NCBI RefSeq assembly: GCF_020510425.1
Contig: NZ_JAHBAH010000001.1
Coordinates: 2,523,001 to 2,587,000, forward strand
Reading direction: 5' to 3'
DNA from: Quatrionicoccus australiensis
GTDB lineage: Bacteria > Pseudomonadota > Gammaproteobacteria > Burkholderiales > Rhodocyclaceae
DNA length: 64,000 nt
This document shows, in pieces, positions 1-64,000 of this stretch. The translations under genes were made by a program, and so were the position numbers. A model generated the notes under the pieces. It worked only from the letters and a program-made list of their open reading frames with translations. It did not search any database and was not told the DNA's origin. Positions within the stretch are counted from its first letter, which is position 1, and every line of letters starts with the position of its first letter.

Positions 1-1
1 C

Positions 2-76
2 TGGAACCTGTTCGATGATGTCGCCGACTCGAATTCCGGCAACTCGCGCGGCAGCAGTCGCACCTATCACAAGTAA
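2..76 (+). CDS. C-terminal tail of a truncated upstream gene
   Basis: An open frame enters from the left edge and ends at a TAA at 74-76, giving 24 residues ending in a Ser/Gly/Arg-rich tail (SNSGNSRGSSRTYHK). It lies 30 bases upstream of the next gene on the same strand. Too little is visible to name a family. A low-complexity basic C-terminus is compatible with many proteins. It is called as coding only because the frame is open to the edge and the following gene starts just after its stop. Confidence 0.4.
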   Translation, partial: WNLFDDVADSNSGNSRGSSRTYHK

Positions 77-106
77 ATCGGCTGTCTGCCGGATCGATCT
101 TTCCCC

Positions 107-2164
107 ATGCGTTTTTTTGCCTTTCTCGTCCTTTGCCTGATCCTGTCGCCTGCCAGCGCACTGGAAAAGGTCAGCATCCAGCTCAACTGGAAGCACCAGT
201 TCCAGTTTGCCGGCTATTACGCGGCGCTGGAGAAGGGCTATTTCCGTGCCGCCGGTTTCGAGGTCAGCCTGCGCGAACTGGCGGCCGGCGCCGATCCGGT
301 TGACGAGGTGGTAAGCGGCCGTGCCGAATACGGCGTCGCCGCTTCCGAACTCGCCTTGCGTCGTGCCCAGGGGCAGCCGGTGGTCGCCCTCGCCGTCATC
401 GTCCAGCATTCGCCGCTGGTCCTGCTGGTCAACCGGCGCAAGATTCCGAGCCTCGACGCACTGAGCGAGCAACGCATCATGTTGCTGCCGCACGAGGCCG
501 AACTGCTCGCCTACCTCAAGCGCGAGGGCGTCGAACGCTACGTCGCGGTGCCGCATCGTTTCGAACTGGACGATCTGATCAGCGGCGAGGTCGCGGCCTA
601 TTCCGGCTATTCCTCCGACGAGCCCTTCCTGCTGCGCAAGGCCAATTTTCCCTACCTGGCCTATTCGCCGACTGCGGCCGGGATCAATTTCTACGGCGAT
701 ACGCTGTTCACCAGCGAGGCGCGTCTGCAGAAGTCGCCCAAGGCGGTTCGCGCCTTGCGCGCGGCCGTACTGCGCGGCTGGGATTACGCCATGGCGCATC
801 CGGAAGAAATTTCCGACCTGATCCTGCAGCGTTATTCGACGCGCCACAGCAAGGCCCACCTGCTCTTTGAAGCGGCCGAAATGAAACGTCTGATGCAACC
901 CGAACTGGTCGAGATCGGCCAGATGTCGGCAACGCGCTGGCAGCAGATCGCCCAGACCTACGCCGAGCAGGGCATGCTGCCGGCCAATTTTTCGCTCGAC
1001 GGCCTGATCTACGAGAGCGAGCCGCGCCGCATGCCGGCCTGGGTGTGGCCGGTACTGGCCGGCGCCGCGGCGATTTTCGTGCTTCTGGCCTTGCTCGCCC
1101 TTTATTTCGCACGCCTGAACCGGCGCCTGCACAAGGAAGTCAGCATTCGCCAGGCGGCCGAGCAGGCGCTTGGCGAGAGCGAAGAGCGTTATCGCCGCCT
1201 GGCCGAGCAGAGCAAGGATGTGATCTGGATGCTCGACGTCGCCAGCCTGCGCTTCACCTACGTCAGCCCGGCCGTCGAGAAAGCGCGCGGCTTTACGGCC
1301 GAGGAGGCGCTGCGCCAATCGCTGAACGAGGCGCTGATGCCGGCTTCGCTGCAGCTTGTCCAAGCCTTGCTGCAGGATCATCTGGCCCGTCTCGCGGCGG
1401 GCGACAAGAGCGCGATGTCGGCGCTGTACGAGATCGACCAGCCGCACAAGGACGGCAGTATTGTCTCTTCCGAGGTGGTTGCGAGCTTCCTGCTCGATCA
1501 CGACGGCCGGCCGGCGACAGTGCTTGGCGTTTCGCGCGACATTTCCGAACGTCGGGTTGCCGAGGACAGGCTGCGTATTGCCAACGAATATCTGCGCAAG
1601 CAACTCGAAGAAATCGAACAACTGCAGGTTGCCTTGCAGGAGCAGGCCATCCGCGACAGCCTGACCGGCTGTTTCAACCGGCGTTACCTCGACGAAACGC
1701 TGGAGCGCGAACTGTGGCGCGCCCGGCGCGAGGGTTACCCGCTTGCCCTGGTCATTCTCGATCTCGATCATTTCAAGCAGATCAATGACACCTATGGCCA
1801 CCAGGCCGGCGACGAGGCCTTGCGCGAACTGGCGCGCAGCCTGCAGGCCGATATCCGTCACGAAGACGTCTTGTGCCGCTACGGCGGCGAGGAGTTTGTC
1901 ATCCTGATGCCGCGCATGCCTCTTTCGGTGGCTGCCGAACGGGCTGAGCGCTGGCGTACGACGATTGCCGACATTCGTGTCCAGTTCGGCAACTTCACGC
2001 TCGCTTTCTCGACTTCACTTGGTGTCGCCGCCTATCCCGAGCACGGCAAGATGCCTGACGAACTGACCCAGGCGGCCGATCTGGCGCTCTATATCGCCAA
2101 GCATGAAGGGCGGAACCGGGTCGTGGTGTATTCGCCGCCAACACGGGATGGCGTAGCGCAATAG
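107..2164 (+). CDS. Periplasmic NMT1/THI5-like sensor, PAS, GGDEF diguanylate cyclase
   Basis: A 685-residue membrane-anchored diguanylate cyclase that makes c-di-GMP from two GTP. A cleavable or anchoring signal peptide (residues 1-18) is followed by an NMT1/THI5-like substrate-binding domain (about 20-300, starting VSIQLNWKHQFQFAGYY). One transmembrane helix lies near 309-337, a PAS domain at about 355-480, and a GGDEF domain from about 515. The catalytic motif is GGEEF near residue 593, and an RHED sequence at the right spacing before it matches the RxxD inhibitory site, so an active, product-inhibited enzyme is expected. The sensor domain resembles pyrimidine/thiamine-precursor binders, but the ligand cannot be read from sequence. 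Its output may feed the adhesin and pilus genes downstream. Confidence 0.9.
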   Translation: MRFFAFLVLCLILSPASALEKVSIQLNWKHQFQFAGYYAALEKGYFRAAGFEVSLRELAAGADPVDEVVSGRAEYGVAASELALRRAQGQPVVALAVIVQHSPLVLLVNRRKIPSLDALSEQRIMLLPHEAELLAYLKREGVERYVAVPHRFELDDLISGEVAAYSGYSSDEPFLLRKANFPYLAYSPTAAGINFYGDTLFTSEARLQKSPKAVRALRAAVLRGWDYAMAHPEEISDLILQRYSTRHSKAHLLFEAAEMKRLMQPELVEIGQMSATRWQQIAQTYAEQGMLPANFSLDGLIYESEPRRMPAWVWPVLAGAAAIFVLLALLALYFARLNRRLHKEVSIRQAAEQALGESEERYRRLAEQSKDVIWMLDVASLRFTYVSPAVEKARGFTAEEALRQSLNEALMPASLQLVQALLQDHLARLAAGDKSAMSALYEIDQPHKDGSIVSSEVVASFLLDHDGRPATVLGVSRDISERRVAEDRLRIANEYLRKQLEEIEQLQVALQEQAIRDSLTGCFNRRYLDETLERELWRARREGYPLALVILDLDHFKQINDTYGHQAGDEALRELARSLQADIRHEDVLCRYGGEEFVILMPRMPLSVAAERAERWRTTIADIRVQFGNFTLAFSTSLGVAAYPEHGKMPDELTQAADLALYIAKHEGRNRVVVYSPPTRDGVAQ

Positions 2165-2179
2165 CTTTTCCGGCCGGCG

Positions 2180-2851
2180 TCAGTCGCCGCCGCAACCCCC
2201 GCCGCCACCGTCTCCACCGCTATCCGAACTGCCGCTGTCGCCCGAACAACCGCCGCCACAGCCGCTGGCACCGCCGCAACCGATGTGGCTGGCGCAGAAG
2301 GCGCTGTCGCCAGCGGCACCGGCCTGGCCGGCCGCCAGGCAGTCGAGGCGATAGACGAAGCCGTCGGCAAGACCCAGCTTTGCATCGAGCGCGAACAGGC
2401 GGGGCAGGCGTTGCGGCTTTTTCGGGTCGATCTGCTCATGCGCGCATGCCAGCCGCCACGCACGGCGCAGGCCTTCGCTCGCCTGCGTCGGCGATTGCAT
2501 TGCCTCGGCCGGCGTGTGGTGCAGGAAGCGGCCGAAGGCGGTGCGGCAGAACTTGTCGTAATGGCGGGTAAACAGGATGAACTCGTGCCAGGCATCGTCT
2601 GCCGCCTGCGAGGGCATGGCCACCATGCGCCGCCCGGCGCGGCGACAGAGCACGAAATAATCGCTTAGCGCAGCGAAGACCTCGGCCCGTTGTTCCGCCG
2701 TCAGTTCCGGGCGACGGGCCGCGAGCCGCCGGTCCAGGAAGCGCGCGTAGGGATAGGCCGCGATATAGCCGGCCTGCCGTTGCCGCGCCCAGTTGCGCCA
2801 GAGCAGACCGGCGAGCAGGGCGAGGCCGGCGATGATGACGAACTTGATCAT
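2180..2851 (-). CDS. Membrane-anchored GRDP-like protein with Gly/Cys-rich tail
   Basis: A 223-residue protein of unknown function. It has an N-terminal hydrophobic helix (FVIIAGLALLAGLLW), then a helical domain with the pattern DDAWHEFILFTRHYDKFC and FLHHTP. This resembles the 'D-x-x-W-H-x-x-L...Y..FC' core of glycine-rich-domain-containing (GRDP/DUF1399-like) proteins. The last ~33 residues are almost only Gly, Cys, Ser and Asp. Its start overlaps the end of the upstream gabD-type gene by 4 bases (ATGA), so the two are probably co-transcribed and translationally coupled. The Cys-rich tail could bind metal or be lipid/surface exposed; this is a guess. The domain resemblance is a recalled pattern, not an alignment. 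Confidence 0.7.
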   Translation of the reverse strand: MIKFVIIAGLALLAGLLWRNWARQRQAGYIAAYPYARFLDRRLAARRPELTAEQRAEVFAALSDYFVLCRRAGRRMVAMPSQAADDAWHEFILFTRHYDKFCRTAFGRFLHHTPAEAMQSPTQASEGLRRAWRLACAHEQIDPKKPQRLPRLFALDAKLGLADGFVYRLDCLAAGQAGAAGDSAFCASHIGCGGASGCGGGCSGDSGSSDSGGDGGGGGCGGD

Positions 2852-4302
2852 CCGTTGATGTCGAAGCAGAGATATTTCACTTCGAGGTAATCCTCGATCC
2901 CGTACTTCGAGCCTTCGCGGCCGATGCCCGATTGCTTGATGCCGCCGAAGGGCGCCACCTCGTTCGAGATCAGGCCGGTGTTGATGCCGACCATGCCGTA
3001 CTCGAGCGCTTCGCCGACCCGCCAGCAGCGCGCCACGTCGCGCGTGAAGAAATAGGCGGCGAGACCAAACTCGGTGTCGTTGGCCATGGCAATCGCCTCG
3101 GCTTCCGTTTCGAAGCGGAAGAGCGGGGCGACCGGGCCGAAGGTTTCCTCCTTCGCCACCTGCATCGCGCTGGTAATGTCGGCGAGCACGGTTGGCTCGT
3201 AGAAATTGCCGCCCAGTGCGTGGCGGCGGCCGCCGCAGAGGACGCGTGCGCCCTTGCCGACGGCGTCGGCGACATGCGCCTCGACCTTGGCCAGCCCGGC
3301 GGCGTTGATCAGCGGTCCCTGCACGACACCCGGCGTGGTGCCGGGGCCGACCTGCATCTGGGCGACGCGGGCCGCAAACTTGCCGGCGAATTCGTCATAG
3401 ACGCCGGACTGCACGAGGAAGCGGTTGGCGCAGACGCAGGTCTGGCCGGTATTGCGATATTTGGCCGTAATTGCCTGGTCGACCGCTGCGTCGATGTTGG
3501 CATCGTTGAAGACGATGAAGGGCGCGTTGCCGCCGAGTTCGAGCGAGACCTTCTTGACGGTCGGGGCGCACTGCGCCATGAGCAGGCGGCCGACGCCGGT
3601 CGAGCCGGTGAAGGAGAGCTTGCGCACGATCGGGTTGGCGGTCAGCTCGCCGCCGATTGCCTGCGGGTTGCCGGTCACCACGTTGAAGACGCCGGCCGGG
3701 AAGCCTGCCTGTTCGGCCAGGACGGCGAGGGCGAGGGCGGTCAGCGGCGTCGCCTCGGCCGGCTTGACGACGACCGGGCAGCCGGCGGCGAGCGCCGGTG
3801 CGACCTTGCGCGTGATCATTGCGAGCGGGAAGTTCCACGGGGTGATCGCGGCACAGACGCCGATCGGCTGCTTGACGACGAGCAGGCGGTTGCTGGCGGC
3901 CGGGCTGGGAATGCTTTCGCCGTAAGTGCGCTTGCCTTCTTCGGCGAACCATTCGACGAAGGAGGCGCCGTAAAGCACTTCGCCCTTGGCTTCGGCGAGC
4001 GGCTTGCCGCCTTCGGCGGTGACGATCTGCGCCAGATCGTCGGCATGTTCGATGATCAGCTTGCACCAGGCCTGCAGCAACTGGGCGCGACGACGGGCAG
4101 TGAGGGCGCGCCAGGCCGGCCAGGCAGCATTGGCGGCATCAATCGCCCGCCGCGTTTCGCCGGCGCCGCAGCGCGGCACGCTGCCGAGCACGGCACCGCT
4201 GGCCGGATCGAGTACATCGAAGGTCGCCTGGTCATCGGCGCCCGTCCATTTTCCGGCAATAAAGTTGGTCGACCGCAGCAATTGCTCGTTCTGTAGTTTC
4301 AT
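2848..4302 (-). CDS. gabD: NAD(P)-dependent succinate-semialdehyde dehydrogenase
   Basis: A 484-residue aldehyde dehydrogenase that oxidises succinate semialdehyde to succinate, the last step of GABA catabolism. Full length for the GabD family. The catalytic signatures are present: the glutamate in SLELGGNAPFIVF (about residue 254) and the cysteine in NTGQTCVCANRF (about 288). The nucleotide-binding stretch FTGSTGVGRLL and the C-terminal GIGREGSKYGIEDYLEVKY are typical of GabD rather than of betaine- or methylmalonate-type enzymes. No transaminase gene is adjacent; the only neighbour in the operon is the Gly/Cys-rich protein whose start overlaps this stop. Substrate assignment is by family resemblance. 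Confidence 0.88.
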   Translation of the reverse strand: MKLQNEQLLRSTNFIAGKWTGADDQATFDVLDPASGAVLGSVPRCGAGETRRAIDAANAAWPAWRALTARRRAQLLQAWCKLIIEHADDLAQIVTAEGGKPLAEAKGEVLYGASFVEWFAEEGKRTYGESIPSPAASNRLLVVKQPIGVCAAITPWNFPLAMITRKVAPALAAGCPVVVKPAEATPLTALALAVLAEQAGFPAGVFNVVTGNPQAIGGELTANPIVRKLSFTGSTGVGRLLMAQCAPTVKKVSLELGGNAPFIVFNDANIDAAVDQAITAKYRNTGQTCVCANRFLVQSGVYDEFAGKFAARVAQMQVGPGTTPGVVQGPLINAAGLAKVEAHVADAVGKGARVLCGGRRHALGGNFYEPTVLADITSAMQVAKEETFGPVAPLFRFETEAEAIAMANDTEFGLAAYFFTRDVARCWRVGEALEYGMVGINTGLISNEVAPFGGIKQSGIGREGSKYGIEDYLEVKYLCFDING

Positions 4303-4365
4303 GGCCTTGAAAAATCCTGTAAAAACTGTAAGTTGAGAAATGTTTCAAGAAAGTACATCAACTTC

Positions 4366-4866
4366 ATGCGTCTTTCCGTCCTGCTGGTTGCCACGCTGAT
4401 CTCTGCCTTGCTGACGGCCTGCGGCAGCCCGTCGCCGCGTCCGGCCGGCACGCCGGAAACTATAACGCATGCGCCTTTGCCGGTCAGCGAGAAAGGCAAC
4501 GAGGTGGCTTTCTATGCACTTGGCCTGATCGACACCGGTTATCGTTTCGGCGGCAAGAACCCGGAAGCCGGCCTCGATTGCAGCGGCATGGTCAGCTACA
4601 TCTACGCCCAGGCGCTCGGCCTGAAAGTGCAGGGAAGTGCCGCCGACATCGCGCGGCGTGGTCGACCGCTCGAACCGGGCAATTTGCGTCCCGGCGACCT
4701 GGTTTTCTTCAATACCCGCAACCAGCCCTTTTCGCATGTCGGCATCTATGTCGGCGACGCGCGTTTCGTGCATGCGCCGTCCAGCAATGGCCGGGTCCGC
4801 ATCGACCGTCTGAACGACCGTTACTACGCGCAGCGTTTCGAGGCGGCGCGCAGCTTTTTGGACTGA
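4366..4866 (+). CDS. NlpC/P60 family cell-wall hydrolase, lipoprotein
   Basis: A 166-residue outer-membrane-type lipoprotein with an NlpC/P60 cysteine peptidase domain, likely cutting peptidoglycan stem peptides. The ATG at 4366 is preferred over an upstream in-frame TTG at 4333 because it directly starts a lipoprotein signal (lipobox LLTAC). The catalytic Cys is in LDCSGMV (residue 72), the His in FSHVGIYVG (residue 124), and the third polar residue in FVHAPSSNG (residue 136); all are intact. It is divergent from gabD, with about 60 bases between the starts, and convergent with the HDOD gene. Family members of this size (NlpC/Spr-like) act in the periplasm on growing cell wall. Confidence 0.88.
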   Translation: MRLSVLLVATLISALLTACGSPSPRPAGTPETITHAPLPVSEKGNEVAFYALGLIDTGYRFGGKNPEAGLDCSGMVSYIYAQALGLKVQGSAADIARRGRPLEPGNLRPGDLVFFNTRNQPFSHVGIYVGDARFVHAPSSNGRVRIDRLNDRYYAQRFEAARSFLD

Positions 4867-4878
4867 GTCCGGCGCGGG

Positions 4879-5748
4879 TTAGTTGGCGCTCTCGGCAACG
4901 GCGTCGGCGACCCGGTTGCGCAGGTCGTCCAGATCGCTTTCCGAAATGCCCAGGTGATCGAGTGCCCGTGCAAACAGGTTTGCGCCAACTTCCAGATCGC
5001 AGTCGTCGAGCAGTTCCGCGAGCAGGTGCTCGGCCACCTGGGTGACGGCGATCAATGACAGGGCACCGCCGGGCAGGGTTTTGTCCGAGACGTCGTAGGC
5101 ATCGGCTTCGTGATGGAAACGGATGGCCTGGCCAAGAATTGCTGGCAGGCCCCAGTTGCGCACCAGCAATGAGCCGATGATCGGGTGCGTGCAGGGGAAA
5201 AAGTTGTTTTCGGCCTCGACCAGCAACAGGTTTTCATGCCGGCATTTCTCCAGTACTTCGCCGTAGTTCGGGAAGCGCTTCATCATCAGCGGAATGGCGG
5301 CGTCGTGAAACAGTGCGTAGGTGTAGGAGGCATCCGGCGAAATGCCGTACTGGCGGCGGGCGATCAGGCTGGACACCACGGCCATCAGCGTGGTGCGTTT
5401 CCAGAACTGCTCCAGCCAGGCCGCCGGTAGCCCGGTCATGCTGGTGCGCAGGGCGACGGCGACCACGACGCAGGCGATGTTCTTGGTGCCGAGACGCTCG
5501 ACCGCCTTGCGGACGCTGGAGATGCGCGTGCTGGCGCCGTACAGTGGCGAGTTGGCCAGTTTGAGCGCGGCGGCGGACATGCCGGCATCGCTGGTGATGA
5601 TGTCGGCCAGACGCTTCAGGTCCGGTTCATCCCTTTGCGCTTCCTGCATGGCATCGGTAAGGAAAACCGGGCAAGCCGGGATGTCGACCGTAGCCATGAC
5701 CTTCTGGACATCGTCATGGGAAAGCTCGTAATTTTTTTCCTGGGGCAT
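4879..5748 (-). CDS. HDOD domain signalling protein
   Basis: A 289-residue soluble protein made almost entirely of an HDOD domain (about residues 15-210), a relative of HD hydrolases that usually lacks catalysis and serves as a signalling or scaffold module. Visible features are PACPVFLTDAMQ, the helical SDAGMSAAALKLANSPLYG segment and the LFHDAAIPLMMKRFP region. HDOD proteins commonly connect to c-di-GMP, chemotaxis and stress signalling, but no partner domain is fused here. It is a single gene between a convergent NlpC/P60 gene and the divergently placed tRNA. Function beyond the family is unknown. Confidence 0.85.
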   Translation of the reverse strand: MPQEKNYELSHDDVQKVMATVDIPACPVFLTDAMQEAQRDEPDLKRLADIITSDAGMSAAALKLANSPLYGASTRISSVRKAVERLGTKNIACVVVAVALRTSMTGLPAAWLEQFWKRTTLMAVVSSLIARRQYGISPDASYTYALFHDAAIPLMMKRFPNYGEVLEKCRHENLLLVEAENNFFPCTHPIIGSLLVRNWGLPAILGQAIRFHHEADAYDVSDKTLPGGALSLIAVTQVAEHLLAELLDDCDLEVGANLFARALDHLGISESDLDDLRNRVADAVAESAN

Positions 5749-5847
5749 GGTTCGACTTTTCAGCGGTGTCTGTAGTCAGACCGTCAGCTTATTGGTTTTG
5801 ATAACATGGACGCAAGTCTCTGTAGCGGGTAGAATTCCGCCTCCCAA

Positions 5848-5924
5848 GCGCCCGTAGCTCAGCTGGATAGAGTACTGCCCTCCGAAGGCAGGGGTCGGGG
5901 GTTCGAATCTCTCCGGGCGCACCA
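5848..5924 (+). tRNA. tRNA-Arg (anticodon CCG)
   Basis: A complete 77-base cloverleaf with encoded CCA. The 7-bp acceptor stem is GCGCCCG/CGGGCGC. The D-arm contains GCTCAGCTGGATAGAGT, the anticodon stem is CTGCC/GGCAG with loop CTCCGAA (anticodon CCG), and the T-loop is GTTCGAATC. It reads CGG arginine codons. A long perfect hairpin terminator begins 6 bases after the CCA end. Confidence 0.97.
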
Positions 5925-5930
5925 AGATTC

Positions 5931-5968
5931 AAGCAAAAGAGCCATCCTCAGGGATGGCTCTTTTGCTT
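5931..5968 (+). terminator. Intrinsic terminator of the tRNA-Arg gene
   Basis: A perfect 17-bp inverted repeat: the left arm at 5931-5947 and the right arm at 5952-5968 surround a 4-base loop (TCAG). The right arm itself contains a TTTT run. It lies directly after the tRNA and most likely ends its transcript. Because the left arm contains AAAAG, the structure could work in both directions, also stopping transcripts coming from the adhesin side. Confidence 0.85.
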
Positions 5969-6069
5969 TGTACGGAATCGATACGGCAAGCTGCCCGCAG
6001 TCGGCTTTCTATCTGCGCCGTATATGTGGCCGAGCGTCCTCTGCTCCAATCTCCCGTGGGGGGCCGGTG

Positions 6070-6285
6070 TCAGTGAGGCTGGGGCTCGCTGGCGCGGATA
6101 TATCGCCAGTTAACTCTGGCCGGGTCGAGTTTTCCTGAGGTGACTTCGAAGGCGATGAGTGCCAGGTAACGCAAGACTGCATCCCTGGTTTCATCTGTCT
6201 GCTGCCGCATGCGTGGCAGGTAACGAATGGGTGGAAAGCGTTTTTCCATGGCAGCGGTCGATATTTCTGATCGCCCTCCTGCCAT
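6070..6285 (-). CDS. Small hypothetical protein downstream of the TolC-like gene
   Basis: A 71-codon open frame (59 residues if started at the internal ATG at 6249). The translated sequence looks protein-like, with a helical, charged segment (QQTDETRDAVLRYLALIAFE) and no low-complexity content. It lies 45 bases downstream of the TolC-like gene on the same strand. No family is recognised and no clear Shine-Dalgarno sequence precedes either start. A 10-bp inverted repeat spans the first ATG. It could be a small gene or a chance frame. Confidence 0.35.
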   Translation of the reverse strand: MAGGRSEISTAAMEKRFPPIRYLPRMRQQTDETRDAVLRYLALIAFEVTSGKLDPARVNWRYIRASEPQPH

Positions 6286-6299
6286 GTCTGCAGGAGGGC
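6273..6299 (-). other. 10-bp inverted repeat between TolC-like gene and small ORF
   Basis: GCCCTCCTGC (6273-6282) and GCAGGAGGGC (6290-6299) form a perfect stem with a 7-base loop that contains the possible first ATG of the small downstream frame. No T-run follows on the minus strand, so it is not a standard terminator. It could occlude translation or stabilise the 3' end of the upstream mRNA. Confidence 0.5.
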
Positions 6300-6330
6300 T
6301 GGTTGCTCTTGCAAATGCGGCGCGCTGCGG

Positions 6331-8178
6331 CTATTTGCCCGCTTTGCAGCCGCCTACGGTGTTACCGATGCAGGGCACCGAATCTTCACGATTGATCAGC
6401 CATTTGTTGCCGACCATGATCATTTCCAGGGTCTTCTGCGTCACATCGCTGAACTGTTTTGAGTGATAGGTCTGGCGGAACTGGACCCGGGCACGGTCTT
6501 TCCCATCCGGCCGGACCTGCAGATCCTGGATGTCGATACTGATGTTGTCTCGGCTGGATATACGGCTACGGCGCAACTGAGCCCAATCCTCGCGATTCAG
6601 GCCGCCGCCAGGAATGAAACTGGGCGCGTAGAAGCCGACATAATCGGAATAGTTTCTGGCTGCCCAGGCTGCATTCCAGCCCATGACCTGACGCTTGACA
6701 TCGTTTTCCGGGCTGGCGGCGGCCGGCGGGAAGGATGGCGGTGCGGGTCGTACCTCGAGTTTGGCCAAGGCTTTTGCATTGAGTGCGGCATAGTCGGTAG
6801 CCTGCGAGTCGACCGGTTCATTCGGGCAAAGCTGGCTGCTGTCGGTCGCTGCGAGTTCCTGGGGTTCAGGGTTGCGTACCTCGAGTTTTTGCAGCCCGAG
6901 ATACTCGAGTAGCGTGCCCATGCCGGCATAGGTGCGCAGGTAGGCAAGACTGAGGTCGGTGTCGGCGTTCACCGCATTGCGGCGCGCGCTGAGCAGTTCG
7001 TTCTCGGTGTCGAGCAGATCGAGCAGGGTGCGTTGGCCGACGTTGAACTGATCGCGGTAAGCATCGCGCGTTTTTTCCAGCAGGCTGACCTGGGTCGCCA
7101 GGTAGTTTGATTGTTCTTTCAGGCGCAGGACATCGTTGTAGGCAATCGACAGGGTCTGGCGGGTATCGCGGCAGGCCTTTTCGCGCAGGTCGAGCGCAAT
7201 GTTCTTGCGTTCCGCATATTGCTTTTCCCGAGCCCGATCCGAGCCACCATTAAACAAATTCCAGTTGATGACCAGTTCGGCCACGTTCTGCACCCGATTG
7301 CCGTCAACGCCGAGATAGTTGTTGATATGGTCAGTCCGTGCGCGGAAATCGAGCTTCGGCGAATAGGCCGCGCGGCGGACTTCCATGTCGTGCTGGGCGG
7401 CCTCGATGTTTTCGATGGCGGCAAGCAGAGTCGGATTCTTTTGGTACAAGGTTTCCTGGGCTGCCTTCTGGCTGGCCGGCAAGCCGTTGCTCAACTGGGC
7501 TGGCGGGATGACCGAACCTGGCGGCTGGCTGTTGACCAGGCGTTGGTAGCGCGCCGTCACGTCGTGCAGGTTGGCCGTTTCCGTGGCCAGGTTGATTTCG
7601 GCCAGGGCCAGACGGCTGCCCGCCTGTTCGAGATCGACGCGGCGGCCGACACCGGACTGGGTGCGCCGGATCAATTGTTCATGGGTTGTCTTGTGCTGGA
7701 CATAGTTGTCTTCGGCGAGGTTGACCAGGAAGCGGTAGCGCAGTACGTCGAGATAGGCGCGCGCCGCTTCGAGAGCGATGCCTTCGGAGGCATCCAGCAG
7801 TTCGTAGTAGCGGACCAGGCGGGCCTTGTCGAGGCGCTTTACCTCGCTGTGGGTGGCGAAACCGTCGAACAGCATCTGGTTCAGGCTGAGGCCGTAATTG
7901 CTGCGCGTGTAGTTGTTGCTCTGGTCGGCAGGAGGCTGCTTCAGACTTTCACGGCCGGTGCCGGCCGTCAGATCGACGCGTGGGAAAAAGCCGCCCCGCG
8001 CAACGCCGATTTCTTCTTCAGCTGCTTTCAGGTTGTGCCATTTCGAGGTGACTTCCGGGCTGCTCAGTACGGCTTGTTGTGCAACCTCTTTCAGTGTGGT
8101 GGGGGCGCCAGCGGGGGCCGCTGCCGCAAGCAGGGGAAAGGAGGTCAGCAGGGCAAGCAGAATGGCATTTTGTTTCAT
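6331..8178 (-). CDS. TolC-family outer-membrane export protein with C-terminal NTF2-like (Cds6-type) domain
   Basis: A 615-residue protein with a signal peptide (MKQNAILLALLTSFPLLAA), then a TolC/LapE-type efflux domain to about residue 430: GTGRESLKQPP near the start, GVGRRVDLEQAGSRLALAE in the middle and the FNVGQRTLLDLLDTENELL signature near the end. The last ~115 residues are unusual: W-NAAWAARNYSDYVGFYAP, REDWAQLRRSRISSRDNI, VQFRQTYHS and KWLINREDS match the NTF2-like domain seen at the end of Cds6-type L,D-transpeptidase-associated proteins. It lies 33 bases downstream of the giant adhesin gene on the same strand, so it is probably the outer-membrane pore for adhesin secretion. About 130 residues longer than a plain TolC. 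Confidence 0.88.
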   Translation of the reverse strand: MKQNAILLALLTSFPLLAAAAPAGAPTTLKEVAQQAVLSSPEVTSKWHNLKAAEEEIGVARGGFFPRVDLTAGTGRESLKQPPADQSNNYTRSNYGLSLNQMLFDGFATHSEVKRLDKARLVRYYELLDASEGIALEAARAYLDVLRYRFLVNLAEDNYVQHKTTHEQLIRRTQSGVGRRVDLEQAGSRLALAEINLATETANLHDVTARYQRLVNSQPPGSVIPPAQLSNGLPASQKAAQETLYQKNPTLLAAIENIEAAQHDMEVRRAAYSPKLDFRARTDHINNYLGVDGNRVQNVAELVINWNLFNGGSDRAREKQYAERKNIALDLREKACRDTRQTLSIAYNDVLRLKEQSNYLATQVSLLEKTRDAYRDQFNVGQRTLLDLLDTENELLSARRNAVNADTDLSLAYLRTYAGMGTLLEYLGLQKLEVRNPEPQELAATDSSQLCPNEPVDSQATDYAALNAKALAKLEVRPAPPSFPPAAASPENDVKRQVMGWNAAWAARNYSDYVGFYAPSFIPGGGLNREDWAQLRRSRISSRDNISIDIQDLQVRPDGKDRARVQFRQTYHSKQFSDVTQKTLEMIMVGNKWLINREDSVPCIGNTVGGCKAGK

Positions 8179-8211
8179 GGGGGTTCAATCCTGAGTAATG
8201 GGGGGGCGTGT

Positions 8212-11200
8212 TCAGTCGGTCAGCAATTTGCCGTTTTGCAACAGACTCTGGATGATTAGGGCATCCGAGTTGAGGGCGCCGTTATGCGACAGATCGACGC
8301 CGTAGAGGACGATTTCCTGGGTCACGGCGCCACTGGCACCAGTCGGTTTGATGTCGATGATCGTATTGCCCCCGGATGTCGAGAAGTGAAGGTAGTTGTC
8401 CAGGTTGCCGATGTCGCTGCCCATGTGGAATTCGTTTTGCAGCAGGTCGCGCAGGTCAAGCAGATCACCGCCGGCGCGGGTTTCGAAGTCGGCGATGATG
8501 TCGACCGCCGGGGCTTGGGCATTGCCTTGGTCGGCGAACTCCCAGCGGAAGATATCGCTGCCGGCATCACCGATCAGGATGTCGTTGCCGGCGCTGCCAA
8601 TCAGAATGTCCGTGCCGTTGCCGCCGCTGAGCTGGTCGTTGCCGGCTCCGGCCCGGATCAGATCGTTGTCGTCGCCAGCGGCCAGAATGTCATTGCCGGC
8701 ATAACCGTAGAGACGGTCGCTGCCGGCGGTGCCGGTCAGGGTGTCGTTGCCGGTACTGCCTTCCTGAATGCCGGTATGGCTGGCCGGGTTATTGAGCAGG
8801 TTGAGATCAAGCAGGGTGAAGTCATTGCTGGTGTGGCTCAGACCCTGGCTGTCGGTTGCCGTGATGCTGTAGCTGTTGCCGACAGAGAGGTCGACCAGTG
8901 AGGACTGGTCGAGATAAACCGTGCCCAGCAACTCGTTGACCGCCAGGTTGCTGATTGTTCCGCCAGGGGTGGCGGAGGTGATGGTCAGTACGGACTCGGC
9001 ACCCAGGAAACTGTACGTATCGACGACGCTGATGCTGAGGCCGAGTTCGTGCGCCAGTGCTTGCGATGCCGCAATACGGTCGGTGCCCAGGGTCAGGAAG
9101 GAGCTGTATTTGATTTCCACCTTGCTCAGGTTTTCGTTCGCATCGAATGCCGTAAACGCTTGCTGCGTGCTGATGTCGATCAGGTTCAGCGTTGCCAGGC
9201 CGATGATGCCGAGCAGGTTGTTGCTGGTGTCGATATTCGTATCCGGTGCGACGTTGACCGGGTCGGCCGTGCCCATGAAGCGCAGGGTGCTGCTCGCCGT
9301 GTCGCCATCGTTATCAACCAGGGTGTAGTCGACGGCGGTGTAATGTCCCTTGGTCAATGGCGTGGTGGCGGTGTAATGGTAGGTACCATCGTCCATGTTG
9401 ATGACGATGGTTTCGCCAGCGGCGGTATGGATGGTCAGTACGTGGGTCGTGCTATCCGCATCAGCATAGCCATAGGTATGTCCATTCACCGTCACCTTCT
9501 CGACATGGCCGCCGTCGGCGCCGAAGCTGCCGAGTGAGCCTTGTGCCTGGTCGCTGCCACCGGGAGTCGTGATCGGCGTGTCATTGCCGACGATGAGTTG
9601 ATGGTTGTCGAGCATGCTCCGCAAGTCGCTGTCGCTATTGCCGCTCAGATGAGAGCCATAGCCGGTCAGGATGATGCGCTGGTCTTCCTTGTTGGCATCG
9701 TAGCCAGCGGCAAAGCCACCCGTGCTGCTGATGTGGATGATGGCATCTCCGGTCGCGGTCTTTTCGATGTAGACGTAGTCCTGCAATTTGTGGGGCAGGG
9801 ACGAGTCAATGCCATTGCCTGTCAGCAGGCCGGTGATGCGCAGGATGTCCCGCCCGTTGCTGAAGTCATCAATCGTATCGATGGCGGGTTTTCCGGCGAC
9901 ACCCCGGTCGTTCAGATTCCACGAATACACATCGTTGCCATCGCCACCATGCAGCGCATCGTTGCCCGCGCCGCCGATCAACAGGTCGTTGCCGGTGCCG
10001 CCATCAAGACGGTCATCGCCCGAGCCGCCGTGTAGCGCGTCGTTGCCGCCCATGCCGGCCAAAATGTCCTTGCCTTCGTTACCCAGCAGGATGTTGCTCT
10101 TGTCATCGCCGGTGATCGTGTCATCGCTGGCGGTGCCAGCCATCACATTTGCAGGCTCATTCCCGTTGAGCAGGCTGAGGTCAACCAATGTGCCGATGGT
10201 GGCCGTGTTGCTCGCACCGTAGGCATCGCTAGCAGTAATGGTGGCGCCATCGAGGACATTCAGATTGAGCAGGGCATCCTCGACGCGCAGCGTCGACAGC
10301 AATTCCTTGATGCTCAGATTGTCGATGACCGGGTGAGCCGGATCGAGGGACGTGATGGTCAGCGTGAAATGGCTGCCCAGGCCGAGCAGGCCGGAGTCGC
10401 TGATCAACTCGACCTTGAGGCCCAATGCACTGGCCAGTTCCTGCGACCAGGTCAGGACTTCGTCGCCGCCCAGGTTGATGCTGAGCAGCGAGCCGGATTC
10501 GATTACCAGCTTGGTGATGTTGTTGTTGGCATCACTCGCCTGGTATTGGTCGCCGCTCAAGTCGATCAGATTCAGCGCATCAATGCCGACCAGACCAAGC
10601 AGGCTGTTGCTGAAGGCATGGACGTCCGGCGCGACATTGTGACTCGCTGGCGTGTTCTCACCGGAGAGCGTGAAGTAGATTCCGTTGTCGCTGAGCGGGG
10701 TTATTTCATGGACCGAACTGATTTTCGGCATGTCGTCTTCGACGTGGATGCTAAGCGTGGCTTGGCTGACGTTGCCGGCCTTGTCTGTGGCCTGGACGTC
10801 AATATTCAAATCCCTGACATCCTCACCTGGCGCCGGGTGATCAATCGGTTTGGAAAGTGTCGTGGTGATCTTGCCCTGATCATCCAGCGTTACGACGATC
10901 ACTTCCTGTTGCCCTGTCGGCGTATCAATGTAGCCAATCAGCTTGTGACCACCGGTTTCCAGTATCCAGTCAATCTGTTTGCCACCGGATGTGAAAGATG
11001 GATTCTGCGGCGGCGTGAGCAGGCTGAGGTGGGCGCTTTTGTCGTCAAGTGTCAGCGTAGTGCTGGCGCTTCGGGCGTTCGTGCTGTCGGGTGAGCCAAC
11101 TGTGTCCTGGTTGCCGCCAGGCAGGCCCTCCTCGGACACCGAAATGCCGAGTGGGTCGATGTTGATGGTCGGGGGCGTGTTGTCGAGCGTGTAGGTCAGA

Positions 11201-14200
11201 CTAGTGTCTACGCTGGCGATATTGCCGGCCTTGTCGGTCGAGGTGACCTTGGCCTCGATGGTCAGGTCGGGGTCGGCAGCGAGTTCCTTGCCCGGGACGT
11301 CGACGCTGAAGCCGAGCGTCGTCGCGTTGCGCTGGATGACCGTGGTCAGATAGTCATGACCGTTGATGCTGACAACGACCGGGTCGCCGAGCTTGGCATC
11401 GCCGCCGACGGTGCCGGTGACGGCAATCGCGGCGGCGGTCGATTCGGCGAGGTTGATGATGCCGTCGCCGGCGAAATTGGCGTCGAGCGCGATCCAGGGC
11501 TGCGGCGGCGCCAGGTCCAGGGTGTAGGTCAGGCTGGTTTGGTCGGAGGCACTGTTGCCGGCCTTGTCGCTGGTTGTGACGCGGGCCTCGATGGTCTGGT
11601 CGGGATCGGCACTGAGCTGACTGCCCGGGACATCAACGCTGAAGCCGAGCGTCGTCGCGTTGCGCTGGATGACGGTGGTTGCGTAATCGTGGCCGTTGAT
11701 GCTGACGACGACCGGGTCGCCGAGCTTGACGTCGCCGCCGACGGTGCCGGTGACGGCAATCGCGGCCGCGGTGGATTCGGCGAGATTGATGATGCCATCG
11801 CCGGCAAAATTGGCGTCGAGCGCGATGGTCGCACTTGGCGGCAGGATGTCGAGGGCGTAGGTCAGGCTGGTATCGACGGTGGCGCTGTTGCCGGCGTGAT
11901 CGGTGGCGGTGACCTGGGCGACGATGGTCAGATCCGGATCGGCCACTAGTTCCTGGCCCGGCACATTGACACTGAAGCCGAGCGTCGTCGCGTTGCGCTG
12001 GATGACGGTGGTTGCGTAATCGTGGCCATTGATCGTGACGACAACGGCGTCGCCGAGCTTGGCATCGCCGCCGACGGTGCCGGTCACGGCAATCGCTGCG
12101 GCGGTGGATTCGGCGAGGTTGATGATGCCGTCGCCGGCGAAGTTGGCGTCGAGCGCGATGGTCGGTACGGGCGGTGTGGTGTCGACGGTGTAGGTCAAGC
12201 TGGTGTCTACGGTGGCGCTGTTGCCGGCCTGGTCGGTGGCGGTGACTTTTGCCTCGATGGTATGGTCGGTGTCGACCGCCAGTTCATGGCCGGGGACGTC
12301 AACGCTGAAGCCGAGTGTCGTCGCGTTGCGCTGGATGACGGTGGTTGCGTAATCGTGGCCATTGATCGTGACGACGACCGCATCGCCGAGCTTGGCATCG
12401 CCGCCGACGGTGCCGGTCACGGCAATCGCTGCGGCGGTGGATTCGGCGAGATTGATGATGCCGTCGCTGGCGAAGTTGGCATCGAGCGCGATGGTCGGGC
12501 TGGGCGGCGTGGTATCGACGGCGTAGGTCAGGCTGGTGTCGACGGTGGCGCTGTTGCCGGCCTGGTCGGTGGCGGTGACCTTCGCCTCGATGGTGTGGTC
12601 AGCATCGGCCTTGAGTTCAGCCCCCGGCACATCGACGCTGAAGCCGAGGGTGGTCGCGTTGCGCTGGATGACGCTGGTCGTGTAGTCCTTGCCGTTGATG
12701 CTGACGACGACCGCATCGCCGAGCTTGGCATCGCCGCCGACGGTACCGGTGACGGCAATCGCGGCCGCGGTCGATTCGGCGAGATTGATGATGCCGTCGC
12801 CGGCGAAATTGGCGTCGAGCGCGATGGTCGGTACGGGCGGCGTGGTATCGACGGCGTAGGTCAGGCTGGTGTCGACGGTGGCGCTGTTGCCGGCCTGGTC
12901 GGTCGAAGTGACGCGGGCTTCGATGGTGTGGTCGGCGTCGGCCTTGAGTTCTGCACCCGGCACATCGACGTTGAAGCCGAGTGTCGTCGCATTGCGCTGG
13001 ATAACAGTGGTTGCGTAATCGTGACCATTGATCGTGACGACAACAGCGTCGCCGAGCTTGGCATCGCCGCCGACGGTACCGGTGACGGCAATCGCGGTCG
13101 CGGTGGATTCGGCGAGGTTGATGATGCCGTCGCCGGCGAAGTTGGCATCGAGTGCGATGGTCGGGCTGGGCGGTGTGGTGTCGACGGCGTAGGTCAGGCT
13201 GGTGGTGTTGCTGACCTGGTTGCCGGCGCCGTCGCTGGTCGTGACGCGCGCCTCGATGGTGTGGTCGGCATCGGCCTTGAGTTCGGCGCCCGCGACATTG
13301 ACGCTGAAGCCGAGCGTCGTCGCATTGCGCTGGATGACGGTGGTCGTGTAGTTGTGGCCGTTGACGCTGACGACGACGCTGTCGCCGAGCTTGACGTCGC
13401 CGCCGACGGTGCCGGTGACGGCAATCGCGGCTGCGGTGGATTCGGCGAGATTGATGATGCCGTCGCCGGCGAAGTTGGCGTCGAGAGCGATGGTCGCCTT
13501 CGGCAGGTCGGTCGCCAGACGGTAATCCTGGGTGTCGAAGGCGGTGGCGCTATTGCCGGCGGCGTCGGTGGTGCTCACCTTGGCGTCGACGGTGCGGTCG
13601 CCGTCGGCGGCGAGATCGGCGCCCGGGACATCGATCGAGAACTTGCCGCCGGCGAGAACGGAGCCGGTGAAGTTCTTGCCGTTGACGGTCACGGTGACCG
13701 TGTCGCCGACATTGAAGGCGCCGCTCACCGTGCCGGTCACCGGGATCGCGGTGGCGCTGGACTCGGCGAGATTGACGATGCCGTCGCCGGCAACGTTGGC
13801 GTCGAGGCTGATGGAAATGGCCGGCGGATTGGTGTTGACCGTGTAGTTCTGGGTGTCGAGCGCGGTCGCGGTGTTGCCGGCGGCGTCGGTCGTCGTCACC
13901 TTGGCGTCGACGATGCGGTCGCCGTCGGCGGCGAGGTCGGCGCCGGGCACGTTGATCGAGAACCTGCCGCCGGCGAGAACGGAGCCGGTGAAGTTCTTGC
14001 CGTTCACGGTCACGGTGACCGTGTCGCCAACATTGAAGGCGCCGCTGACGGTGCCGGTCACGGGAATCGCGGCCGCCGTCGATTCGGCCTTGTTGACGAT
14101 GCCGTCGCCGGCGACGTTGGCGTCGAGGCTGATGGAAATGGCCGGCGGATTGGTGTTGACCGTGTAGTTTTGCGTGTCGAGCGCTGTGGCGGTGTTGCCG

Positions 14201-17151
14201 GCGGCGTCGGTGGTGCTGACCTTGGCATCGACGATGCGGTCGGGGTCGGCGGCGAGGTCGGCGCCCGGGACATTGACCGAGAACTTGCCGCCAGCGAGAA
14301 CGGAGCCGGTGAAGTTCTTGCCGTTCACGGTCACGGTGACCGTGTCGCCGACATTGAACGCGCCGCTCACCGTGCCAGTCACGGGAATCGCCGCGGCAGT
14401 CGATTCGGCCTTGTTGACGATGCCGTCGCCGGCAACATTGGCATCGAGGCTGATGGAAATGGCCGGCGGATTGGTGTTGACCGTGTAGTTCTGGGTGTCG
14501 AGCGCGGTCGCGGTGTTGCCGGCGGCGTCGGTGGTGCTGACCTTGGCATCGACGATGCGGTCGGGATCGGCGGCGAGGTCTGCGCCCGGGACATTGACCG
14601 AGAACTTGCCGCCGGCTTGCACGGTGGTCGTGAATTGCTTGTTGTTAACGGTGATGATGACCGTGTCGCCGACATTGAAGGCGCCGCTGACGGTGCCGGT
14701 CACGGGAATCGCGGCCGCCGTCGATTCGGTCTTGTTGACGATGCCGTCACCGGCAACATTGGCGTCGAGGCTGATGGAAATGGCCGGCGGATTGGTGTTG
14801 ACCGTGTAGTTCTGGGTGTCGAGCGCGGTCGCGGTGTTGCCGGCGGCGTCGGTGGTGCTGACCTTGGCATCGACAATGCGGTCGGGGTCGGCAGCGAGGT
14901 CGGCGCCGGGGACGTTGATCGAGAACTTGCCGCCAGCGAGAACGGAGCCGGTGAAGTTCTTGCCGTTCACGGTCACGGTGACCGTGTCGCCAACATTGAA
15001 GGCGCCGCTCACCGTGCCGGTGACGGGAATCGCAGCCGCCGTCGATTCGGCCTTGTTGACGATGCCGTCGCCGGCAACATTGGCGTCGAGGCTGATGGAA
15101 ATGGCCGGCGGATTGGTGTTGACCGTGTAGTTTTGCGTGTCGAGCGCTGTGGCGGTGTTGCCGGCGGCGTCGGTGGTGCTGACCTTGGCATCGACAATGC
15201 GGTCGGGGTCGGCGGCGAGGTCGGCGCCCGGGACATCGATCGAGAACTTGCCGCCAGCGAGAACGGAGCCGGTGAAGTTCTTGCCGTTCACGGTCACGGT
15301 GACCGTGTCGCCGACATTGAAGGCGCCGCTGACGGTGCCGGTCACGGGAATCGCCGCCGCCGTCGATTCGGCCTTGTTGACGATGCCGTCGCCGGCGACG
15401 TTGGCGTCGAGGCTGATGGAAATGGCCGGCGGATTGGTGTTGACCGTGTAGTTCTGGGTGTCGAGCGCGGTGGCGGTGTTGCCGGCGGCGTCGGTCGTCG
15501 TCACCTTGGCGTCGACGATACGGTCGGAGTCGGTGGCGAGGTCGGTACCGGGAACATCGACCGAGAACTTGCCGCCGGCTTGCACGGTGGTCGTGAATTG
15601 CTTGTTGTTGACGGTGACGATGACCGTGTCGCCGACATTGAACTGGCCGCTGACGGTGCCGGTCACGGGGATCGCGGCTGCCGTCGACTCGGCCTTGTTG
15701 ACGATGCCGTCGCCGGCGACGTTGGCGTCGAGGCTGATCGCAATCGCCGGCGGCGTCGTGTTGACCGTGTAGTTCTCGACAGCCTGCGCAGTGCCTATAT
15801 TGCCGGCCGCGTCGCTGGTGGTGACCACGACTTCGATGATGTGGTCGCTGTCGGCGGTGAGGTCGGCGCCGGAAACGTTGACCGAGAACTTGCCGCCGGC
15901 CTGCACGGTGGTCGTGAATTCCTTGCCGTTGATCAGGACGCTGACCGGGTCGCCGACCTGGTAGGCGCCGCTGACGGTGCCGGTCACCGGGATCGCAGCC
16001 GCTGCCGATTCGGTCTTGTTGACGATGCCATCGCCGGCAATCAGGTCGATGTCCACGCTGATTTGCGGTGGTGCGACGTCGATCGAGAGATCGACCTTGG
16101 CATGCGTGACGTTGCCGGCGCTGTCGGTCTCGGTGACGTCGGCCTGGCCGCTGGTGTTGTTCGGGATGTTCTGGCTCGGCGTGACGCTCCAGGTGCCGTC
16201 GGCCTTGACCGTGGTGCTCAGGGTTTCGCCGGTGCCGGGCATGACGACGACGATGCTCGAAGCGGGCTCGCCGGTGCCGGAGATGGTCGGCGTCTGGTCG
16301 TTGGTGATGCCGTCGCCCTTGGTGCCGCTGTCGGAGGCGGGGTCGAGCTGCGCGGTCAGGGTCGGGGCGATGCTGTCCACCGAGCCGCTGTCGCTGCCGC
16401 TGCCGGTATTGCCGGCGGCATCGACGCCGCTGGCGACGACCGTATAGTTGCCCTGGCCGAGCGGGGCGGGCACATCGACGGCGAAGCTGCCGTCGCCCTT
16501 GACCGTGGTGCTCACCGTCTGCACCAGGCCGGCGCTGTCGGTGATGGTCAGCGTGATGACGCTGCCCGGCACCAGTTCGGTCCGGCCGCTGATGGTCGGC
16601 GTGGTGTCCTTGGTGTTGTCGGGGGCATCGACGGTCAGCGCGAAGGTCGTGGTCAGGATGGGGGCGCCGCTGCCGGCCAGGTTGCCGCTCCGGTTGCCCG
16701 TGCCGTCGAATTGATAGCCGTTCGCCCCGCTCACGGATTCGGCGATGCGCAATAGTTCGATGAAGGTGTGGCCTTCGTTGCCGGTACCGGCAACGCCGCC
16801 TGCGGCCGGGGCATCCTCGTCGAGCAGGGTGTCGAGACTGCCGCCGCTGCTCAGTGCCTTGGCGATTTTCTGGAAGCCCTTCTTGTTCACGCTGAGCGCG
16901 CTGTCCGTGGCATCCGGCTTGATCATCGCCGCTACTTCGCCGTCGAGCTTGGCCGGCAGTCCCGGTCGAACGACCAGGTCGCGGCCGTCGGCCAGCTTGA
17001 GCATGGCTTCCGAGCCGTCGGTCGCGCTGACCGTCTCGCCTTCGCGGATGACGTCGCCGGTCTTGAGGCGGCGGGTGTTCCCGGCGCTGTCGCGGGCGAA
17101 AGCCGCGCCACTGAGGGAGGTCACTCTTGCGATGATTTGAGCTTGGGCCAT
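8212..17151 (-). CDS. Giant LapA/BapA-like type I-secreted adhesin with retention module and RTX C-terminus
   Basis: A ~2,979-residue biofilm adhesin. The start at 17151 (MAQAQIIARV) is chosen over a longer frame to 17301 because a GGAG lies 8 bases upstream and the protein then begins with the LapA-type retention module (about 1-110, with RRLKTGDVIREGETV). A di-alanine PAAG at 115-118 matches the position and form of LapG-type protease sites. Next come Ig-like domains, eight tandem repeats of 107 residues and seven of 111 residues. The C-terminal part has glycine-rich calcium-binding nonapeptides (GGSGDDRLDGGTGNDLL, GNDTLTGTAGSDRLYG) and a VCA0849-type secretion domain. Secretion is by a type I system; the TolC-like gene follows directly. 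Loop-out of repeats is likely during replication or assembly. Confidence 0.93.
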   Translation of the reverse strand: MAQAQIIARVTSLSGAAFARDSAGNTRRLKTGDVIREGETVSATDGSEAMLKLADGRDLVVRPGLPAKLDGEVAAMIKPDATDSALSVNKKGFQKIAKALSSGGSLDTLLDEDAPAAGGVAGTGNEGHTFIELLRIAESVSGANGYQFDGTGNRSGNLAGSGAPILTTTFALTVDAPDNTKDTTPTISGRTELVPGSVITLTITDSAGLVQTVSTTVKGDGSFAVDVPAPLGQGNYTVVASGVDAAGNTGSGSDSGSVDSIAPTLTAQLDPASDSGTKGDGITNDQTPTISGTGEPASSIVVVMPGTGETLSTTVKADGTWSVTPSQNIPNNTSGQADVTETDSAGNVTHAKVDLSIDVAPPQISVDIDLIAGDGIVNKTESAAAAIPVTGTVSGAYQVGDPVSVLINGKEFTTTVQAGGKFSVNVSGADLTADSDHIIEVVVTTSDAAGNIGTAQAVENYTVNTTPPAIAISLDANVAGDGIVNKAESTAAAIPVTGTVSGQFNVGDTVIVTVNNKQFTTTVQAGGKFSVDVPGTDLATDSDRIVDAKVTTTDAAGNTATALDTQNYTVNTNPPAISISLDANVAGDGIVNKAESTAAAIPVTGTVSGAFNVGDTVTVTVNGKNFTGSVLAGGKFSIDVPGADLAADPDRIVDAKVSTTDAAGNTATALDTQNYTVNTNPPAISISLDANVAGDGIVNKAESTAAAIPVTGTVSGAFNVGDTVTVTVNGKNFTGSVLAGGKFSINVPGADLAADPDRIVDAKVSTTDAAGNTATALDTQNYTVNTNPPAISISLDANVAGDGIVNKTESTAAAIPVTGTVSGAFNVGDTVIITVNNKQFTTTVQAGGKFSVNVPGADLAADPDRIVDAKVSTTDAAGNTATALDTQNYTVNTNPPAISISLDANVAGDGIVNKAESTAAAIPVTGTVSGAFNVGDTVTVTVNGKNFTGSVLAGGKFSVNVPGADLAADPDRIVDAKVSTTDAAGNTATALDTQNYTVNTNPPAISISLDANVAGDGIVNKAESTAAAIPVTGTVSGAFNVGDTVTVTVNGKNFTGSVLAGGRFSINVPGADLAADGDRIVDAKVTTTDAAGNTATALDTQNYTVNTNPPAISISLDANVAGDGIVNLAESSATAIPVTGTVSGAFNVGDTVTVTVNGKNFTGSVLAGGKFSIDVPGADLAADGDRTVDAKVSTTDAAGNSATAFDTQDYRLATDLPKATIALDANFAGDGIINLAESTAAAIAVTGTVGGDVKLGDSVVVSVNGHNYTTTVIQRNATTLGFSVNVAGAELKADADHTIEARVTTSDGAGNQVSNTTSLTYAVDTTPPSPTIALDANFAGDGIINLAESTATAIAVTGTVGGDAKLGDAVVVTINGHDYATTVIQRNATTLGFNVDVPGAELKADADHTIEARVTSTDQAGNSATVDTSLTYAVDTTPPVPTIALDANFAGDGIINLAESTAAAIAVTGTVGGDAKLGDAVVVSINGKDYTTSVIQRNATTLGFSVDVPGAELKADADHTIEAKVTATDQAGNSATVDTSLTYAVDTTPPSPTIALDANFASDGIINLAESTAAAIAVTGTVGGDAKLGDAVVVTINGHDYATTVIQRNATTLGFSVDVPGHELAVDTDHTIEAKVTATDQAGNSATVDTSLTYTVDTTPPVPTIALDANFAGDGIINLAESTAAAIAVTGTVGGDAKLGDAVVVTINGHDYATTVIQRNATTLGFSVNVPGQELVADPDLTIVAQVTATDHAGNSATVDTSLTYALDILPPSATIALDANFAGDGIINLAESTAAAIAVTGTVGGDVKLGDPVVVSINGHDYATTVIQRNATTLGFSVDVPGSQLSADPDQTIEARVTTSDKAGNSASDQTSLTYTLDLAPPQPWIALDANFAGDGIINLAESTAAAIAVTGTVGGDAKLGDPVVVSINGHDYLTTVIQRNATTLGFSVDVPGKELAADPDLTIEAKVTSTDKAGNIASVDTSLTYTLDNTPPTINIDPLGISVSEEGLPGGNQDTVGSPDSTNARSASTTLTLDDKSAHLSLLTPPQNPSFTSGGKQIDWILETGGHKLIGYIDTPTGQQEVIVVTLDDQGKITTTLSKPIDHPAPGEDVRDLNIDVQATDKAGNVSQATLSIHVEDDMPKISSVHEITPLSDNGIYFTLSGENTPASHNVAPDVHAFSNSLLGLVGIDALNLIDLSGDQYQASDANNNITKLVIESGSLLSINLGGDEVLTWSQELASALGLKVELISDSGLLGLGSHFTLTITSLDPAHPVIDNLSIKELLSTLRVEDALLNLNVLDGATITASDAYGASNTATIGTLVDLSLLNGNEPANVMAGTASDDTITGDDKSNILLGNEGKDILAGMGGNDALHGGSGDDRLDGGTGNDLLIGGAGNDALHGGDGNDVYSWNLNDRGVAGKPAIDTIDDFSNGRDILRITGLLTGNGIDSSLPHKLQDYVYIEKTATGDAIIHISSTGGFAAGYDANKEDQRIILTGYGSHLSGNSDSDLRSMLDNHQLIVGNDTPITTPGGSDQAQGSLGSFGADGGHVEKVTVNGHTYGYADADSTTHVLTIHTAAGETIVINMDDGTYHYTATTPLTKGHYTAVDYTLVDNDGDTASSTLRFMGTADPVNVAPDTNIDTSNNLLGIIGLATLNLIDISTQQAFTAFDANENLSKVEIKYSSFLTLGTDRIAASQALAHELGLSISVVDTYSFLGAESVLTITSATPGGTISNLAVNELLGTVYLDQSSLVDLSVGNSYSITATDSQGLSHTSNDFTLLDLNLLNNPASHTGIQEGSTGNDTLTGTAGSDRLYGYAGNDILAAGDDNDLIRAGAGNDQLSGGNGTDILIGSAGNDILIGDAGSDIFRWEFADQGNAQAPAVDIIADFETRAGGDLLDLRDLLQNEFHMGSDIGNLDNYLHFSTSGGNTIIDIKPTGASGAVTQEIVLYGVDLSHNGALNSDALIIQSLLQNGKLLTD
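11175..13503 (-). repeat. Seven tandem 333-bp repeats coding 111-residue Ig-like domains (family 2)
   Basis: A conserved segment (GCGCTGGATGAC and its flanks) recurs with its end at 11340, 11673, 12006, 12339, 12672, 13005 and 13338, an exact 333-base period. Each unit encodes a domain starting TIALDANFAGDGIINLAES and containing TTVIQRNATTLGF. Boundaries are approximate to a few bases. Variation is mostly in linkers between units. Confidence 0.9.
13504..16072 (-). repeat. Eight tandem 321-bp repeats coding 107-residue Ig-like domains (family 1)
   Basis: Equivalent points recur at 13532, 13853, 14174, 14495, 14816, 15137 and 15458, an exact 321-base period, with one more diverged unit towards 16072. 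Each unit encodes ISISLDANVAGDGIVNKAES, GKNFTGSVLAGGKFS or NNKQFTTTVQAGGKFS, and DRIVDAKVSTTDAAGN. Central units are nearly identical in DNA; the outermost copies are more diverged, the pattern expected from recent internal duplication. Boundaries are approximate. Confidence 0.9.
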
Positions 17152-17817
17152 GTTCGTACTCCAGACACACTTATTGATGCGGGCTATGCCAGAAAGCTGG
17201 TTTGCGATGCTGCTTGGTGACAGGTATTGATATGCCGAGGTCGCCAAGAGGTGTTTCATATTGTACAAATAAAATGAAACACTGGGTTTCAATTTATTCA
17301 AATAGTATTCTTTTTTTTGTTGGGTTGGACTCGGGGTGCGGTGATTTTTTCGTGCGAAGTGTTGAGGTTTTTTGGTTAAGCAAGGAAGTGGGAGGCGATG
17401 GGGTTTCCTTGAGCCCCTTCCTTTTGTCCGCCCTTGCCGCTCTTGGTTGACATGTCATGTGCGCGGGAAGTGGCCGGGAAGTGCCTTTGGCGTTGGTGTT
17501 TGGCCAAGTCGGCGTGCCGTCCATTGTCTGGATTCAAGGCGGGATTTGAGTTGCCAACACCGTGGTGCGATGCCCGGTACGGACTTCTGTTTTGGTGGTG
17601 GCGAAATTACGAAAAATTGATATCCAATTTGATAGTGGCGTTACAATCAAGGATGTCGGCATTCTGGTGCGTTGCAATTCTTGTATGGCCGGGAGACGAT
17701 GGATGTCGACTTGAGTGTTCGCGGGGCTGCCAGCCGTCGCTTTCGTGGGTACCCCGATGTTTGCCCTGCATGTGTTTGAGGGGGGGGCTTCCGACAACCT
17801 ACTGGATGATTATCGGC
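17152..17817. other. Gene-free AT-richer regulatory region between adhesin and response-regulator cyclase
   Basis: 666 bases without a convincing gene, with T-runs and visibly lower GC than its surroundings. It must hold the promoter of the adhesin (minus strand) and of the divergent response-regulator cyclase (plus strand). A 9-bp inverted repeat at 17251-17282 and a further GTTTC half-site are described separately. A weak plus-strand promoter-like pair, TTGATA (17617-17622) and TACAAT (17642-17647), has a long 19-base spacer. Short open frames here have low-complexity or basic translations and no ribosome sites. Confidence 0.6.
17251..17282 (-). promoter_or_regulatory. Inverted repeat GTGTTTCAT-N14-ATGAAACAC upstream of the adhesin
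   Basis: A perfect 9-bp inverted repeat lies 100 to 131 bases before the adhesin start codon, with TACAAT (minus strand) inside its 14-base spacer. The right arm overlaps a second inverted pair, GAAAC-ACTGG-GTTTC (17276-17290). This looks like an operator cluster over a promoter. The same half-sites occur in front of the small-peptide locus. Confidence 0.5.
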
Positions 17818-19512
17818 ATGGCTGAAGCGCTTGTGATTCATGGTGGCGTAACGGATCGCCCCAGTATCTTGGTGGTTGATGACACGCCCGCCATTCTTCA
17901 GTTGTTGCAGGTCTTGCTATGCGACGACTACGCTATCGTCACGGTTGATTCCGGTCTCCGGGCGGTTGAGGCTTTTGCCGGGAAAACCTTTGATCTCGTG
18001 CTCCTCGACCTGTTGATGCCGGAGATTGACGGCTTCGAGACGCTGAAGCGTCTCAAGCAATTGCCGAATTTCGCTTCGACACCGGTCATCTTCCTGACTG
18101 CTATGGATGACTTGGCCAGTGAGCGTTGTGCTCTTGAACTGGGCGCGGATGAGTACATCGTCAAGCCTTTCAAGCCAACGCTGGTACGGTTGCGCATCGA
18201 TAACCTGCTGCAGCGTGTGCATTTGCAGCGTCAACTCGAAATGGCTCTGGCCAGTGCCGATAAAGGGCTTTGGGAATGGGATTTGCGCAGCGGCCGGGTG
18301 AGTATTGATGCCCGTTGGGGTGAGCATCTCAGGCTGGTGCCTAATCAGACGAGTGGCGATCCCGTTCGATGGAAGGATTATTGCCATCCCGGCTGCATGA
18401 CCGTTATTGACGAGGCAAAAGCAGCTTACCTGGCGGGGCGATTGCCGGCTTTTGATGCAGATGTGCAATTGCTCAACGCGGATGGGCAGTGGGTCTGGGT
18501 CAATCTCTACGGCAAGGCTGTGATGACCTCGGCAGAGGGGGATTTTGCCCGGCTCACAGGAACTTACCGCAACATCGAGCGCCGCAAGCAGGTTGAGATT
18601 GCCCTCCAGAAAAGTGAAGAGCGTTTTCGTTTTGTTATGGATGCGACCGGAGAGGGAATCTGGGACTGGCAAGTTTCATCCGATTTGCTTGCTCACAATG
18701 CCTCGTTTTCCCGCATCCTGGGGATGGCGGAGGGCAACCTGGAGCATGCAGTCTCCTTTATCCAGTCGTTGATTCATCCTGATGATTTGGCATCGGTTAT
18801 GGGCTGCATGGCTGCCTGCCTGGATGAAGGCATGGATTTTGTCAGTGAACACCGGATGCGTCATGTGGATGGACACTATGTCTGGGTGGCGGAGAGGGGA
18901 CGGGTCGTCGAGCGAGGGGATGCCGGGCAGCCGTTGCGTGCCGTTGGCTCGTTACGTGATATCAGCGAGCGCAAGGCGATCGAGGCGGAGTACAAGCGCC
19001 TGGCCCTCTACGACGCGTTGACCGGCCTGCCCAATCGGCGCCTATTGGTCGACCGCTTGCGTCAGGCAATTATCCAGAATCGACGGAACAAGGAATGTGG
19101 TGTGCTGATGTTCATCGACATGGATCGATTCAAGCAAATCAACGACACCTTTGGTCATGAATCTGGCGATATGTTGTTGATTGAAGTAGGGCGCCGCCTG
19201 AGTTCCTGCATGCGGGAGACCGATACCGTCGCCAGACTGGGAGGGGACGAGTTCATCGTCATGCTGACCGAGTTGCCTGATGAGCGCAGGGTGGCCCGCT
19301 ACGATGCCGAACGGGTGGGTAACAAGATTCTTGATGTGCTGAATCAGCCGTACCAGCTTGGGGGAAATGTTTGTGAAAGTACTCCTAGTATTGGTCTGAC
19401 CTTGTTTGGCGGTGATGCGACGGAGCCTGTCGAGGCCATCATCAAGCGCGCCGATGGCGCAATGTATGAAGCCAAAATGGCTGGCCGTAACCGCCTGCGC
19501 TTTGTTACCTGA
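17818..19512 (+). CDS. Response regulator with PAS domains and GGDEF diguanylate cyclase
   Basis: A 564-residue cytoplasmic protein: a receiver domain (about 15-135, starting PSILVVDDTPAILQLLQ, with the phospho-acceptor in LVLLDLLMPEIDGFETL), two PAS/PAC modules (about 145-400) and a C-terminal GGDEF domain. The catalytic motif RLGGDEFIVM is intact, and RETD upstream fits the inhibitory site. It should make c-di-GMP when phosphorylated. The start at 17818 is preferred to a much longer frame from 17434, whose extra residues look non-coding; an ATG at 17806 is an alternative. It is divergent from the adhesin gene and overlaps by 8 bases the end of the convergent TolC gene, so it is a good candidate regulator of adhesin retention or expression. 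Confidence 0.9.
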   Translation: MAEALVIHGGVTDRPSILVVDDTPAILQLLQVLLCDDYAIVTVDSGLRAVEAFAGKTFDLVLLDLLMPEIDGFETLKRLKQLPNFASTPVIFLTAMDDLASERCALELGADEYIVKPFKPTLVRLRIDNLLQRVHLQRQLEMALASADKGLWEWDLRSGRVSIDARWGEHLRLVPNQTSGDPVRWKDYCHPGCMTVIDEAKAAYLAGRLPAFDADVQLLNADGQWVWVNLYGKAVMTSAEGDFARLTGTYRNIERRKQVEIALQKSEERFRFVMDATGEGIWDWQVSSDLLAHNASFSRILGMAEGNLEHAVSFIQSLIHPDDLASVMGCMAACLDEGMDFVSEHRMRHVDGHYVWVAERGRVVERGDAGQPLRAVGSLRDISERKAIEAEYKRLALYDALTGLPNRRLLVDRLRQAIIQNRRNKECGVLMFIDMDRFKQINDTFGHESGDMLLIEVGRRLSSCMRETDTVARLGGDEFIVMLTELPDERRVARYDAERVGNKILDVLNQPYQLGGNVCESTPSIGLTLFGGDATEPVEAIIKRADGAMYEAKMAGRNRLRFVT

Positions 19513-20968
19513 TTGCCCAAAGCCCGAGTTTGCCGATATTGGCAGCCAGTTTCAGGCGTGCCGTGTGCCAGTTGGATATTGATTTGATGCGCTGCTGTTC
19601 GGCTCCTGCGACGGCGCTTTGTGCGCTGAGAAGTTCGAGGATGTTGCCAACGCCGGCTTTGAAGCGCCCCTGGGCGACCAGGAAGGACTGGCGGGCGCTG
19701 GAGACCAGGACATCGGCAGCCTTCATGTTTTCATTTTCGGTACGCAGCGACTGATAGCTTTTCCATACTTCCAAGGATATCTGCTGTTCAAGGCGGGAGA
19801 GTTCGGCGGCTTTGATCTCGGCCTGTCCCTGTGCCGTCTGCGTACGGTAATTTCGGCCAAATCCCTCGAATAAAGGGATATTCATCTGTATGCCGAGACT
19901 GTTGTTGCGGTTGCTGATATCGGTTGGGGCGTAGCCGACCGCTGGCGGTTGATTTTCCTGTTCGGTGCGACCTAATTCAGCGGTCAGTGTCACGGTTGGC
20001 CGCCCTTCGGCCCGAGTTGCGGCGATCTTGGCGCGAGCAGCTTTGACTTCGGCTTGGGCTGCTAGCAGCGTTGGGTGATGTTGTTTTGCCTCTTCGATCA
20101 GATCCTCCGCAGGTTTGACAAAGGCAGTGTCAGGGAGGCCTTCACGTCGGCGCGGCAGCACCAGATTGGTGGTGGCACTAAGGCCCATGGCTGTGGCTAA
20201 TGTGCCTTGAGCATTTTTCAACTCGCCTTCGGCCGATACTCGCTCCAGGCTGGCTTTCGAGTAGGCGACCTGAGCCTGCAACTGGTCGGTGAGGGCGCCA
20301 ATGCCGGCTTTGTACTTCGCCGCGGCTGCATTGAAGCTTTCGCGTGCCGCGTGTTCTGCCTCGCGGCTGGCTTCCAGCACGGCCTGCGTGGTCTGGGTGT
20401 CAAAGTAGGCCTGGGCGGCGTTGACGAATGCAATTTGCAGCGCGGCATCGTGGCTGGCATTGGCGGCATCCAGCAAGGCCATGGCCTGATCCAGGTTGGC
20501 GCTGCGCAGGCCGAAGTCGGTCAGCACCTGGCTCATTTTCAGGCTGCCGCTACGCAGGTTGGGTTTGCTGTCAGGAAGGTTGTTGAAGACGGAATACGGA
20601 CTCTCCTCGCCGTAGCGGGTGACGTTTTTCTGCTTGCTGTAAGCCAGCACGCCGGCCACGGCCGGCAGATAGGCCGATTTGGCAACCCCGACCTGGGCCG
20701 TCTGCACCTTGGCGCCGGCCCAGGCGGCACGGGTCTGCGGGTTGTTGCACAGGGCGCGTTCAACCGCTTCGGGCAGTTCGAGCGGCTGGGCCGGCGGGCC
20801 GAAAACGCAGGGATCGCTGTCGTCGTCAGCATCGAGCATGTTCCCGGCAACCGAACCGGCGACCTTGCCGTGGGTCAGGAAGGGGTCGATGCCGCCCGCC
20901 CCGGCCTGGCCGAGCCAGACGGACAGCATGATCGCCAGACCAGCCCGGCGATAGCGGAAATCGCTCAT
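19505..20968 (-). CDS. TolC-family outer-membrane protein of the peptide exporter
   Basis: A 487-residue outer-membrane efflux protein with a signal peptide (AIMLSVWLGQAGAGG) and two TolC repeats. Typical segments are LPEAVERALCNNPQTRAAWAG, KYKAGIGALTDQLQAQVAYSK and the second-half RFKAGVGNILELLSAQSA. Its ATG overlaps the end of the ABC transporter gene by 4 bases (ATGA), so the TolC, ABC and HlyD genes form one operon and probably one trans-envelope channel. The short acidic stretch DADDDSDPC after the signal peptide is unusual but not diagnostic. Confidence 0.9.
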   Translation of the reverse strand: MSDFRYRRAGLAIMLSVWLGQAGAGGIDPFLTHGKVAGSVAGNMLDADDDSDPCVFGPPAQPLELPEAVERALCNNPQTRAAWAGAKVQTAQVGVAKSAYLPAVAGVLAYSKQKNVTRYGEESPYSVFNNLPDSKPNLRSGSLKMSQVLTDFGLRSANLDQAMALLDAANASHDAALQIAFVNAAQAYFDTQTTQAVLEASREAEHAARESFNAAAAKYKAGIGALTDQLQAQVAYSKASLERVSAEGELKNAQGTLATAMGLSATTNLVLPRRREGLPDTAFVKPAEDLIEEAKQHHPTLLAAQAEVKAARAKIAATRAEGRPTVTLTAELGRTEQENQPPAVGYAPTDISNRNNSLGIQMNIPLFEGFGRNYRTQTAQGQAEIKAAELSRLEQQISLEVWKSYQSLRTENENMKAADVLVSSARQSFLVAQGRFKAGVGNILELLSAQSAVAGAEQQRIKSISNWHTARLKLAANIGKLGLWAIR

Positions 20969-23130
20969 GCCCAGCCGCCTGCGTGCGCCAGTTGCTTGAA
21001 GTCGATGCTGCCCGGGGTGATGTCGCGGGCGACCTTGCCGTTGTCGAGAACGATGACGCGGTCGGCCGAGGCGATGGTTTCCGGCCGGTGGGCGACGATG
21101 ATGCGGGTGATGGCGAGGTTCTTGATCGCGTTATTGACCATGGTTTCGCGGGCGATGTCGAGGTGGCTGGTCGCTTCGTCGAGGAACAGGATGCGTGGTC
21201 GCTTGTACAAGGCACGGGCCAGCAGGATGCGCTGTTTCTGGCCGCCGGAGAGGGCGGTGCCCATGTCGCCGATGAGCGTGTTGTAACCCATCGGCGTTGC
21301 CATGATTTCCTCGTGAATGGCCGCCAGGCGGGCGCACTCCTCGATCCGGGCGAGGTCGGTCTGGTGGTCGAAGAAGCAGATATTGTCGGCAATCGAGCCG
21401 GCAAACAGCACGTCGTCCTGCATCACCGTGCCGACCATGCTGCGCAGCATCTCGATGCCGACCTGGTTGACGCTGATGCCGCCGATCAGCACGTCGCCCT
21501 CGTTGGGCTTGCGGATGCCGAGCATGGCGTTGATCAGTGTGGACTTGCCGCAACCCGAGGGGCCGATGATGGCGACCGACTCGCCGGCCGCGATCTTGAT
21601 GTCGACGCCGTCGAGCACCCAGGGCTCCTGGTCGGCATAGCGGTAGCGCAGGCCGGCGACTTCGATGCTGGCTTCGAGCGGCTGATCCTGGCCGCTGGCG
21701 GAAAAGCTCTTGGCGCTGGTGTCCTCCGGTTCGGCCAGCACGATGTCGGCGAGGCGTTCGCCCTGCAATTGCAGCATCTTGACCTCGACCACCTTGTCGA
21801 CGAGGGCGCTGACCCGGCCGTCGAACTGGTCTTTGTAGGCGCTGAAGGCCATGAAGACGCCAACCGTGAAATTGCCGTCGAGTACCAGCTTGGCGCCCAG
21901 CCAGATGATCAGCACACGTTCCAGGCCGAACAGCACGCCGTTGAGCAGGCGGTAGAGAATCTGCAGTTTCTGGCTGCGCAGGTCGGCATTGATCTGGTCG
22001 ACGAGCAGGGTCAGCCAGGTCGAGCGGCGCTCGTCCTGGCGCTGGAACAGCTTGATACTACGCACACCGCGCACCGTCTCGAGAAAATGGCTCTGTTGCT
22101 TGGCGGCGTGCACGATCTGTTCTTCGGTGGCATTGCGCAGCGGTCGGTACCATAGCCAGCGGCCGATCGCGTAGAGCACCATGGCGCCGACCGCGATCCA
22201 GGCCAGCGGCGGGCTGTAGAGGAACATCATGAGCAGCGTGACGAGGGTCATGGCGCCGTCGAGGATGCCTTCGACGAAGGTCGTGGTCAGCGTCTTCTGG
22301 ATATTGTCGATGGCGCTGAAGCGCGAGACGACGTCGCCGAGATGGCGTTTCTCGAAGTATTCGACAGGCAGGCGCACCAGGTGCGTGAATACATTGGCCC
22401 GCCACTGCACGTTGAGGGTCGTCGACATGTGCATGATGACCCACGAACGCAGCGTGCCGACGCCCTGCTGCATCAGCATGAGCAGGCCGAAGCCGACGGC
22501 CAGCGTGGTCAGCAGGTCGTGGTCGGCGGACACGATGACGTTGTCGATGACCCACTGCAGGAAGAAGGGGCTGACCAGGGCGAACACCTCAAGCGCCGCG
22601 GCGAGCAGCAGGATCTGGCCGAAGGAGCGGTAAAGGCCGGTGACATGGCCCATCAGTTCGCGCAGCTTGATGTGCTGCTTGTAGGTGGCCTTCTTGAAGC
22701 CGGTGTTGGGCCACAGTTCGAGGGCGACGCCGGTGAATTGCTTCGACACGTCGTCCAGCGAGAGCTTGCGCAGACCGTAGGCCGGGTCGTGGATGGTCAC
22801 GATATTGCCCTTGACCTCCTTGAGTACGACGAAGTGGTTGAAGTTCCAGTGCAGGATGCACGGCATGCGCAACTGCGGCAGGTCTTCGAGCAGCAGCTTG
22901 ACCGGGCGCGGCGCCAGGTTCAGGGCGCTGGCCATCTGGATCAGGTGGCCGAGCGTCGTGCCCTTGATCGAGACCAGGAACAGCCGGCGCATGGTCGCCA
23001 GGTCGGTGCGAAAACCGTGGTAGGCGGAAACCATGGCCAGGCAGGCCAGGCCGCATTCGGTGGCCTCGGTCTGCAGGATCAGCGGCAGCTTGCGGCGCAG
23101 GCCGAACGACAGGTGCTCAAGAAAAGACAT
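20965..23130 (-). CDS. C39 peptidase-containing ABC exporter (bacteriocin/microcin type)
   Basis: A 721-residue inner-membrane half-transporter that cleaves double-glycine leaders and exports the peptide. The N-terminal C39 domain has its full catalytic set: Q20, C26 (ATECGLACLAM), H99 (HWNFNHFVVL) and D115 (HDPAYG). This separates it from HlyB/LapB-type transporters, which lack the cysteine. The transmembrane domain (about 165-440) is followed by the ATPase, with Walker A GPSGCGKST, signature LSGGQKQR and Walker B ILFLDEATSHLD. It lies between HlyD and TolC partners, 24 bases downstream of HlyD, and two double-glycine peptides are encoded just upstream. Their leaders are the obvious substrates. 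Confidence 0.94.
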   Translation of the reverse strand: MSFLEHLSFGLRRKLPLILQTEATECGLACLAMVSAYHGFRTDLATMRRLFLVSIKGTTLGHLIQMASALNLAPRPVKLLLEDLPQLRMPCILHWNFNHFVVLKEVKGNIVTIHDPAYGLRKLSLDDVSKQFTGVALELWPNTGFKKATYKQHIKLRELMGHVTGLYRSFGQILLLAAALEVFALVSPFFLQWVIDNVIVSADHDLLTTLAVGFGLLMLMQQGVGTLRSWVIMHMSTTLNVQWRANVFTHLVRLPVEYFEKRHLGDVVSRFSAIDNIQKTLTTTFVEGILDGAMTLVTLLMMFLYSPPLAWIAVGAMVLYAIGRWLWYRPLRNATEEQIVHAAKQQSHFLETVRGVRSIKLFQRQDERRSTWLTLLVDQINADLRSQKLQILYRLLNGVLFGLERVLIIWLGAKLVLDGNFTVGVFMAFSAYKDQFDGRVSALVDKVVEVKMLQLQGERLADIVLAEPEDTSAKSFSASGQDQPLEASIEVAGLRYRYADQEPWVLDGVDIKIAAGESVAIIGPSGCGKSTLINAMLGIRKPNEGDVLIGGISVNQVGIEMLRSMVGTVMQDDVLFAGSIADNICFFDHQTDLARIEECARLAAIHEEIMATPMGYNTLIGDMGTALSGGQKQRILLARALYKRPRILFLDEATSHLDIARETMVNNAIKNLAITRIIVAHRPETIASADRVIVLDNGKVARDITPGSIDFKQLAHAGGWA

Positions 23131-23154
23131 GGGATAGATTTCGGGGAAAAGGTT

Positions 23155-24429
23155 TCAGAGCTTGCCGGTCAGGCTGAGCAGCGGTTCGAGCACCCATTCG
23201 TAGAGGTGCCGGGTGTCCTGCAGCACGTCTGCGTCGAGCAGCATGCCGGCCTGCAGGGCTTGCGGCTGGCCGTAGGCCGTGATGGTCTGGCTGTCGAGGC
23301 TGACATTGATGCGGTATAACGGCTCGCTGTTCTGGCCGTTCCCATTGCCACCGATATTGCCGAGGGCGGAAATTTCGTTGCTCGGCAGCGCCGTCTTGGC
23401 CACCGACAAGACCTTGCCGCGGGCGTGGCCGAATTTCTGGTAGGGATAGGCCTGGTAGCGCAGCAACACGGCATCGCCAGGCCGGATGAAGCCGACGGCA
23501 CGGCTTGGCGCGTAGAGTTGGGCCTGCAGCACGGCACCGGTCGGTACGATGCTGACCAGCGGCCGACTGCCATCGACGGCCTGGCCGACTTCGGCGATCA
23601 CGGCGGTGGCCGTGCCCTCGGTTGGCGCAGTGATGACCAGGCGGCGCTTGCCTTCGCTTTCGGTAAGCTCCTGGTCGACCGTCGAAATGCCGCGGTCGAT
23701 CTGCGCCAACTGGTTCTGGTGCTTGAACTGCAGGCCGGAGACTTCCTTCTGGCGTGTCGCCATTTCACGGCCGACGGCGATCTGCTCGCGCTCCATGCTT
23801 TGCAGCCGGGAGCGCTGGTCGAGCAGTTCTTCCTGCTTCTGCTGCACCTGTTCGCGCGAAATGTAGTCCTGGCCGAGCAGGCTCTGGTAGCGGGCGACCG
23901 TGTCTTCGCTGAGCTTCACGCGGCTGCGCTGGCCGTCGATCAGGTTGTCGAGCTTCTGCATTTCGGCAGCCAGGCCTTCGATGCGCTTGAGCAGGGATTC
24001 GCGTTCATCCTGTTGCAGGCGTCGTGTCTTTTCCATTTCTTCCTGCAGCGACAGGCGGCGTGACTCAACCTGATGGCTGATATTGGCCTGGATCGAGCCC
24101 TGGGTACTGCTCTGCCGTTCACTGGAGAGGACATAGAGAATCTGCCCGGCGCTGACGCTCTGGCCCTCTCTGACGTGCTTTTCGAGGACGACGCCAAGTT
24201 GCGGCACGTAGACTTTGACCAGGCCGGAGTCCGGCAGCAATTGCCCGATCACTGTGCTGCGCTTGGTATAACTGCCCCAGGTGAAAAAGATCACGACGAG
24301 CAAGGCGCAGCCTGTGGCAATGCTCGTGAGAACTCGATAACTGAGCGGGCGGATCAGAATAATGTCGCCCAAGGTCTTGGTTTGCTGGGCGCTGATTGCA
24401 GCGTGCCGAAAAAGTGGTTGTTCTGCCAT
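23155..24429 (-). CDS. HlyD/CvaA-family membrane fusion protein
   Basis: A 424-residue periplasmic adaptor linking the C39 ABC exporter to TolC. One N-terminal transmembrane helix (VLTSIATGCALLVVIFFTW) is followed by a biotinyl-lipoyl half-motif, a long coiled-coil hairpin (about 110-250, rich in Q, R, E and L) and a beta-barrel region ending GMLLDADVLQDTRHLYEW, typical of colicin-V type adaptors. It is transcribed with the ABC and TolC genes and follows the first small peptide gene after an 80-base gap containing a stable stem-loop. Confidence 0.93.
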   Translation of the reverse strand: MAEQPLFRHAAISAQQTKTLGDIILIRPLSYRVLTSIATGCALLVVIFFTWGSYTKRSTVIGQLLPDSGLVKVYVPQLGVVLEKHVREGQSVSAGQILYVLSSERQSSTQGSIQANISHQVESRRLSLQEEMEKTRRLQQDERESLLKRIEGLAAEMQKLDNLIDGQRSRVKLSEDTVARYQSLLGQDYISREQVQQKQEELLDQRSRLQSMEREQIAVGREMATRQKEVSGLQFKHQNQLAQIDRGISTVDQELTESEGKRRLVITAPTEGTATAVIAEVGQAVDGSRPLVSIVPTGAVLQAQLYAPSRAVGFIRPGDAVLLRYQAYPYQKFGHARGKVLSVAKTALPSNEISALGNIGGNGNGQNSEPLYRINVSLDSQTITAYGQPQALQAGMLLDADVLQDTRHLYEWVLEPLLSLTGKL

Positions 24430-24468
24430 GCTTTGCCAACGATGGAATAGTCGGCGCTACGCCGGAAA

Positions 24469-24499
24469 GCGGCACGAACGTCTTGACGGGTCGTGCCGC
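24469..24499 (-). other. Stem-loop between peptide gene 1 and the HlyD gene
   Basis: GCGGCACGA (24469-24477) and TCGTGCCGC (24491-24499) form a perfect 9-bp stem. An inner CGTC/GACG pair (24479-24488) extends it, giving a tall hairpin 11 bases after the peptide 1 stop codon. No T-run follows. It may be a processing or attenuation point that lets the peptide mRNA accumulate above the transporter mRNA. Confidence 0.55.
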
Positions 24500-24509
24500 A
24501 GGCTCTTGC

Positions 24510-24728
24510 TTAGAGTTTGATGCTGAGTTTGAGACTGCTTAACAGGTCGCCGGCCAGGCCGGTGACGCCGCTGACCAGGCTGCCAACCAAACCAACCACC
24601 GGGGTCAGGAGCGAGCCCAGGGCGAGGCCGAGGGTAAGGCCCAGGCTGATGCCGAGGACTTCAAGGGAGAGGCTGGTGCCGCCGGCGACAGCGGAAATTT
24701 CGGTTTTCTTCAGTGTCTGAATAGCCAT
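24510..24728 (-). CDS. Double-glycine-leader small peptide 1 (microcin/bacteriocin-like precursor)
   Basis: A 72-residue precursor starting at the internal ATG (24728), which gives a leader matching its paralog; a GGAG lies 11 bases upstream. The 17-residue leader MAIQTLKKTEISAVAGG has the hydrophobic pattern and terminal Gly-Gly of C39 substrates. The predicted 55-residue product is very hydrophobic, rich in Leu, Gly, Ser and Val, has no cysteine and ends in SLKLSIKL. It shares the LTPVVGLVG-type core with peptide 2 (LTPVLNLVG). Encoded immediately upstream of the HlyD/C39-ABC/TolC operon. Function is not known: a pore-forming bacteriocin, a signal or a surface/biofilm peptide are all possible. 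Confidence 0.82.
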   Translation of the reverse strand: MAIQTLKKTEISAVAGGTSLSLEVLGISLGLTLGLALGSLLTPVVGLVGSLVSGVTGLAGDLLSSLKLSIKL

Positions 24729-24751
24729 GATGTACATAACTCCATAGTGGT

Positions 24752-24777
24752 AAAAAAATGCCGCCGGTCAGCGGCGG
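24752..24777 (-). terminator. Intrinsic terminator between the two small peptide genes
   Basis: On the minus strand a CCGCCG/CGGCGG 6-bp stem (24777 to 24761, 5-base loop) is followed by CATTTTTTT (T-run at 24758-24752). It ends about 23 bases before the peptide 1 start codon, so transcripts from the peptide 2 promoter would stop just short of peptide 1 unless they read through. The stem is short, so partial termination is likely. Confidence 0.6.
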
Positions 24778-25041
24778 GTGATGCCTTTGGACGGGCATTG
24801 GGTCGCGGAGGGGGCTTCCTGGCAACAGGAGCTCGACTCACGTGAAAAGGACGACTGCGGAGTTGTTGTTGGAGCAACTTGGATGGGCATGTTGGCTGGC
24901 GCCGATAAGTTCCTGATGGCGGGGGGGCATGCAGGTGCAATCGTTTGTAATGAAGAAGGGGGCGATGCCGGTTTTTTTATTGGTAATGAATGTCTTGGTA
25001 TGTGTTTTTCTGTTTGGTTTGTTTGCAGCAAGCTCGGAAGG

Positions 25042-25080
25042 ACAGCGATGCGGAAAGGGTTTCAGGGGCCGCACCGCTGT
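25042..25080 (-). other. 12-bp stem-loop just after peptide gene 2
   Basis: ACAGCGATGCGG (25042-25053) and CCGCACCGCTGT (25069-25080) pair over 12 positions, with one G-U wobble in the minus-strand RNA and a 15-base loop. It starts 10 bases after the peptide 2 stop codon. No T-run follows, so it looks more like a 3'-end stabiliser or processing site than a classical terminator. The rest of the gap between the two peptide genes (24778-25041) holds no convincing gene. Confidence 0.5.
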
Positions 25081-25090
25081 CAGGCTGCTG

Positions 25091-25282
25091 TTACTTGAAC
25101 AGACCGCCCAGCAGACCACCCAGCAGGCCGGTCACGGTCGTCAGGATGCCGCCAACCAGGTTCAGGACCGGGGTCAGCAAGCCCAGGACCGGGTTCAGGA
25201 TGGAGCCGAGCAGACCGCCCAGATCCAGTGCGCCACCGGAAACAACGCTGACTTCAGACTTGCTAAGTTCTTGAATTGCCAT
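25091..25282 (-). CDS. Double-glycine-leader small peptide 2 (microcin/bacteriocin-like precursor)
   Basis: A 63-residue precursor. The ATG at 25282 is chosen because GGAG lies 8 bases upstream and the leader MAIQELSKSEVSVVSGG then aligns residue for residue with that of peptide 1 and fits the C39 consensus (L...E...VSGG). The predicted product is 46 residues, dominated by Leu, Gly, Val and Thr with LLG/LGG repeats and a terminal GLFK. It has no cysteine and a near-neutral charge. It is the first gene of the locus, with a structured 5' untranslated region and a possible promoter around 25440-25467. Together with peptide 1 it may be a two-component peptide. No immunity protein is recognisable beside it. 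Confidence 0.82.
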   Translation of the reverse strand: MAIQELSKSEVSVVSGGALDLGGLLGSILNPVLGLLTPVLNLVGGILTTVTGLLGGLLGGLFK

Positions 25283-25312
25283 GATTAAAACTCCATGATA
25301 GGTCATTCGATT

Positions 25313-25386
25313 GCCACCGGTTGGTGGCTTCTTATTGCCCGTTGCCGGGCAATTCCTTTGGCTCGGGGAGGCTGGCCTCCCCGAGC
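25313..25386 (-). promoter_or_regulatory. Three consecutive stem-loops in the 5' leader of peptide gene 2
   Basis: GCCACC/GGTGGC (25313-25328), ATTGCCCG/CGGGCAAT (25334-25352, last pairs flanking a 4-5 base loop) and GCTCGGGGAGG/CCTCCCCGAGC (25361-25386, 11 perfect pairs, 4-base loop). They lie 31 to 104 bases before the peptide 2 start. The strongest is GC-rich but has no T-run. The arrangement suggests a structured leader RNA controlling stability or elongation. Confidence 0.6.
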
Positions 25387-25439
25387 CGTATTTCTCACAA
25401 GATCAGGTAATGCCCTTGGTCTTTACTGAATTGTTGATC

Positions 25440-25467
25440 ATATTAATCAAAAAAATCACAAATGCAA
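25440..25467 (-). promoter_or_regulatory. Sigma70-like promoter for the small-peptide locus
   Basis: On the minus strand TTGCAT (25467-25462) and TAATAT (25445-25440) are separated by 16 bases. This would start a transcript near 25433 with a leader of about 150 bases containing the three hairpins. Matches to the consensus are 4/6 and 4/6 or better. No experimental support; chosen as the best pair in this interval. Confidence 0.4.
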
Positions 25468-25579
25468 CGTTTTGCTATGTATTTGTCGGTAATTTTTGTG
25501 GGTGGAAAAATGGAAGTTCCTCGTTGTTGTAAGAATTTTCCTTGTTATTCAGTTGGTTGTGTTTGTTTGTTTGGTTTTT

Positions 25580-25593
25580 GTGTTTCGAAACAC
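25580..25593. promoter_or_regulatory. 14-bp palindrome GTGTTTCGAAACAC
   Basis: A perfect 14-bp palindrome followed at once by CTGTTTCAAATT, so GAAAC-ACT-GTTTC forms an overlapping inverted pair. The same half-sites, in the same order, lie upstream of the giant adhesin. Located about 110 bases upstream of the putative peptide promoter and 370 bases before the kinase gene. Confidence 0.5.
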
Positions 25594-25962
25594 TGTTTCA
25601 AATTAACTGTATTTTTGTTCTTGTTTCACTTTTGCGCGGTTTTGCTTGTGTTTTTTGTGTCTTCCCTGTAGCTTTCTGCCGCGCTTGGGCTGCTTTTGGT
25701 GTCGCCTGTGCTTGTGCCTGGGGACTTTGTATGACTGCATCCGGCGTGGCGGGCCGGTAGTGGTGCCGGCTTCCTGTTGTGTCGTGGGTTTTGATGCCGG
25801 GCTGCTGGTGTATTCCTGGGGCAAGGTGTCTCGTTTCGGTTGGTGTTGGACGGTATGCTTGGTGCGTTAGGCGGTGTCTGGGACGGTCGGGAGTGATCGA
25901 CGGTCGGGCTGGACGGCGCCAGGTCGGGGCCTGTCCTTGCGTGCTGGTTTCGAGCGGATGCG

Positions 25963-28095
25963 TTGCTGATCGCCAGGCAAGATGTTTTTTCTTCTTTTCT
26001 TGACTTGGGTCAGGAGGGTTTTCCGGGGCTTGTTTATCTTTTGATCATGACGACTATTGCTGCCCTGTTGTTTTTCCTGTTGGTCTGCTTTCTGGCTGTT
26101 CGTCGCCTGTCGCGTATCGAGCTGGCGCTGCAGCGCTTTGGCGAGGGCAATCCGGATAGCCGGGCCGGTTTGCGGGGCTGGGGCCCGATTGCACGACTGG
26201 GGATGCGTTTTGACCAAATGGCAGAATCGATGGCTATCGAGCGCGGTCATTTGGCTGAGAGCGAGGAGCGTCTAAAGTTCGCCTTGCGTGGAAGCGATAT
26301 TGGTATTTGGGACTGGTATCTGGAGGGCGGGCGCACCTACTACTCGCCACGTTGGAAAAGCCTGCTCGGTTACGCGGAAGACGAGTTGGTGGCGCACGCC
26401 GAAGAGTGGTTGAAGCGCGTTCATCCCGAAGATCTCGCGGTGGTCATGGATCGTCTCAAGGAGCACATGGCCGGGCAGAGCGAGTTTTTTGTCAGTGAAC
26501 ACCGTCTGCGCTGCAAGAATGGCAGCTATCTCTGGGTGCTCGAGCGCGGCGTAGCGATTCGTAACGCCGAGGGGGGGGCTGTCCGCATGGTTGGTGCCCT
26601 GTCCGATATTTCCCGGCGGAAGGCTGTTGAAGCCGCCTTGTTGCGCAGCAAGGAAGAATATCGCTCGGTAATCGAGGGGGTTACGCAGATCATTTTTCGT
26701 AGCGATGCCCGCGGTCGCCTGATCTTCCTGAATCCGGCATGGACCGAGTTGACCGGTTTCCCGGTTGGCGAGTCGCTCAACAGTGGCCTGGCTGATTTTA
26801 TTCACGGCGATGATCGCCTGCGCATCATGACCCTGTTTCGCGATACCGCAGAAGGGCGCTTGCCGACCTTGGCATGTGAGCTGCGTCTGCTCTGTATTGA
26901 TGGTCGGTCGCGCTGGTTTTCGTTGCATGCCCGTGCGGGGCTCGATGCTGAGGGTGTGTTGATCGTTGCCGGTGTGCTCAGCGATCTCGATGCGCAAAAG
27001 GCAACCGAAATGGCGCTTACTCGTAGTAATGGCGAGCGAAATGCCATTCTTTCATTAAGTCCGGATGGCTTTGTGCTGATCGACAAGGATGGGCGAGTGG
27101 CCTATGTCAATCCAGCCTTCCTGGCGATGACGCAGTTCGCGCCGGCCGAAGTGGTTGGCCTGAGTCTGCACTTGCTTGAGCGGCGGATGGCCCAGCTCTG
27201 CGACCCGGCTAAACCATTGCCGGCTTTTGCCGGCATGCGGGAGGGGCGGGCATATACGCTTAACCTGCAAAAACCGGCCAAACTGGTCATTCGCTCGCTG
27301 GTTCGCAATATTCCCAATGACATGGGGGGCTTGCATGGTCAGGTCATGTATTTCCGGGATATCACCCAGGAAAGCGAGGTTGACCGCATCAAGAGTGAGT
27401 TCCTGTCTACGGCTGCACACGAATTGCGGACCCCAATGGCCAGTATTTTCGGCTTCTCGGAATTGCTGCTGGCCCGGGAGTTCGATGCGGCGACGCAGCG
27501 TGACCTGATCCAAACGATTCATCGGCAGACCCAGAACTTGATCAACCTGGTCAATGAACTGCTCGACCTGGCGCGCATTGAGGCGCGCGGCGGCAAGGCC
27601 TTCAAGATGCAGGAGCAGGAGTTGAGTCCCTTGCTGCTCAATGCGCTGGCCGGCCAGTATGTGCCGCCGGAGACGCATCGCCTGGAACTCGATTTGCCGA
27701 AAAAACTGCCACGGGTCATTGTCGATGGCGAAAAGTTTCAGCAATGCCTGGCCAATGTGCTGAGCAATGCCATCAAGTATTCGCCGCGGGGTGGCGAGGT
27801 TCGGGTTTCTGTTAGCCGGCGTCAGGCAGGGCCTGGTGAGCAGGTCGGTCTGGCGATTCGCGACCAGGGGTTAGGGATGACGCCTGACCAGATCAGCCAC
27901 ATTTTTGACCGTTTCTATCGGGCTGATGCATCGGGGGCGATTCCCGGCTCTGGTCTGGGCATGTCCTTGGTCAAGGAAATCATGGACATATTCAATGGCG
28001 AAGTCAGTGTCAGCAGCCAGCTGGGCGAGGGTACCGAGGTTGTGCTCTGGTTGCCGGTGCCGCTGTCGGTGACAGCCGAGGCGGGAGTGTCATGA
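25963..28095 (+). CDS. Membrane PAS-domain sensor histidine kinase
   Basis: A ~710-residue kinase: one N-terminal transmembrane helix, a HAMP-like linker (RRLSRIELALQRFGEGN), three PAS domains (about 95-230, 230-345, 350-470), a HisKA domain with phospho-acceptor in TAAHELRTPMASIFGF, and a HATPase_c domain (NVLSNAIKYSPRGGE, DQGLGMTPDQISHIF, GSGLGMSLVKE). The start is uncertain. The TTG at 25963 keeps the membrane helix whole, while the first ATG (26047) begins inside it. Only one membrane helix and no periplasmic domain are visible, so sensing is probably cytoplasmic via PAS. It overlaps by 4 bases the CheY-like gene that follows and lies directly before the Tad pilus genes, suggesting it controls pili or surface attachment. 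Confidence 0.88.
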   Translation: MLIARQDVFSSFLDLGQEGFPGLVYLLIMTTIAALLFFLLVCFLAVRRLSRIELALQRFGEGNPDSRAGLRGWGPIARLGMRFDQMAESMAIERGHLAESEERLKFALRGSDIGIWDWYLEGGRTYYSPRWKSLLGYAEDELVAHAEEWLKRVHPEDLAVVMDRLKEHMAGQSEFFVSEHRLRCKNGSYLWVLERGVAIRNAEGGAVRMVGALSDISRRKAVEAALLRSKEEYRSVIEGVTQIIFRSDARGRLIFLNPAWTELTGFPVGESLNSGLADFIHGDDRLRIMTLFRDTAEGRLPTLACELRLLCIDGRSRWFSLHARAGLDAEGVLIVAGVLSDLDAQKATEMALTRSNGERNAILSLSPDGFVLIDKDGRVAYVNPAFLAMTQFAPAEVVGLSLHLLERRMAQLCDPAKPLPAFAGMREGRAYTLNLQKPAKLVIRSLVRNIPNDMGGLHGQVMYFRDITQESEVDRIKSEFLSTAAHELRTPMASIFGFSELLLAREFDAATQRDLIQTIHRQTQNLINLVNELLDLARIEARGGKAFKMQEQELSPLLLNALAGQYVPPETHRLELDLPKKLPRVIVDGEKFQQCLANVLSNAIKYSPRGGEVRVSVSRRQAGPGEQVGLAIRDQGLGMTPDQISHIFDRFYRADASGAIPGSGLGMSLVKEIMDIFNGEVSVSSQLGEGTEVVLWLPVPLSVTAEAGVS

Positions 28096-28457
28096 GTCGA
28101 CGTTTGATTTTGATCGTCGATGATCAGAGTGAATTACGTAAGCTGATTCGGATGACCCTGGAGCCCCTCGATTGTGATCTGCATGAGGCGGTAAGTGGTC
28201 TCGATGCCCTGGCCAAAGTGCGTGCTCTGCACCCCGCGGTGGTTATTCTCGATGTCATGTTGCCGGGTGGGATTGATGGCTATCAGGTGTGCCAGGCGAT
28301 CAAGTCTGATCCAAAAACGCAGCAGACACGGGTCATCATGGTTACCGCGCGTGGACAGAAGGCTGATATTGAAGAGGGGGGGCGGGTTATGGCTGATTGC
28401 TATCTGGTCAAACCATTCAGCCCGATGCAGTTGGTCAGGGAAGTTGATAAATATTGA
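28092..28457 (+). CDS. Single-domain response regulator (CheY-like)
   Basis: A 121-residue receiver domain without output domain. The acidic pair is in LILIVDDQSEL, the phospho-acceptor Asp in VVILDVMLPGG, the conserved Thr in VIMVTARG, and the Lys in CYLVKPFSPMQL. Its ATG overlaps the kinase stop (ATGA), so the two form a two-component pair. Lacking a DNA-binding or enzymatic domain, it must act by protein contact or phosphotransfer, perhaps on the HTH-REC regulator or another kinase in this region. Confidence 0.92.
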   Translation: MSRRLILIVDDQSELRKLIRMTLEPLDCDLHEAVSGLDALAKVRALHPAVVILDVMLPGGIDGYQVCQAIKSDPKTQQTRVIMVTARGQKADIEEGGRVMADCYLVKPFSPMQLVREVDKY

Positions 28458-28461
28458 ATCG

Positions 28462-28490
28462 TTGAAAAATTGATAATGGCATGTTAGTGT
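28462..28490 (+). promoter_or_regulatory. Possible promoter before the Flp pilin gene
   Basis: TTGAAA (28462-28467) and TAGTGT (28485-28490) are separated by 17 bases. This would start transcription about 40 bases before the pilin start codon. The -35 box is good, the -10 box weak. A dedicated promoter is expected because the pilin is needed in large excess over assembly proteins. Confidence 0.3.
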
Positions 28491-28538
28491 CCGGTGCTGA
28501 TTTTTCTGCCTTTGTAGTCTTTTTCGAGGAGTTGCAAG

Positions 28539-28703
28539 ATGTGGCAAGCAGTCAAGAAATTCATTTCCGATGAAGAGGGTGCTACCGCGGTTGAGTACGG
28601 TCTGATCGCCGCGTTGATCGCCGTCGCGATCATTCTTTCGGTAACCGGCGTTGGCGAGAAACTCAAGTCTGTATTTATTGCCATCAAGGATGCGTTGCCA
28701 TAA
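28539..28703 (+). CDS. flp: Flp-family type IVb pilin
   Basis: A 54-residue prepilin too short for ordinary gene calling. After a short charged leader (MWQAVKKFISDEEG) comes the hydrophobic pilin helix starting ATAVEYGLIAALIAVAII, with the class-IVb cleavage context G/A and the invariant Glu at +5, followed by a short amphipathic end. GAGGAG precedes the ATG at good spacing. It is the main subunit of the Tad pilus, processed by the TadV peptidase encoded next. A single pilin copy is seen here. Confidence 0.95.
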   Translation: MWQAVKKFISDEEGATAVEYGLIAALIAVAIILSVTGVGEKLKSVFIAIKDALP

Positions 28704-28844
28704 ACCTGCCGATGCGTGTTTTTTGGTCATGTCTTGACTGAAGAAACGTGATGAAAATGATACTTGGGCGCAGGGGCGAGTTTGTTGAGGACTTTGCCCC
28801 GCCAGAACAACATGGCACCTGGCGGCAATGAGGGAACAGTAACG

Positions 28845-29351
28845 GTGATCGTGAGTCTGGTACTGGGCATTTGGGCTGGTGGTTTGGCGTATGAGGATTG
28901 GCGCTGGCGGCGATTACCCAATGTGCTTCTGCTTTGCGGTGTCTTGCTTGGTGCCATGCATTGGTTGGCTTTTGGTCTGATGCCTTTCGGTTGTGTACTG
29001 ACCGACGCGCTACTGGCCGGGCTGCTGGGCTTGGTGCTCTTCCTGCCTTTTTATGTCACGGGCTGGATGGGGGCGGGCGACGTCAAGCTGATCTCGGTCA
29101 TTGGCTGGCTGGGCGGATTCAAGGTGTTGTTCATGGTGGTCGTTTATGGCTCAGTGCTGGCCGGCATGTTGGCCGTCCTGCTGTTGTCGCCGGTTTGCCG
29201 CGACTACATGTCTGGTCGGCAGATCGATTCCCGACTGCGCGCTCGTATTCCGTTTGGTGCTGGCTTGGCTGTTGTGGTGATCGGCTTGGTGCTGGGCTGG
29301 CTTGATGCCGAGGCGGTGCTGAGCTGGTGGCCGGAGATGGCGCGTGCGTGA
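28845..29351 (+). CDS. tadV: TadV/CpaA prepilin peptidase
   Basis: About 168 residues, an A24-family aspartyl peptidase in the inner membrane that matures the Flp pilin. The two catalytic aspartates are in AYEDWRWRRLPN and GAGDVKLISVIG. The GTG at 28845 is chosen because GAGGGA lies 9 bases upstream; an ATG at 28812 is possible, and a TTG at 28764 is unlikely. Four to five hydrophobic segments are visible, the usual size for TadV. It overlaps the following TadE gene by 8 bases. Confidence 0.9.
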   Translation: MIVSLVLGIWAGGLAYEDWRWRRLPNVLLLCGVLLGAMHWLAFGLMPFGCVLTDALLAGLLGLVLFLPFYVTGWMGAGDVKLISVIGWLGGFKVLFMVVVYGSVLAGMLAVLLLSPVCRDYMSGRQIDSRLRARIPFGAGLAVVVIGLVLGWLDAEAVLSWWPEMARA

Positions 29352-29781
29352 GTCGCGATGTCCGTCGGCGGTGGCGCAGCGTGGGGCGGTAGCCATAGAG
29401 TTCGCCCTGGTGTTCGTGCTCTTTTTCATGGTCATGTATGGCATCGTTGCCTACGGGATGGTCTTTGCTGTTCAGCATTCGCTCACTCAGGCAGCCAGCG
29501 AGGGGGCTCGGGCGGCGGTGAGAGACGTCGGCGGTTTGCCGGAACGTATGGCACTGGCAAAAACGACCTCGGCAACGGCGATCGCCTGGCTCGGGGGGCG
29601 CGCGCCAGTGCCGCAGGTCACTTCGGCACCATGCGTGGCTACGTCGTTTGTTTGCGTCAAGGTGCTGCTGGTTTATGACTATTTGAATAATCCGCTCGTG
29701 CCGGCTTTGCCTGGATTGGGCATTGCGCTGCCGGCCCGCCTGACGGCCCAGGCGACTGTGCAGCTGGATGCGGTTTACTGA
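29344..29781 (+). CDS. tadE: TadE-family pseudopilin
   Basis: A 145-residue minor pseudopilin of the Tad pilus, starting at a GTG that overlaps the TadV gene. The TadE signature is clear: QRGAVAIEFALVFVLFFMV (cleavage site and hydrophobic helix) followed by HSLTQAASEGARAAVRD. The remainder is a short periplasmic domain containing two cysteines. Likely processed by TadV and involved in pilus initiation or maturation. Confidence 0.9.
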   Translation: MRESRCPSAVAQRGAVAIEFALVFVLFFMVMYGIVAYGMVFAVQHSLTQAASEGARAAVRDVGGLPERMALAKTTSATAIAWLGGRAPVPQVTSAPCVATSFVCVKVLLVYDYLNNPLVPALPGLGIALPARLTAQATVQLDAVY

Positions 29782-29817
29782 GTGGCGTTGCCGCCGTTGA
29801 TAGAGGGATAAGCGAAA

Positions 29818-30756
29818 GTGGGCAAGACTCAAAGAATTCTGGGCGGCGTGCTGATCCTGCTGGCTTTGGCGCTTGCCGCCTATGCCTGGGTGCTGAGCGA
29901 ACGTATGACTGCCGAACAGCATGAGGCCGAAACCCGCCTGCAGCCGGTCGTCGTCGCCACCGTACGCATTGCTGCCGGAACGACAATCCTCCCGGAAATG
30001 GTACAGCTGACCGGGCTGCCGTCGCGGCCGCCGGGGAGTTATGGCGATATCAAGGCCGTGCTCGGCAAACTCACGGCTTCCGATATTGCTGTCGGTGAAC
30101 CTCTGCTCCAAGAGCGGATTGAGGGGAATGTCCGTGCGATGCAGCAACGTCTTGAAGAAGGTGAGCGGGCTGTTGCGGTACGCGTCGATGACGTGATCGC
30201 TGTCGGTAATCGCCTGAATCCTGGCGATCGGGTTGATGTCTTCGTTACCCTGCGGCGTAACAGTGAGGAAATTCCTGATACCCAGTCCAGGTTGCTTCTT
30301 GAGAAGTTGCGCGTACTGGCTTTTGGCAGCAAGGATGCTGCTGCCACCAAGGACAGTGGTAGCCAGTTGCGCAGCAACACGGAAACCCCCAAAACGGCTG
30401 TGCTTGCTGTGCGCCTGGGGGATGTCGATAAACTTGCCCTGGCGGCCGAGAGTGGCCGGCTGCTGCTTGCCCTGCGGCCGCAGGAAGCCGTGCCGGATAA
30501 AGCGCCAGAGGGTGTCGCTGTTACGAGCGCTTCTCCGGCTCAGATTTCCGCTGCGGCGAAGGAGGTTGCGCCGCCCGTATTGACCTTGCGTGACCTTGTG
30601 GGCACAGGAAAAATTGGTCAACGGGGCCTGGGAGTGGGGCCTAATTCCCCTGCCGGCAAGGGCGTTGCTGCCTCGGGGAGCGCGGTAAGCGTGCTACACG
30701 GCCTGAAGGAAAAAACGGTGTACCTGAATGCGAAACAAAGCGAGGCCCGGCAATGA
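29818..30756 (+). CDS. rcpC: Flp pilus assembly protein RcpC/CpaB
   Basis: A 312-residue inner-membrane-anchored periplasmic protein with a GTG start. One N-terminal helix (ILGGVLILLALALAAYAWV) is followed by a SAF domain (VATVRIAAGTTILPEMVQ) and the CpaB C-terminal region (AVAVRVDDVIAVGNRLNPGD). CpaB proteins are thought to bind peptidoglycan and stabilise the secretin. It overlaps the secretin gene by 4 bases. Confidence 0.92.
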   Translation: MGKTQRILGGVLILLALALAAYAWVLSERMTAEQHEAETRLQPVVVATVRIAAGTTILPEMVQLTGLPSRPPGSYGDIKAVLGKLTASDIAVGEPLLQERIEGNVRAMQQRLEEGERAVAVRVDDVIAVGNRLNPGDRVDVFVTLRRNSEEIPDTQSRLLLEKLRVLAFGSKDAAATKDSGSQLRSNTETPKTAVLAVRLGDVDKLALAAESGRLLLALRPQEAVPDKAPEGVAVTSASPAQISAAAKEVAPPVLTLRDLVGTGKIGQRGLGVGPNSPAGKGVAASGSAVSVLHGLKEKTVYLNAKQSEARQ

Positions 30757-32147
30757 AAACAACGGCTAGCAAGCAACAAGGCAACGCTTGCCTGGCATGC
30801 AAGCTCGGATTCCGGTCGATCTTGCGTTTGGCTGCCCTGCTGCTGGCAAGCGTCAGCCTGGTGTGGCCCGCAATGACGCGTGCAGGCGAAGACAGCGGGG
30901 TCATCGAAATAGCCGCCGGAGGGCAGCATTTGCTGAAACTGGCCAAGCCGGTACGGCGTGTGGCCGTCGGCAGTGGTGATATTGTTGAGGCCCGTGTGCT
31001 GAGCGCCCAGGAAGTTCTGCTGCAGGGCAACCGCCCGGGTGAAACGACGCTGCTGGTCTGGCTCAAGGGCATGCCGATCGCGCAAAGCTACCGGCTGCAG
31101 ATCAACAAGGGGGTTGGTTCTTTGCCGAGCGATGCGGGGGGCGAGATCCGCCTGAAGGCAGCCGGAGATTTGAGTATCCTCGAAGGCCGGGGGGCTGATA
31201 TGCGCCAGCTTGAGGCCGCCCGCTTGGTCGCGTTGCATGCGGCGGGTGATACCAAGGGGGTGTTGCTCGATAAAACAACGTTGCCGTACAGCGGCGAGGT
31301 GCAGATCGATGTCAGGGTCGTTGAGTTCAGCCGCAAGATACTGAAGAAGGCCGGTCTGAGTCTGTTGTCCAACAAATCCGGTTTCACCTTTGGTACCTAT
31401 GCGCCGAGTAGTCTGACCAAGGTGCAGTTGAGCAATGGAGTGATCTCGTCGGAAGCTTCTCTGCCGATCAATCAGGCTCTGAATCTTGTGGTCGGCAATT
31501 CCTCGAACAGTTTGCTTGGTGTGCTTAGCATGCTGGAAGGCAACGGCTTCGTCCGCACACTGGCCCAGCCGACCCTGGTCGCCCAGAGTGGCCGCACTGC
31601 CGACTTTCTGGCTGGTGGCGAGTTTCCGGTGCCAGTGCCGCAGGCGCTGGGCCAGACGACGATCCAGTACAAGCCCTACGGCATTCGTCTGGAGGTGTCG
31701 CCGACCGTGCTCGCTGAAAACCGGATCGCGCTGACTGTCGCTCCGGAAGTCAGCGACCTTGATTTCGAGAACGCCATCACCATTAACGGCGTTACCCTTC
31801 CCAGCCTGACCACGCGTCGGGCGGGTACGAGTATCGAACTGGGTAATGGCGAGAGCTTTGTGATTGGCGGTCTGGTCAGCCAGAGCGTGATGAAGAACGT
31901 GAACAAGATTCCCGGACTTGGCGACATTCCCGTACTTGGTGCATTTTTCAAGAGCATCAGCCTGTCGCGGGAAGATAAGGAGCTGTTGTTCATTGTTACG
32001 CCGCGCCTGGTCCGGCCGCTGGCCGAGGGGACGGTGCTCGGGCCGATGCCGGGCGAAGAGAAGGCGAACTACAACCCGAGTTTGTGGGGCACCTTATTGT
32101 TGTCCGATGACGATGAGAATGCCCGGTATACCGGCTTTTCCAAATAA
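30753..32147 (+). CDS. rcpA: Tad secretin RcpA/CpaC
   Basis: A 464-residue outer-membrane secretin forming the pore for the Flp pilus. It has a signal region (LRLAALLLASVSLVWPA), a BON/pilus-family N domain (KPVRRVAVGSGDIVEA), and a secretin domain with VAQSGRTADFLAGGEFPVP and the C-terminal GDIPVLGAFFKSISLS and KELLFIVTPRLV motifs. Length is typical. No rcpB-type lipoprotein partner gene is present between rcpA and tadZ. Confidence 0.94.
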   Translation: MKTTASKQQGNACLACKLGFRSILRLAALLLASVSLVWPAMTRAGEDSGVIEIAAGGQHLLKLAKPVRRVAVGSGDIVEARVLSAQEVLLQGNRPGETTLLVWLKGMPIAQSYRLQINKGVGSLPSDAGGEIRLKAAGDLSILEGRGADMRQLEAARLVALHAAGDTKGVLLDKTTLPYSGEVQIDVRVVEFSRKILKKAGLSLLSNKSGFTFGTYAPSSLTKVQLSNGVISSEASLPINQALNLVVGNSSNSLLGVLSMLEGNGFVRTLAQPTLVAQSGRTADFLAGGEFPVPVPQALGQTTIQYKPYGIRLEVSPTVLAENRIALTVAPEVSDLDFENAITINGVTLPSLTTRRAGTSIELGNGESFVIGGLVSQSVMKNVNKIPGLGDIPVLGAFFKSISLSREDKELLFIVTPRLVRPLAEGTVLGPMPGEEKANYNPSLWGTLLLSDDDENARYTGFSK

Positions 32148-32168
32148 AAAAGCAGGGGCGGACTGATC

Positions 32169-33368
32169 ATGGAGCACCGTTTCATTGTCGTGACTGAGCA
32201 GGAAACTCGTTTTGCAGAACTTAACGAAGCCCTGCAAAGCCTGGGGGTCGCCGTCTGGTTGCACTGGAATACCGATGTACTGGCCCAGTTGGTCGGTTCG
32301 CTGGGTTCCAACATTGTTTTCGTTGAGTTTTCCGGCGATAACACTCAGAAGGCCAGTGAGTTGGCTGGCAACCTGTTATCCGTCTATCCACGTCTGTGGA
32401 TCGTTGGCTTCGCCTCGCGTGCTGACAACGGGTTGATCATCGAGGCAATGCGTGCCGGGGCTCGCGATTTCGTCGAACTACAGGCGCCGCGCGACGAAAT
32501 TCGTCGTTCGGTGCAGCATGTGCTGGAACAGTCGCCGAACCTGCCGGCCCAGTCAACCGGCAACATGATCACACTGCTTGGTGCCAGGCCCGGTGTCGGT
32601 ACCTCGACAGCGGCGGTGCATCTGGCCCTGCTGCTGAAACAGGAGGTGATGCCGGACGAACCCGTCCTGCTCCTTGATTTTGGCTATCCGGCCGGCGACG
32701 CGGCGCTTTACCTCGACACCAAGGTTGGCTTCAATTTCTGCGATGCCGTGCGCAGCCTGCGCCGTTTCGACCATGCCCTGCTTAATACCGCCTTCGCGCA
32801 CCACAAGAGCGGATTGGCCATTCTTTCGCTGCCGCACAACCTGGCCGACCTGCGCGACATTTCGCCGGTCGATGCGATGACCCTGCTCAGCCTGTTCAAG
32901 TCCTATTTCAAGGTCGTCGTCGTCGATCTCGGCGGCTTTGCCGGCATGGACCTGTTGATGTACGCCTTGGGCATCTCGGACCGCATCATGCTGGTTTCCG
33001 AACAGACTTTGCCCTCGGTGTTTTCGGCGCGCCAGTTGTTGCAGAACCTGCGCGAGCGCGGCTTTGAGACCGAACGCATCGGCCTATTGACGGGCAAGTA
33101 CGACGCCCGCATCGACATGACGCCGGAGCAGATTGCCCAGAACCTGCAACTGCATTGCGTGGACAACCTGCCGCAGCGTACCGACAAGATGATCGCCTGT
33201 GCCAACCTCGGCAAGCCCCTGCTCGAAGTGGCGCCGAAGGATCCCTATCTCGAGGTACTGCGCGGGATCGCCGGCAGCCAGGGGCGGCTTGCCGGGGCCG
33301 GGGTGGGCGATAGTGCTCCGGGGCCGGATTCCTTCCTGCGCCGTCTGTTTACCCCCTTGCTCAAGTAA
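32169..33368 (+). CDS. tadZ: TadZ/CpaE pilus localisation ATPase
   Basis: A 399-residue protein with an atypical receiver-like N-terminal domain (about 1-125) and a ParA/MinD-like ATPase domain. The Walker-A-like motif reads GARPGVGTSTAAV, so the usual Lys before Ser/Thr is replaced by Thr, as is common in atypical TadZ proteins; ATPase activity may be weak. Also visible are VVVDLGGFAGMD (Walker B region) and IMLVSEQTLPSV. TadZ places the pilus machine, usually at a pole. Located directly before the TadA ATPase gene. Confidence 0.9.
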   Translation: MEHRFIVVTEQETRFAELNEALQSLGVAVWLHWNTDVLAQLVGSLGSNIVFVEFSGDNTQKASELAGNLLSVYPRLWIVGFASRADNGLIIEAMRAGARDFVELQAPRDEIRRSVQHVLEQSPNLPAQSTGNMITLLGARPGVGTSTAAVHLALLLKQEVMPDEPVLLLDFGYPAGDAALYLDTKVGFNFCDAVRSLRRFDHALLNTAFAHHKSGLAILSLPHNLADLRDISPVDAMTLLSLFKSYFKVVVVDLGGFAGMDLLMYALGISDRIMLVSEQTLPSVFSARQLLQNLRERGFETERIGLLTGKYDARIDMTPEQIAQNLQLHCVDNLPQRTDKMIACANLGKPLLEVAPKDPYLEVLRGIAGSQGRLAGAGVGDSAPGPDSFLRRLFTPLLK

Positions 33369-33379
33369 GGACGCTGGCC

Positions 33380-34681
33380 ATGGATTTCGATTTCGCCCTC
33401 GGTACCGATCCGCACAGCGAGTTTCACCAGTCCGACGAGTTCCAGGACATCAAGGGGGTGATGCACCAGAAGTTGGTCGAACGCATCGAGGAACTGGGTG
33501 CAGATTTCGTTAATTGGTCGCTCAATGTCGTGCAGCGTTTCGTCGCCCAGGAGGTCGAGGATTTTATCGCCAACCACCGGGTGCCGCTCAACGCGACCGA
33601 CATCCAGCTCGTCGTCAAGGATCTGACCGACGAACTGACCGGCCTCGGCCCGCTGCAGGAACTGATGAACGACGACAGCGTGGCCGACATCCTGATCAAC
33701 GGCTACAAGGAAGTGTTCATCGAAAGAAACGGCCTGCTGCAGCGTAGCAAGATCCGCTTCATCGACAACAAGCACCTGATGCGCATCGTTCAGCGCATGA
33801 TTGCGCCGCTCGGTCGACGCGTCGACGAAGGCAGCCCGATGGTCGATGCCCGCCTGCCCAACGGCGGCCGGCTCAACGTGATCATTCCGCCGGTCTCGCT
33901 GAATGGTCCGGTGGTCTCGATCCGCAAGTTCCGCAGCCATCCGTTGCAGGCCTCCGACATGCTGGCCTACGGCACCTTGAATCAGGAAATGCTGGATTTC
34001 CTTGCGCACGCCGCCGAGATGAAATGCAACATCCTGATCAGCGGCGGCACCGGTTCGGGCAAGACCTCTTTTCTCAACATGCTGGCCCAGTTCATTCCCG
34101 AGGGCGAGCGCATCATTACCATTGAGGATGCTGCCGAACTGCAGTTGCTGCATGAACATGTCGTGCGCCTCGAGTCGCGGCCGGGTGGGCTGGAAGGTGT
34201 CGCTGAAGTCACCGCGCGTGACCTGTTGCGCAACAGTCTGCGCATGCGGCCGGACCGGATTATCGTCGGCGAGGTACGCGGTGGTGAAGCCGTTGAGATG
34301 CTGCAGGCAATGAATACTGGCCACGATGGTTCGATGTCCACAATTCACACCAATTCACCGCGTGAGTGCTTGCACCGCCTGGAAATGTTGTTGCATTTCG
34401 GCGGCTGGCAGGGCGGCGAATTCAACCTGCGCCGGCAGATTGTCGGCGCCATCAACCTGATCGTCCAGTTGGCCCGACAACCGAATGGCGCGCGGCGGGT
34501 GATCTCAATCAGCGAGCTCACCGGCGTTCAGGATGAAGTGGTAGCCATGCAGGAATTGTTCCGTTATGAACCGGTCATCAATAACGGTCGTGAAGGCTGG
34601 GTCAATACTGGTTGTCATCCCAAAACGCCAAAGCTCAAACGCTATACCGGTAATCCCCTTTTCCTGCTGGGTGGCCTGTGA
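33380..34681 (+). CDS. tadA: TadA/CpaF secretion ATPase
   Basis: A 433-residue hexameric type II/IV secretion ATPase powering pilus extension and retraction. It contains [22 protein letters not shown] N-terminal elements, Walker [15 protein letters not shown], an Asp box [12 protein letters not shown], a His box [13 protein letters not shown] and Walker [12 protein letters not shown]. Complete and collinear with CpaF. It overlaps the tadB start by 4 bases. Confidence 0.95.
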
Positions 34682-35598
34682 CTCAACTGAACGTCCTGCT
34701 CGGGCTGGCTGTGCTCTGCATGCTCGGTGCGGCAGTACTGCTGCTGCAGGGGGGCAAGGGCGAGCAGCGTCATGTCCGGGGTCTGTTGCGTCTCAACTCG
34801 GCGCTGGCCCGGCTCGAATCGGCACACGACTTTGTGCCGCCTCCTGTCAATAGCAGTTGGTTGCCGCCATTGCTTGGTAATTATCTGCTGCGTAGCGGTT
34901 TTGACGTAAATCAGCGCTTCTTTATCCTGCTTGCCTTGCCCGGTCTGGTGCTGCTTGTCCTTGGCTTGTTACTGCTTGGTTGGGGACGTGGTTTGCTGTT
35001 TTTTGTTGTCGCTTATCCGCTGTTCGTTGTTCTTTTTTTCAATTGGCGCAGCGAACGCTTTCGTGAGCAGGTGGTGGCCCAGTTGCCCGGTTTTCTCGAT
35101 GCGATTTCCCGGATATTGAGTGTCGGTTGCAGCTTGGAGCTCGCTTTTCGCAACGCCGGCGAGGAGTGCCAGGAGCCCTTGCGGGGCATTGTTTCCCAGG
35201 TGCTGTTGCGGACCCAGGCCGGGCTGGCCCTCGAAGATGCGATGAGTCAGGTGGCGGAGAGTTACGCCATCCGTGAGCTGAACTTCATGGCCTCGGTCTT
35301 TTATCTTGGTGTGCGCTATGGCGGTAATGCCCAAGCCATTCTGGAGCGTATTACGCTGACTATGCGCGAGCGCCTGCGCAGCCGCAAGGAGTTGCTGGCA
35401 ATGACCGCGGAAACCCGGGCCAGTGCATGGATTCTCAGCGCCTTGCCGGTGGTCGTTGGTTTGTTGACCTTGTCGTCGAATCCGGAGTACCTGATCAGCA
35501 TGTGGCATGACGATACCGGGCGACAGTTGTTGCTGGTTGCTGCCGGTTTGCAGGTGAGTGGCATGTTTTTGCTCTTTCGTATGGCACGCCTGAAATGA
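34678..35598 (+). CDS. tadB: TadB inner-membrane platform protein
   Basis: A 306-residue type II secretion F-family protein with a GTG start overlapping the tadA stop. Hydrophobic segments are near 5-20, 80-125, 255-275 and the C-terminus. The GspF-like cytoplasmic domain contains AISRILSVGCSLELAFRNAG and YGGNAQAILERITLTMRER. It forms the pilus platform with TadC, which is encoded next. Confidence 0.93.
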   Translation: MTQLNVLLGLAVLCMLGAAVLLLQGGKGEQRHVRGLLRLNSALARLESAHDFVPPPVNSSWLPPLLGNYLLRSGFDVNQRFFILLALPGLVLLVLGLLLLGWGRGLLFFVVAYPLFVVLFFNWRSERFREQVVAQLPGFLDAISRILSVGCSLELAFRNAGEECQEPLRGIVSQVLLRTQAGLALEDAMSQVAESYAIRELNFMASVFYLGVRYGGNAQAILERITLTMRERLRSRKELLAMTAETRASAWILSALPVVVGLLTLSSNPEYLISMWHDDTGRQLLLVAAGLQVSGMFLLFRMARLK

Positions 35599-35610
35599 GA
35601 GGCGCCTGAC

Positions 35611-36552
35611 ATGCATCTGATTCCCTGGTTGGTCGCGGCAAGCGTTGCCTTGGCTGTGTGTGGGGTCGGTGGCATTGCCTACGGCTATTTCTTGCGTGCC
35701 CAGCGCGAAATCCGACGCCAACGCCAGATGAGTCGTCTCGAGCAGATGCTTGGTGCTCTCCCTGGCGAATTCGAGCGAGAGGTGGAAGAGGTGTCTCTGT
35801 TCGAACGGATCGCATTGTTCATTTCTGGTCGTGGAGAGGGGGCCGGCGGGGCCGAGCAGAGCTCGGAGGAGCGTACCCTGCTGATCCGGGCGGGGTTCCG
35901 CAGCATGCGAATGCTGCTTCTCTTTCAGACGTTGCGACTGGCTTTGCCGCTGGCCGGTGCCATCCTGGCTGTCGGTTACGTGCTGCTCGCCGGCAATGAG
36001 GATGGCTGGTTGAAACTGGTGGCGGCCTGCATCATCCTCTATCTGGCACCCAAGTATGTGTTGGCTTTTCTTGCCCGTCGGCGCAGCCAGCAACTGGCAG
36101 ACGAGCTGCCTGTATTCGTCGATTTTTTGCGCATGATGCACAGCGTGGGGATCAATTTTGAACAGTCCATCCTGCTCTTTGCCGAAGATGGCCGCCTTGG
36201 CCTGCCGGTGCTGGCCAGCGAGTTCCGGGCGGTCAACCTGGCTATCCGCAGCGGCCGTTCGCGTAGTGATGCCCTGCAGCAGATGGCGCGCCAGTTCGAT
36301 GTCGATGAACTCGGCGAACTGGTTGCCCTGATCTGCCAGACCGATCGCTATGGGGCTGGCGTACAGGAGCCATTGCGTCAGTTCTCGCAGCGCCTGACGG
36401 AGAAAAAGCGTTTCGAGATGCAGGAATTCGTCGGCAAGATGGCTACCAAGATGGTGGTCGTCATGGTCATTTTCCTGCTGCCTGCCCTGATCATCATTAC
36501 AGCTGGTCCCGGCTTTCTTTCGCTGTTCAAGGCCTTGGGCAATCTGACATGA
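35611..36552 (+). CDS. tadC: TadC inner-membrane platform protein
   Basis: A 313-residue F-family platform protein, partner of TadB. Visible are an N-terminal helix, a helix pair near 100-150, the GspF domain (FVDFLRMMHSVGINFEQSI, QTDRYGAGVQEPLRQFSQ) and a C-terminal membrane segment (VVVMVIFLLPALIIITAGPG). It overlaps the tadD start by 4 bases. Confidence 0.93.
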   Translation: MHLIPWLVAASVALAVCGVGGIAYGYFLRAQREIRRQRQMSRLEQMLGALPGEFEREVEEVSLFERIALFISGRGEGAGGAEQSSEERTLLIRAGFRSMRMLLLFQTLRLALPLAGAILAVGYVLLAGNEDGWLKLVAACIILYLAPKYVLAFLARRRSQQLADELPVFVDFLRMMHSVGINFEQSILLFAEDGRLGLPVLASEFRAVNLAIRSGRSRSDALQQMARQFDVDELGELVALICQTDRYGAGVQEPLRQFSQRLTEKKRFEMQEFVGKMATKMVVVMVIFLLPALIIITAGPGFLSLFKALGNLT

Positions 36553-37328
36553 AAACTGCCACACCGTTCCTGTTGCATTTCTTTCTGCTGCTTGGCCTGT
36601 GCACAGCAAGCTCTACTCTGCTGGCCGAGATCCCGACCCGTCAGATCGCAGCCGAGGGGGGGGCGCGGCAAGGGGAAAACGAGAACGATCCCGAGTTTTA
36701 TCTGCAATTGATCGGCAACATGCAGGAAAAGAAGCTCTATTTTGCCTCCATCGCCCATCTCGACGCCTTCGACCTGCGCTGGCCTGGCGATGCTCGGGCT
36801 GCCTTGTTGCGGGGTGATGCCCTGCGCGAGGTCGGCTATCTTGATCGTGCCCGGGCGATTTACCAAAACATGCTGAAAACGGCACCGTCAGCCGGTGCCA
36901 ATCACGGGCTGGGTATCATTGCCAGCCGTCAGGGCGATACGGCTTCAGCCTTGGTTGCTTTGGCAAAAGCGAATCAGTTGGCTCCAACCAATGGTGCCAT
37001 TCTGAATGATCTGGGGTATGCGCAGTTGCTTGCCGGGCAACTCGATGATGCGCGCCTTAGCCTCCACAAGGCGAGTGAGCTGGATCCGAAAAGTGCTCGG
37101 ATCGGGGCTAATTTGGCATTGCTCTATGGCGTGATCGGGCAGCCCGAAAAGGCGCAGAGCATCATGAACTGGTATCAGTTTCCAGAGGCGCAACGCCAGG
37201 AAATTTCCCGCAAAGCTGGTGAATTTGCCTATGGGCGCGAGAAAAAAGTGCTGGATTCAGTCAAGTTGCCGGATAGTGGGCAAAAAATTGATAGAGTTGA
37301 GGGTGCCGCCGCGAGTCTGCGGGAATGA
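36549..37328 (+). CDS. tadD: TadD-like TPR lipoprotein/periplasmic protein
   Basis: A 259-residue exported protein: a signal peptide (PFLLHFFLLLGLCTASSTLLA) then about four tetratricopeptide repeats, for example GANHGLGIIASRQGDTASAL and NDLGYAQLLAGQLDDARLSL. TadD proteins help secretin assembly. LLGLC in the signal is near a lipobox but is too early for confident lipoprotein assignment. Last of the tightly overlapping tad genes; a 71-base gap follows. Confidence 0.88.
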   Translation: MKTATPFLLHFFLLLGLCTASSTLLAEIPTRQIAAEGGARQGENENDPEFYLQLIGNMQEKKLYFASIAHLDAFDLRWPGDARAALLRGDALREVGYLDRARAIYQNMLKTAPSAGANHGLGIIASRQGDTASALVALAKANQLAPTNGAILNDLGYAQLLAGQLDDARLSLHKASELDPKSARIGANLALLYGVIGQPEKAQSIMNWYQFPEAQRQEISRKAGEFAYGREKKVLDSVKLPDSGQKIDRVEGAAASLRE

Positions 37329-37399
37329 GCGAAGCCGGTGAAAGGATCGTCCTGAGCCGTGCCGGGCTCATCAAGGTTGGCCCAATGAGATGACTGAAA

Positions 37400-38053
37400 A
37401 TGAATAAATTAAAAACCACGAACAAGCCTGACGACTCCGAGGTCTATTGCACCACGCGCGAAGCGGCCGACATGCTGCATGTTTCGCTGCGTACCGTGCA
37501 GTTGTGGGTCGAGGCTGGCGTTCTCCGTGCCTGGAAGACCGATGGCGGCCATCGGCGGCTGCCCTTGAGTTCGGTCAAGGAGCTGATCCAGGAGCGGATG
37601 GGCAAAGGCAATATCGCGCCGGCCCCGGTCGTTGAATCGGCGCGCGAGAATTTCAGTGTGCTGGTCCTCGAGGACGACGAAGACATGCTGAAGCTCTACC
37701 GCTTGACCATGGCCGCCTGGCAGATGCCTATCCAGCTGACTTTTGTGAGTAGCGTCTTCGAAGCGTTGGTGGTGATTGGCCGCTGCCCCCCCGATTTGCT
37801 GATCACGGATCTGCGGATTTCAGGCGTCGATGGTTTCGAAATCATCAAGTTGCTGCGCAACGATCCGGTATTACGCAGTCTGAATATCGTTGCCGTGACC
37901 GGTATGGGGGCCGAAGAAATCGAGGAAAGGGGCGGCCTGTCCTCGGAAATTACTGTATTTACCAAGCCGGTTTCGTTCGACCAGTTGCAGGGCTATGTCA
38001 AGGCTTGTCTGGCGCACCGGCTGCTTGTCGATAGGCAGAAAAATGAAACCTGA
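37400..38053 (+). CDS. HTH (MerR/excisionase-like) plus receiver domain regulator
   Basis: A 217-residue regulator with inverted architecture. An excisionase/MerR-type winged helix is at the N-terminus (TTREAADMLHVSLRTVQLWVEAG and KTDGGHRRLPLSSV; residues ~15-70), followed by a receiver domain (about 90-210: VLVLEDDEDMLKLYRL, phospho-acceptor in LLITDLRISGVDGFE, Lys in VFTKPVSF). Ordinary response regulators have the opposite order. Located between tadD and the DUF3613/tadG genes, it probably controls pilus transcription, receiving phosphate from a kinase such as the one at 25963. Confidence 0.88.
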   Translation: MNKLKTTNKPDDSEVYCTTREAADMLHVSLRTVQLWVEAGVLRAWKTDGGHRRLPLSSVKELIQERMGKGNIAPAPVVESARENFSVLVLEDDEDMLKLYRLTMAAWQMPIQLTFVSSVFEALVVIGRCPPDLLITDLRISGVDGFEIIKLLRNDPVLRSLNIVAVTGMGAEEIEERGGLSSEITVFTKPVSFDQLQGYVKACLAHRLLVDRQKNET

Positions 38054-38336
38054 AAGCACTATTCTGGCTGGCCTCTGCATTGCGGCCGGCGTGGCTTTTT
38101 CCGGGGCCTTGTCGGCTGATGAAGGCAAGGAAAAAGTGCAGGAAATCGGGGCTGCAACCAGCGCCCTGCTTGAGTTGCAACGCTCGGGCGCAGCTGCCGG
38201 CAAGGCGCAACCCGTGAGCGGCGATGTCGCCAGCCGTTCCTATCAGCGTTACCTGGAGGGCTTCTCCCAGCCCCAGCCGGAGTCGAAGGATAGTGCCTCC
38301 AGTTCGAACAAGCCGTCCGCTCCGCGTTCCCGCTGA
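38043..38336 (+). CDS. DUF3613-like small periplasmic protein
   Basis: A 97-residue exported protein. The ATG at 38043 lies 11 bases inside the preceding gene and starts a signal peptide (ILAGLCIAAGVAFSGALSA). The core VQEIGAATSALLELQRSG and SRSYQRYLEGF is typical of DUF3613 proteins, which accompany Tad loci in betaproteobacteria. The Ser/Pro-rich tail is probably disordered. Function unknown; the position before tadG suggests a pilus role. Confidence 0.78.
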   Translation: MKPESTILAGLCIAAGVAFSGALSADEGKEKVQEIGAATSALLELQRSGAAAGKAQPVSGDVASRSYQRYLEGFSQPQPESKDSASSSNKPSAPRSR

Positions 38337-38348
38337 CGGTCTGCGTTC

Positions 38349-39989
38349 ATGTTTTTCAAATCCCGGCGTTCGGTAGGGCGCTCCTGGCAGCGCGGTGCGA
38401 TCAGCACCATGGCTGCCAGCGGCCTTGCCTTGATTATCGGAGCCGGTCTCCTGGCGGTTGATCTGGGCAGCTTGTTCCAGACCAAACGGCAACTGCAGAA
38501 CGTGGCCGACATGGCTGCCCTGTCGGCGATCAACGATATTTCCGCTGCACCGGCGGTGGCGCTTGATAGCGCGGCACTCAACAACTTTGCCGTGCCGGGG
38601 GCTCGCAACAACCGCCTGGTCAGCGTTGTCGGCGCCTATGATTTCCGCGCCAAGGCTTTTACTGCCGGGGGCGGTGCTGCTGATCTGAATGCGGTGCAGG
38701 TCACGGCGACCACCACTCAGCCTTATTTTTTCATGTTCGGCAGTCGGGAGATCAGTGCGACGGCCACCGCTGCGAGCAGCGACATTGCCGGCCTGTCGAT
38801 CGGTACGGCCCTGCTCAATATTGATACGCAAAAATCGGTGTTGCTGAATGGCCTGCTCGGCAAGCTGCTGCACACTTCGCTCAATCTCGGTGTTGCCTCA
38901 TTTCGTGGCCTGGCCACGACCAGCGTGCGCCTGCTTGATCTGGTCAAGGCGCAGGCATCGGTCGGGACGGTCGACAAGCTGCTGGCACTCGATTTGACCC
39001 TGGCCGATCTGCTCAAGCTAACGGCCACTGCGCTGACGCAGACCGATCTGGCGACCGTCGATGCGACGGTGATTGATACGCTGAATTTGCTGGCGCTGAA
39101 GTCCGGTGGTGATCTCTCGCTGAAGCTCGGCGACCTGATCGATGCCTCGTTGGCCCCGGGCAACAGCGCTGCCGAGGCCAATATCAATTTGCTGCAGCTG
39201 GTGACCCTGGCCGCGCAGGTGGCGAATGGGAAAAACTTTATCAATATACCTGCGCTCGGTCTGGATCTTGGCGGCTTGGCGAAGCTCGATGTTGCCCTGA
39301 CCATGATCGAGCCGCCCAGCATCGCGATTGGTCCGCCCGGCATTGGTGCCGACGGTCACTGGCGAACGCAGGCCCACACTTCGCAGTGGCGTTTGAAACT
39401 GCACCTGGTTATTGGCGAGGTGCTCGGCGGCTTGGTCAATCTGCCTCTCTATCTCGAAGTTGCGGCCGGTGATGCCTGGTTGAAGAGCATCGATTGCCGC
39501 TACCCGAGAGATAACAGCATCGTCAATGTCGGGGTCGCTTCCAGTGCGGTGCGCGCCTATGTCGGTAACGTCAATGCCGATGCGATGACCAACCGCAGTG
39601 CGGCGGCCACGGTGAGCAAGGCGACCATTCTCAATGTGCTGGGTCTGGTGACCGTTGATGCCCGGGCCGAAGTCAATTTGCCGGGAGGGGCGGCGGATCT
39701 CGCATTTACCGGGCCGTTCAATGCAGGCAATACCCAGTCTGTCGATGGCTTGTCTACGACGGGCTTGTTCAATGTGCTCGCGAGCAGTCTGATCCTGGAC
39801 GTCAAACTGCTTGGCCTGGATCTGCAACTGGGAACCCTGCTTGATGCGCTGCGCGGCGTCCTGAACCCGGTCTTTGCCCTGCTCGATGCGATTCTTGCCC
39901 CGGTCTTGTCGCTGCTCGGTATTCAGATTGGCATTGCCGATGTCTCTGTGTTCACCCTGACTTGTGGTGCGCCACAACTGGTGCGTTAA
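38349..39989 (+). CDS. tadG: TadG-like pilus assembly protein
   Basis: A 546-residue protein with the TadG N-terminus: QRGAISTMAASGLALIIGAG and DLGSLFQTKRQLQNVADMAA, a single membrane helix followed by a large periplasmic part rich in Leu and Ala. The C-terminus has a hydrophobic patch (ALLDAILAPVLSLLGIQIG). No von Willebrand A motif is apparent. TadG helps display or anchor Flp pili. It is the last gene of the Tad locus; a 160-base gap precedes the ars operon. Confidence 0.85.
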   Translation: MFFKSRRSVGRSWQRGAISTMAASGLALIIGAGLLAVDLGSLFQTKRQLQNVADMAALSAINDISAAPAVALDSAALNNFAVPGARNNRLVSVVGAYDFRAKAFTAGGGAADLNAVQVTATTTQPYFFMFGSREISATATAASSDIAGLSIGTALLNIDTQKSVLLNGLLGKLLHTSLNLGVASFRGLATTSVRLLDLVKAQASVGTVDKLLALDLTLADLLKLTATALTQTDLATVDATVIDTLNLLALKSGGDLSLKLGDLIDASLAPGNSAAEANINLLQLVTLAAQVANGKNFINIPALGLDLGGLAKLDVALTMIEPPSIAIGPPGIGADGHWRTQAHTSQWRLKLHLVIGEVLGGLVNLPLYLEVAAGDAWLKSIDCRYPRDNSIVNVGVASSAVRAYVGNVNADAMTNRSAAATVSKATILNVLGLVTVDARAEVNLPGGAADLAFTGPFNAGNTQSVDGLSTTGLFNVLASSLILDVKLLGLDLQLGTLLDALRGVLNPVFALLDAILAPVLSLLGIQIGIADVSVFTLTCGAPQLVR

Positions 39990-40123
39990 GCCTCAAGAGC
40001 AATCAGGTGCAGGCCGGCGGCCGGGCTTCTGAAAAAAACTGAGGGCCTGCCATGTTCTTCCTGGCCCGGCTCCGGTCTTTTCCTCGATTTCGACTTCTCC
40101 CCAAGTTTGATGGGATTTAATAT

Positions 40124-40147
40124 TTCAATATTTGTTGTAATATCGAA
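40124..40147 (+). promoter_or_regulatory. ArsR operator overlapping the ars start region
   Basis: TTCAATATT-N6-AATATCGAA is an inverted repeat matching at 8 of 9 positions, ending 2 bases before the arsR start codon. Its size, AT-richness and position fit the operator of an autoregulating ArsR repressor, which would release DNA when As(III) binds. Confidence 0.7.
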
Positions 40148-40149
40148 GC

Positions 40150-40512
40150 ATGGAAAAAAATTCTGCCATCGCTGTCTTCGAATCCCTGTCCTCGCCGATC
40201 CGGCTCGACGTTTTTCGCCTGCTGGTCCGCCAGGGGCCGGACGGTCTGGTCGCCGGCGATATCGCCGCCAGCCTCGATTTGCCGCCGTCCAACCTGTCCT
40301 TCCATCTCAAGGCGCTGAGCCAGGCCGGTTTGCTGACGGTGGTGCAGGAAGGTCGCTTCCAGCGCTATCGCGCCAACATGGGGCTGATGCAGACGGTGAT
40401 CGACTATCTGACCGCCGAGTGCTGCGCCGGTCACCCCGAACAATGTGGCGATCTGCGCCTGGCTCCGCTCTGCGGGCCGGCTGAAGGCGGTTCGCCGGGA
40501 GTGGAAAAATGA
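40150..40512 (+). CDS. arsR: ArsR-family arsenic-responsive repressor
   Basis: A 120-residue winged-helix repressor: SSPIRLDVFRLLVRQG, the recognition region PSNLSFHLKALSQAGLL and RYRANMGLMQTVIDYL. Cysteines cluster near the C-terminus (ECCAGHPEQC), suggesting an As(III) site of the type formed by C-terminal rather than helix-3 cysteines. Its operator overlaps its own leader, and the stop overlaps the arsC start (ATGA). Confidence 0.93.
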   Translation: MEKNSAIAVFESLSSPIRLDVFRLLVRQGPDGLVAGDIAASLDLPPSNLSFHLKALSQAGLLTVVQEGRFQRYRANMGLMQTVIDYLTAECCAGHPEQCGDLRLAPLCGPAEGGSPGVEK

Positions 40513-40982
40513 ACATTCTTTTTTTGTGTACCGGTAATTCCTGTCGCTCCATCCTCGCCGAAGCCACCTTCAATCACCTGGCGCCGGCCGGCTGGCGGGC
40601 GATCAGTGCTGGCAGCAAACCGACCGGGCGGGTGCATCCGCGTTCGCTCGCCTTGCTGGCGCGTGAAGGGATTGCAACGGCGGGTTACGCCAGCAAGTCC
40701 TGGGACAACCTGCCGCTGATACCGGATATCGTGATCACCGTCTGCGGCAGTGCAGCCGGCGAAACCTGTCCGGCCTACCTCGGGCCGGTCGTGCGCAGCC
40801 ACTGGGGCGTCGAGGATCCGGCGCATGCCGTGGGCACGGATGCGGAAATCGACGCCGCCTTCATGACGGCCTATCGCATCCTGCGCCGCCGCATCGAGGC
40901 TTTTCTTGCCTTGCCACTCGCTGAACTGGTGGACGAGCGGGCGCGCCTTCAGACCGAGCTGGATCGGATCGGCACGCTGTAA
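40509..40982 (+). CDS. arsC: Arsenate reductase, low-molecular-weight phosphatase family
   Basis: A 157-residue enzyme reducing arsenate to arsenite with thiol partners. The P-loop CTGNSCRS (C-x5-R) sits at residues 7-14, and the GSKPTGRVHPRSL and SWGDV-type region (SKSWDN) are characteristic of the phosphatase-like ArsC that uses thioredoxin or glutaredoxin. A cysteine in VCGSAAGETCP supplies the shuttle thiols. Confidence 0.92.
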   Translation: MNILFLCTGNSCRSILAEATFNHLAPAGWRAISAGSKPTGRVHPRSLALLAREGIATAGYASKSWDNLPLIPDIVITVCGSAAGETCPAYLGPVVRSHWGVEDPAHAVGTDAEIDAAFMTAYRILRRRIEAFLALPLAELVDERARLQTELDRIGTL

Positions 40983-41033
40983 GTGGATTTTCTATCGAGC
41001 GAAACCGCGCCGGGTTTCGTGTGGGAGCATGGC

Positions 41034-42086
41034 ATGAGCGCAGTCAGCAAGAAACTTTCCTTCCTCGACCGTTACCTGACGGTATGGATTTTCGCCGCGA
41101 TGGCGCTGGGCATCGCGCTCGGCTATTTCGTGCCGGGCAGCGAGGCGTTCATCAATCGCTTCCAGGTCGGCACGACAAATATCCCGATTGCGCTCGGCCT
41201 CATCGTGATGATGTATCCACCCTTTGCCAAGGTGCGCTACGAGGAGTTGGCCGACGTCTTTGCCGACCGGAAGGTGCTCGGCCTGTCGCTGCTCCAGAAC
41301 TGGATCATCGGGCCCATCCTGATGTTCGCGCTGGCCGTCATCTTCCTGCCGGACAAGCCGGAGTACATGGTCGGCCTGATCCTGATCGGCCTCGCCCGCT
41401 GCATCGCGATGGTCATCGTCTGGAACGACATCGCCAAGGGCTCGACTGAATACGCGGCCGGCCTGGTTGCCTTCAATTCGATCTTCCAGGTGCTGTTTTT
41501 CAGTATTTACGCCTGGTTTTTCGTCACCGTTTTGCCGCCTTTTTTCGGGTTGACCGGCATGGTGGTCGATATCTCGATCGGCCAGATTGCCGAAAGCGTC
41601 TTCATCTACCTTGGCATTCCCTGCGTCGCCGGCGTGCTGACCCGCGTCATCATGCTGCGCTACGTTTCGAAGGACTGGTACCACACGCATTTCGTGCCGA
41701 AGATCGGGCCGCTGACGCTGGTCGCGCTGCTGTTCACCATCGTCGTCATGTTCAGTCTCAAGGGCCAGCTCATCGTCAGCATTCCACTCGACGTCGTGCG
41801 TATCGCCGTGCCGCTGCTGATCTATTTCATCGTCATGTTTCTCTTCTCGTTCGCGATGAGCCGCAAGCTCGGGGCCAATTACAAGAAGTGCACGACGCTG
41901 TCCTTCACTGCCGCCAGCAACAATTTCGAACTGGCGATCGCGGTGGCGATTGCCGTCTATGGCATCAATTCCGGTGCCGCCTTCGCCGCGGTGATCGGGC
42001 CGCTGGTCGAGGTGCCGGTGATGATTGCCCTGGTCAGCCTGGCGCTGTGGTTCAAAACACGCTTTTTTGCCGGCGAGGTGGACTGA
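41034..42086 (+). CDS. acr3: ACR3-family arsenite efflux permease
   Basis: A 350-residue, ten-helix inner-membrane carrier extruding As(III). The ATG at 41034 with GGGAG upstream is preferred over a GTG at 40983. Family marks are [32 protein letters not shown] (the essential cysteine in the fourth helix region) and [20 protein letters not shown]. It works downstream of ArsC. Confidence 0.94.
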
Positions 42087-42091
42087 GCAAA

Positions 42092-42649
42092 ATGGCCGTT
42101 CCCTGCCTGTTGACCGCCTGGCAAGCCCATGTCGGCGAATTGCGCGCCTACCTGCACCGGCACGGCGCGCCGGCCGACGAGGTCGACGATGTCCTGCAGG
42201 AGGTTTTCATCAAGGCGCTGCGCCAGGACGCCAAGTTCTGCCGTATCGAGAATGCGCGCGCCTGGCTCTTCGAGGTAACGCGCAACGCGCTGCTCGATCG
42301 TCTGCGGCGCAGCCGCGAGCATGTCGAACTGCCGGCCGACATTCCGGCGCCGGGGGCGGACGCGGCGCCGGTGGTCGATGCGCTGAGCCAGTGCCTGCCG
42401 CGCGTACTGTCCGAACTGTCGGCGGCCGACCGCCTGGCGATCACCTTGTGCGATCTCGAAGGCCGGACGCAGCAGGTGCTGGCCGAGCGCCTCGGGATCT
42501 CGCTGCCCGGCGCCAAGTCGCGTCTGCAACGGGCGCGCCGGCGTTTGCGCGCGCAACTGGTCAGCGCCTGCCAGGTGCGTTTCGATGCCGACGGCGAGGT
42601 CTGCTGCTTCGTGCCGCGCCCGCCGCTGGCGGATTCGGGCGAGTCGTAG
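42092..42649 (+). CDS. ECF (SigZ-like) RNA polymerase sigma factor
   Basis: A 185-residue sigma70-family factor with region 2 (PADEVDDVLQEVFIKALRQ, RAWLFEVTRNALLDRLRR) and region 4 (LSAADRLAITLCDLEGRTQ, AERLGISLPGAKSRLQRARR). It has a C-terminal Cys-rich extension (CQVRFDADGEVCCF) that could sense thiol-reactive metalloids. Starts 5 bases after the acr3 stop, so it is part of the ars operon. Such SigZ-like factors sit next to permease/thioredoxin pairs in related genomes (recalled). No anti-sigma gene is adjacent. Confidence 0.87.
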   Translation: MAVPCLLTAWQAHVGELRAYLHRHGAPADEVDDVLQEVFIKALRQDAKFCRIENARAWLFEVTRNALLDRLRRSREHVELPADIPAPGADAAPVVDALSQCLPRVLSELSAADRLAITLCDLEGRTQQVLAERLGISLPGAKSRLQRARRRLRAQLVSACQVRFDADGEVCCFVPRPPLADSGES

Positions 42650-42752
42650 CGGTCGACCGGTTCCGGTCGGCATAAATTAAATGCACCTCCCTGCATCCTT
42701 TCGCGGCATGCTGCGTCTTCCGTTCATCTGAACAGAATTCCGGATCGCAACC

Positions 42753-43808
42753 ATGGGCTCTGCCGACCTCCCCGAAAAATCCCGTCCGTCCCTGCGCGTC
42801 TGGCTGCTCGGCCTGGCCGTGGCGACGTTGCTCTGGTTCGCGGTCTACAGCCATCTGACCGAGTTCGCCGATGCCGTGATCGCCGCCCTCGGTCTGGCAC
42901 ATGGCACACCGCTCGGCGAAGCGGTGCATTTCTTCTTCTACGACACGCCCAAGGTCCTGCTCCTGCTGACCGGCATCGTCTTCCTGATGGGCATCATCCA
43001 GACCTTCTTCTCGCCCGAGCGCACGCGTGCGCTGCTCTCCGGCAAGCGGGTCGGCGTCGGCAATGTGCTGGCGGCCTTGCTCGGCATCGTCACGCCCTTC
43101 TGCTCCTGCTCTGCGGTGCCGCTGTTCATCGGCTTCCTGTCGGCCGGTGTGCCGCTCGGCGTGACCTTCTCCTTCCTGATTTCGGCGCCGATGGTTAATG
43201 AAGTGGCGCTGGTCCTGCTCTTCGGCATGTTCGGCTGGCAGGTGGCGGCGCTTTACCTCGGGCTCGGCCTGGCGGTGGCGATCATTGCCGGCCTGGTGAT
43301 CGGTCATCTGAAAATGGAACGCCATCTCGAGGATTGGGTGCAGGGCATCCTCGCCGGCTCGGCGCCCGAGTTTGCCGGCGAGCGTCTCGACTGGCGCGAG
43401 CGTTTCACGGCCGGCGGTCGGCATGTCCGCGAAATCGTCGGCAAGGTCTGGCCCTACATCCTGGTCGGCATTGCGCTCGGCGCGGCGATCCATGGTTACG
43501 TGCCGGAAGATTTCATGGCCTCGTTCATGGGCAAGGATGCGCCCTGGTGGTCGCTGCCTGCGGCCGTGGCGCTGGGCGTGCCGATGTACACCAATGCGGC
43601 CGGCGTCATTCCGATCGTCGAGGCGCTGATCGGCAAGGGCGCGGCGCTCGGTACCGTGCTCGCCTTCATGATGAGCGTCATCGCGCTCTCGTTGCCGGAA
43701 ATGATCATCCTGCGCAAGGTGCTGCGCCTGCCGCTGATTGCCACCTTCGTTGGCATCGTTGCGGCCGGCATCCTGCTCGTCGGTTACGTTTTCAATCTCG
43801 TGCTTTAA
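42753..43808 (+). CDS. Permease of the YraQ/ArsP family with CSC motif
   Basis: A 351-residue membrane protein with about eight helices. The family signature TPFCSCSAVPLFIGF occurs in the first half and a related GVPMYTNAAGVIPIVE in the second. The cysteine pair is the one implicated in binding trivalent organoarsenicals in ArsP, so methylarsenite export is a reasonable guess in an ars operon; other YraQ-type permeases have unknown substrates. Followed 11 bases later by a small redox protein commonly paired with it. Confidence 0.82.
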   Translation: MGSADLPEKSRPSLRVWLLGLAVATLLWFAVYSHLTEFADAVIAALGLAHGTPLGEAVHFFFYDTPKVLLLLTGIVFLMGIIQTFFSPERTRALLSGKRVGVGNVLAALLGIVTPFCSCSAVPLFIGFLSAGVPLGVTFSFLISAPMVNEVALVLLFGMFGWQVAALYLGLGLAVAIIAGLVIGHLKMERHLEDWVQGILAGSAPEFAGERLDWRERFTAGGRHVREIVGKVWPYILVGIALGAAIHGYVPEDFMASFMGKDAPWWSLPAAVALGVPMYTNAAGVIPIVEALIGKGAALGTVLAFMMSVIALSLPEMIILRKVLRLPLIATFVGIVAAGILLVGYVFNLVL

Positions 43809-43819
43809 GGAGTTGTGCC

Positions 43820-44050
43820 ATGAAAGACATCAAGGTACTCGGCACCGGCTGTGCCAACTGCAAGAATACCGTTCGCCTGATCGAGGAAGTGGCCGCCGAG
43901 AAAGGCGTCAGCATCAGCCTGTCCAAGGTCGAGGATCTGCCCGAGATCATGAGGTACGGCGTGATGTCCACGCCGGGCGTGGTGGTCGATGGCAAGGTTG
44001 TGCACGCCGGCGGTGTGCCCGAGCGCAGCAAGGTGGCCGGCTGGTTGTAA
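43820..44050 (+). CDS. Small thioredoxin-like redox-active disulfide protein
   Basis: A 76-residue thioredoxin-fold protein with the active site GTGCANCKNTVR (C-x-x-C) and the cis-Pro loop MSTPGVVVDGKVV. Good ribosome site AAGGAG. Proteins of this kind are encoded beside YraQ/ArsP permeases and may deliver or reduce the thiol-bound substrate. Ends 18 bases before the convergent hybrid kinase gene. Confidence 0.9.
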   Translation: MKDIKVLGTGCANCKNTVRLIEEVAAEKGVSISLSKVEDLPEIMRYGVMSTPGVVVDGKVVHAGGVPERSKVAGWL

Positions 44051-44068
44051 GCCTTTGGGATTGCTGGT

Positions 44069-47000
44069 TCAGGCCAGCGTGGTCCGGCGCTCGCGTCGGG
44101 CATGCTGGCGGAGCATTTTGAGCAATTCTTCGAGGTCGACCGGTTTGGCGAGATGGCCGATCATGCCGGCGGCCAGGCACTTGTCGCGCTCTTCGCTGAA
44201 GGCGTGTGCCGTTTGCGCGATGATCGGCAAGTCGGGCGCCAGTTCGCGAATCAGCCGGCTCGCTTCGTAGCCGTCCATTTCCGGCATCTGGATGTCCATT
44301 AGCACATAGTCGTAGGCGGCATCGCCGTCGCGGGCAATGCGCTCGACGGCTTCCCGCCCGTTGCTGACCACGACCACCGTCGCTCCATTCTCGATCAGGT
44401 TGGCTGCCAGTATGGTCTGGTTGATCGGTTCGTCTTCAGCGACCAGGAAGGAGAGCCCCTGTAGCGGCGTGGCGGCAATTGCCGGACGCGCGGGGCTTGT
44501 TTCCTTTTCTGCTTCGGCCGGGGCGGAAATGTAGGGCAAAAGGATGTCGACCGTTGTGCCGATGTCGGGCTGGCTGCGTACTTCAATGCTGCCCTGCATC
44601 AGTTCGAGGATGCGTTTGCTGATCGCCAGACCGAGGCCGGTACCGCCGAACTTGCGGGTGGATGAGGCGTCGGCCTGCTGGAAGGGATTGAACAGCTCGC
44701 CAAGCTGCGCCGGCGTCATGCCGATGCCGGTGTCGCTGATCCGGAAGGCGAGTCGATCGCCGTGCACCGAGGCGCTCAGGCTGACCTGTCCGTGGGCTGT
44801 GAATTTGATGGCGTTGGAGAGTACATTGAGCAGCACCTGACCGAGCCGCAATGGGTCGCTCAGGCAACTTTCCGGCAGGTCGGCGGCGAGTTCGGTGTGT
44901 AGTTCGATGCCCTTTGCTTCCGCCCGGTCGCGCAGCAGATCCAGTGTGTGTTCGATGACTTCGCCGAGATCGACCCGGGTCTGCTCGATATTCAGTTTGC
45001 CGGCCTCGATTTTCGAAAAATCGAGCACGTCGTTGATGACGCCAAGCAGGCGCTTGCCGGAAAGCTGGATCTTGGCAAAGGCATCGCGCGCCTTGGCCGG
45101 GTTCTCGCAATTGCGGAAACCGATGTCGGCAAAGCCGAGTACGCCGTTGAGTGGCGTGCGGATTTCATGACTCATGTTGGCGAGAAATTCGCTGCGGATA
45201 CGCGCCAGGTTCTCGGCTGCCATCAAGGCCTGCTCGCGGGCCAGGGCGGTGGCCCTTTGTTCGCTCATGTCGACGAAGCTGATTACGGCGCCGATCGTCC
45301 TGCCGTCTGCCAGCATCGGATGTATGGCATACATCACGGGCACGGCATGGCCGTCGGCATGCCAGTAGACCTCGTTGTCGGCACGCATCTTGATGCCCTG
45401 GCACAGGGCGCTGTGACTCGGGCATTCCGCCAGCGGATAGGGGCTGCCATCCGGCTTGCTGTGATGGAAGAGGGCGTGGCCGGGCTGGCCGATGACCTGT
45501 TCGGCCGTATAGCCGAGCATTTCACAGGCGGCCGGATTGATGAAGGTGATCAGGCCTTTGGCGTCTACGCCGTAAAGCCCGTCGGCGCTCGACTGGATGA
45601 TATGCGTGGCGCGCGCTTCGGTTTCCATCAGGGCCGTGGTGCGTTGTTGCACCAGTTCTTCGAGATGGCGCCGGTGCAATTCGAGTTCGGCCTCGTTGCG
45701 CTTGCGCTCGGTAATGTCGCGGGTAACGGCAAGGATGGAGGTGATCCGGCCTTCGTTATCGCGCATCGGCACGGCATGGGTTTCCAGCTGGCGATGCCCA
45801 CCCTTGAGCCCGATGATTTCGAATTCAAGCGAGCCGGCCTTGCCTTGCATGACGCTGTCGTTCAGGGCGCAGAAGGCGGCGCGATCCTGCGGCGCGACGA
45901 CGGTGAGGATGTCGCAGCCCAGCACCTGCTCGAGCGCGTTGGCCTCGATCATGCTCAGCCCGGCACGGTTCATCTGCAATAGCCGGCCATCCGGTGTCAG
46001 CAATTTGACGCATTCGGGCTCGGTGTCGATGATGGTCTGCAACTGACGTTCGTTACTGGCCAGTTGCTGCTGTGCCTGCTCGCGCTCGATGGCCGAACCG
46101 ACCCAACGCGCCAGCAGCGCCATGAATTCGCGGTCGGTATCGTCGAATTCGCGATGGTAGGGCGTGGGGGAACTGAAATTGACTGTCCCGTGCACCTTGC
46201 CGTTTACCAGGACCGGTGCGCCGATGTACGACTCCAGCCCGAATGCGGCGTAGCAGGGATGACGGGCATGGCTGGAACTTCCCATGCGGGCGATGGAAAG
46301 CACATTTTCGCTCTGCAGCGTGATGTTGCAATAGGTGTCGCCGAAGGGGAATTCCTGGCCATCGTGCAGGGCATTGTCCGGGGAAACCTGGGAGATGACG
46401 CGGTAGATGTCGCCACTGATCTGGCTGATGATGCCAAACTCGAGTTCCAGCAGTTTGCTGCCCGCCGTGAGGGCCTGCTGCAATTGTTTGTTGAGCGGCA
46501 AATGCGAGAACGCGGCGATTTCGTTGAGGCGGCGCAGACTTTCCTGCTGGCGCAGGCCATGTTCGACGCTGTGGTTGAGCATTTCCTCGCGCAGTTGGGT
46601 CAGGCTCAGCTGGCGCAGCATGAAGTAGCCGGACAGGGCTGACAGCAGGATGAAGGCAAGCGCCATCGCCGAGGTCTGGTAAAGCTCGGTGCGCCAGGCT
46701 GCCAGAGAATCCTCGCTGGCGGCGCCGGCGAGAACGATCATCGGCGCCTTGGCGAGATGCCGGTAGGTCAGCTGACGATCCTGCCGGTCGGGACCGTTCT
46801 GGGTGTGATAGCTGGCTGTGGCGATGCCGGACTCGACGAGTTGCCGGAGTTCTGGTGAGACACCGCGATTGCCGACCTGGCCGCCAGGTTGGTCGGGGAT
46901 GGCTGGAAACCGCGAGATCAGGCCAAGCTTGTCGTCACGCAGAATAATGCTGCCGTGCGGTCCGAGATCGAAGCGGGAAATGATCTTTGCGAAGTGGCTA

Positions 47001-47551
47001 AGCGCAATGGGGGCCGAAATCACCCCGGCAAAGCTGCCGTCCGGGCTGTTGTAGCGGCGTGAAAAGCCGATGATGTACTGCTGCGAAACGCGCCCCATGC
47101 GTGGTTCGGCAATGCGTAGCGTGCTGTCGCTGTGGTCGCGGTGATAAATGAAGTAATCGCGGTCAGCCCAGCTGATCTTTTTTTCCTTGATCAGCCCCTT
47201 GCCGAGAATGACCAGACCGTCTGCATCGGATACCCGGAAGGCTTCGACTTCCGGCAGGCGCTGTTCGTGCCGGCTCAGGAAGGCGGTCATGCCGGCCTCG
47301 TCGATTTTTTTGCCGGCCAGTTGGCGCTCGAGTTCGTCGGCGACGGTACGCAAGGCGAGGTCGATGCGGGCAATGCTGCCGGAAACGTCCTGATCCAGTG
47401 CGCTGGCGATGTTCTGGGTCAGTGATTCGGCGCGCTGTTCATACTGTTCGCGGCTTTGCTGCAGCGAGAATATGCATAGCAGAACAACCAGCAAATTGGC
47501 GAGTACCAGGCTGGAGAGCAGCAGTTTGCGCAGGTTTTGCGGGGGCCTCAT
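44069..47551 (-). CDS. Large hybrid sensor histidine kinase (Cache-GAF-PAS-PAS-HisKA-REC)
   Basis: A 1,160-residue kinase. Two membrane helices (about 10-32 and 295-318) flank a periplasmic Cache domain (SDADGLVILGKGLIKE, RRYNSPDGSFAGVISAPI). Cytoplasmic domains follow: GAF (about 345-495), two PAS domains (about 505-625 and 645-770), HisKA with His in NMSHEIRTPLNGVLGF (near 792), HATPase_c (NVLSNAIKFTAHGQ, GTGLGLAISKRILEL) and a C-terminal receiver with Asp in YVLMDIQMPEMDGYE (near 1083). Phosphorelay to a separate Hpt protein is expected. No cognate regulator is adjacent; the ligand is unknown. Confidence 0.92.
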   Translation of the reverse strand: MRPPQNLRKLLLSSLVLANLLVVLLCIFSLQQSREQYEQRAESLTQNIASALDQDVSGSIARIDLALRTVADELERQLAGKKIDEAGMTAFLSRHEQRLPEVEAFRVSDADGLVILGKGLIKEKKISWADRDYFIYHRDHSDSTLRIAEPRMGRVSQQYIIGFSRRYNSPDGSFAGVISAPIALSHFAKIISRFDLGPHGSIILRDDKLGLISRFPAIPDQPGGQVGNRGVSPELRQLVESGIATASYHTQNGPDRQDRQLTYRHLAKAPMIVLAGAASEDSLAAWRTELYQTSAMALAFILLSALSGYFMLRQLSLTQLREEMLNHSVEHGLRQQESLRRLNEIAAFSHLPLNKQLQQALTAGSKLLELEFGIISQISGDIYRVISQVSPDNALHDGQEFPFGDTYCNITLQSENVLSIARMGSSSHARHPCYAAFGLESYIGAPVLVNGKVHGTVNFSSPTPYHREFDDTDREFMALLARWVGSAIEREQAQQQLASNERQLQTIIDTEPECVKLLTPDGRLLQMNRAGLSMIEANALEQVLGCDILTVVAPQDRAAFCALNDSVMQGKAGSLEFEIIGLKGGHRQLETHAVPMRDNEGRITSILAVTRDITERKRNEAELELHRRHLEELVQQRTTALMETEARATHIIQSSADGLYGVDAKGLITFINPAACEMLGYTAEQVIGQPGHALFHHSKPDGSPYPLAECPSHSALCQGIKMRADNEVYWHADGHAVPVMYAIHPMLADGRTIGAVISFVDMSEQRATALAREQALMAAENLARIRSEFLANMSHEIRTPLNGVLGFADIGFRNCENPAKARDAFAKIQLSGKRLLGVINDVLDFSKIEAGKLNIEQTRVDLGEVIEHTLDLLRDRAEAKGIELHTELAADLPESCLSDPLRLGQVLLNVLSNAIKFTAHGQVSLSASVHGDRLAFRISDTGIGMTPAQLGELFNPFQQADASSTRKFGGTGLGLAISKRILELMQGSIEVRSQPDIGTTVDILLPYISAPAEAEKETSPARPAIAATPLQGLSFLVAEDEPINQTILAANLIENGATVVVVSNGREAVERIARDGDAAYDYVLMDIQMPEMDGYEASRLIRELAPDLPIIAQTAHAFSEERDKCLAAGMIGHLAKPVDLEELLKMLRQHARRERRTTLA

Positions 47552-47691
47552 ATTCTTGTTCGGGCAGCGGGTCAGGCCAGTACGGCGGTGCTATGCAGGA
47601 GGAACTTCCAGAGCTTCCTGATTTTTATCGGTAGACGCCTGAATACTACGCCTTTTGGCATATGTGTAACGGATTTTTCAAATGATAATCT

Positions 47692-47711
47692 GCACCAAGG
47701 TGGTGCTTTTT
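47692..47711 (+). terminator. Terminator-like hairpin without an upstream gene
   Basis: GCACCA (47692-47697) and TGGTGC (47701-47706) form a 6-bp stem with a 3-base loop, followed by TTTTTG. It reads as an intrinsic terminator on the plus strand, but the nearest upstream sequence (47552-47691) has no gene. It may end a small RNA or antisense transcript, or be fortuitous. The rest of 47552-47892 shows no gene. Confidence 0.35.
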
Positions 47712-47892
47712 GTGGTTCTTGGCACCACGATGTGCCAGCACCTTACCGGCCGACTGTTCCTTTTTCGGTTGCTCCAAAATTTATGGTCCTGTTTTTAAAT
47801 GACTATTTTTGTATGGCGTTGCTTGGCATACGACGTGCTAAATAGACTGTCGAGAGGGGCGGAACTGTTGTAGCGCGTTCGCTTCTTCGAAG

Positions 47893-48026
47893 GGTAGCTA
47901 GGGTTCCGGTTTCGCCAATGGGCAGTAATGTCGGGCGGGATGTCTGGTCCGAGAGCTGCCGGTCATGAAATGCCGGACTCGTTGTCGGCAGGGCATGGCT
48001 CCACGGAGGGATAAAAGCCCGGGAGG
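47893..48026 (+). promoter_or_regulatory. Guanidine-I (ykkC) riboswitch
   Basis: The leader before the ABC importer carries the conserved ykkC blocks in order: CTAGGGTTCCGG (47898-47909), CTGGTCCGAGAG (47944-47955) and ACGGAGGGATAAAAGCCCGG (48003-48022) followed by GAGG. These are recalled consensus blocks of the class I guanidine aptamer. Downstream, CGCTT/AAGCG (48029-48043) forms a stem that can extend by pairing GAGG (48023-48026) with CCTC (48045-48048), overlapping the aptamer's 3' side, so an alternative fold could switch expression; no T-run follows. It precedes guanidine-degradation genes, as expected. Ligand-induced activation of the operon is inferred. Confidence 0.88.
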
Positions 48027-48082
48027 ATCGCTTTGACGAAGCGCCCTCTCGCCCATTTATCCGATCCGCAAGGGAGTCAGTC

Positions 48083-49132
48083 ATGCACAATCTCGCAGCC
48101 CGTTCCGCCCGCCGCTCCATCCTCTCCGGCGAGGCCTCGCAAGTTTCTTCCGTTTTCTCCCGCCTGCGCCAGGGTGCCGTCGCGCTCGGCGTCGGCCTGT
48201 CGCTGATCGCCACCTCGGCGCCGGCGCTGGCCGAAGTCAAGGTTGGCGTGTCCGACTGGCCGGGCTGGGTGGCCTGGTACGTTGCCGAGCAAAAGGGTTT
48301 CTTCAAGAAGAATCACGCCGACGTCAAACTGGTCTGGTTCGCCAACTACACCGACTCGATCTCGGCGCTGTCATCCGGTCAACTCGACGCCAACTCGCAA
48401 ACCTGGTCCGACACCATGGGCCCGCTCGCCAAGGGCGTGCCGGTCAAGGCCGTGCTGGTCAATGACAATTCGGCCGGCAACGACGCGCTGATGGTCAGCC
48501 CGAAGATCAAGGGCTTTGCCGATCTCAAGGGGAAGCGCATCGCGCTCGAGGAATTCAGCATTTCGCATTTCGTGCTCGCCACCGCGCTGGCCAAGAACGG
48601 CATGAGTCAGAAGGACGTCAAGGTCGTCAATCTGTCGGCCGGCGATGCTGCCGCCGCCTTCATGTCCGGTCGCGTCGATGCGGCCGTGGTGTGGAACCCG
48701 TGGGTCAACCAGATCGAGAAGAGCGGCAAGGGCAAATCGCTGTTCACCTCCAAGGACATGCCGGGCCTGATCCCCGACCTGCTGGTCGCGCAGGACAAGG
48801 CAATCAAGGCCAAGCGCAAGGACCTGGTCGGCATGATCCGCGCCTGGTTCGACACCGAGAAGTTCATCCGCGAGAACCCGGATGAAGCCGCCGCGATCAT
48901 GTCCAAGGTGGTCAGCATGAAGGCCGACGAATACAAGGTCTTCCTGCCCGGTACCAAGTTCTTTGACGCTGCCGCCAACCAGGCCGCGTTCAATGCCGCC
49001 GATCCGAAGTCGCTGCAGACCGTGGCGCCGACCATTGCCAAGTTCCTGCTCGACAACAAGCTGATCGACGGCAAGCCGGATGCGGCCAAGGGCATCGACG
49101 CCTCGCTGCTGACCGAAGCCCTGGCCAAGTGA
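48083..49132 (+). CDS. ABC importer substrate-binding protein (NrtA/SsuA-like), candidate guanidine transporter
   Basis: A 349-residue periplasmic binding protein with signal peptide (to about residue 50, LIATSAPALAEVKVG) and the NMT1/SsuA-type fold: SDWPGWVAWYVAEQKGFFKK, ALSSGQLDANSQTW and GRVDAAVVWNPWVNQ. It is first in a riboswitch-led operon with permease and ATPase genes that matches transporters accompanying guanidine carboxylases. The substrate is inferred from context (guanidine or a guanidino/urea compound). AGGGAG precedes the ATG. Confidence 0.9.
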   Translation: MHNLAARSARRSILSGEASQVSSVFSRLRQGAVALGVGLSLIATSAPALAEVKVGVSDWPGWVAWYVAEQKGFFKKNHADVKLVWFANYTDSISALSSGQLDANSQTWSDTMGPLAKGVPVKAVLVNDNSAGNDALMVSPKIKGFADLKGKRIALEEFSISHFVLATALAKNGMSQKDVKVVNLSAGDAAAAFMSGRVDAAVVWNPWVNQIEKSGKGKSLFTSKDMPGLIPDLLVAQDKAIKAKRKDLVGMIRAWFDTEKFIRENPDEAAAIMSKVVSMKADEYKVFLPGTKFFDAAANQAAFNAADPKSLQTVAPTIAKFLLDNKLIDGKPDAAKGIDASLLTEALAK

Positions 49133-49139
49133 GCTTGCG

Positions 49140-49952
49140 ATGAGCCGGACTTCGCGCGGCAGTTCGCTGTGGCAGATCCGCACCGCCATCGACCGGCGCC
49201 AGTACTGGCTGCTGGCCGTGGCCGGGCTGGTTGCGCCGCTGCTCGCCTGGGGCCTGCTGGGTAGCCTGGACGGGGTGGACAAGATCTTCCTGCCCGGGCC
49301 GCTCGACGTGCTCAAGCGGGCGCTCGCCTGGGCGACCGAAGACGACCTGGCGCACGACGTCGCGATCAGTACCTGGCGCGTCGTCGCGGGCTGGGCGCTG
49401 TCCGCCCTGTTCGCGCTGCCGATCGGCCTCTACATCGGCACCTACCGTGCCGTGCAGGCGCTGCTCGAGCCGCTCACCGACTTCATCCGCTACATGCCGG
49501 CCGTCGCCTTCATTCCGCTCGTCATGCTGTGGGTCGGTATCGACGAAGGCTCGAAGGTGGCGATCATCTTCATTGGCACCTTCTTCCAGATGGTGCTGAT
49601 GGTCGCCGAGGATGTGCGGCGCGTGCCGCTGGCGCAGATCGAGGCGGCGCAGACGATGGGCGCGACGCGCGGCGAGATCGTCGACAAGGTGATCATTCCG
49701 TCAGCCAAGCCGGCCCTGCTCGACACCCTGCGCATCACCATGGGCTGGGCGTGGACCTACCTGGTCGTCGCCGAGCTGGTTGCCGCCAACTCCGGGCTCG
49801 GCTACGCCGTGCTCAAGGCGCAGCGCTTCCTGCAGACCGACAAGATCTTCGCCGGCATCCTGATGATCGGCCTGATCGGCCTGGTCATCGACCAGAGCTT
49901 CCGGTTGATCCATCGCAAGGCCTTTCCCTACCTGAATGGAGGTCGTTCATGA
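49140..49952 (+). CDS. ABC importer permease (SsuC/TauC-like)
   Basis: A 270-residue inner-membrane permease with six helices and the EAA-type loop EAAQTMGATRGEIVDKVIIP. The start follows the binding-protein stop by 7 bases. It overlaps the ATPase gene by 4 bases. Presumably imports the operon's nitrogen substrate. Confidence 0.92.
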   Translation: MSRTSRGSSLWQIRTAIDRRQYWLLAVAGLVAPLLAWGLLGSLDGVDKIFLPGPLDVLKRALAWATEDDLAHDVAISTWRVVAGWALSALFALPIGLYIGTYRAVQALLEPLTDFIRYMPAVAFIPLVMLWVGIDEGSKVAIIFIGTFFQMVLMVAEDVRRVPLAQIEAAQTMGATRGEIVDKVIIPSAKPALLDTLRITMGWAWTYLVVAELVAANSGLGYAVLKAQRFLQTDKIFAGILMIGLIGLVIDQSFRLIHRKAFPYLNGGRS

Positions 49953-50797
49953 GCGCCAGCATCGAAATCCGCGGCGTCGGCAAGACCTTCGGGCGCGGGC
50001 CGGGGGCAATCACCGCCTTGCAGAATGCTGACCTGCAGATCGGCCGCAACGAGTTCGTGACCTTCGTCGGCGCCTCCGGCTGCGGCAAATCCACGCTGCT
50101 GCGCATGATCGGCGGCCTGGAAACGGTCAGCGTCGGCGCGATTGCCGTCGATGGCCGGCCGATCGCCGGGCCCGGCGTCGAGCGGGCGATGGTCTTCCAG
50201 CACTACAGCCTCTACCCGTGGCTGACGGTGATCGAGAACATCAAGTTCTGCCGCCAGCTCAAGGCGCACATCGCCAACCGCACCGATGCCGACGTCGAGA
50301 AGGCCTCCGGCCGCGCCGACGCGCTGCTGCGCCTGATGGGCCTGGCGCACGTCGCGCATGCCTATCCCAATCAGTTGTCGGGCGGCATGCAGCAACGCGT
50401 CGCGATCGCCCGCGCCCTGATGAGCCGGCCGCCCATTCTGCTCATGGACGAGCCCTTCGGCGCACTCGATGCGCAGACGCGCGAGGTCATGCACGACCTG
50501 ATCCGGCATGTGCATCGCATCGAGGGCAGCACCATCGTCTTCGTCACGCACGACGTTGAGGAGGCGATCTACCTTGGCCAGCGCATCGTGCTGATGGCGC
50601 CGCGCCCCGGTCGCATCGACACGGTGTACGAGGTGCCGCTGCCGGCCGCACGGCAGCAGGACATGAAACTTGCCCCCGAGTTTCTGACGCTGAAGCGGGA
50701 GATTCTCGACCGCATCCGCGAGACCTCGGGCATGAAAACCGATCTCGAGCAGCTTGAACGCCTGTCGGCGCAGGCTGCCGTGGAGGAAAACGCATGA
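49949..50797 (+). CDS. ABC importer ATP-binding protein
   Basis: A 282-residue ATPase. The ATG at 49949 has GGAGG upstream and overlaps the permease stop; the long frame to 49529 is an out-of-place extension. Walker [12 protein letters not shown], signature LSGGMQQRV, Walker [13 protein letters not shown] and the H-loop [10 protein letters not shown] are present. The C-terminal ~40 residues extend past the core and overlap the next gene by 4 bases. Confidence 0.93.
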
Positions 50798-51585
50798 ACA
50801 CCGCTTTGCAGAAAGCCCGCGCCGCGGTCGATATCGACCAGCGCTGGCAGCAATTTGCCCCCGATCTGGAGGTCGACCGGGTGCTTTTCTCCGACGTCAT
50901 TCCCGGCGGCTGCCACTGGTCGTGGCTGCTGCCGCGCGGCGTCACGCTGCGCCTGACCGCACTCGATGCCGGCGCCAACCTGTCGCTGGTGCTCTACAAC
51001 GCGCGCCAGAAGCTGGAGCGCTATAACCCGCCGGACACGCTGAAGGCGCAGCACACCGCGCACTTCACGCGCGGCCACGTGCTGATGAGCGACATGGGCT
51101 GTTCCCTGGCCTCGATTACCGCCGACAGCCTGGGCTGGCACGACCCGCTCGGCCTGCTGCTCGACGCCGAGCGGCTGCACGCCAAGTACGGTGATCACAA
51201 TTACCAGCAGTTCCGCAACGGCATGTACCGCTCCGGGCGCGACGGCCTGTTGATCGAGATCGGCAAGTACGGCCTCGGCCGGCGCGACCTGGTGGCGCCG
51301 GTCAATTTCTTCAGCAAGGTCAGCGTCGATGCCGAAGGCCGCTTCGCCTTCGCCGAGAACCACGCCAAGGCCGGCGACTACGTCGATCTGCGCCTCGACA
51401 TGGACGTCATCGTCGCCGTCTCGGCGGCGCCGCATCCGCTCGATCCGCGCCCGGGCTACGCACCGGCCCCGGTCGGCGTCGCCGCCTGGCGTTCCGGCCC
51501 TGCCGCGGCCGACGACTACTGCCGCGCCTTCCGCCCGGAAGGTGCCCGCGCGCTGCACAACAGCGATATGCAATACCTGATCTGA
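50794..51585 (+). CDS. Urea/guanidine carboxylase-associated protein, DUF1989 (UAAP1-type; carboxyguanidine deiminase subunit)
   Basis: A 263-residue DUF1989 protein. Recognised by DVIPGGCHWSWLLPRGVTLRL, LSLVLYNARQKLERYNPPDT, the metal-site region SDMGCSLASITADSLGWHD and VNFFSKVSVDAEGRF. Proteins of this pair were long labelled 'urea amidolyase associated' and have been reported to form a carboxyguanidine deiminase (CgdA/CgdB), converting carboxyguanidine to allophanate plus ammonia. Which subunit name applies is not certain. It overlaps the ATPase gene. Confidence 0.9.
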   Translation: MNTALQKARAAVDIDQRWQQFAPDLEVDRVLFSDVIPGGCHWSWLLPRGVTLRLTALDAGANLSLVLYNARQKLERYNPPDTLKAQHTAHFTRGHVLMSDMGCSLASITADSLGWHDPLGLLLDAERLHAKYGDHNYQQFRNGMYRSGRDGLLIEIGKYGLGRRDLVAPVNFFSKVSVDAEGRFAFAENHAKAGDYVDLRLDMDVIVAVSAAPHPLDPRPGYAPAPVGVAAWRSGPAAADDYCRAFRPEGARALHNSDMQYLI

Positions 51586-51594
51586 GGAGCCGCG

Positions 51595-52248
51595 ATGACC
51601 GCCACCGCCATGCGCATCCAGGAAAGCCCGCTCGACCCGGCCGCCGCCGTCTACGACGTCACGCTGCCGTCTGGCGAACCCTGGCTGCATGAAATCCGCA
51701 AGGGCCAGACCCTGCGCATCGTCGATGTCGAAGGCAACCAGGCCGCCGACATCATCTTCTACAACCGGCACGACACCGCCGAGCATTACAGCGTCAGCAA
51801 CACCATCCTTGGCCAGGGCGGCATCTACCTGACCACCGGTTCGGTGCTGCGCAGCAACGAGGGCCGGCCGCTGCTGACCATCGTCGCCGACACCTGCGGC
51901 CGGCACGACACGGTCGGTGGCGCCTGCGCCGCCGAGAGCAACACGGTGCGCTATGCGCTCGCCAAGAAGTTCATGCACAGCTGTCGCGACAACTACCTGC
52001 AGGCCATCCAGAACTCGGATGCCGGGCTGGACAAGGCCGACATCGTGCCCAACATCAACTTCTTCATGAACGTGCCGGTCACCGCCGACGGCCAGCTGAC
52101 TTTCGCCGACGGCGTGTCCGGTCCCGGCAAGTATGTCGAGCTGCGCGCCGAGATGGATGTCTGGGCGCTGCTCTCGAACTGCCCGCAACTGAACAATCCC
52201 TGCAACGCCTACAACCCGACGCCGGTCCGCCTGCTGATCTGGGACTGA
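51595..52248 (+). CDS. Urea/guanidine carboxylase-associated protein, DUF1989 (UAAP2-type; second deiminase subunit)
   Basis: A 217-residue paralog of the preceding protein. DUF1989 features: [18 protein letters not shown], the likely zinc-binding [18 protein letters not shown] (two Cys and one His) and [16 protein letters not shown]. Starts 9 bases after its partner with GAGGAG upstream, implying stoichiometric expression of a heteromeric deiminase. A second guanidine-sensing element lies in the gap after it. Confidence 0.9.
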
Positions 52249-52279
52249 CGCAAGACTCAGCGCTCCGGCTGCGCCGGCC

Positions 52280-52324
52280 CCCGGGACGACCCGGGCGGAA
52301 CAAGAAGAAAGCGGGACGACCCGC
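52280..52324 (+). promoter_or_regulatory. Guanidine-II (mini-ykkC) riboswitch: tandem ACGA-loop hairpins
   Basis: Two short GC stems each close an ACGA tetraloop: CCCGGG-ACGA-CCCGGG (52280-52295) and GCGGG-ACGA-CCCGC (52311-52324), separated by 15 bases. Paired hairpins with ACGR loops are the defining structure of the guanidine-II class. They end 19 bases before the carboxylase start codon, with only a weak GCGAG ribosome site between, so translational control is plausible. Confidence 0.85.
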
Positions 52325-52343
52325 GCTCTAGCGAGATAACACC

Positions 52344-55300
52344 ATGTTCAGCAAAGTCCTCATCGCCAACCGCGGCGCCATCGCCTGCCGCGTCATCCGC
52401 ACGCTGAAGAAACTCGGCATCGCTTCCGTTGCGGTCTACTCCGAAGCGGATGCCAATTCCCTGCACGTCGCGCTGGCCGACGAGGCCGTCTGCATCGGCC
52501 CGGCCCCGGCCGCCGAGAGCTACCTGCGCGCCGACAAGATCCTTGCCGCGGCGCAGCAGACCGGCGCCCAGGGCATCCATCCCGGCTACGGCTTCCTCTC
52601 CGAGAACCCGGATTTCTCGGATGCCTGCGCCGCCGCCGGTATCGCCTTCATCGGCCCGACCAAGGCGCAGATGCTCGCTTTCGGCCTCAAGCACACGGCG
52701 CGCGAACTGGCCGAAGAAGCCGGCGTGCCGCTGCTGCCGGGCAGCGGCCTGCTCGCCGACGTCGGGCACGCGCGCGCCGAAGCGGCACGCATCGGCTACC
52801 CGGTGATGCTCAAAAGCACGGCCGGCGGCGGTGGCATCGGCATGCGCCTGATCTGGTCCGAGGACGAACTCGGCGAAGCCTACGCATCGGTCGACCGCCT
52901 GGCGCGGGCCAATTTCAAGGAAGCCGGCATCTATCTCGAAAAATACGTCGAAGCGGCGCGCCACATCGAGGTGCAGGTCTTCGGCGACGGCGCCGGCCGC
53001 GTGCTGGCGTTGGGTGAGCGCGACTGCTCGGTGCAGCGCCGCAACCAGAAGGTGATCGAGGAAACACCGGCGCCCGGCCTGTCGACCGAACAGCGCGCCA
53101 GCCTGGCAGCGACCGCCGTACGCCTGATGGAATCGGTCGCCTACCGCTCGGCCGGCACCGTCGAATTCGTCATGGACGCCAACAGCGGCGCCTTCTATTT
53201 CCTCGAGGTGAATACGCGTTTGCAGGTCGAACACGGCGTCACCGAGGAAGTGACCGGCGTCGATCTCGTCGAATGGATGGTCCGTCTTGCCTCCGGCGAT
53301 CTCGAACTGCCGGCTGCCGCACCGGCGCCGCAGGGCGCCTCGATCCAGGTCCGGCTCTATGCCGAAGACCCGGCCAAGAGCTTCCAGCCGTCCTCCGGCC
53401 TGCTCAGCGAAATCGTTTTCCCGGACGGCGTGCGCGTCGAGACCGCAGTCGCCACCGGCTCGGAAGTGCCGCCGTACTACGATCCGATGGTCGCCAAGAT
53501 CATCGTTCATGCGGCGAGCCGCGAAGCGGCGACCGACCAGCTGATTGCCGCGCTCGACGCGACGCGCGTGCATGGCATCGAAACCAATCTTGCCTACCTG
53601 CGCCAGATCCTCGACGGCGAGGTGTTCCGCGCCGGTCGCCAGACGACGCGCTACCTGAATGCCTTCCACTATCGCCCGAATACCATCGACGTGCTCGAAT
53701 CCGGCGTGCAGACCTCGGTGCAGGACTGGCCGGGCCGCGTCGGTTACTGGGATGTCGGCGTGCCGCCCTCGGGCCCGATGGACGACCTCGCGCTGCGCGC
53801 CGCGAATCGTCTGGTCGGCAATCCGGAAGGCGCGGCCGGCCTCGAATGCACGATGAGTGGCCCGAGCCTGCGCTTCAACTGCGACGTGGTTTTTGCCCTG
53901 ACCGGCGCGTCGACCGCTGCGACCCTCGACGACCAGCCGCTCGCCTTCTGGCAGGCGCATGTCGCGAAGGCCGGTTCGGTCCTGCGCATCGGCGCGGTCA
54001 GCGATGCCGGCTGCCGCAGCTACCTGGCGATTGCCGGCGGCTTCGACGTGCCCGATTACCTGGGCAGCAAATCCACCTTCACGCTTGGCCAGTTCGGCGG
54101 CCATGCCGGCCGCACCTTGCGTCTGGGCGACGTGCTGCACGTCACGCCGTGCAGTACCTTGCCGGCAGAAACCCCGGCCTACACTGCGCCGGACTACGGC
54201 CACCACTGGGAAATCGCGGTCATGTACGGCCCGCACGGTGCGCCCGATTTCTTCACCGATCCCGACATCGCGACCTTCTTCGCGACCGACTGGGAAATCC
54301 ACTACAACTCGAGCCGCACCGGCGTCCGCCTGATCGGCCCGAAACCGCAGTGGGCGCGCACCGACGGCGGCGAGGCCGGGCTGCACCCGTCGAATATCCA
54401 CGACAACGCCTACGCAATCGGCGCCATCGACTTCACCGGCGACATGCCGGTCATTCTCGGGCCGGACGGCCCCAGCCTGGGCGGCTTCGTCTGCCCGGCC
54501 GTGGTCATCCAGGCCGACCTGTGGAAGCTCGGCCAGCTGCGTCCGGGCGATACGCTGCGCTTCGTGCCGGTCAGCGCGGTGAGTGCCGCGCAGCGCCTGC
54601 GTAATGCCGATCTTGCCTTGCGCACGCCGGGGGCGGCTTTGGCCGCGCCGCTCGTCGCCGAACCGGAGAGCATCACGACGCCGGTCCTGGCCGACCTGCC
54701 GGCCGCCGGCGACCGGCCGCGCGTCGTCTATCGCCAGGCCGGCGATGCCTACCTGCTGGTCGAATACGGCCCGCTGGTCCTCGACATCGAACTGCGCTTC
54801 CGCGTTCAGGCGCTGATCAACTGGCTGCAAGCGAACCCGCAGCCGGGCATCATCGACCTGACGCCGGGCATCCGCTCGCTGCAACTGCATTTCGACGCGC
54901 GCCGCACCGACCGCGCCGCCTTGCTCGCCGCGCTGGTCGCCGCCGAGGACCTGTTGCCGGCGGTCGACGACATGGAAGTGCCGAGTCGCACTGTCTACCT
55001 GCCGCTGTCCTGGGACGACCCGGCGACCAAGCTGGCGATCGAGAAGTACATGCAGTCGGTCAGGAAGGACGCGCCCTGGTGTCCGTCCAACATCGAGTTC
55101 ATCCGCCGCATCAATGGTCTGGATTCGGTCGAGCAGGTGTTCAACACGGTGTTCGAGGCGAGCTACCTGGTGCTCGGCCTGGGTGACGTCTATCTCGGCG
55201 CGCCGGTCGCGACGCCGGTCGATCCGCGGCATCGCCTGGTCACCACCAAGTACAACCCGGCCCGCACCTGGACGCCGGAAAACGCGGTCGGCATCGGCGG

Positions 55301-55943
55301 CGCCTACATGTGCGTCTATGGCATGGAAGGCCCCGGCGGCTACCAGTTCGTCGGGCGCACCGTGCAGATGTGGAACCGCTGGCAGAAAACCAGGGAATTC
55401 AGCAAGCCGTGGCTGCTGCGCTTCTTCGACCAGGTGCGTTTTGTGCCGGTGAGCGAGGCCGAGCTGCTGCAACTGCGCAAGGACTTTGTCGCCGGGCGCG
55501 CCTCGTTGCGCATCGAGGAAGGCACGTTCCGGCTCGCCGATTACCGCCGTTTCCTGGCCGACAACGCGGCGCCGATCGGCGAATTCAAGGCGAAGCAGCA
55601 GGCTGCCTTCGAGGCCGAGCGCGAGCGCTGGAAGGCGGCCGGTCAGGCCGATTACATCAGCGAGGCCGACATCGCCGCGGCGGCGCCGGATTCCGAACTC
55701 GACCTGCCGCCGGGCGCGCGCCTGGTCGCCAGCGAGGTGCCGGGCAATGTCTGGAAGGTGCTGGTCGAGCCCGGCCAGCAGGTCAAGGCCGGCGAGACGC
55801 TGGTCATCGTCGAGTCGATGAAGATGGAGTTTTCCATCCTCGCACCGGTCGACGGTGAAATTTTGCAGGTTTTCAGCCGCGAGGCGACGCCGGTTGCCTC
55901 CGGTCAGGACCTGCTCGTACTGCAAGCTGCCACGGAGAACTGA
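52344..55943 (+). CDS. Biotin-dependent guanidine/urea carboxylase
   Basis: A 1,199-residue ATP- and biotin-dependent carboxylase: biotin carboxylase (1-450; [47 protein letters not shown]), the KipA/KipI-like carboxyltransferase (about 455-1010; [18 protein letters not shown]), and a C-terminal carrier with biotinylated Lys1160 in VESMKMEFS. Usually labelled urea carboxylase. Here, two guanidine riboswitches and both DUF1989 genes argue for guanidine as the substrate, giving carboxyguanidine. The residue in [10 protein letters not shown] (Asp696) may be the position reported to be Asn in urea-specific enzymes; this needs alignment. Confidence 0.9.
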
Positions 55944-55944
55944 G

Positions 55945-57759
55945 ATGAACGCCACCACTCTGCCTGCCAGCCTCGATCTCGCCACGCTGGCCGCCGCCTA
56001 CCGCGCCGGCCTCAAGCCGTCGGCGCTGTTCGCCCACCTGCACGATCTGGCCGCAGCCGATGATCACCGCGCCTGGATCAGCCTGCTGCCGCGCAGCGAA
56101 CTGCTCGCCCGCGCCGCCGCGCTCGATGTCGTCGATCCGGCCAGCCTGCCGCTCTACGGCGTGCCCTTCGCGGTCAAGGACAACATCGACCTGGCCGGCC
56201 TGCCGACCACGGCCGGCTGTCCCGACTACGCCTACGACCCGGCCGACTCGGCGGTCGTCGTCGCGCGCCTGCTCGCCGCTGGTGCGATCCCGCTCGGCAA
56301 GACCAACCTCGATCAGTTCGCGACCGGCCTGAACGGCACGCGCTCGCCCTACGGCGCCTGCCGCAATGCCTTCAAGCCGGAGTTCATTTCCGGCGGTTCG
56401 AGTTCCGGCTCGGCGGTCGCCGTCGCCGCTGGCCAGGTCAGTTTTTCGCTGGGCACCGACACCGCCGGCTCCGGCCGCGTGCCGGCTGCCTTCAACAACC
56501 TGATCGGGCTCAAGCCGAGCTGCGGCGTGCTGTCCTCGCGCGGCGTCGTGCCGGCCTGCCGCTCGCTGGATTCGGTGTCGATTTTCACGTTGACCGCTGC
56601 GGACGCCGCCGCCGTCTTCGCCGTCGCCCAGGCCTTCGATGCCGAGGACGCCTACAGCCGGCCGCTCGCGCCGCACGGCCGGCGCTTCCCGGCCGGGGCG
56701 CCGTTCCGCTTCGGCGTGCCGCGCCGCGAGCAGCTCGCTTTCTTCGGCGATGCCGAAAACCCGGCGCTGTTCGACGCCGCCGTGGCGCGCCTGACCGCGC
56801 TCGGCGGTACACCGGTCGACCTCGATTTTTCGCCCTTTCTCGAAACCGCGCGCTTGCTCTACGGCGGGCCGTGGGTCGCCGAGCGTTACCACGCGATCAA
56901 GGATTTCATCGAGCGCCAGCCCGAGTCGGTCTTCCCGGTAACGCGTGAAATCACGCTGGGCGGCGCCAAAGCGACGGCGGTCGAAGCCTTCGACGCGGCC
57001 TACCGCCTGAAGGCCTTGAAGCGCCGCTGCGATGCCGTCTGGCAGGACGTGGATCTGGTCATCACGCCGACCGCCGGCCTGCATCCGAGCATCGCCGCGG
57101 TCGAGGCCGAGCCGCTGCGCATCAACACCGATCTTGGCTACTACACCAATTTCATGAACCTGCTCGACTACGCCGCGGTCGCCGTGCCGGCCGCCATGCG
57201 CAGCGACGGCCTACCGTTCGGCGTGACCTTGTTCGCGCCGGCCTTCCAGGATCTGCCGCTGCTCGAACTGGCGAACCGCTGGCAGCAGGAGAGCGGCCTG
57301 CCGCTCGGCGCCAGCGGTCAACCGCTGCCAACGGGCGAAATTGCCGCGCCGGGTGTGCCCGACGGCATGCTGCGCGTCGCCGTGTGCGGTGCGCACCTGT
57401 CCGGCCTGCCGCTCAACTGGCAACTGACCCAGCGCGGTGGCCGTCTGATCGGCGCGGTCCGTTCGGCGCCGGAATACCGGTTTTATGCCCTGGCCGGTGG
57501 TCCACCGCTACGTCCGGGCATGCTCCGTGTCGCCAGCGGCGGCGCCGCGATCGAGATGGAAATCTGGGAGCTGCCGGCCCGCGAATTCGGCAGCTTCGTG
57601 GCCGGCATCCCGGCGCCGCTCGGCATCGGCAAGGTCAAGCTCGCCGACGGCAGCCAGGTCAGCGGTTTCGTCTGCGAAAGCGCCGGCCTGGATGGCGCCG
57701 AGGACATCACGCACTTTGCCGGCTGGCGCAGCTGGCTGGCGAGCCGCAGCCAGGCGTAG
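55945..57759 (+). CDS. atzF: Allophanate hydrolase
   Basis: A 604-residue amidase-signature enzyme hydrolysing allophanate to ammonia and carbon dioxide. The ATG at 55945 overlaps the carboxylase stop region by none and is preceded by GGAGAA. The catalytic triad sits in PFAVKDNIDLAGLPTTAG (Lys), GGSSSGSAVAVAAG (cis-Ser) and TDTAGSGRVPAAF (nucleophilic Ser). A C-terminal domain (about 460-604) of the AtzF/DUR type is present. It completes guanidine to ammonia conversion. Confidence 0.92.
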   Translation: MNATTLPASLDLATLAAAYRAGLKPSALFAHLHDLAAADDHRAWISLLPRSELLARAAALDVVDPASLPLYGVPFAVKDNIDLAGLPTTAGCPDYAYDPADSAVVVARLLAAGAIPLGKTNLDQFATGLNGTRSPYGACRNAFKPEFISGGSSSGSAVAVAAGQVSFSLGTDTAGSGRVPAAFNNLIGLKPSCGVLSSRGVVPACRSLDSVSIFTLTAADAAAVFAVAQAFDAEDAYSRPLAPHGRRFPAGAPFRFGVPRREQLAFFGDAENPALFDAAVARLTALGGTPVDLDFSPFLETARLLYGGPWVAERYHAIKDFIERQPESVFPVTREITLGGAKATAVEAFDAAYRLKALKRRCDAVWQDVDLVITPTAGLHPSIAAVEAEPLRINTDLGYYTNFMNLLDYAAVAVPAAMRSDGLPFGVTLFAPAFQDLPLLELANRWQQESGLPLGASGQPLPTGEIAAPGVPDGMLRVAVCGAHLSGLPLNWQLTQRGGRLIGAVRSAPEYRFYALAGGPPLRPGMLRVASGGAAIEMEIWELPAREFGSFVAGIPAPLGIGKVKLADGSQVSGFVCESAGLDGAEDITHFAGWRSWLASRSQA

Positions 57760-57763
57760 CGGC

Positions 57764-58267
57764 TCAGCCGGCGGCGAAGATCAGCTCGACGCGACGCATC
57801 TTCTGCAGGCAGGCCGAGCTCTTGCAGGTGGGCGCGGTCTGCTCGCGCGGCGCAAAACCCTTGCGCACCTGGCGCGTCGGGACGCCGAGCGCTTTCAGGT
57901 AGCGGGCGACTGCATTGACGCGCTGGTCGGCGATCGCCAGGTTGTAGGCGCGGCTGCCGGTGTTGTCGGTGTGGCCGACCAGGGTCACGATCTGTTCGCC
58001 GTCTTCCTTGAGGCGGGCGGCGTGCCGGCGCAGCTTGTCCTTTTCGTCGCGGCTCAGCGTGCTGGAAGCGAGCATGAAAAAGACGTTCATCTCTTCATCG
58101 AGCGTCACCTCGGCTTTCGCCTCGTTGCTGACGGCAGGCGGCGTTGCCGGGCTGGGGGCGACGACCGGTTCGGGCGCCGGGGCTGGTGCCGGTTGCGAGG
58201 CACAGCCGGCAAGCAGGCCGAGGCCAAGGAGGAGGGCGGCGGCCCGGGAAGCGTGCATGTGCATGTG
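57764..58267 (-). CDS. OmpA-family peptidoglycan-associated lipoprotein
   Basis: A 167-residue outer-membrane lipoprotein: signal peptide with lipobox LLAGC, a Pro/Ala-rich linker (PAPAPAPEPVVAPSP) and an OmpA C-terminal domain (VTLVGHTDNTGSRAYNLAIA, QRVNAVARYLKALGV) that binds peptidoglycan. The start is uncertain: MHMHASR at 58267 has AAGG nine bases upstream, a slightly earlier ATG at 58273 lies too close to it. A 9-bp stem (58283-58304) sits in the leader. Confidence 0.87.
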   Translation of the reverse strand, partial: HMHMHASRAAALLLGLGLLAGCASQPAPAPAPEPVVAPSPATPPAVSNEAKAEVTLDEEMNVFFMLASSTLSRDEKDKLRRHAARLKEDGEQIVTLVGHTDNTGSRAYNLAIADQRVNAVARYLKALGVPTRQVRKGFAPREQTAPTCKSSACLQKMRRVELIFAAG

Positions 58268-58282
58268 GTTCATCCTTTGGCA

Positions 58283-58304
58283 AGAAGCGCCATCCGGCGC
58301 TTCT
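58283..58304 (-). other. Hairpin in the leader of the OmpA-like lipoprotein gene
   Basis: AGAAGCGCC (58283-58291) and GGCGCTTCT (58296-58304) pair perfectly over 9 bases with a 4-base loop, 16 bases before the likely start codon. No T-run of length follows. It could modulate ribosome access or mRNA stability. Confidence 0.45.
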
Positions 58305-58514
58305 GTCCGCGCCCGAAGGCGGCGGGCGGTTCACGGCCCGGCCGTTGAACTTGCCAGCGGCCGGCCAAGCGGACGATTATATGGCTTCAAATCCAGTCGC
58401 GGCAGCCCTTAGCGGTCGACGGCCCGATTTGCCCGTTTTTCACGGCACGAAGCACGGCAGGGTGGTTCTGATGGCTGTGCAGCATCCACTAGCAATAGTC
58501 ACAAGGAGAAAACG

Positions 58515-59057
58515 ATGGCGATCAAACTACTCGGCCTGGCCGGCAGCCTGCGGCAAAAGTCCGCCAACAAGGGCCTGCTCAGGGCCGCCCAGGCGGCTCT
58601 GCCGGCCGATGTCAGCATGGATCTTGCCGATCTGTCCGACGTGCCGTTCTACAACGCCGATCTCGGCGAAAAGCCGGCGGCCGTGGCGCGCGTGCTGGCG
58701 CAGATCGGTGCTGCCGATGCGCTGGTCCTCGCCTGCCCCGAGTACAACTACTCGCTGGCGCCGGCCCTGAAGAACATTCTCGACTGGGCCTCGCGCGAAC
58801 CCGACAACGCGCTGCTCGCCGGCAAGGCGGTGGCGATCATGGGCGCCGGCGGCGGCATGGGTACCTCGCGCGCCCAGTACCACCTGCGCCAGGTCTGCGT
58901 CTTTCTCGACCTGCATCCGCTCAACAAGCCGGAAGTCTTTGCCAATGCCTTCGCCGGTGCCTTCGACGCCGACGGCAACCTGACCGACGCCCGCCTGCAG
59001 CAATTGCTCGCCGAGCAGATGCAGGCGCTGCTCAAATGGAGCGCAAAAATCCGCTGA
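58515..59057 (+). CDS. NADPH-dependent FMN reductase family flavoprotein
   Basis: A 180-residue flavodoxin-fold oxidoreductase (NAD(P)H-dependent FMN or quinone/azo/chromate reductase type). Visible are the phosphate-binding LLGLAGSLRQKSANKGLL, the CPEYNYSLAPALKNILDWAS signature and IMGAGGGMGTSRAQ. AAGGAG lies 8 bases upstream. Substrate unknown; such enzymes reduce FMN, quinones or xenobiotics. Confidence 0.92.
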   Translation: MAIKLLGLAGSLRQKSANKGLLRAAQAALPADVSMDLADLSDVPFYNADLGEKPAAVARVLAQIGAADALVLACPEYNYSLAPALKNILDWASREPDNALLAGKAVAIMGAGGGMGTSRAQYHLRQVCVFLDLHPLNKPEVFANAFAGAFDADGNLTDARLQQLLAEQMQALLKWSAKIR

Positions 59058-59124
59058 TGACTGACGCGGGCGTGCAATGCAGGTAAAGTTCACGCCCTGC
59101 TGACCAATATCACCAAGCCAGATC

Positions 59125-59307
59125 ATGAAAATTGCCAAACGTCGTTACCGTTACCCCGCGCTCTCCATGTCGTCCGAAATCCAGTCCGTGCTCGACGCCG
59201 ACATCGAAAGCCAGGGTTACAGCAATTACCCGCCGGCCATGGCCGCGTGGTCGGCCTGGCTGGCCCGCTCGATCGCCTTCGAACGCAAGCAGGCGACCGG
59301 TCGCTGA
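59125..59307 (+). CDS. Small basic hypothetical protein
   Basis: A 60-codon frame with an N-terminal basic patch (MKIAKRRYRYP) and a composition that looks real (aromatic, hydrophobic near the end: AMAAWSAWLARSIAFERK). Located 67 bases after the flavoprotein gene and on the same strand. Only a weak ribosome site is visible. Not recognised. Confidence 0.5.
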   Translation: MKIAKRRYRYPALSMSSEIQSVLDADIESQGYSNYPPAMAAWSAWLARSIAFERKQATGR

Positions 59308-59380
59308 ACGCGCCGGCAGGAAGCTGATTCCTGCCCGCTACTTCTCTCTTCGCTCCCGCCCCTCACCGGAATCCCGCACC

Positions 59381-59716
59381 ATGGAACAGACGCTCCCGGA
59401 AGATCACCCGGACATGCTCCGGATCGTGCAGGCCGCACACCGCGACCTGGCACCCAAACCCGCGCAGGGCGAGGGCAAGTCGCTGGCCAACGCGCTCGCC
59501 TCGGCCCTGGGCAAGACGCCGGGCTGCCCCGAGGATCTCGAGAACATCGAGTTCCTGGTCTATGTCCTGTCAGTCAATCGTGCTGCCGGCGAAATCGACG
59601 ACGAAGCCTTCGAACGCCTGTTGCAGCGCATTGAAACCTGCGCCGGCCGGGCTGAACTGGCGGCCAGGTTCGCCGACGAACTGGAAGCCGAACACGGCTA
59701 CGAGGACGAGACCTGA
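59381..59716 (+). CDS. Hypothetical acidic protein
   Basis: A 111-residue acidic, mostly helical protein (DDEAFERLLQRIETCAGRAEL, ARFADELEAEHGYEDET) starting at the ATG 59381. A longer upstream frame to 59132 overlaps the small basic gene in another frame and has Arg/Ser-rich composition, so it is discarded. No family recognised, no membrane segment. Confidence 0.6.
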   Translation: MEQTLPEDHPDMLRIVQAAHRDLAPKPAQGEGKSLANALASALGKTPGCPEDLENIEFLVYVLSVNRAAGEIDDEAFERLLQRIETCAGRAELAARFADELEAEHGYEDET

Positions 59717-59843
59717 GCGCGAGGCCTGAGCGGAGGTCATCGATGGTGACAGTGCCGTTACACGTCGCTACACGATAGACGTCAGCGCAAATGTGGAGAT
59801 GATCGTTAAGCAGACATAGCAACCAACCATCTGCGAAGAGATC

Positions 59844-60119
59844 ATGATCCACAACCCGAACATCGAATCCACCCGCTTCATCGAATCACTCAAAGGCGCT
59901 GGTGTCGCGATCAGCAAGGAACACGAAGTGATCGAACGTCTCGAAGAAGCGCGCGAATGGCACTATGCGTTCAACACGCTGGTGCAACAGGGCCAGCGCA
60001 TCGGCATCAGCTTCATTGCCAAGCCGGGCGTCCAGTCTGCCGAAATTCAACGCCTGTTCGCGCAGTTCCGTTTTCCGGAACAGGCTGAATCGACCTTCGA
60101 AGCCCATCTGCTGCACTGA
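59844..60119 (+). CDS. Hypothetical 91-residue protein
   Basis: A compact protein with charged helices (KEHEVIERLEEAREWHYAFN) and a beta-like segment (GQRIGISFIAKPGVQS). GAAGAG lies just upstream of the ATG. No family recognised. It ends shortly before the convergent cupin gene. Confidence 0.65.
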   Translation: MIHNPNIESTRFIESLKGAGVAISKEHEVIERLEEAREWHYAFNTLVQQGQRIGISFIAKPGVQSAEIQRLFAQFRFPEQAESTFEAHLLH

Positions 60120-60152
60120 GTTGCCCAACGCGGACGGGCTCCAACCCGCCCG

Positions 60153-60602
60153 CTATTGAGCGTTGTCTGGACGGAGCGGTTGCTCCGTTTTTTCCAGGAC
60201 AACGTTTTCCGTGCCGTCCGCACCCATATGCACGGACAGAATGCGCACCACGTCGCTGCCCAGATTCAGGCCCCGGTGCGCGGCATGCATCGCTTCCATC
60301 AAGGCATCGCCCTGGCGATAGACGCGCTTGCCGTAACTGCCGTAATCGACGGTCAGTTCGCCGGCGAGAATGTAGGCGAACATCGGCGCCGGATGGCGGT
60401 GAAAGATGGTTTCCGCTCCCGGTGCGATGGTCACGATATTGGCCTTGACCCGGGCCGGCCCGGTGCCCGGATAACTGATCGTCTCGCCGATCACACTTCT
60501 TTGTGTATTGAGCAACTCGCGGCTGGGATATGCCTGCGCCCAGCCGGTGAGTGGGGTGGCCAGGGCGAGGCCGAGCGCGATAGCAATCAAGGGAAATTTC
60601 AT
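60153..60602 (-). CDS. Exported cupin-domain protein
   Basis: A 149-residue periplasmic protein. The ATG at 60602 follows GGAG by 6 bases and opens a signal peptide (PLIAIALGLALATPLTGWAQ). The single cupin barrel shows the metal-site pattern FHRHPAPMFAYILAGE and a later MEAMHAAHRGLNLG. The first motif supplies two His and a Glu, the second another His, so a metal is likely bound. Enzymatic or sensor role unknown. Confidence 0.88.
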   Translation of the reverse strand: MKFPLIAIALGLALATPLTGWAQAYPSRELLNTQRSVIGETISYPGTGPARVKANIVTIAPGAETIFHRHPAPMFAYILAGELTVDYGSYGKRVYRQGDALMEAMHAAHRGLNLGSDVVRILSVHMGADGTENVVLEKTEQPLRPDNAQ

Positions 60603-60963
60603 ACACGACTCCATGTGTTCTGACGTGGCGAGCGACGGTGGCGGCGGGCCGGGAATGCTTCGGATGTTATACCCGCCTGCGTTTTTGCGAGCACGCTTTG
60701 CCTCATTCGCAATGATTGCCGGCCCCCGTTGCAGCGCCCCAAACTGGTCATTTTCTGCGGCGGGATGCCCCGGTCGAGTGCATTTTGCATGCAATCCCGC
60801 AGGGCCTTTTCCAGGCTGGCTCCCTCTTCCCGATTTGGCATCAAAGAACAATCCATTAAATTTTTTATACCGAACAGTTCGTTAGGAAATACATTCCAAA
60901 AACCGCTTGAATTGGCACATTGCATGCAATCTCTTCAGTGCTTTCACCACTCTGGAGATCTAC
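60603..60963. other. Intergenic region with paired TTGCATGCAA palindromes
   Basis: 361 bases between the divergent cupin and ABC importer genes. No supported gene. It contains TTGCATGCAA at 60785-60794 and ATTGCATGCAAT at 60919-60930, perfect palindromes about 135 bases apart. The AT-rich stretch around 60855-60885 (TTTTTTATACC) may include the importer promoter. A minus-strand frame around 60710-60838 has gene-like composition but no start signal. Confidence 0.5.
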
Positions 60964-62574
60964 ATGAACCCCCAATTTACCAAGCTTTCACGCTGGCTGG
61001 CGGCGCTTCCCCTGGCGCTCACCCTGCATAGCGGTTTGCATGCAGAAACTGTCGCCAGGTATGGCATTTCGATGGCCGACATCCCGCTGACCACCGGTCA
61101 GCCGGATCGCGGCGCCGGCGCCTACCAATTCACCGGCCACACCCTGTACGACCCGCTGGTCGCCTGGGAGGCCAACGTCGGCAATCGTCCGGGCAAGCTG
61201 GTGCCGGGTCTGGCCAGCGAGTGGAAGGTCGATGCCAAGGACAACAAGAAGTGGGTCTTCACGCTGCGCAAGGGCGTCAAGTTCCACGACGGTTCCGAGT
61301 TCAACGCCGATGCCGTGGTCTGGAACCTCGACAAGGTGCTGGCCGACAAGTCGGCGCAGTTCGATGCGAAGCAGAGCGCCCAGGTGCGCCCGCGCATTCC
61401 GTCGATCGCCTCCTATCGCAAGGTCGGCGACTACTCGGTCGAAATCACGACCAAGGATATCGACGCGCTGTTCCCCTATCAGTTGCCGTGGTTCCTGATT
61501 TCCAGCCCGACGCAGTGGGAAAAGATGGGCAAGGACTGGAACAAGGTCGCCAGCAAGCCGTCCGGCACTGGTCCCTTCAAGCTCGACAAGCTGGTGCCGC
61601 GTGAGCGGGCCGACCTGGTCAAGAACACCGCTTACTGGGACAAGGCGCGCATGGCCAAGACGGATCGCATCGTGCTGGTGCCGATTCCCGACGCGATGAC
61701 CCGCGCCAATGCGCTGTTGAACGGCCAGGTCGATATCATCGAAACGCCGCCGCCCGATGTGCTGCCGCAATTGAAGGGGGCCGGCTTCAAGCTGGTGCAG
61801 AACGTCACGCCGCATGTCTGGCCGTATCACTTCTCGACCCAGCCCGGCTCGCCATGGACTGACATCCGGGTGCGCAAGGCCGCCAACCTGGCGATCGACC
61901 GCAGCGCCGTGGTCAGCCTGATGAGCGGGCTGGCAACGCCGGCCAAGGGGCAGCTTGACCAGACCAGCCCGTGGTTCGGCAAGCCGGCCTTCAAGATCGG
62001 TTACGACCTGCCCGCCGCGCGTGCCCTGATGGCCCAGGCAGGTTACAGCCAGGCCAAGCCGCTCAAGGCCAAGGTCATCATCGCCCAGGGCGGGACTGGC
62101 CAGATGCTGTCCTTGCCGATGAACGAGTTCATCCAGCAGAGTCTGGCCGAAATCGGTATCCAGGTGACTTTCGAAGTCGTCGAGCTGGAGAACCTCTACC
62201 TGCACTGGCGTAGCGGTGCCAAGGCCGACATGAACGCCGGCAAGGGCATCTCCGCGATCAACCTCGGTTACGTTACCGCCGACCCGTTCTACGCACTGAC
62301 CCGCTTTGCCGACAGCCGTTACGTCGCGCCGAACGGCGTGAACTGGGGTGGCTACAACAACCCGAAGGTCGATGCCGCGATCGACCAGATTCGTACCACC
62401 TTCGATACCAAGAAGCAGGACGGGCTGCTCTCCTTCGTGCATCAATCGATGGTCGACGATGCGCTGATGCTGTGGGTGGTGCATGACGTCAATCCGCACG
62501 CCATCTCGCCCAAGGTCAAGGAATTCATCCAGGCCCAGCACTGGTTCCAGGACCTGACCACCATCCGCATGTGA
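60964..62574 (+). CDS. ABC importer substrate-binding protein (peptide/nickel type, SBP family 5)
   Basis: A 536-residue periplasmic binding protein. The ATG at 60964 with GGAG upstream begins a signal peptide (LAALPLALTLHSGLHAE). Family-5 marks include RGAGAYQFTGHTLYDPLVAW, the KWVFTLRKGVKFHDGS signature and PSGTGPFKLDKLVPRE. The ligand (dipeptide, glutathione, nickel chelate or another) cannot be read. First gene of a dpp/gsi-like operon. Confidence 0.92.
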   Translation: MNPQFTKLSRWLAALPLALTLHSGLHAETVARYGISMADIPLTTGQPDRGAGAYQFTGHTLYDPLVAWEANVGNRPGKLVPGLASEWKVDAKDNKKWVFTLRKGVKFHDGSEFNADAVVWNLDKVLADKSAQFDAKQSAQVRPRIPSIASYRKVGDYSVEITTKDIDALFPYQLPWFLISSPTQWEKMGKDWNKVASKPSGTGPFKLDKLVPRERADLVKNTAYWDKARMAKTDRIVLVPIPDAMTRANALLNGQVDIIETPPPDVLPQLKGAGFKLVQNVTPHVWPYHFSTQPGSPWTDIRVRKAANLAIDRSAVVSLMSGLATPAKGQLDQTSPWFGKPAFKIGYDLPAARALMAQAGYSQAKPLKAKVIIAQGGTGQMLSLPMNEFIQQSLAEIGIQVTFEVVELENLYLHWRSGAKADMNAGKGISAINLGYVTADPFYALTRFADSRYVAPNGVNWGGYNNPKVDAAIDQIRTTFDTKKQDGLLSFVHQSMVDDALMLWVVHDVNPHAISPKVKEFIQAQHWFQDLTTIRM

Positions 62575-62637
62575 TCCACCGGGCCGGGGTTCGCCCCGGC
62601 CATTCACCGGCCCCGGCCGGATTGAAGAAAGCGCCTC

Positions 62638-63591
62638 ATGTTTGCCTACATCATCAAGCGTCTGATCTACGCCATCCCCATCGCGCTGAGCGTGACGGTG
62701 GTTTCCTTCGTGCTGGTCTACCTGGCACCGGGCGACCCGCTCAACGCCATCGCCCCGGCCGACGCGCCGGAAGAAGTCATCGTCGCCCTGAAGAGCGCCT
62801 ACGGCCTCGACAAGCCGGTGCCGGTGCAATACGGCCTGTGGCTACTGCGCGCCGTACAGGGCGATCTCGGCACCTCGATCGCCTCCGGTCGTGCCGTTAC
62901 CGCCGAAGTGCTTAGCGCCGTCAGCAACACGCTGCTGCTCGCCGGCATGGCCGCGCTGGGCGGCGTGTTGATCGGCTGCATCCTCGGCGCCCTGGCCGGC
63001 TACCGCCACGGCACCTGGATCGACCGCGTCGCCACCGTGATTTCGGTGATCGGCGTCAGCATTCCCCACTACTGGCTGGGCCTCGTGCTCACCATCGTCT
63101 TCTCCATCTGGCTGCCCTGGTTTCCTGCCATGGGCGCCGGCCCCGGCGGTTCCTCGGAATGGCTGTGGGATGCCGAGCACCTGCGCCACCTGGTGCTGCC
63201 GGCGCTCACCCTGTCGGTGATCCCGATGGGCATCATCACTCGCACCGTACGCGCCCTGGTCGCCGACATGCTGGAACAGGAATTCGTCACCGCGCTGCGC
63301 GCCCGCGGCCTGTCCGGCGTCGCCGTCTTCCGCCACATCGCCAAGAACACCGCGCCGACCGTGCTCGCCGTCGCCGGCCTGCAGATCGGCTACCTGATGG
63401 GTGGTTCGATCCTGGTCGAGACCGTCTTCGCCTGGCCGGGCACCGGCTTCCTGCTCAATACCGCGATCTTCCAGCGCGACATCCCCCTGCTGCAGGGAAC
63501 CATCCTCGTGCTCTGCATGTTCTTCGTCGTCCTCAACCTGCTGGTGGACATCCTGCAACCGCTGATCGACCCGCGCATAGGCCGCGGCTAA
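62638..63591 (+). CDS. ABC importer permease (DppB-like)
   Basis: A 317-residue inner-membrane permease with six helices. Typical DppB elements: MFAYIIKRLIYAIPIALSVT at the N-terminus, the GDPLNAIAPADAPEE-type periplasmic loop, the ARGLSGVAVFRHIAKNTAP coupling loop and the end DILQPLIDPRIG. Partner of the next permease. Confidence 0.93.
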   Translation: MFAYIIKRLIYAIPIALSVTVVSFVLVYLAPGDPLNAIAPADAPEEVIVALKSAYGLDKPVPVQYGLWLLRAVQGDLGTSIASGRAVTAEVLSAVSNTLLLAGMAALGGVLIGCILGALAGYRHGTWIDRVATVISVIGVSIPHYWLGLVLTIVFSIWLPWFPAMGAGPGGSSEWLWDAEHLRHLVLPALTLSVIPMGIITRTVRALVADMLEQEFVTALRARGLSGVAVFRHIAKNTAPTVLAVAGLQIGYLMGGSILVETVFAWPGTGFLLNTAIFQRDIPLLQGTILVLCMFFVVLNLLVDILQPLIDPRIGRG

Positions 63592-63604
63592 ACGGAGACT
63601 ATCG

Positions 63605-64000
63605 ATGTCTGCTTCTCTCGAACTTTCCCTGCCGGCCGCCGCCGTAGCCGCTCCGGCGCCGAGCCGCAGCTACTGGCTGGTCGTCTGGCGCCAGTTGCGG
63701 CACGATCCGATGGCGCTGGCCGCCGGTCTTGTCCTGCTGATCATCATCGGCGCCGCCGTCTTCGCGCCCTGGCTGGCGCCGGCCGATCCCTACAAGGCGA
63801 GCATGATCAAGCGCCTGTTGCCGATCGGCAGCCCCGGCTTCCTGCTCGGTACCGACGAACTCGGTCGCGACATGCTCTCCCGTCTGATGCACGGCGGTCG
63901 CCTGTCGCTGCTCATGGGCGTCGTGCCGGTACTCGCCGCCTTCGGCATCGGCACCGCGATCGGCCTGTTTGCCGGCTACATCGGCGGCAAGGTCAACATG
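63605..64000 (+). CDS. ABC importer permease (DppC-like), truncated by window end
   Basis: The first 132 residues of a second permease, open to the right edge. One N-terminal helix (LAAGLVLLIIIGAAVFAPWL) is followed by the DppC signature GTDELGRDMLSRLMHGGRLS and a further helix. It follows the DppB-like gene by 13 bases; the ATPase genes expected next are outside the window. Confidence 0.9.
   Translation, partial: MSASLELSLPAAAVAAPAPSRSYWLVVWRQLRHDPMALAAGLVLLIIIGAAVFAPWLAPADPYKASMIKRLLPIGSPGFLLGTDELGRDMLSRLMHGGRLSLLMGVVPVLAAFGIGTAIGLFAGYIGGKVNM

Follow-up and report, generated by a model that had tools for sequence, protein, structure and literature searches.

A family of double-glycine hydrophobic peptides with its own C39 exporter is linked to Tad pilus loci and may serve in adhesion

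Peptides with a double-glycine (GG) leader are classically bacteriocins, and small GG peptides of Gram-negative bacteria are commonly assumed to be such; a source has labelled two relatives of the peptides studied here 'Bacteriocin'. The 64,000-nucleotide stretch of DNA analyzed here (the window), which lies within one contig of a 4.31-Mb genome (G000), encodes two GG precursors, pep1 and pep2, together with a C39-type exporter and a Tad pilus locus (Table 1). This arrangement raises the question of what the two peptides do outside the cell, and whether a type I secretion system here feeds a pilus-based adhesion module. Relatives of the proteins encoded in the window are annotated as Azonexus, Dechloromonas, Sulfuricella, Thiobacillus and Gallionellaceae.

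Table 1. Features of the window considered in this study
Feature	Position	Strand	Remarks
LapA-like giant RTX/Ig-repeat adhesin	8212..17301	-	Named by resemblance; neighbor in 4/9 loci
REC-PAS-GGDEF protein	17434..19512	+	Conserved neighbor, 4/9 loci
TolC-type outer membrane channel	19505..20968	-	PF02321 5.6e-55
C39 peptidase/ABC exporter	20965..23130	-	PF03412 6e-34, PF00664, PF00005
HlyD-type membrane fusion protein	23155..24429	-	PF13437 3.1e-13; TIGR01843 1.5e-36, below its curated cut-off
pep1	24510..24728	-	72 aa from MAIQ; leader 1-17 (MAIQTLKKTEISAVAGG), core 55 aa
pep2	25091..25282	-	63-aa GG-leader precursor; leader 1-17 (MAIQELSKSEVSVVSGG), core 46 aa
Structured region upstream of pep2	25283..25380	-	Three predicted hairpins; z -5.7 vs shuffles
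PAS-rich histidine kinase	25963..28095	+	Divergent from pep2
Response regulator receiver protein	28092..28457	+	Resemblance to REC part of 17434-19512
Flp pilin	28539..28703	+	PF04964 5e-18
Tad locus: CpaA, TadE-like, CpaB, CpaC, CpaE, CpaF, TadB, TadC, TadD	28764..37328	+	Named by sequence and order
TadG-type large minor pilin	38349..39989	+	C-terminal tail rich in LxPVLxLLG

A preliminary description of this DNA had reported two paralogous GG precursors with leaders of equal length, and both open reading frames were recovered. Each leader begins with MAIQ and is 17 residues long, ending in AGG in pep1 and in SGG in pep2, and the two precursors are 57% identical across pep2 residues 1-61. The sequence GGAG was located by eye 11 and 8 nt ahead of the ATG of pep1 and pep2, respectively. 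The products had also been described as Cys-free and near neutral, which agrees with cores that contain no cysteine and have calculated pI values of 5.7 and 5.9, GRAVY values of 1.39 and 1.43, and a net charge of 0 as counted by eye. The pep1 core starts with alternating Ser and Leu and also has an 11-mer part.

The minus-strand order of transcription is pep2, pep1, HlyD, C39-ABC and TolC. In the C39 domain, Gln20, Cys26, His99 and Asp115, which we take to be the catalytic residues, are present in the motifs QTEATECG, NHF and HDPA; the earlier view that these uncharacterized GG peptides have an exporter of their own is thus borne out by an adjoining C39-ABC protein with these residues and by HlyD and TolC on the same strand. 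The nearest solved structures, 8vp3 and 4ry2, are chains named 'ABC-type bacteriocin transporter'. Comparison with the related locus L031 gave 12 synonymous and 3 non-synonymous codon changes for pep2 (dN/dS 0.11), 24 and 27 for pep1 (dN/dS 0.37), 119 and 37 for HlyD, 155 and 55 for C39, and 148 and 106 for TolC. Because of this pattern of codon changes, the genes of the operon look translated and selected; purifying selection acts on pep2, and pep1 evolves faster.

Nine loci with precursors of the pep type beside an exporter were examined, namely the window, L019 (genome G006), L029, L031, L032, L059 (G097), L062 (G667), L064 (G355) and L066 (G415); L030 and L059 have identical peptides and were counted once. 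The C39 proteins of the eight other loci are 76-92% identical to that of the window, and the Gln/Cys motif, or at least the Cys, is kept in all nine, the His and Asp having been checked in the window copy only. A tree of 26 exporters built with FastTree puts the nine exporters of pep-type cargo in one clade (support 0.996), whose sister is the exporter of G042, which carries a different cargo. An apparent long TolC-type open reading frame in L032, L062, L064 and L066 was rejected as an overlapping-frame artefact, since tblastn matched C39 there across residues 1 to 700-720.

A search with pep2 returned 62 protein clusters at E ≤ 10, of which 31 had E < 1e-3, the top one being the cluster that holds the window's own protein. 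The profile A1, of 39 rows, gave 123 matches at E ≤ 0.01 among 8000 scored candidates. In the 39 sequences, leader positions A2, I3, V14, G16 and G17 are invariant and M1, E10 and S15 nearly so, and the conserved leader pattern is MAIQxLxKxEIxxVSGG. Core statistics were computed for 103 of 122 sequences, the remaining 19 being excluded because the leader pattern did not fit. These cores are 42-85 residues long and consist of 28.5% Leu, 23.2% Gly and 13.4% Val (65% Leu/Gly/Val); Trp and Tyr are almost absent (0.0% after rounding), Cys occurs in 9 of the 103, and net charge lies between -2 and +1 in 99.

The cores are strongly periodic. Identities between residues at lags 4, 7, 11 and 22 exceeded those of shuffled sequences (z = 24.5, 14.3, 22.5 and 10.9, respectively), and the spectra of Gly and of Leu/Ile/Val/Phe peak at 98-100 degrees. 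The motif GxxxGxxxG was found in 85 of the 103 cores, compared with a mean of 39.5 and a maximum of 57 in 200 shuffles; the shorter GxxxG, present in 101 cores, carries little weight by itself, the shuffles giving a mean of 94.1 and a maximum of 100. This periodicity suggests that the cores would form an alpha-helix that has a Gly face and repeats roughly every 11 residues in the pattern LLxPVxGLVGG; as judged by eye, family members differ in how many repeats they contain. An amyloid (beta) structure was also considered and is not favored because the period is about 3.65 residues, although the start of pep1 alternates Ser and Leu.

The peptides had no convincing match in Pfam, NCBIfam, PHROGs, PADLOC or the PDB: the best PHROG (E 0.017) is a family of unknown function, and the best PDB match (E 0.18) is a designed helical bundle. 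Among plasmids, pep2 had no match at E ≤ 0.1. Among the papers listed in searches of the open literature, none was about this peptide family, as judged by title or the start of the abstract, and none was found that joins Tad pili with both bacteriocins and GG peptides, tight adherence with bacteriocins and Dechloromonas, or C39 GG peptides with Rhodocyclaceae.

The preliminary description had named homologs without a nearby C39 exporter as evidence that would speak against it, and four such orphan precursors were found (L020 (L007/L020), L061, L063 and L065). Their genomes (G006, G667 and G355) all hold an exporter of the pep-cargo clade elsewhere, and for this reason the orphans were not counted as a refutation.

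A search for conserved neighbors of the family had been proposed earlier. In seven of the nine exporter-linked loci (the window, L029, L031, L032 and the loci of G097, G355 and G415), a precursor has a Tad gene no more than about 10 kb away; this linkage was visible in the first stretch fetched for each locus, and more Tad genes appeared where it was extended. None of 17 related C39 exporter loci with other cargo (L021-L028, L060 and L067-L074) had Tad genes; the comparison covered 9-19 kb per locus, five loci were extended further (G459 on a single side), and six of the 17 come from one genus. For the Tad locus of the window, the Pfam comparison covered Flp and TadG. Of the two loci outside the seven, the exporter contig of G006 is only 10 kb long and has a kinase fragment at its end, while a separate contig of the same genome carries window-like Tad genes and ends inside a histidine kinase; in G667, the Tad locus sits on a different contig from the exporter. 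Genes for REC-GGDEF and LapA-like proteins follow TolC in four of the nine loci (the window, L019, L031 and L032), and the orphan precursor L063 of G355 lies 104 nt ahead of a LapA-like gene. The true start of the LapA-like adhesin of the window is probably an internal MAQAQ.

The tie between this peptide family and Tad (Flp) pilus loci is new here. The Tad proteins of L029, L031, L032 and G097 are window-like (about 48-93% identity), and those of G355 and G415 are divergent (about 30-54% identity), so that the association spans two Tad types. Since the exporters of pep cargo form a single clade, part of the linkage may be due to a single cassette having been inherited.

The association was also seen across genomes. 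In a draw of 395 genomes from the family, the peptide cargo was present in four (G000, G667, G355 and G415), and TadG, which is uncommon in this draw, was detected at E ≤ 1e-8 in 12, three of which match the N-terminus only. All four peptide genomes were among these 12 (hypergeometric 5e-7 by genome and 0.001 by genus, kinship being ignored). In a draw of 300 genomes from the order, cargo was present in two (G000 and G097) and TadG in 16, both included, and among 60 relatives, where a single-sequence query was used, cargo was present in two (G000 and G006) and TadG in five, again with both included. TadG was thus present in all six distinct peptide genomes of the three draws. Ten genomes of the family draw that carry a sister cargo with a Pro/Cys tail were all absent from the 12 TadG genomes, and five of them, tested directly, gave 0/5. 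Five further database contigs appear, by indirect record matching, to hold both a peptide and TadG; here 42 peptide rows were compared with 29 TadG rows on contigs >10 kb, with TadG taken from the first 59 of 115 rows.

These counts followed inspection of the matches. The 15 matches of the family draw comprised four of this family, the ten with sister cargo, and G646, which was dropped as a match within a 1144-aa frame. Three of the five matches of the order draw were not counted: G042 (leader only, other core), G134 (other core) and G226 (a Sec-type repeat protein). Among the four matches of the relatives, G020 and G059 were not counted, being weak and within 342- and 632-aa frames. A scan of genome contigs gave at least four loci. 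A class-wide search gave matches in 8 of 369 genomes, and among the loci examined the pep family was found only in its own genome, G000; the loci of G1019, G903, G807, G989 and G966 had no precursor of the family, G807 carrying GG peptides with another core, and G796 and G919 were set aside because their table rows show stops. The distribution of the peptides is patchy. TadG genomes in which no peptides were detected include G337, G523 and G650, and G042 has TadG together with a different, unlinked cargo; the peptides are therefore not essential to Tad pili, and the profile may miss divergent peptides.

On this basis, the reading we prefer, at about even odds, is that pep1 and pep2 are secreted and serve as structural or surface peptides within a Tad-pilus adhesion module. 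As judged from the anatomy of the operon and from C39 biology, in which the pairing of leader and exporter is well established, the adjacent C39 system would read the conserved leader of both precursors, cut after GG and pass the cores through HlyD and TolC. The neutral, extremely hydrophobic products of 55 and 46 residues, presumably helical, should self-associate or enter lipid or hydrophobic surfaces because of their hydrophobicity, 11-residue repeat and glycine-zipper face. They might then be deployed with Flp/Tad pili and the LapA-like adhesin as matrix or cell-surface material that reinforces attachment or aggregation, perhaps under control of the local two-component and GGDEF proteins. 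A non-antibiotic role had been suggested earlier; it gains from the Tad linkage and co-occurrence and, in part, from the LapA-like and GGDEF neighbors, while the role itself is one that we infer.

The closest worked precedent for such a module is EbfG/PteB of Synechococcus elongatus. In the passages cited here, small GG-leader proteins (EbfG1-4), several per cluster, are described as secreted by a dedicated C39 transporter, PteB (PMC4997328, PMC9981879), and these proteins and the transporter are needed for biofilm (PMC4997328). The role described for EbfG is in biofilm, at the cell surface and in the matrix, whereas an adhesion role of the present peptides would be deduced from their surroundings; EbfG1-3 are reported to form amyloid (PMC4997328, PMC9981879), whereas the 11-residue period of the present cores is a helical one. 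The hosts belong to different phyla, and the comparison drawn here is one of gene content and role. Should the adhesion reading prove right, this family, with its more than 100 members, presumably helical glycine-zipper repeat, single exporter clade and recurrent Tad linkage, would join EbfG as a further example of GG peptides that work in adhesion; the lineages concerned are environmental ones, among them Azonexus, Dechloromonas and Sulfuricella.

The main rival is that the peptides are a two-peptide (class IIb-like) bacteriocin or class II microcin, which would insert by its glycine zipper and form pores in competitors, immunity being unlinked or intrinsic; we regard this as possible but doubtful. 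Class IIb bacteriocins and class II microcins have a GG leader, C39 export, often paired precursors, GxxxG motifs and cationic character. The present system shares the leader, the C39-HlyD-TolC operon and the Gly motifs, including the enrichment of GxxxGxxxG. Precursors are paired beside the exporter at five of the nine loci, side by side in the window, L031, L032 and G667 and flanking the operon on either side in G097, and the patchy distribution would also fit a bacteriocin. PF10439 (Bacteriocin_IIc) gave sub-threshold matches, with 14.5 bits for pep1 against a cut-off of 27.1, no match for pep2, and weak matches in 4 of 39 A1 members at E ≤ 0.1. Against this stand cores that are neutral rather than cationic and almost devoid of Trp and Tyr, a single precursor at four of the nine loci (among these the 10-kb contig of G006), the orphan precursors, and the linkage to a Tad pilus, which would be superfluous for such a peptide.

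Nor was the adjoining immunity gene that a bacteriocin would call for seen at the two loci compared. Between the window and L031, no conserved intergenic open reading frame of ≥ 25 aa was found on the operon strand, the best match having E 0.05, and the earlier statement that no immunity gene is visible stands for these two loci. This comparison also gave three pairs of short open reading frames with E < 1e-3; all run opposite to the operon, and two fall within the conserved stretch ahead of pep2.

A more specific relation to the pilus was suggested by the C-terminus of TadG, whose consensus, LLxPVxxLLDxLLxPVLxLLGIQLG, is similar to the peptide cores in its composition and in how its residues are spaced. 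In hmmsearch with a model of the peptide cores, four of four TadG tails scored above 1000 of 1000 shuffles, and the best match begins in the last 20% of the protein in 106 of 115 TadG homologues. Among 2084 hydrophobic windows, the 25 that scored best came from the peptides, from TadG tails and from a further two repeat proteins, but the fetched DNA from which the windows were taken is rich in Tad loci. The profile-profile comparison of cores and TadG tail by hhalign gave a probability of only 14.5% and thus does not confirm homology, and G038, a TadG genome in which no peptides were detected, shows the likeness too. The likeness is probably one of convergence and serves as a lead only. It is unlikely that the peptides are soluble counterparts of the TadG tail, exported by the type I system and docking through the LxPVLxLLG repeat on the Tad tip or on surfaces so as to tune grip; if this were true, a Tad pilus would for the first time have a peptide accessory dedicated to it. 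TadG-type tip minor pilins are pilin-like as described in the passages cited (PMC12075869, PMC12607857), and the TadG proteins here, at about 540-630 aa, are unlike the short cores. Longer proteins with LPV/TV-rich repeats, at L094 6916-7620 (G226) and L005 283-2178 (G059), also score with the peptide-core model; with signal-like or lipoprotein-like N-termini as judged by eye, these proteins are probably extracellular.

We consider it quite improbable that the peptides are self-directed, acting in autolysis, envelope permeability or signalling in the manner of the Neisseria Naps. The Naps are likewise GG peptides with a C39 peptidase, with non-antibiotic roles and no antimicrobial activity detected in the passages cited (PMC11798529), and in the window a histidine kinase and a response regulator adjoin the peptides. 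The Naps, however, are cationic, 16-36 aa long, and accompanied by the immunity-like napI and a FapF-like channel (PMC11798529), whereas the present cores are longer and neutral and have HlyD-ABC-TolC, with no genes of the Nap kind seen. In G355, a homologue of the window kinase lies at the distal end of the Tad operon; the kinase may therefore be part of that operon and need not sense the peptides. The present argument makes no use of a finding in Azoarcus BH72, where the supernatant still induced pilAB after a gene with a weak C39 motif had been inactivated (PMC3262810).

A contact weapon, in which the Tad pilus would bring the cell up against prey or competitors and the peptides would attack the membrane, comparable in logic to the Kil-type Tad pili of Myxococcus, is highly improbable: Tad pili can mediate contact killing (PMC12075869), and the Tad linkage and membrane-seeking sequence would fit, but the Kil paper does not use the word 'bacteriocin' and describes no GG peptides in the passages cited, and no toxin or immunity features were found at the present loci.

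Apart from the function of the peptides, the region upstream of pep2 (Table 1) is presumably its 5' untranslated region. Two of its hairpins show compensatory changes, with 3 of 14 pairs altered on both sides among four sequences (the window, L031, L029 and L059), and the hairpins perhaps act in mRNA stability or expression control. Near the peptides, Rfam gave one match only, far below its gathering score, and therefore no known riboswitch is present there. The histidine kinase region (25283-28095) matches its relative in L031 (862 aa) from residue 144 onward only; no N-terminal sensor part turned up ahead of it, and the sensor region of the window copy is therefore either different or decayed.

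The sister cargo mentioned above (L067-L074, at about 9-10 kb in most, and L021 6947-7135) has a MAIRELSSQEVQNVSGG-type leader, a short hydrophobic stretch and a Pro/Cys-rich tail, e.g. PAPTPCQPAPTPC, the tail in L021 being Pro-rich. It adjoins HlyD-C39-TolC genes, in fetched stretches without Tad genes. Elsewhere in the window, Guanidine-I and Guanidine-II riboswitches were found at 47887-48027 and 52278-52324, and by eye they precede transporter-like and carboxylase-like open reading frames.
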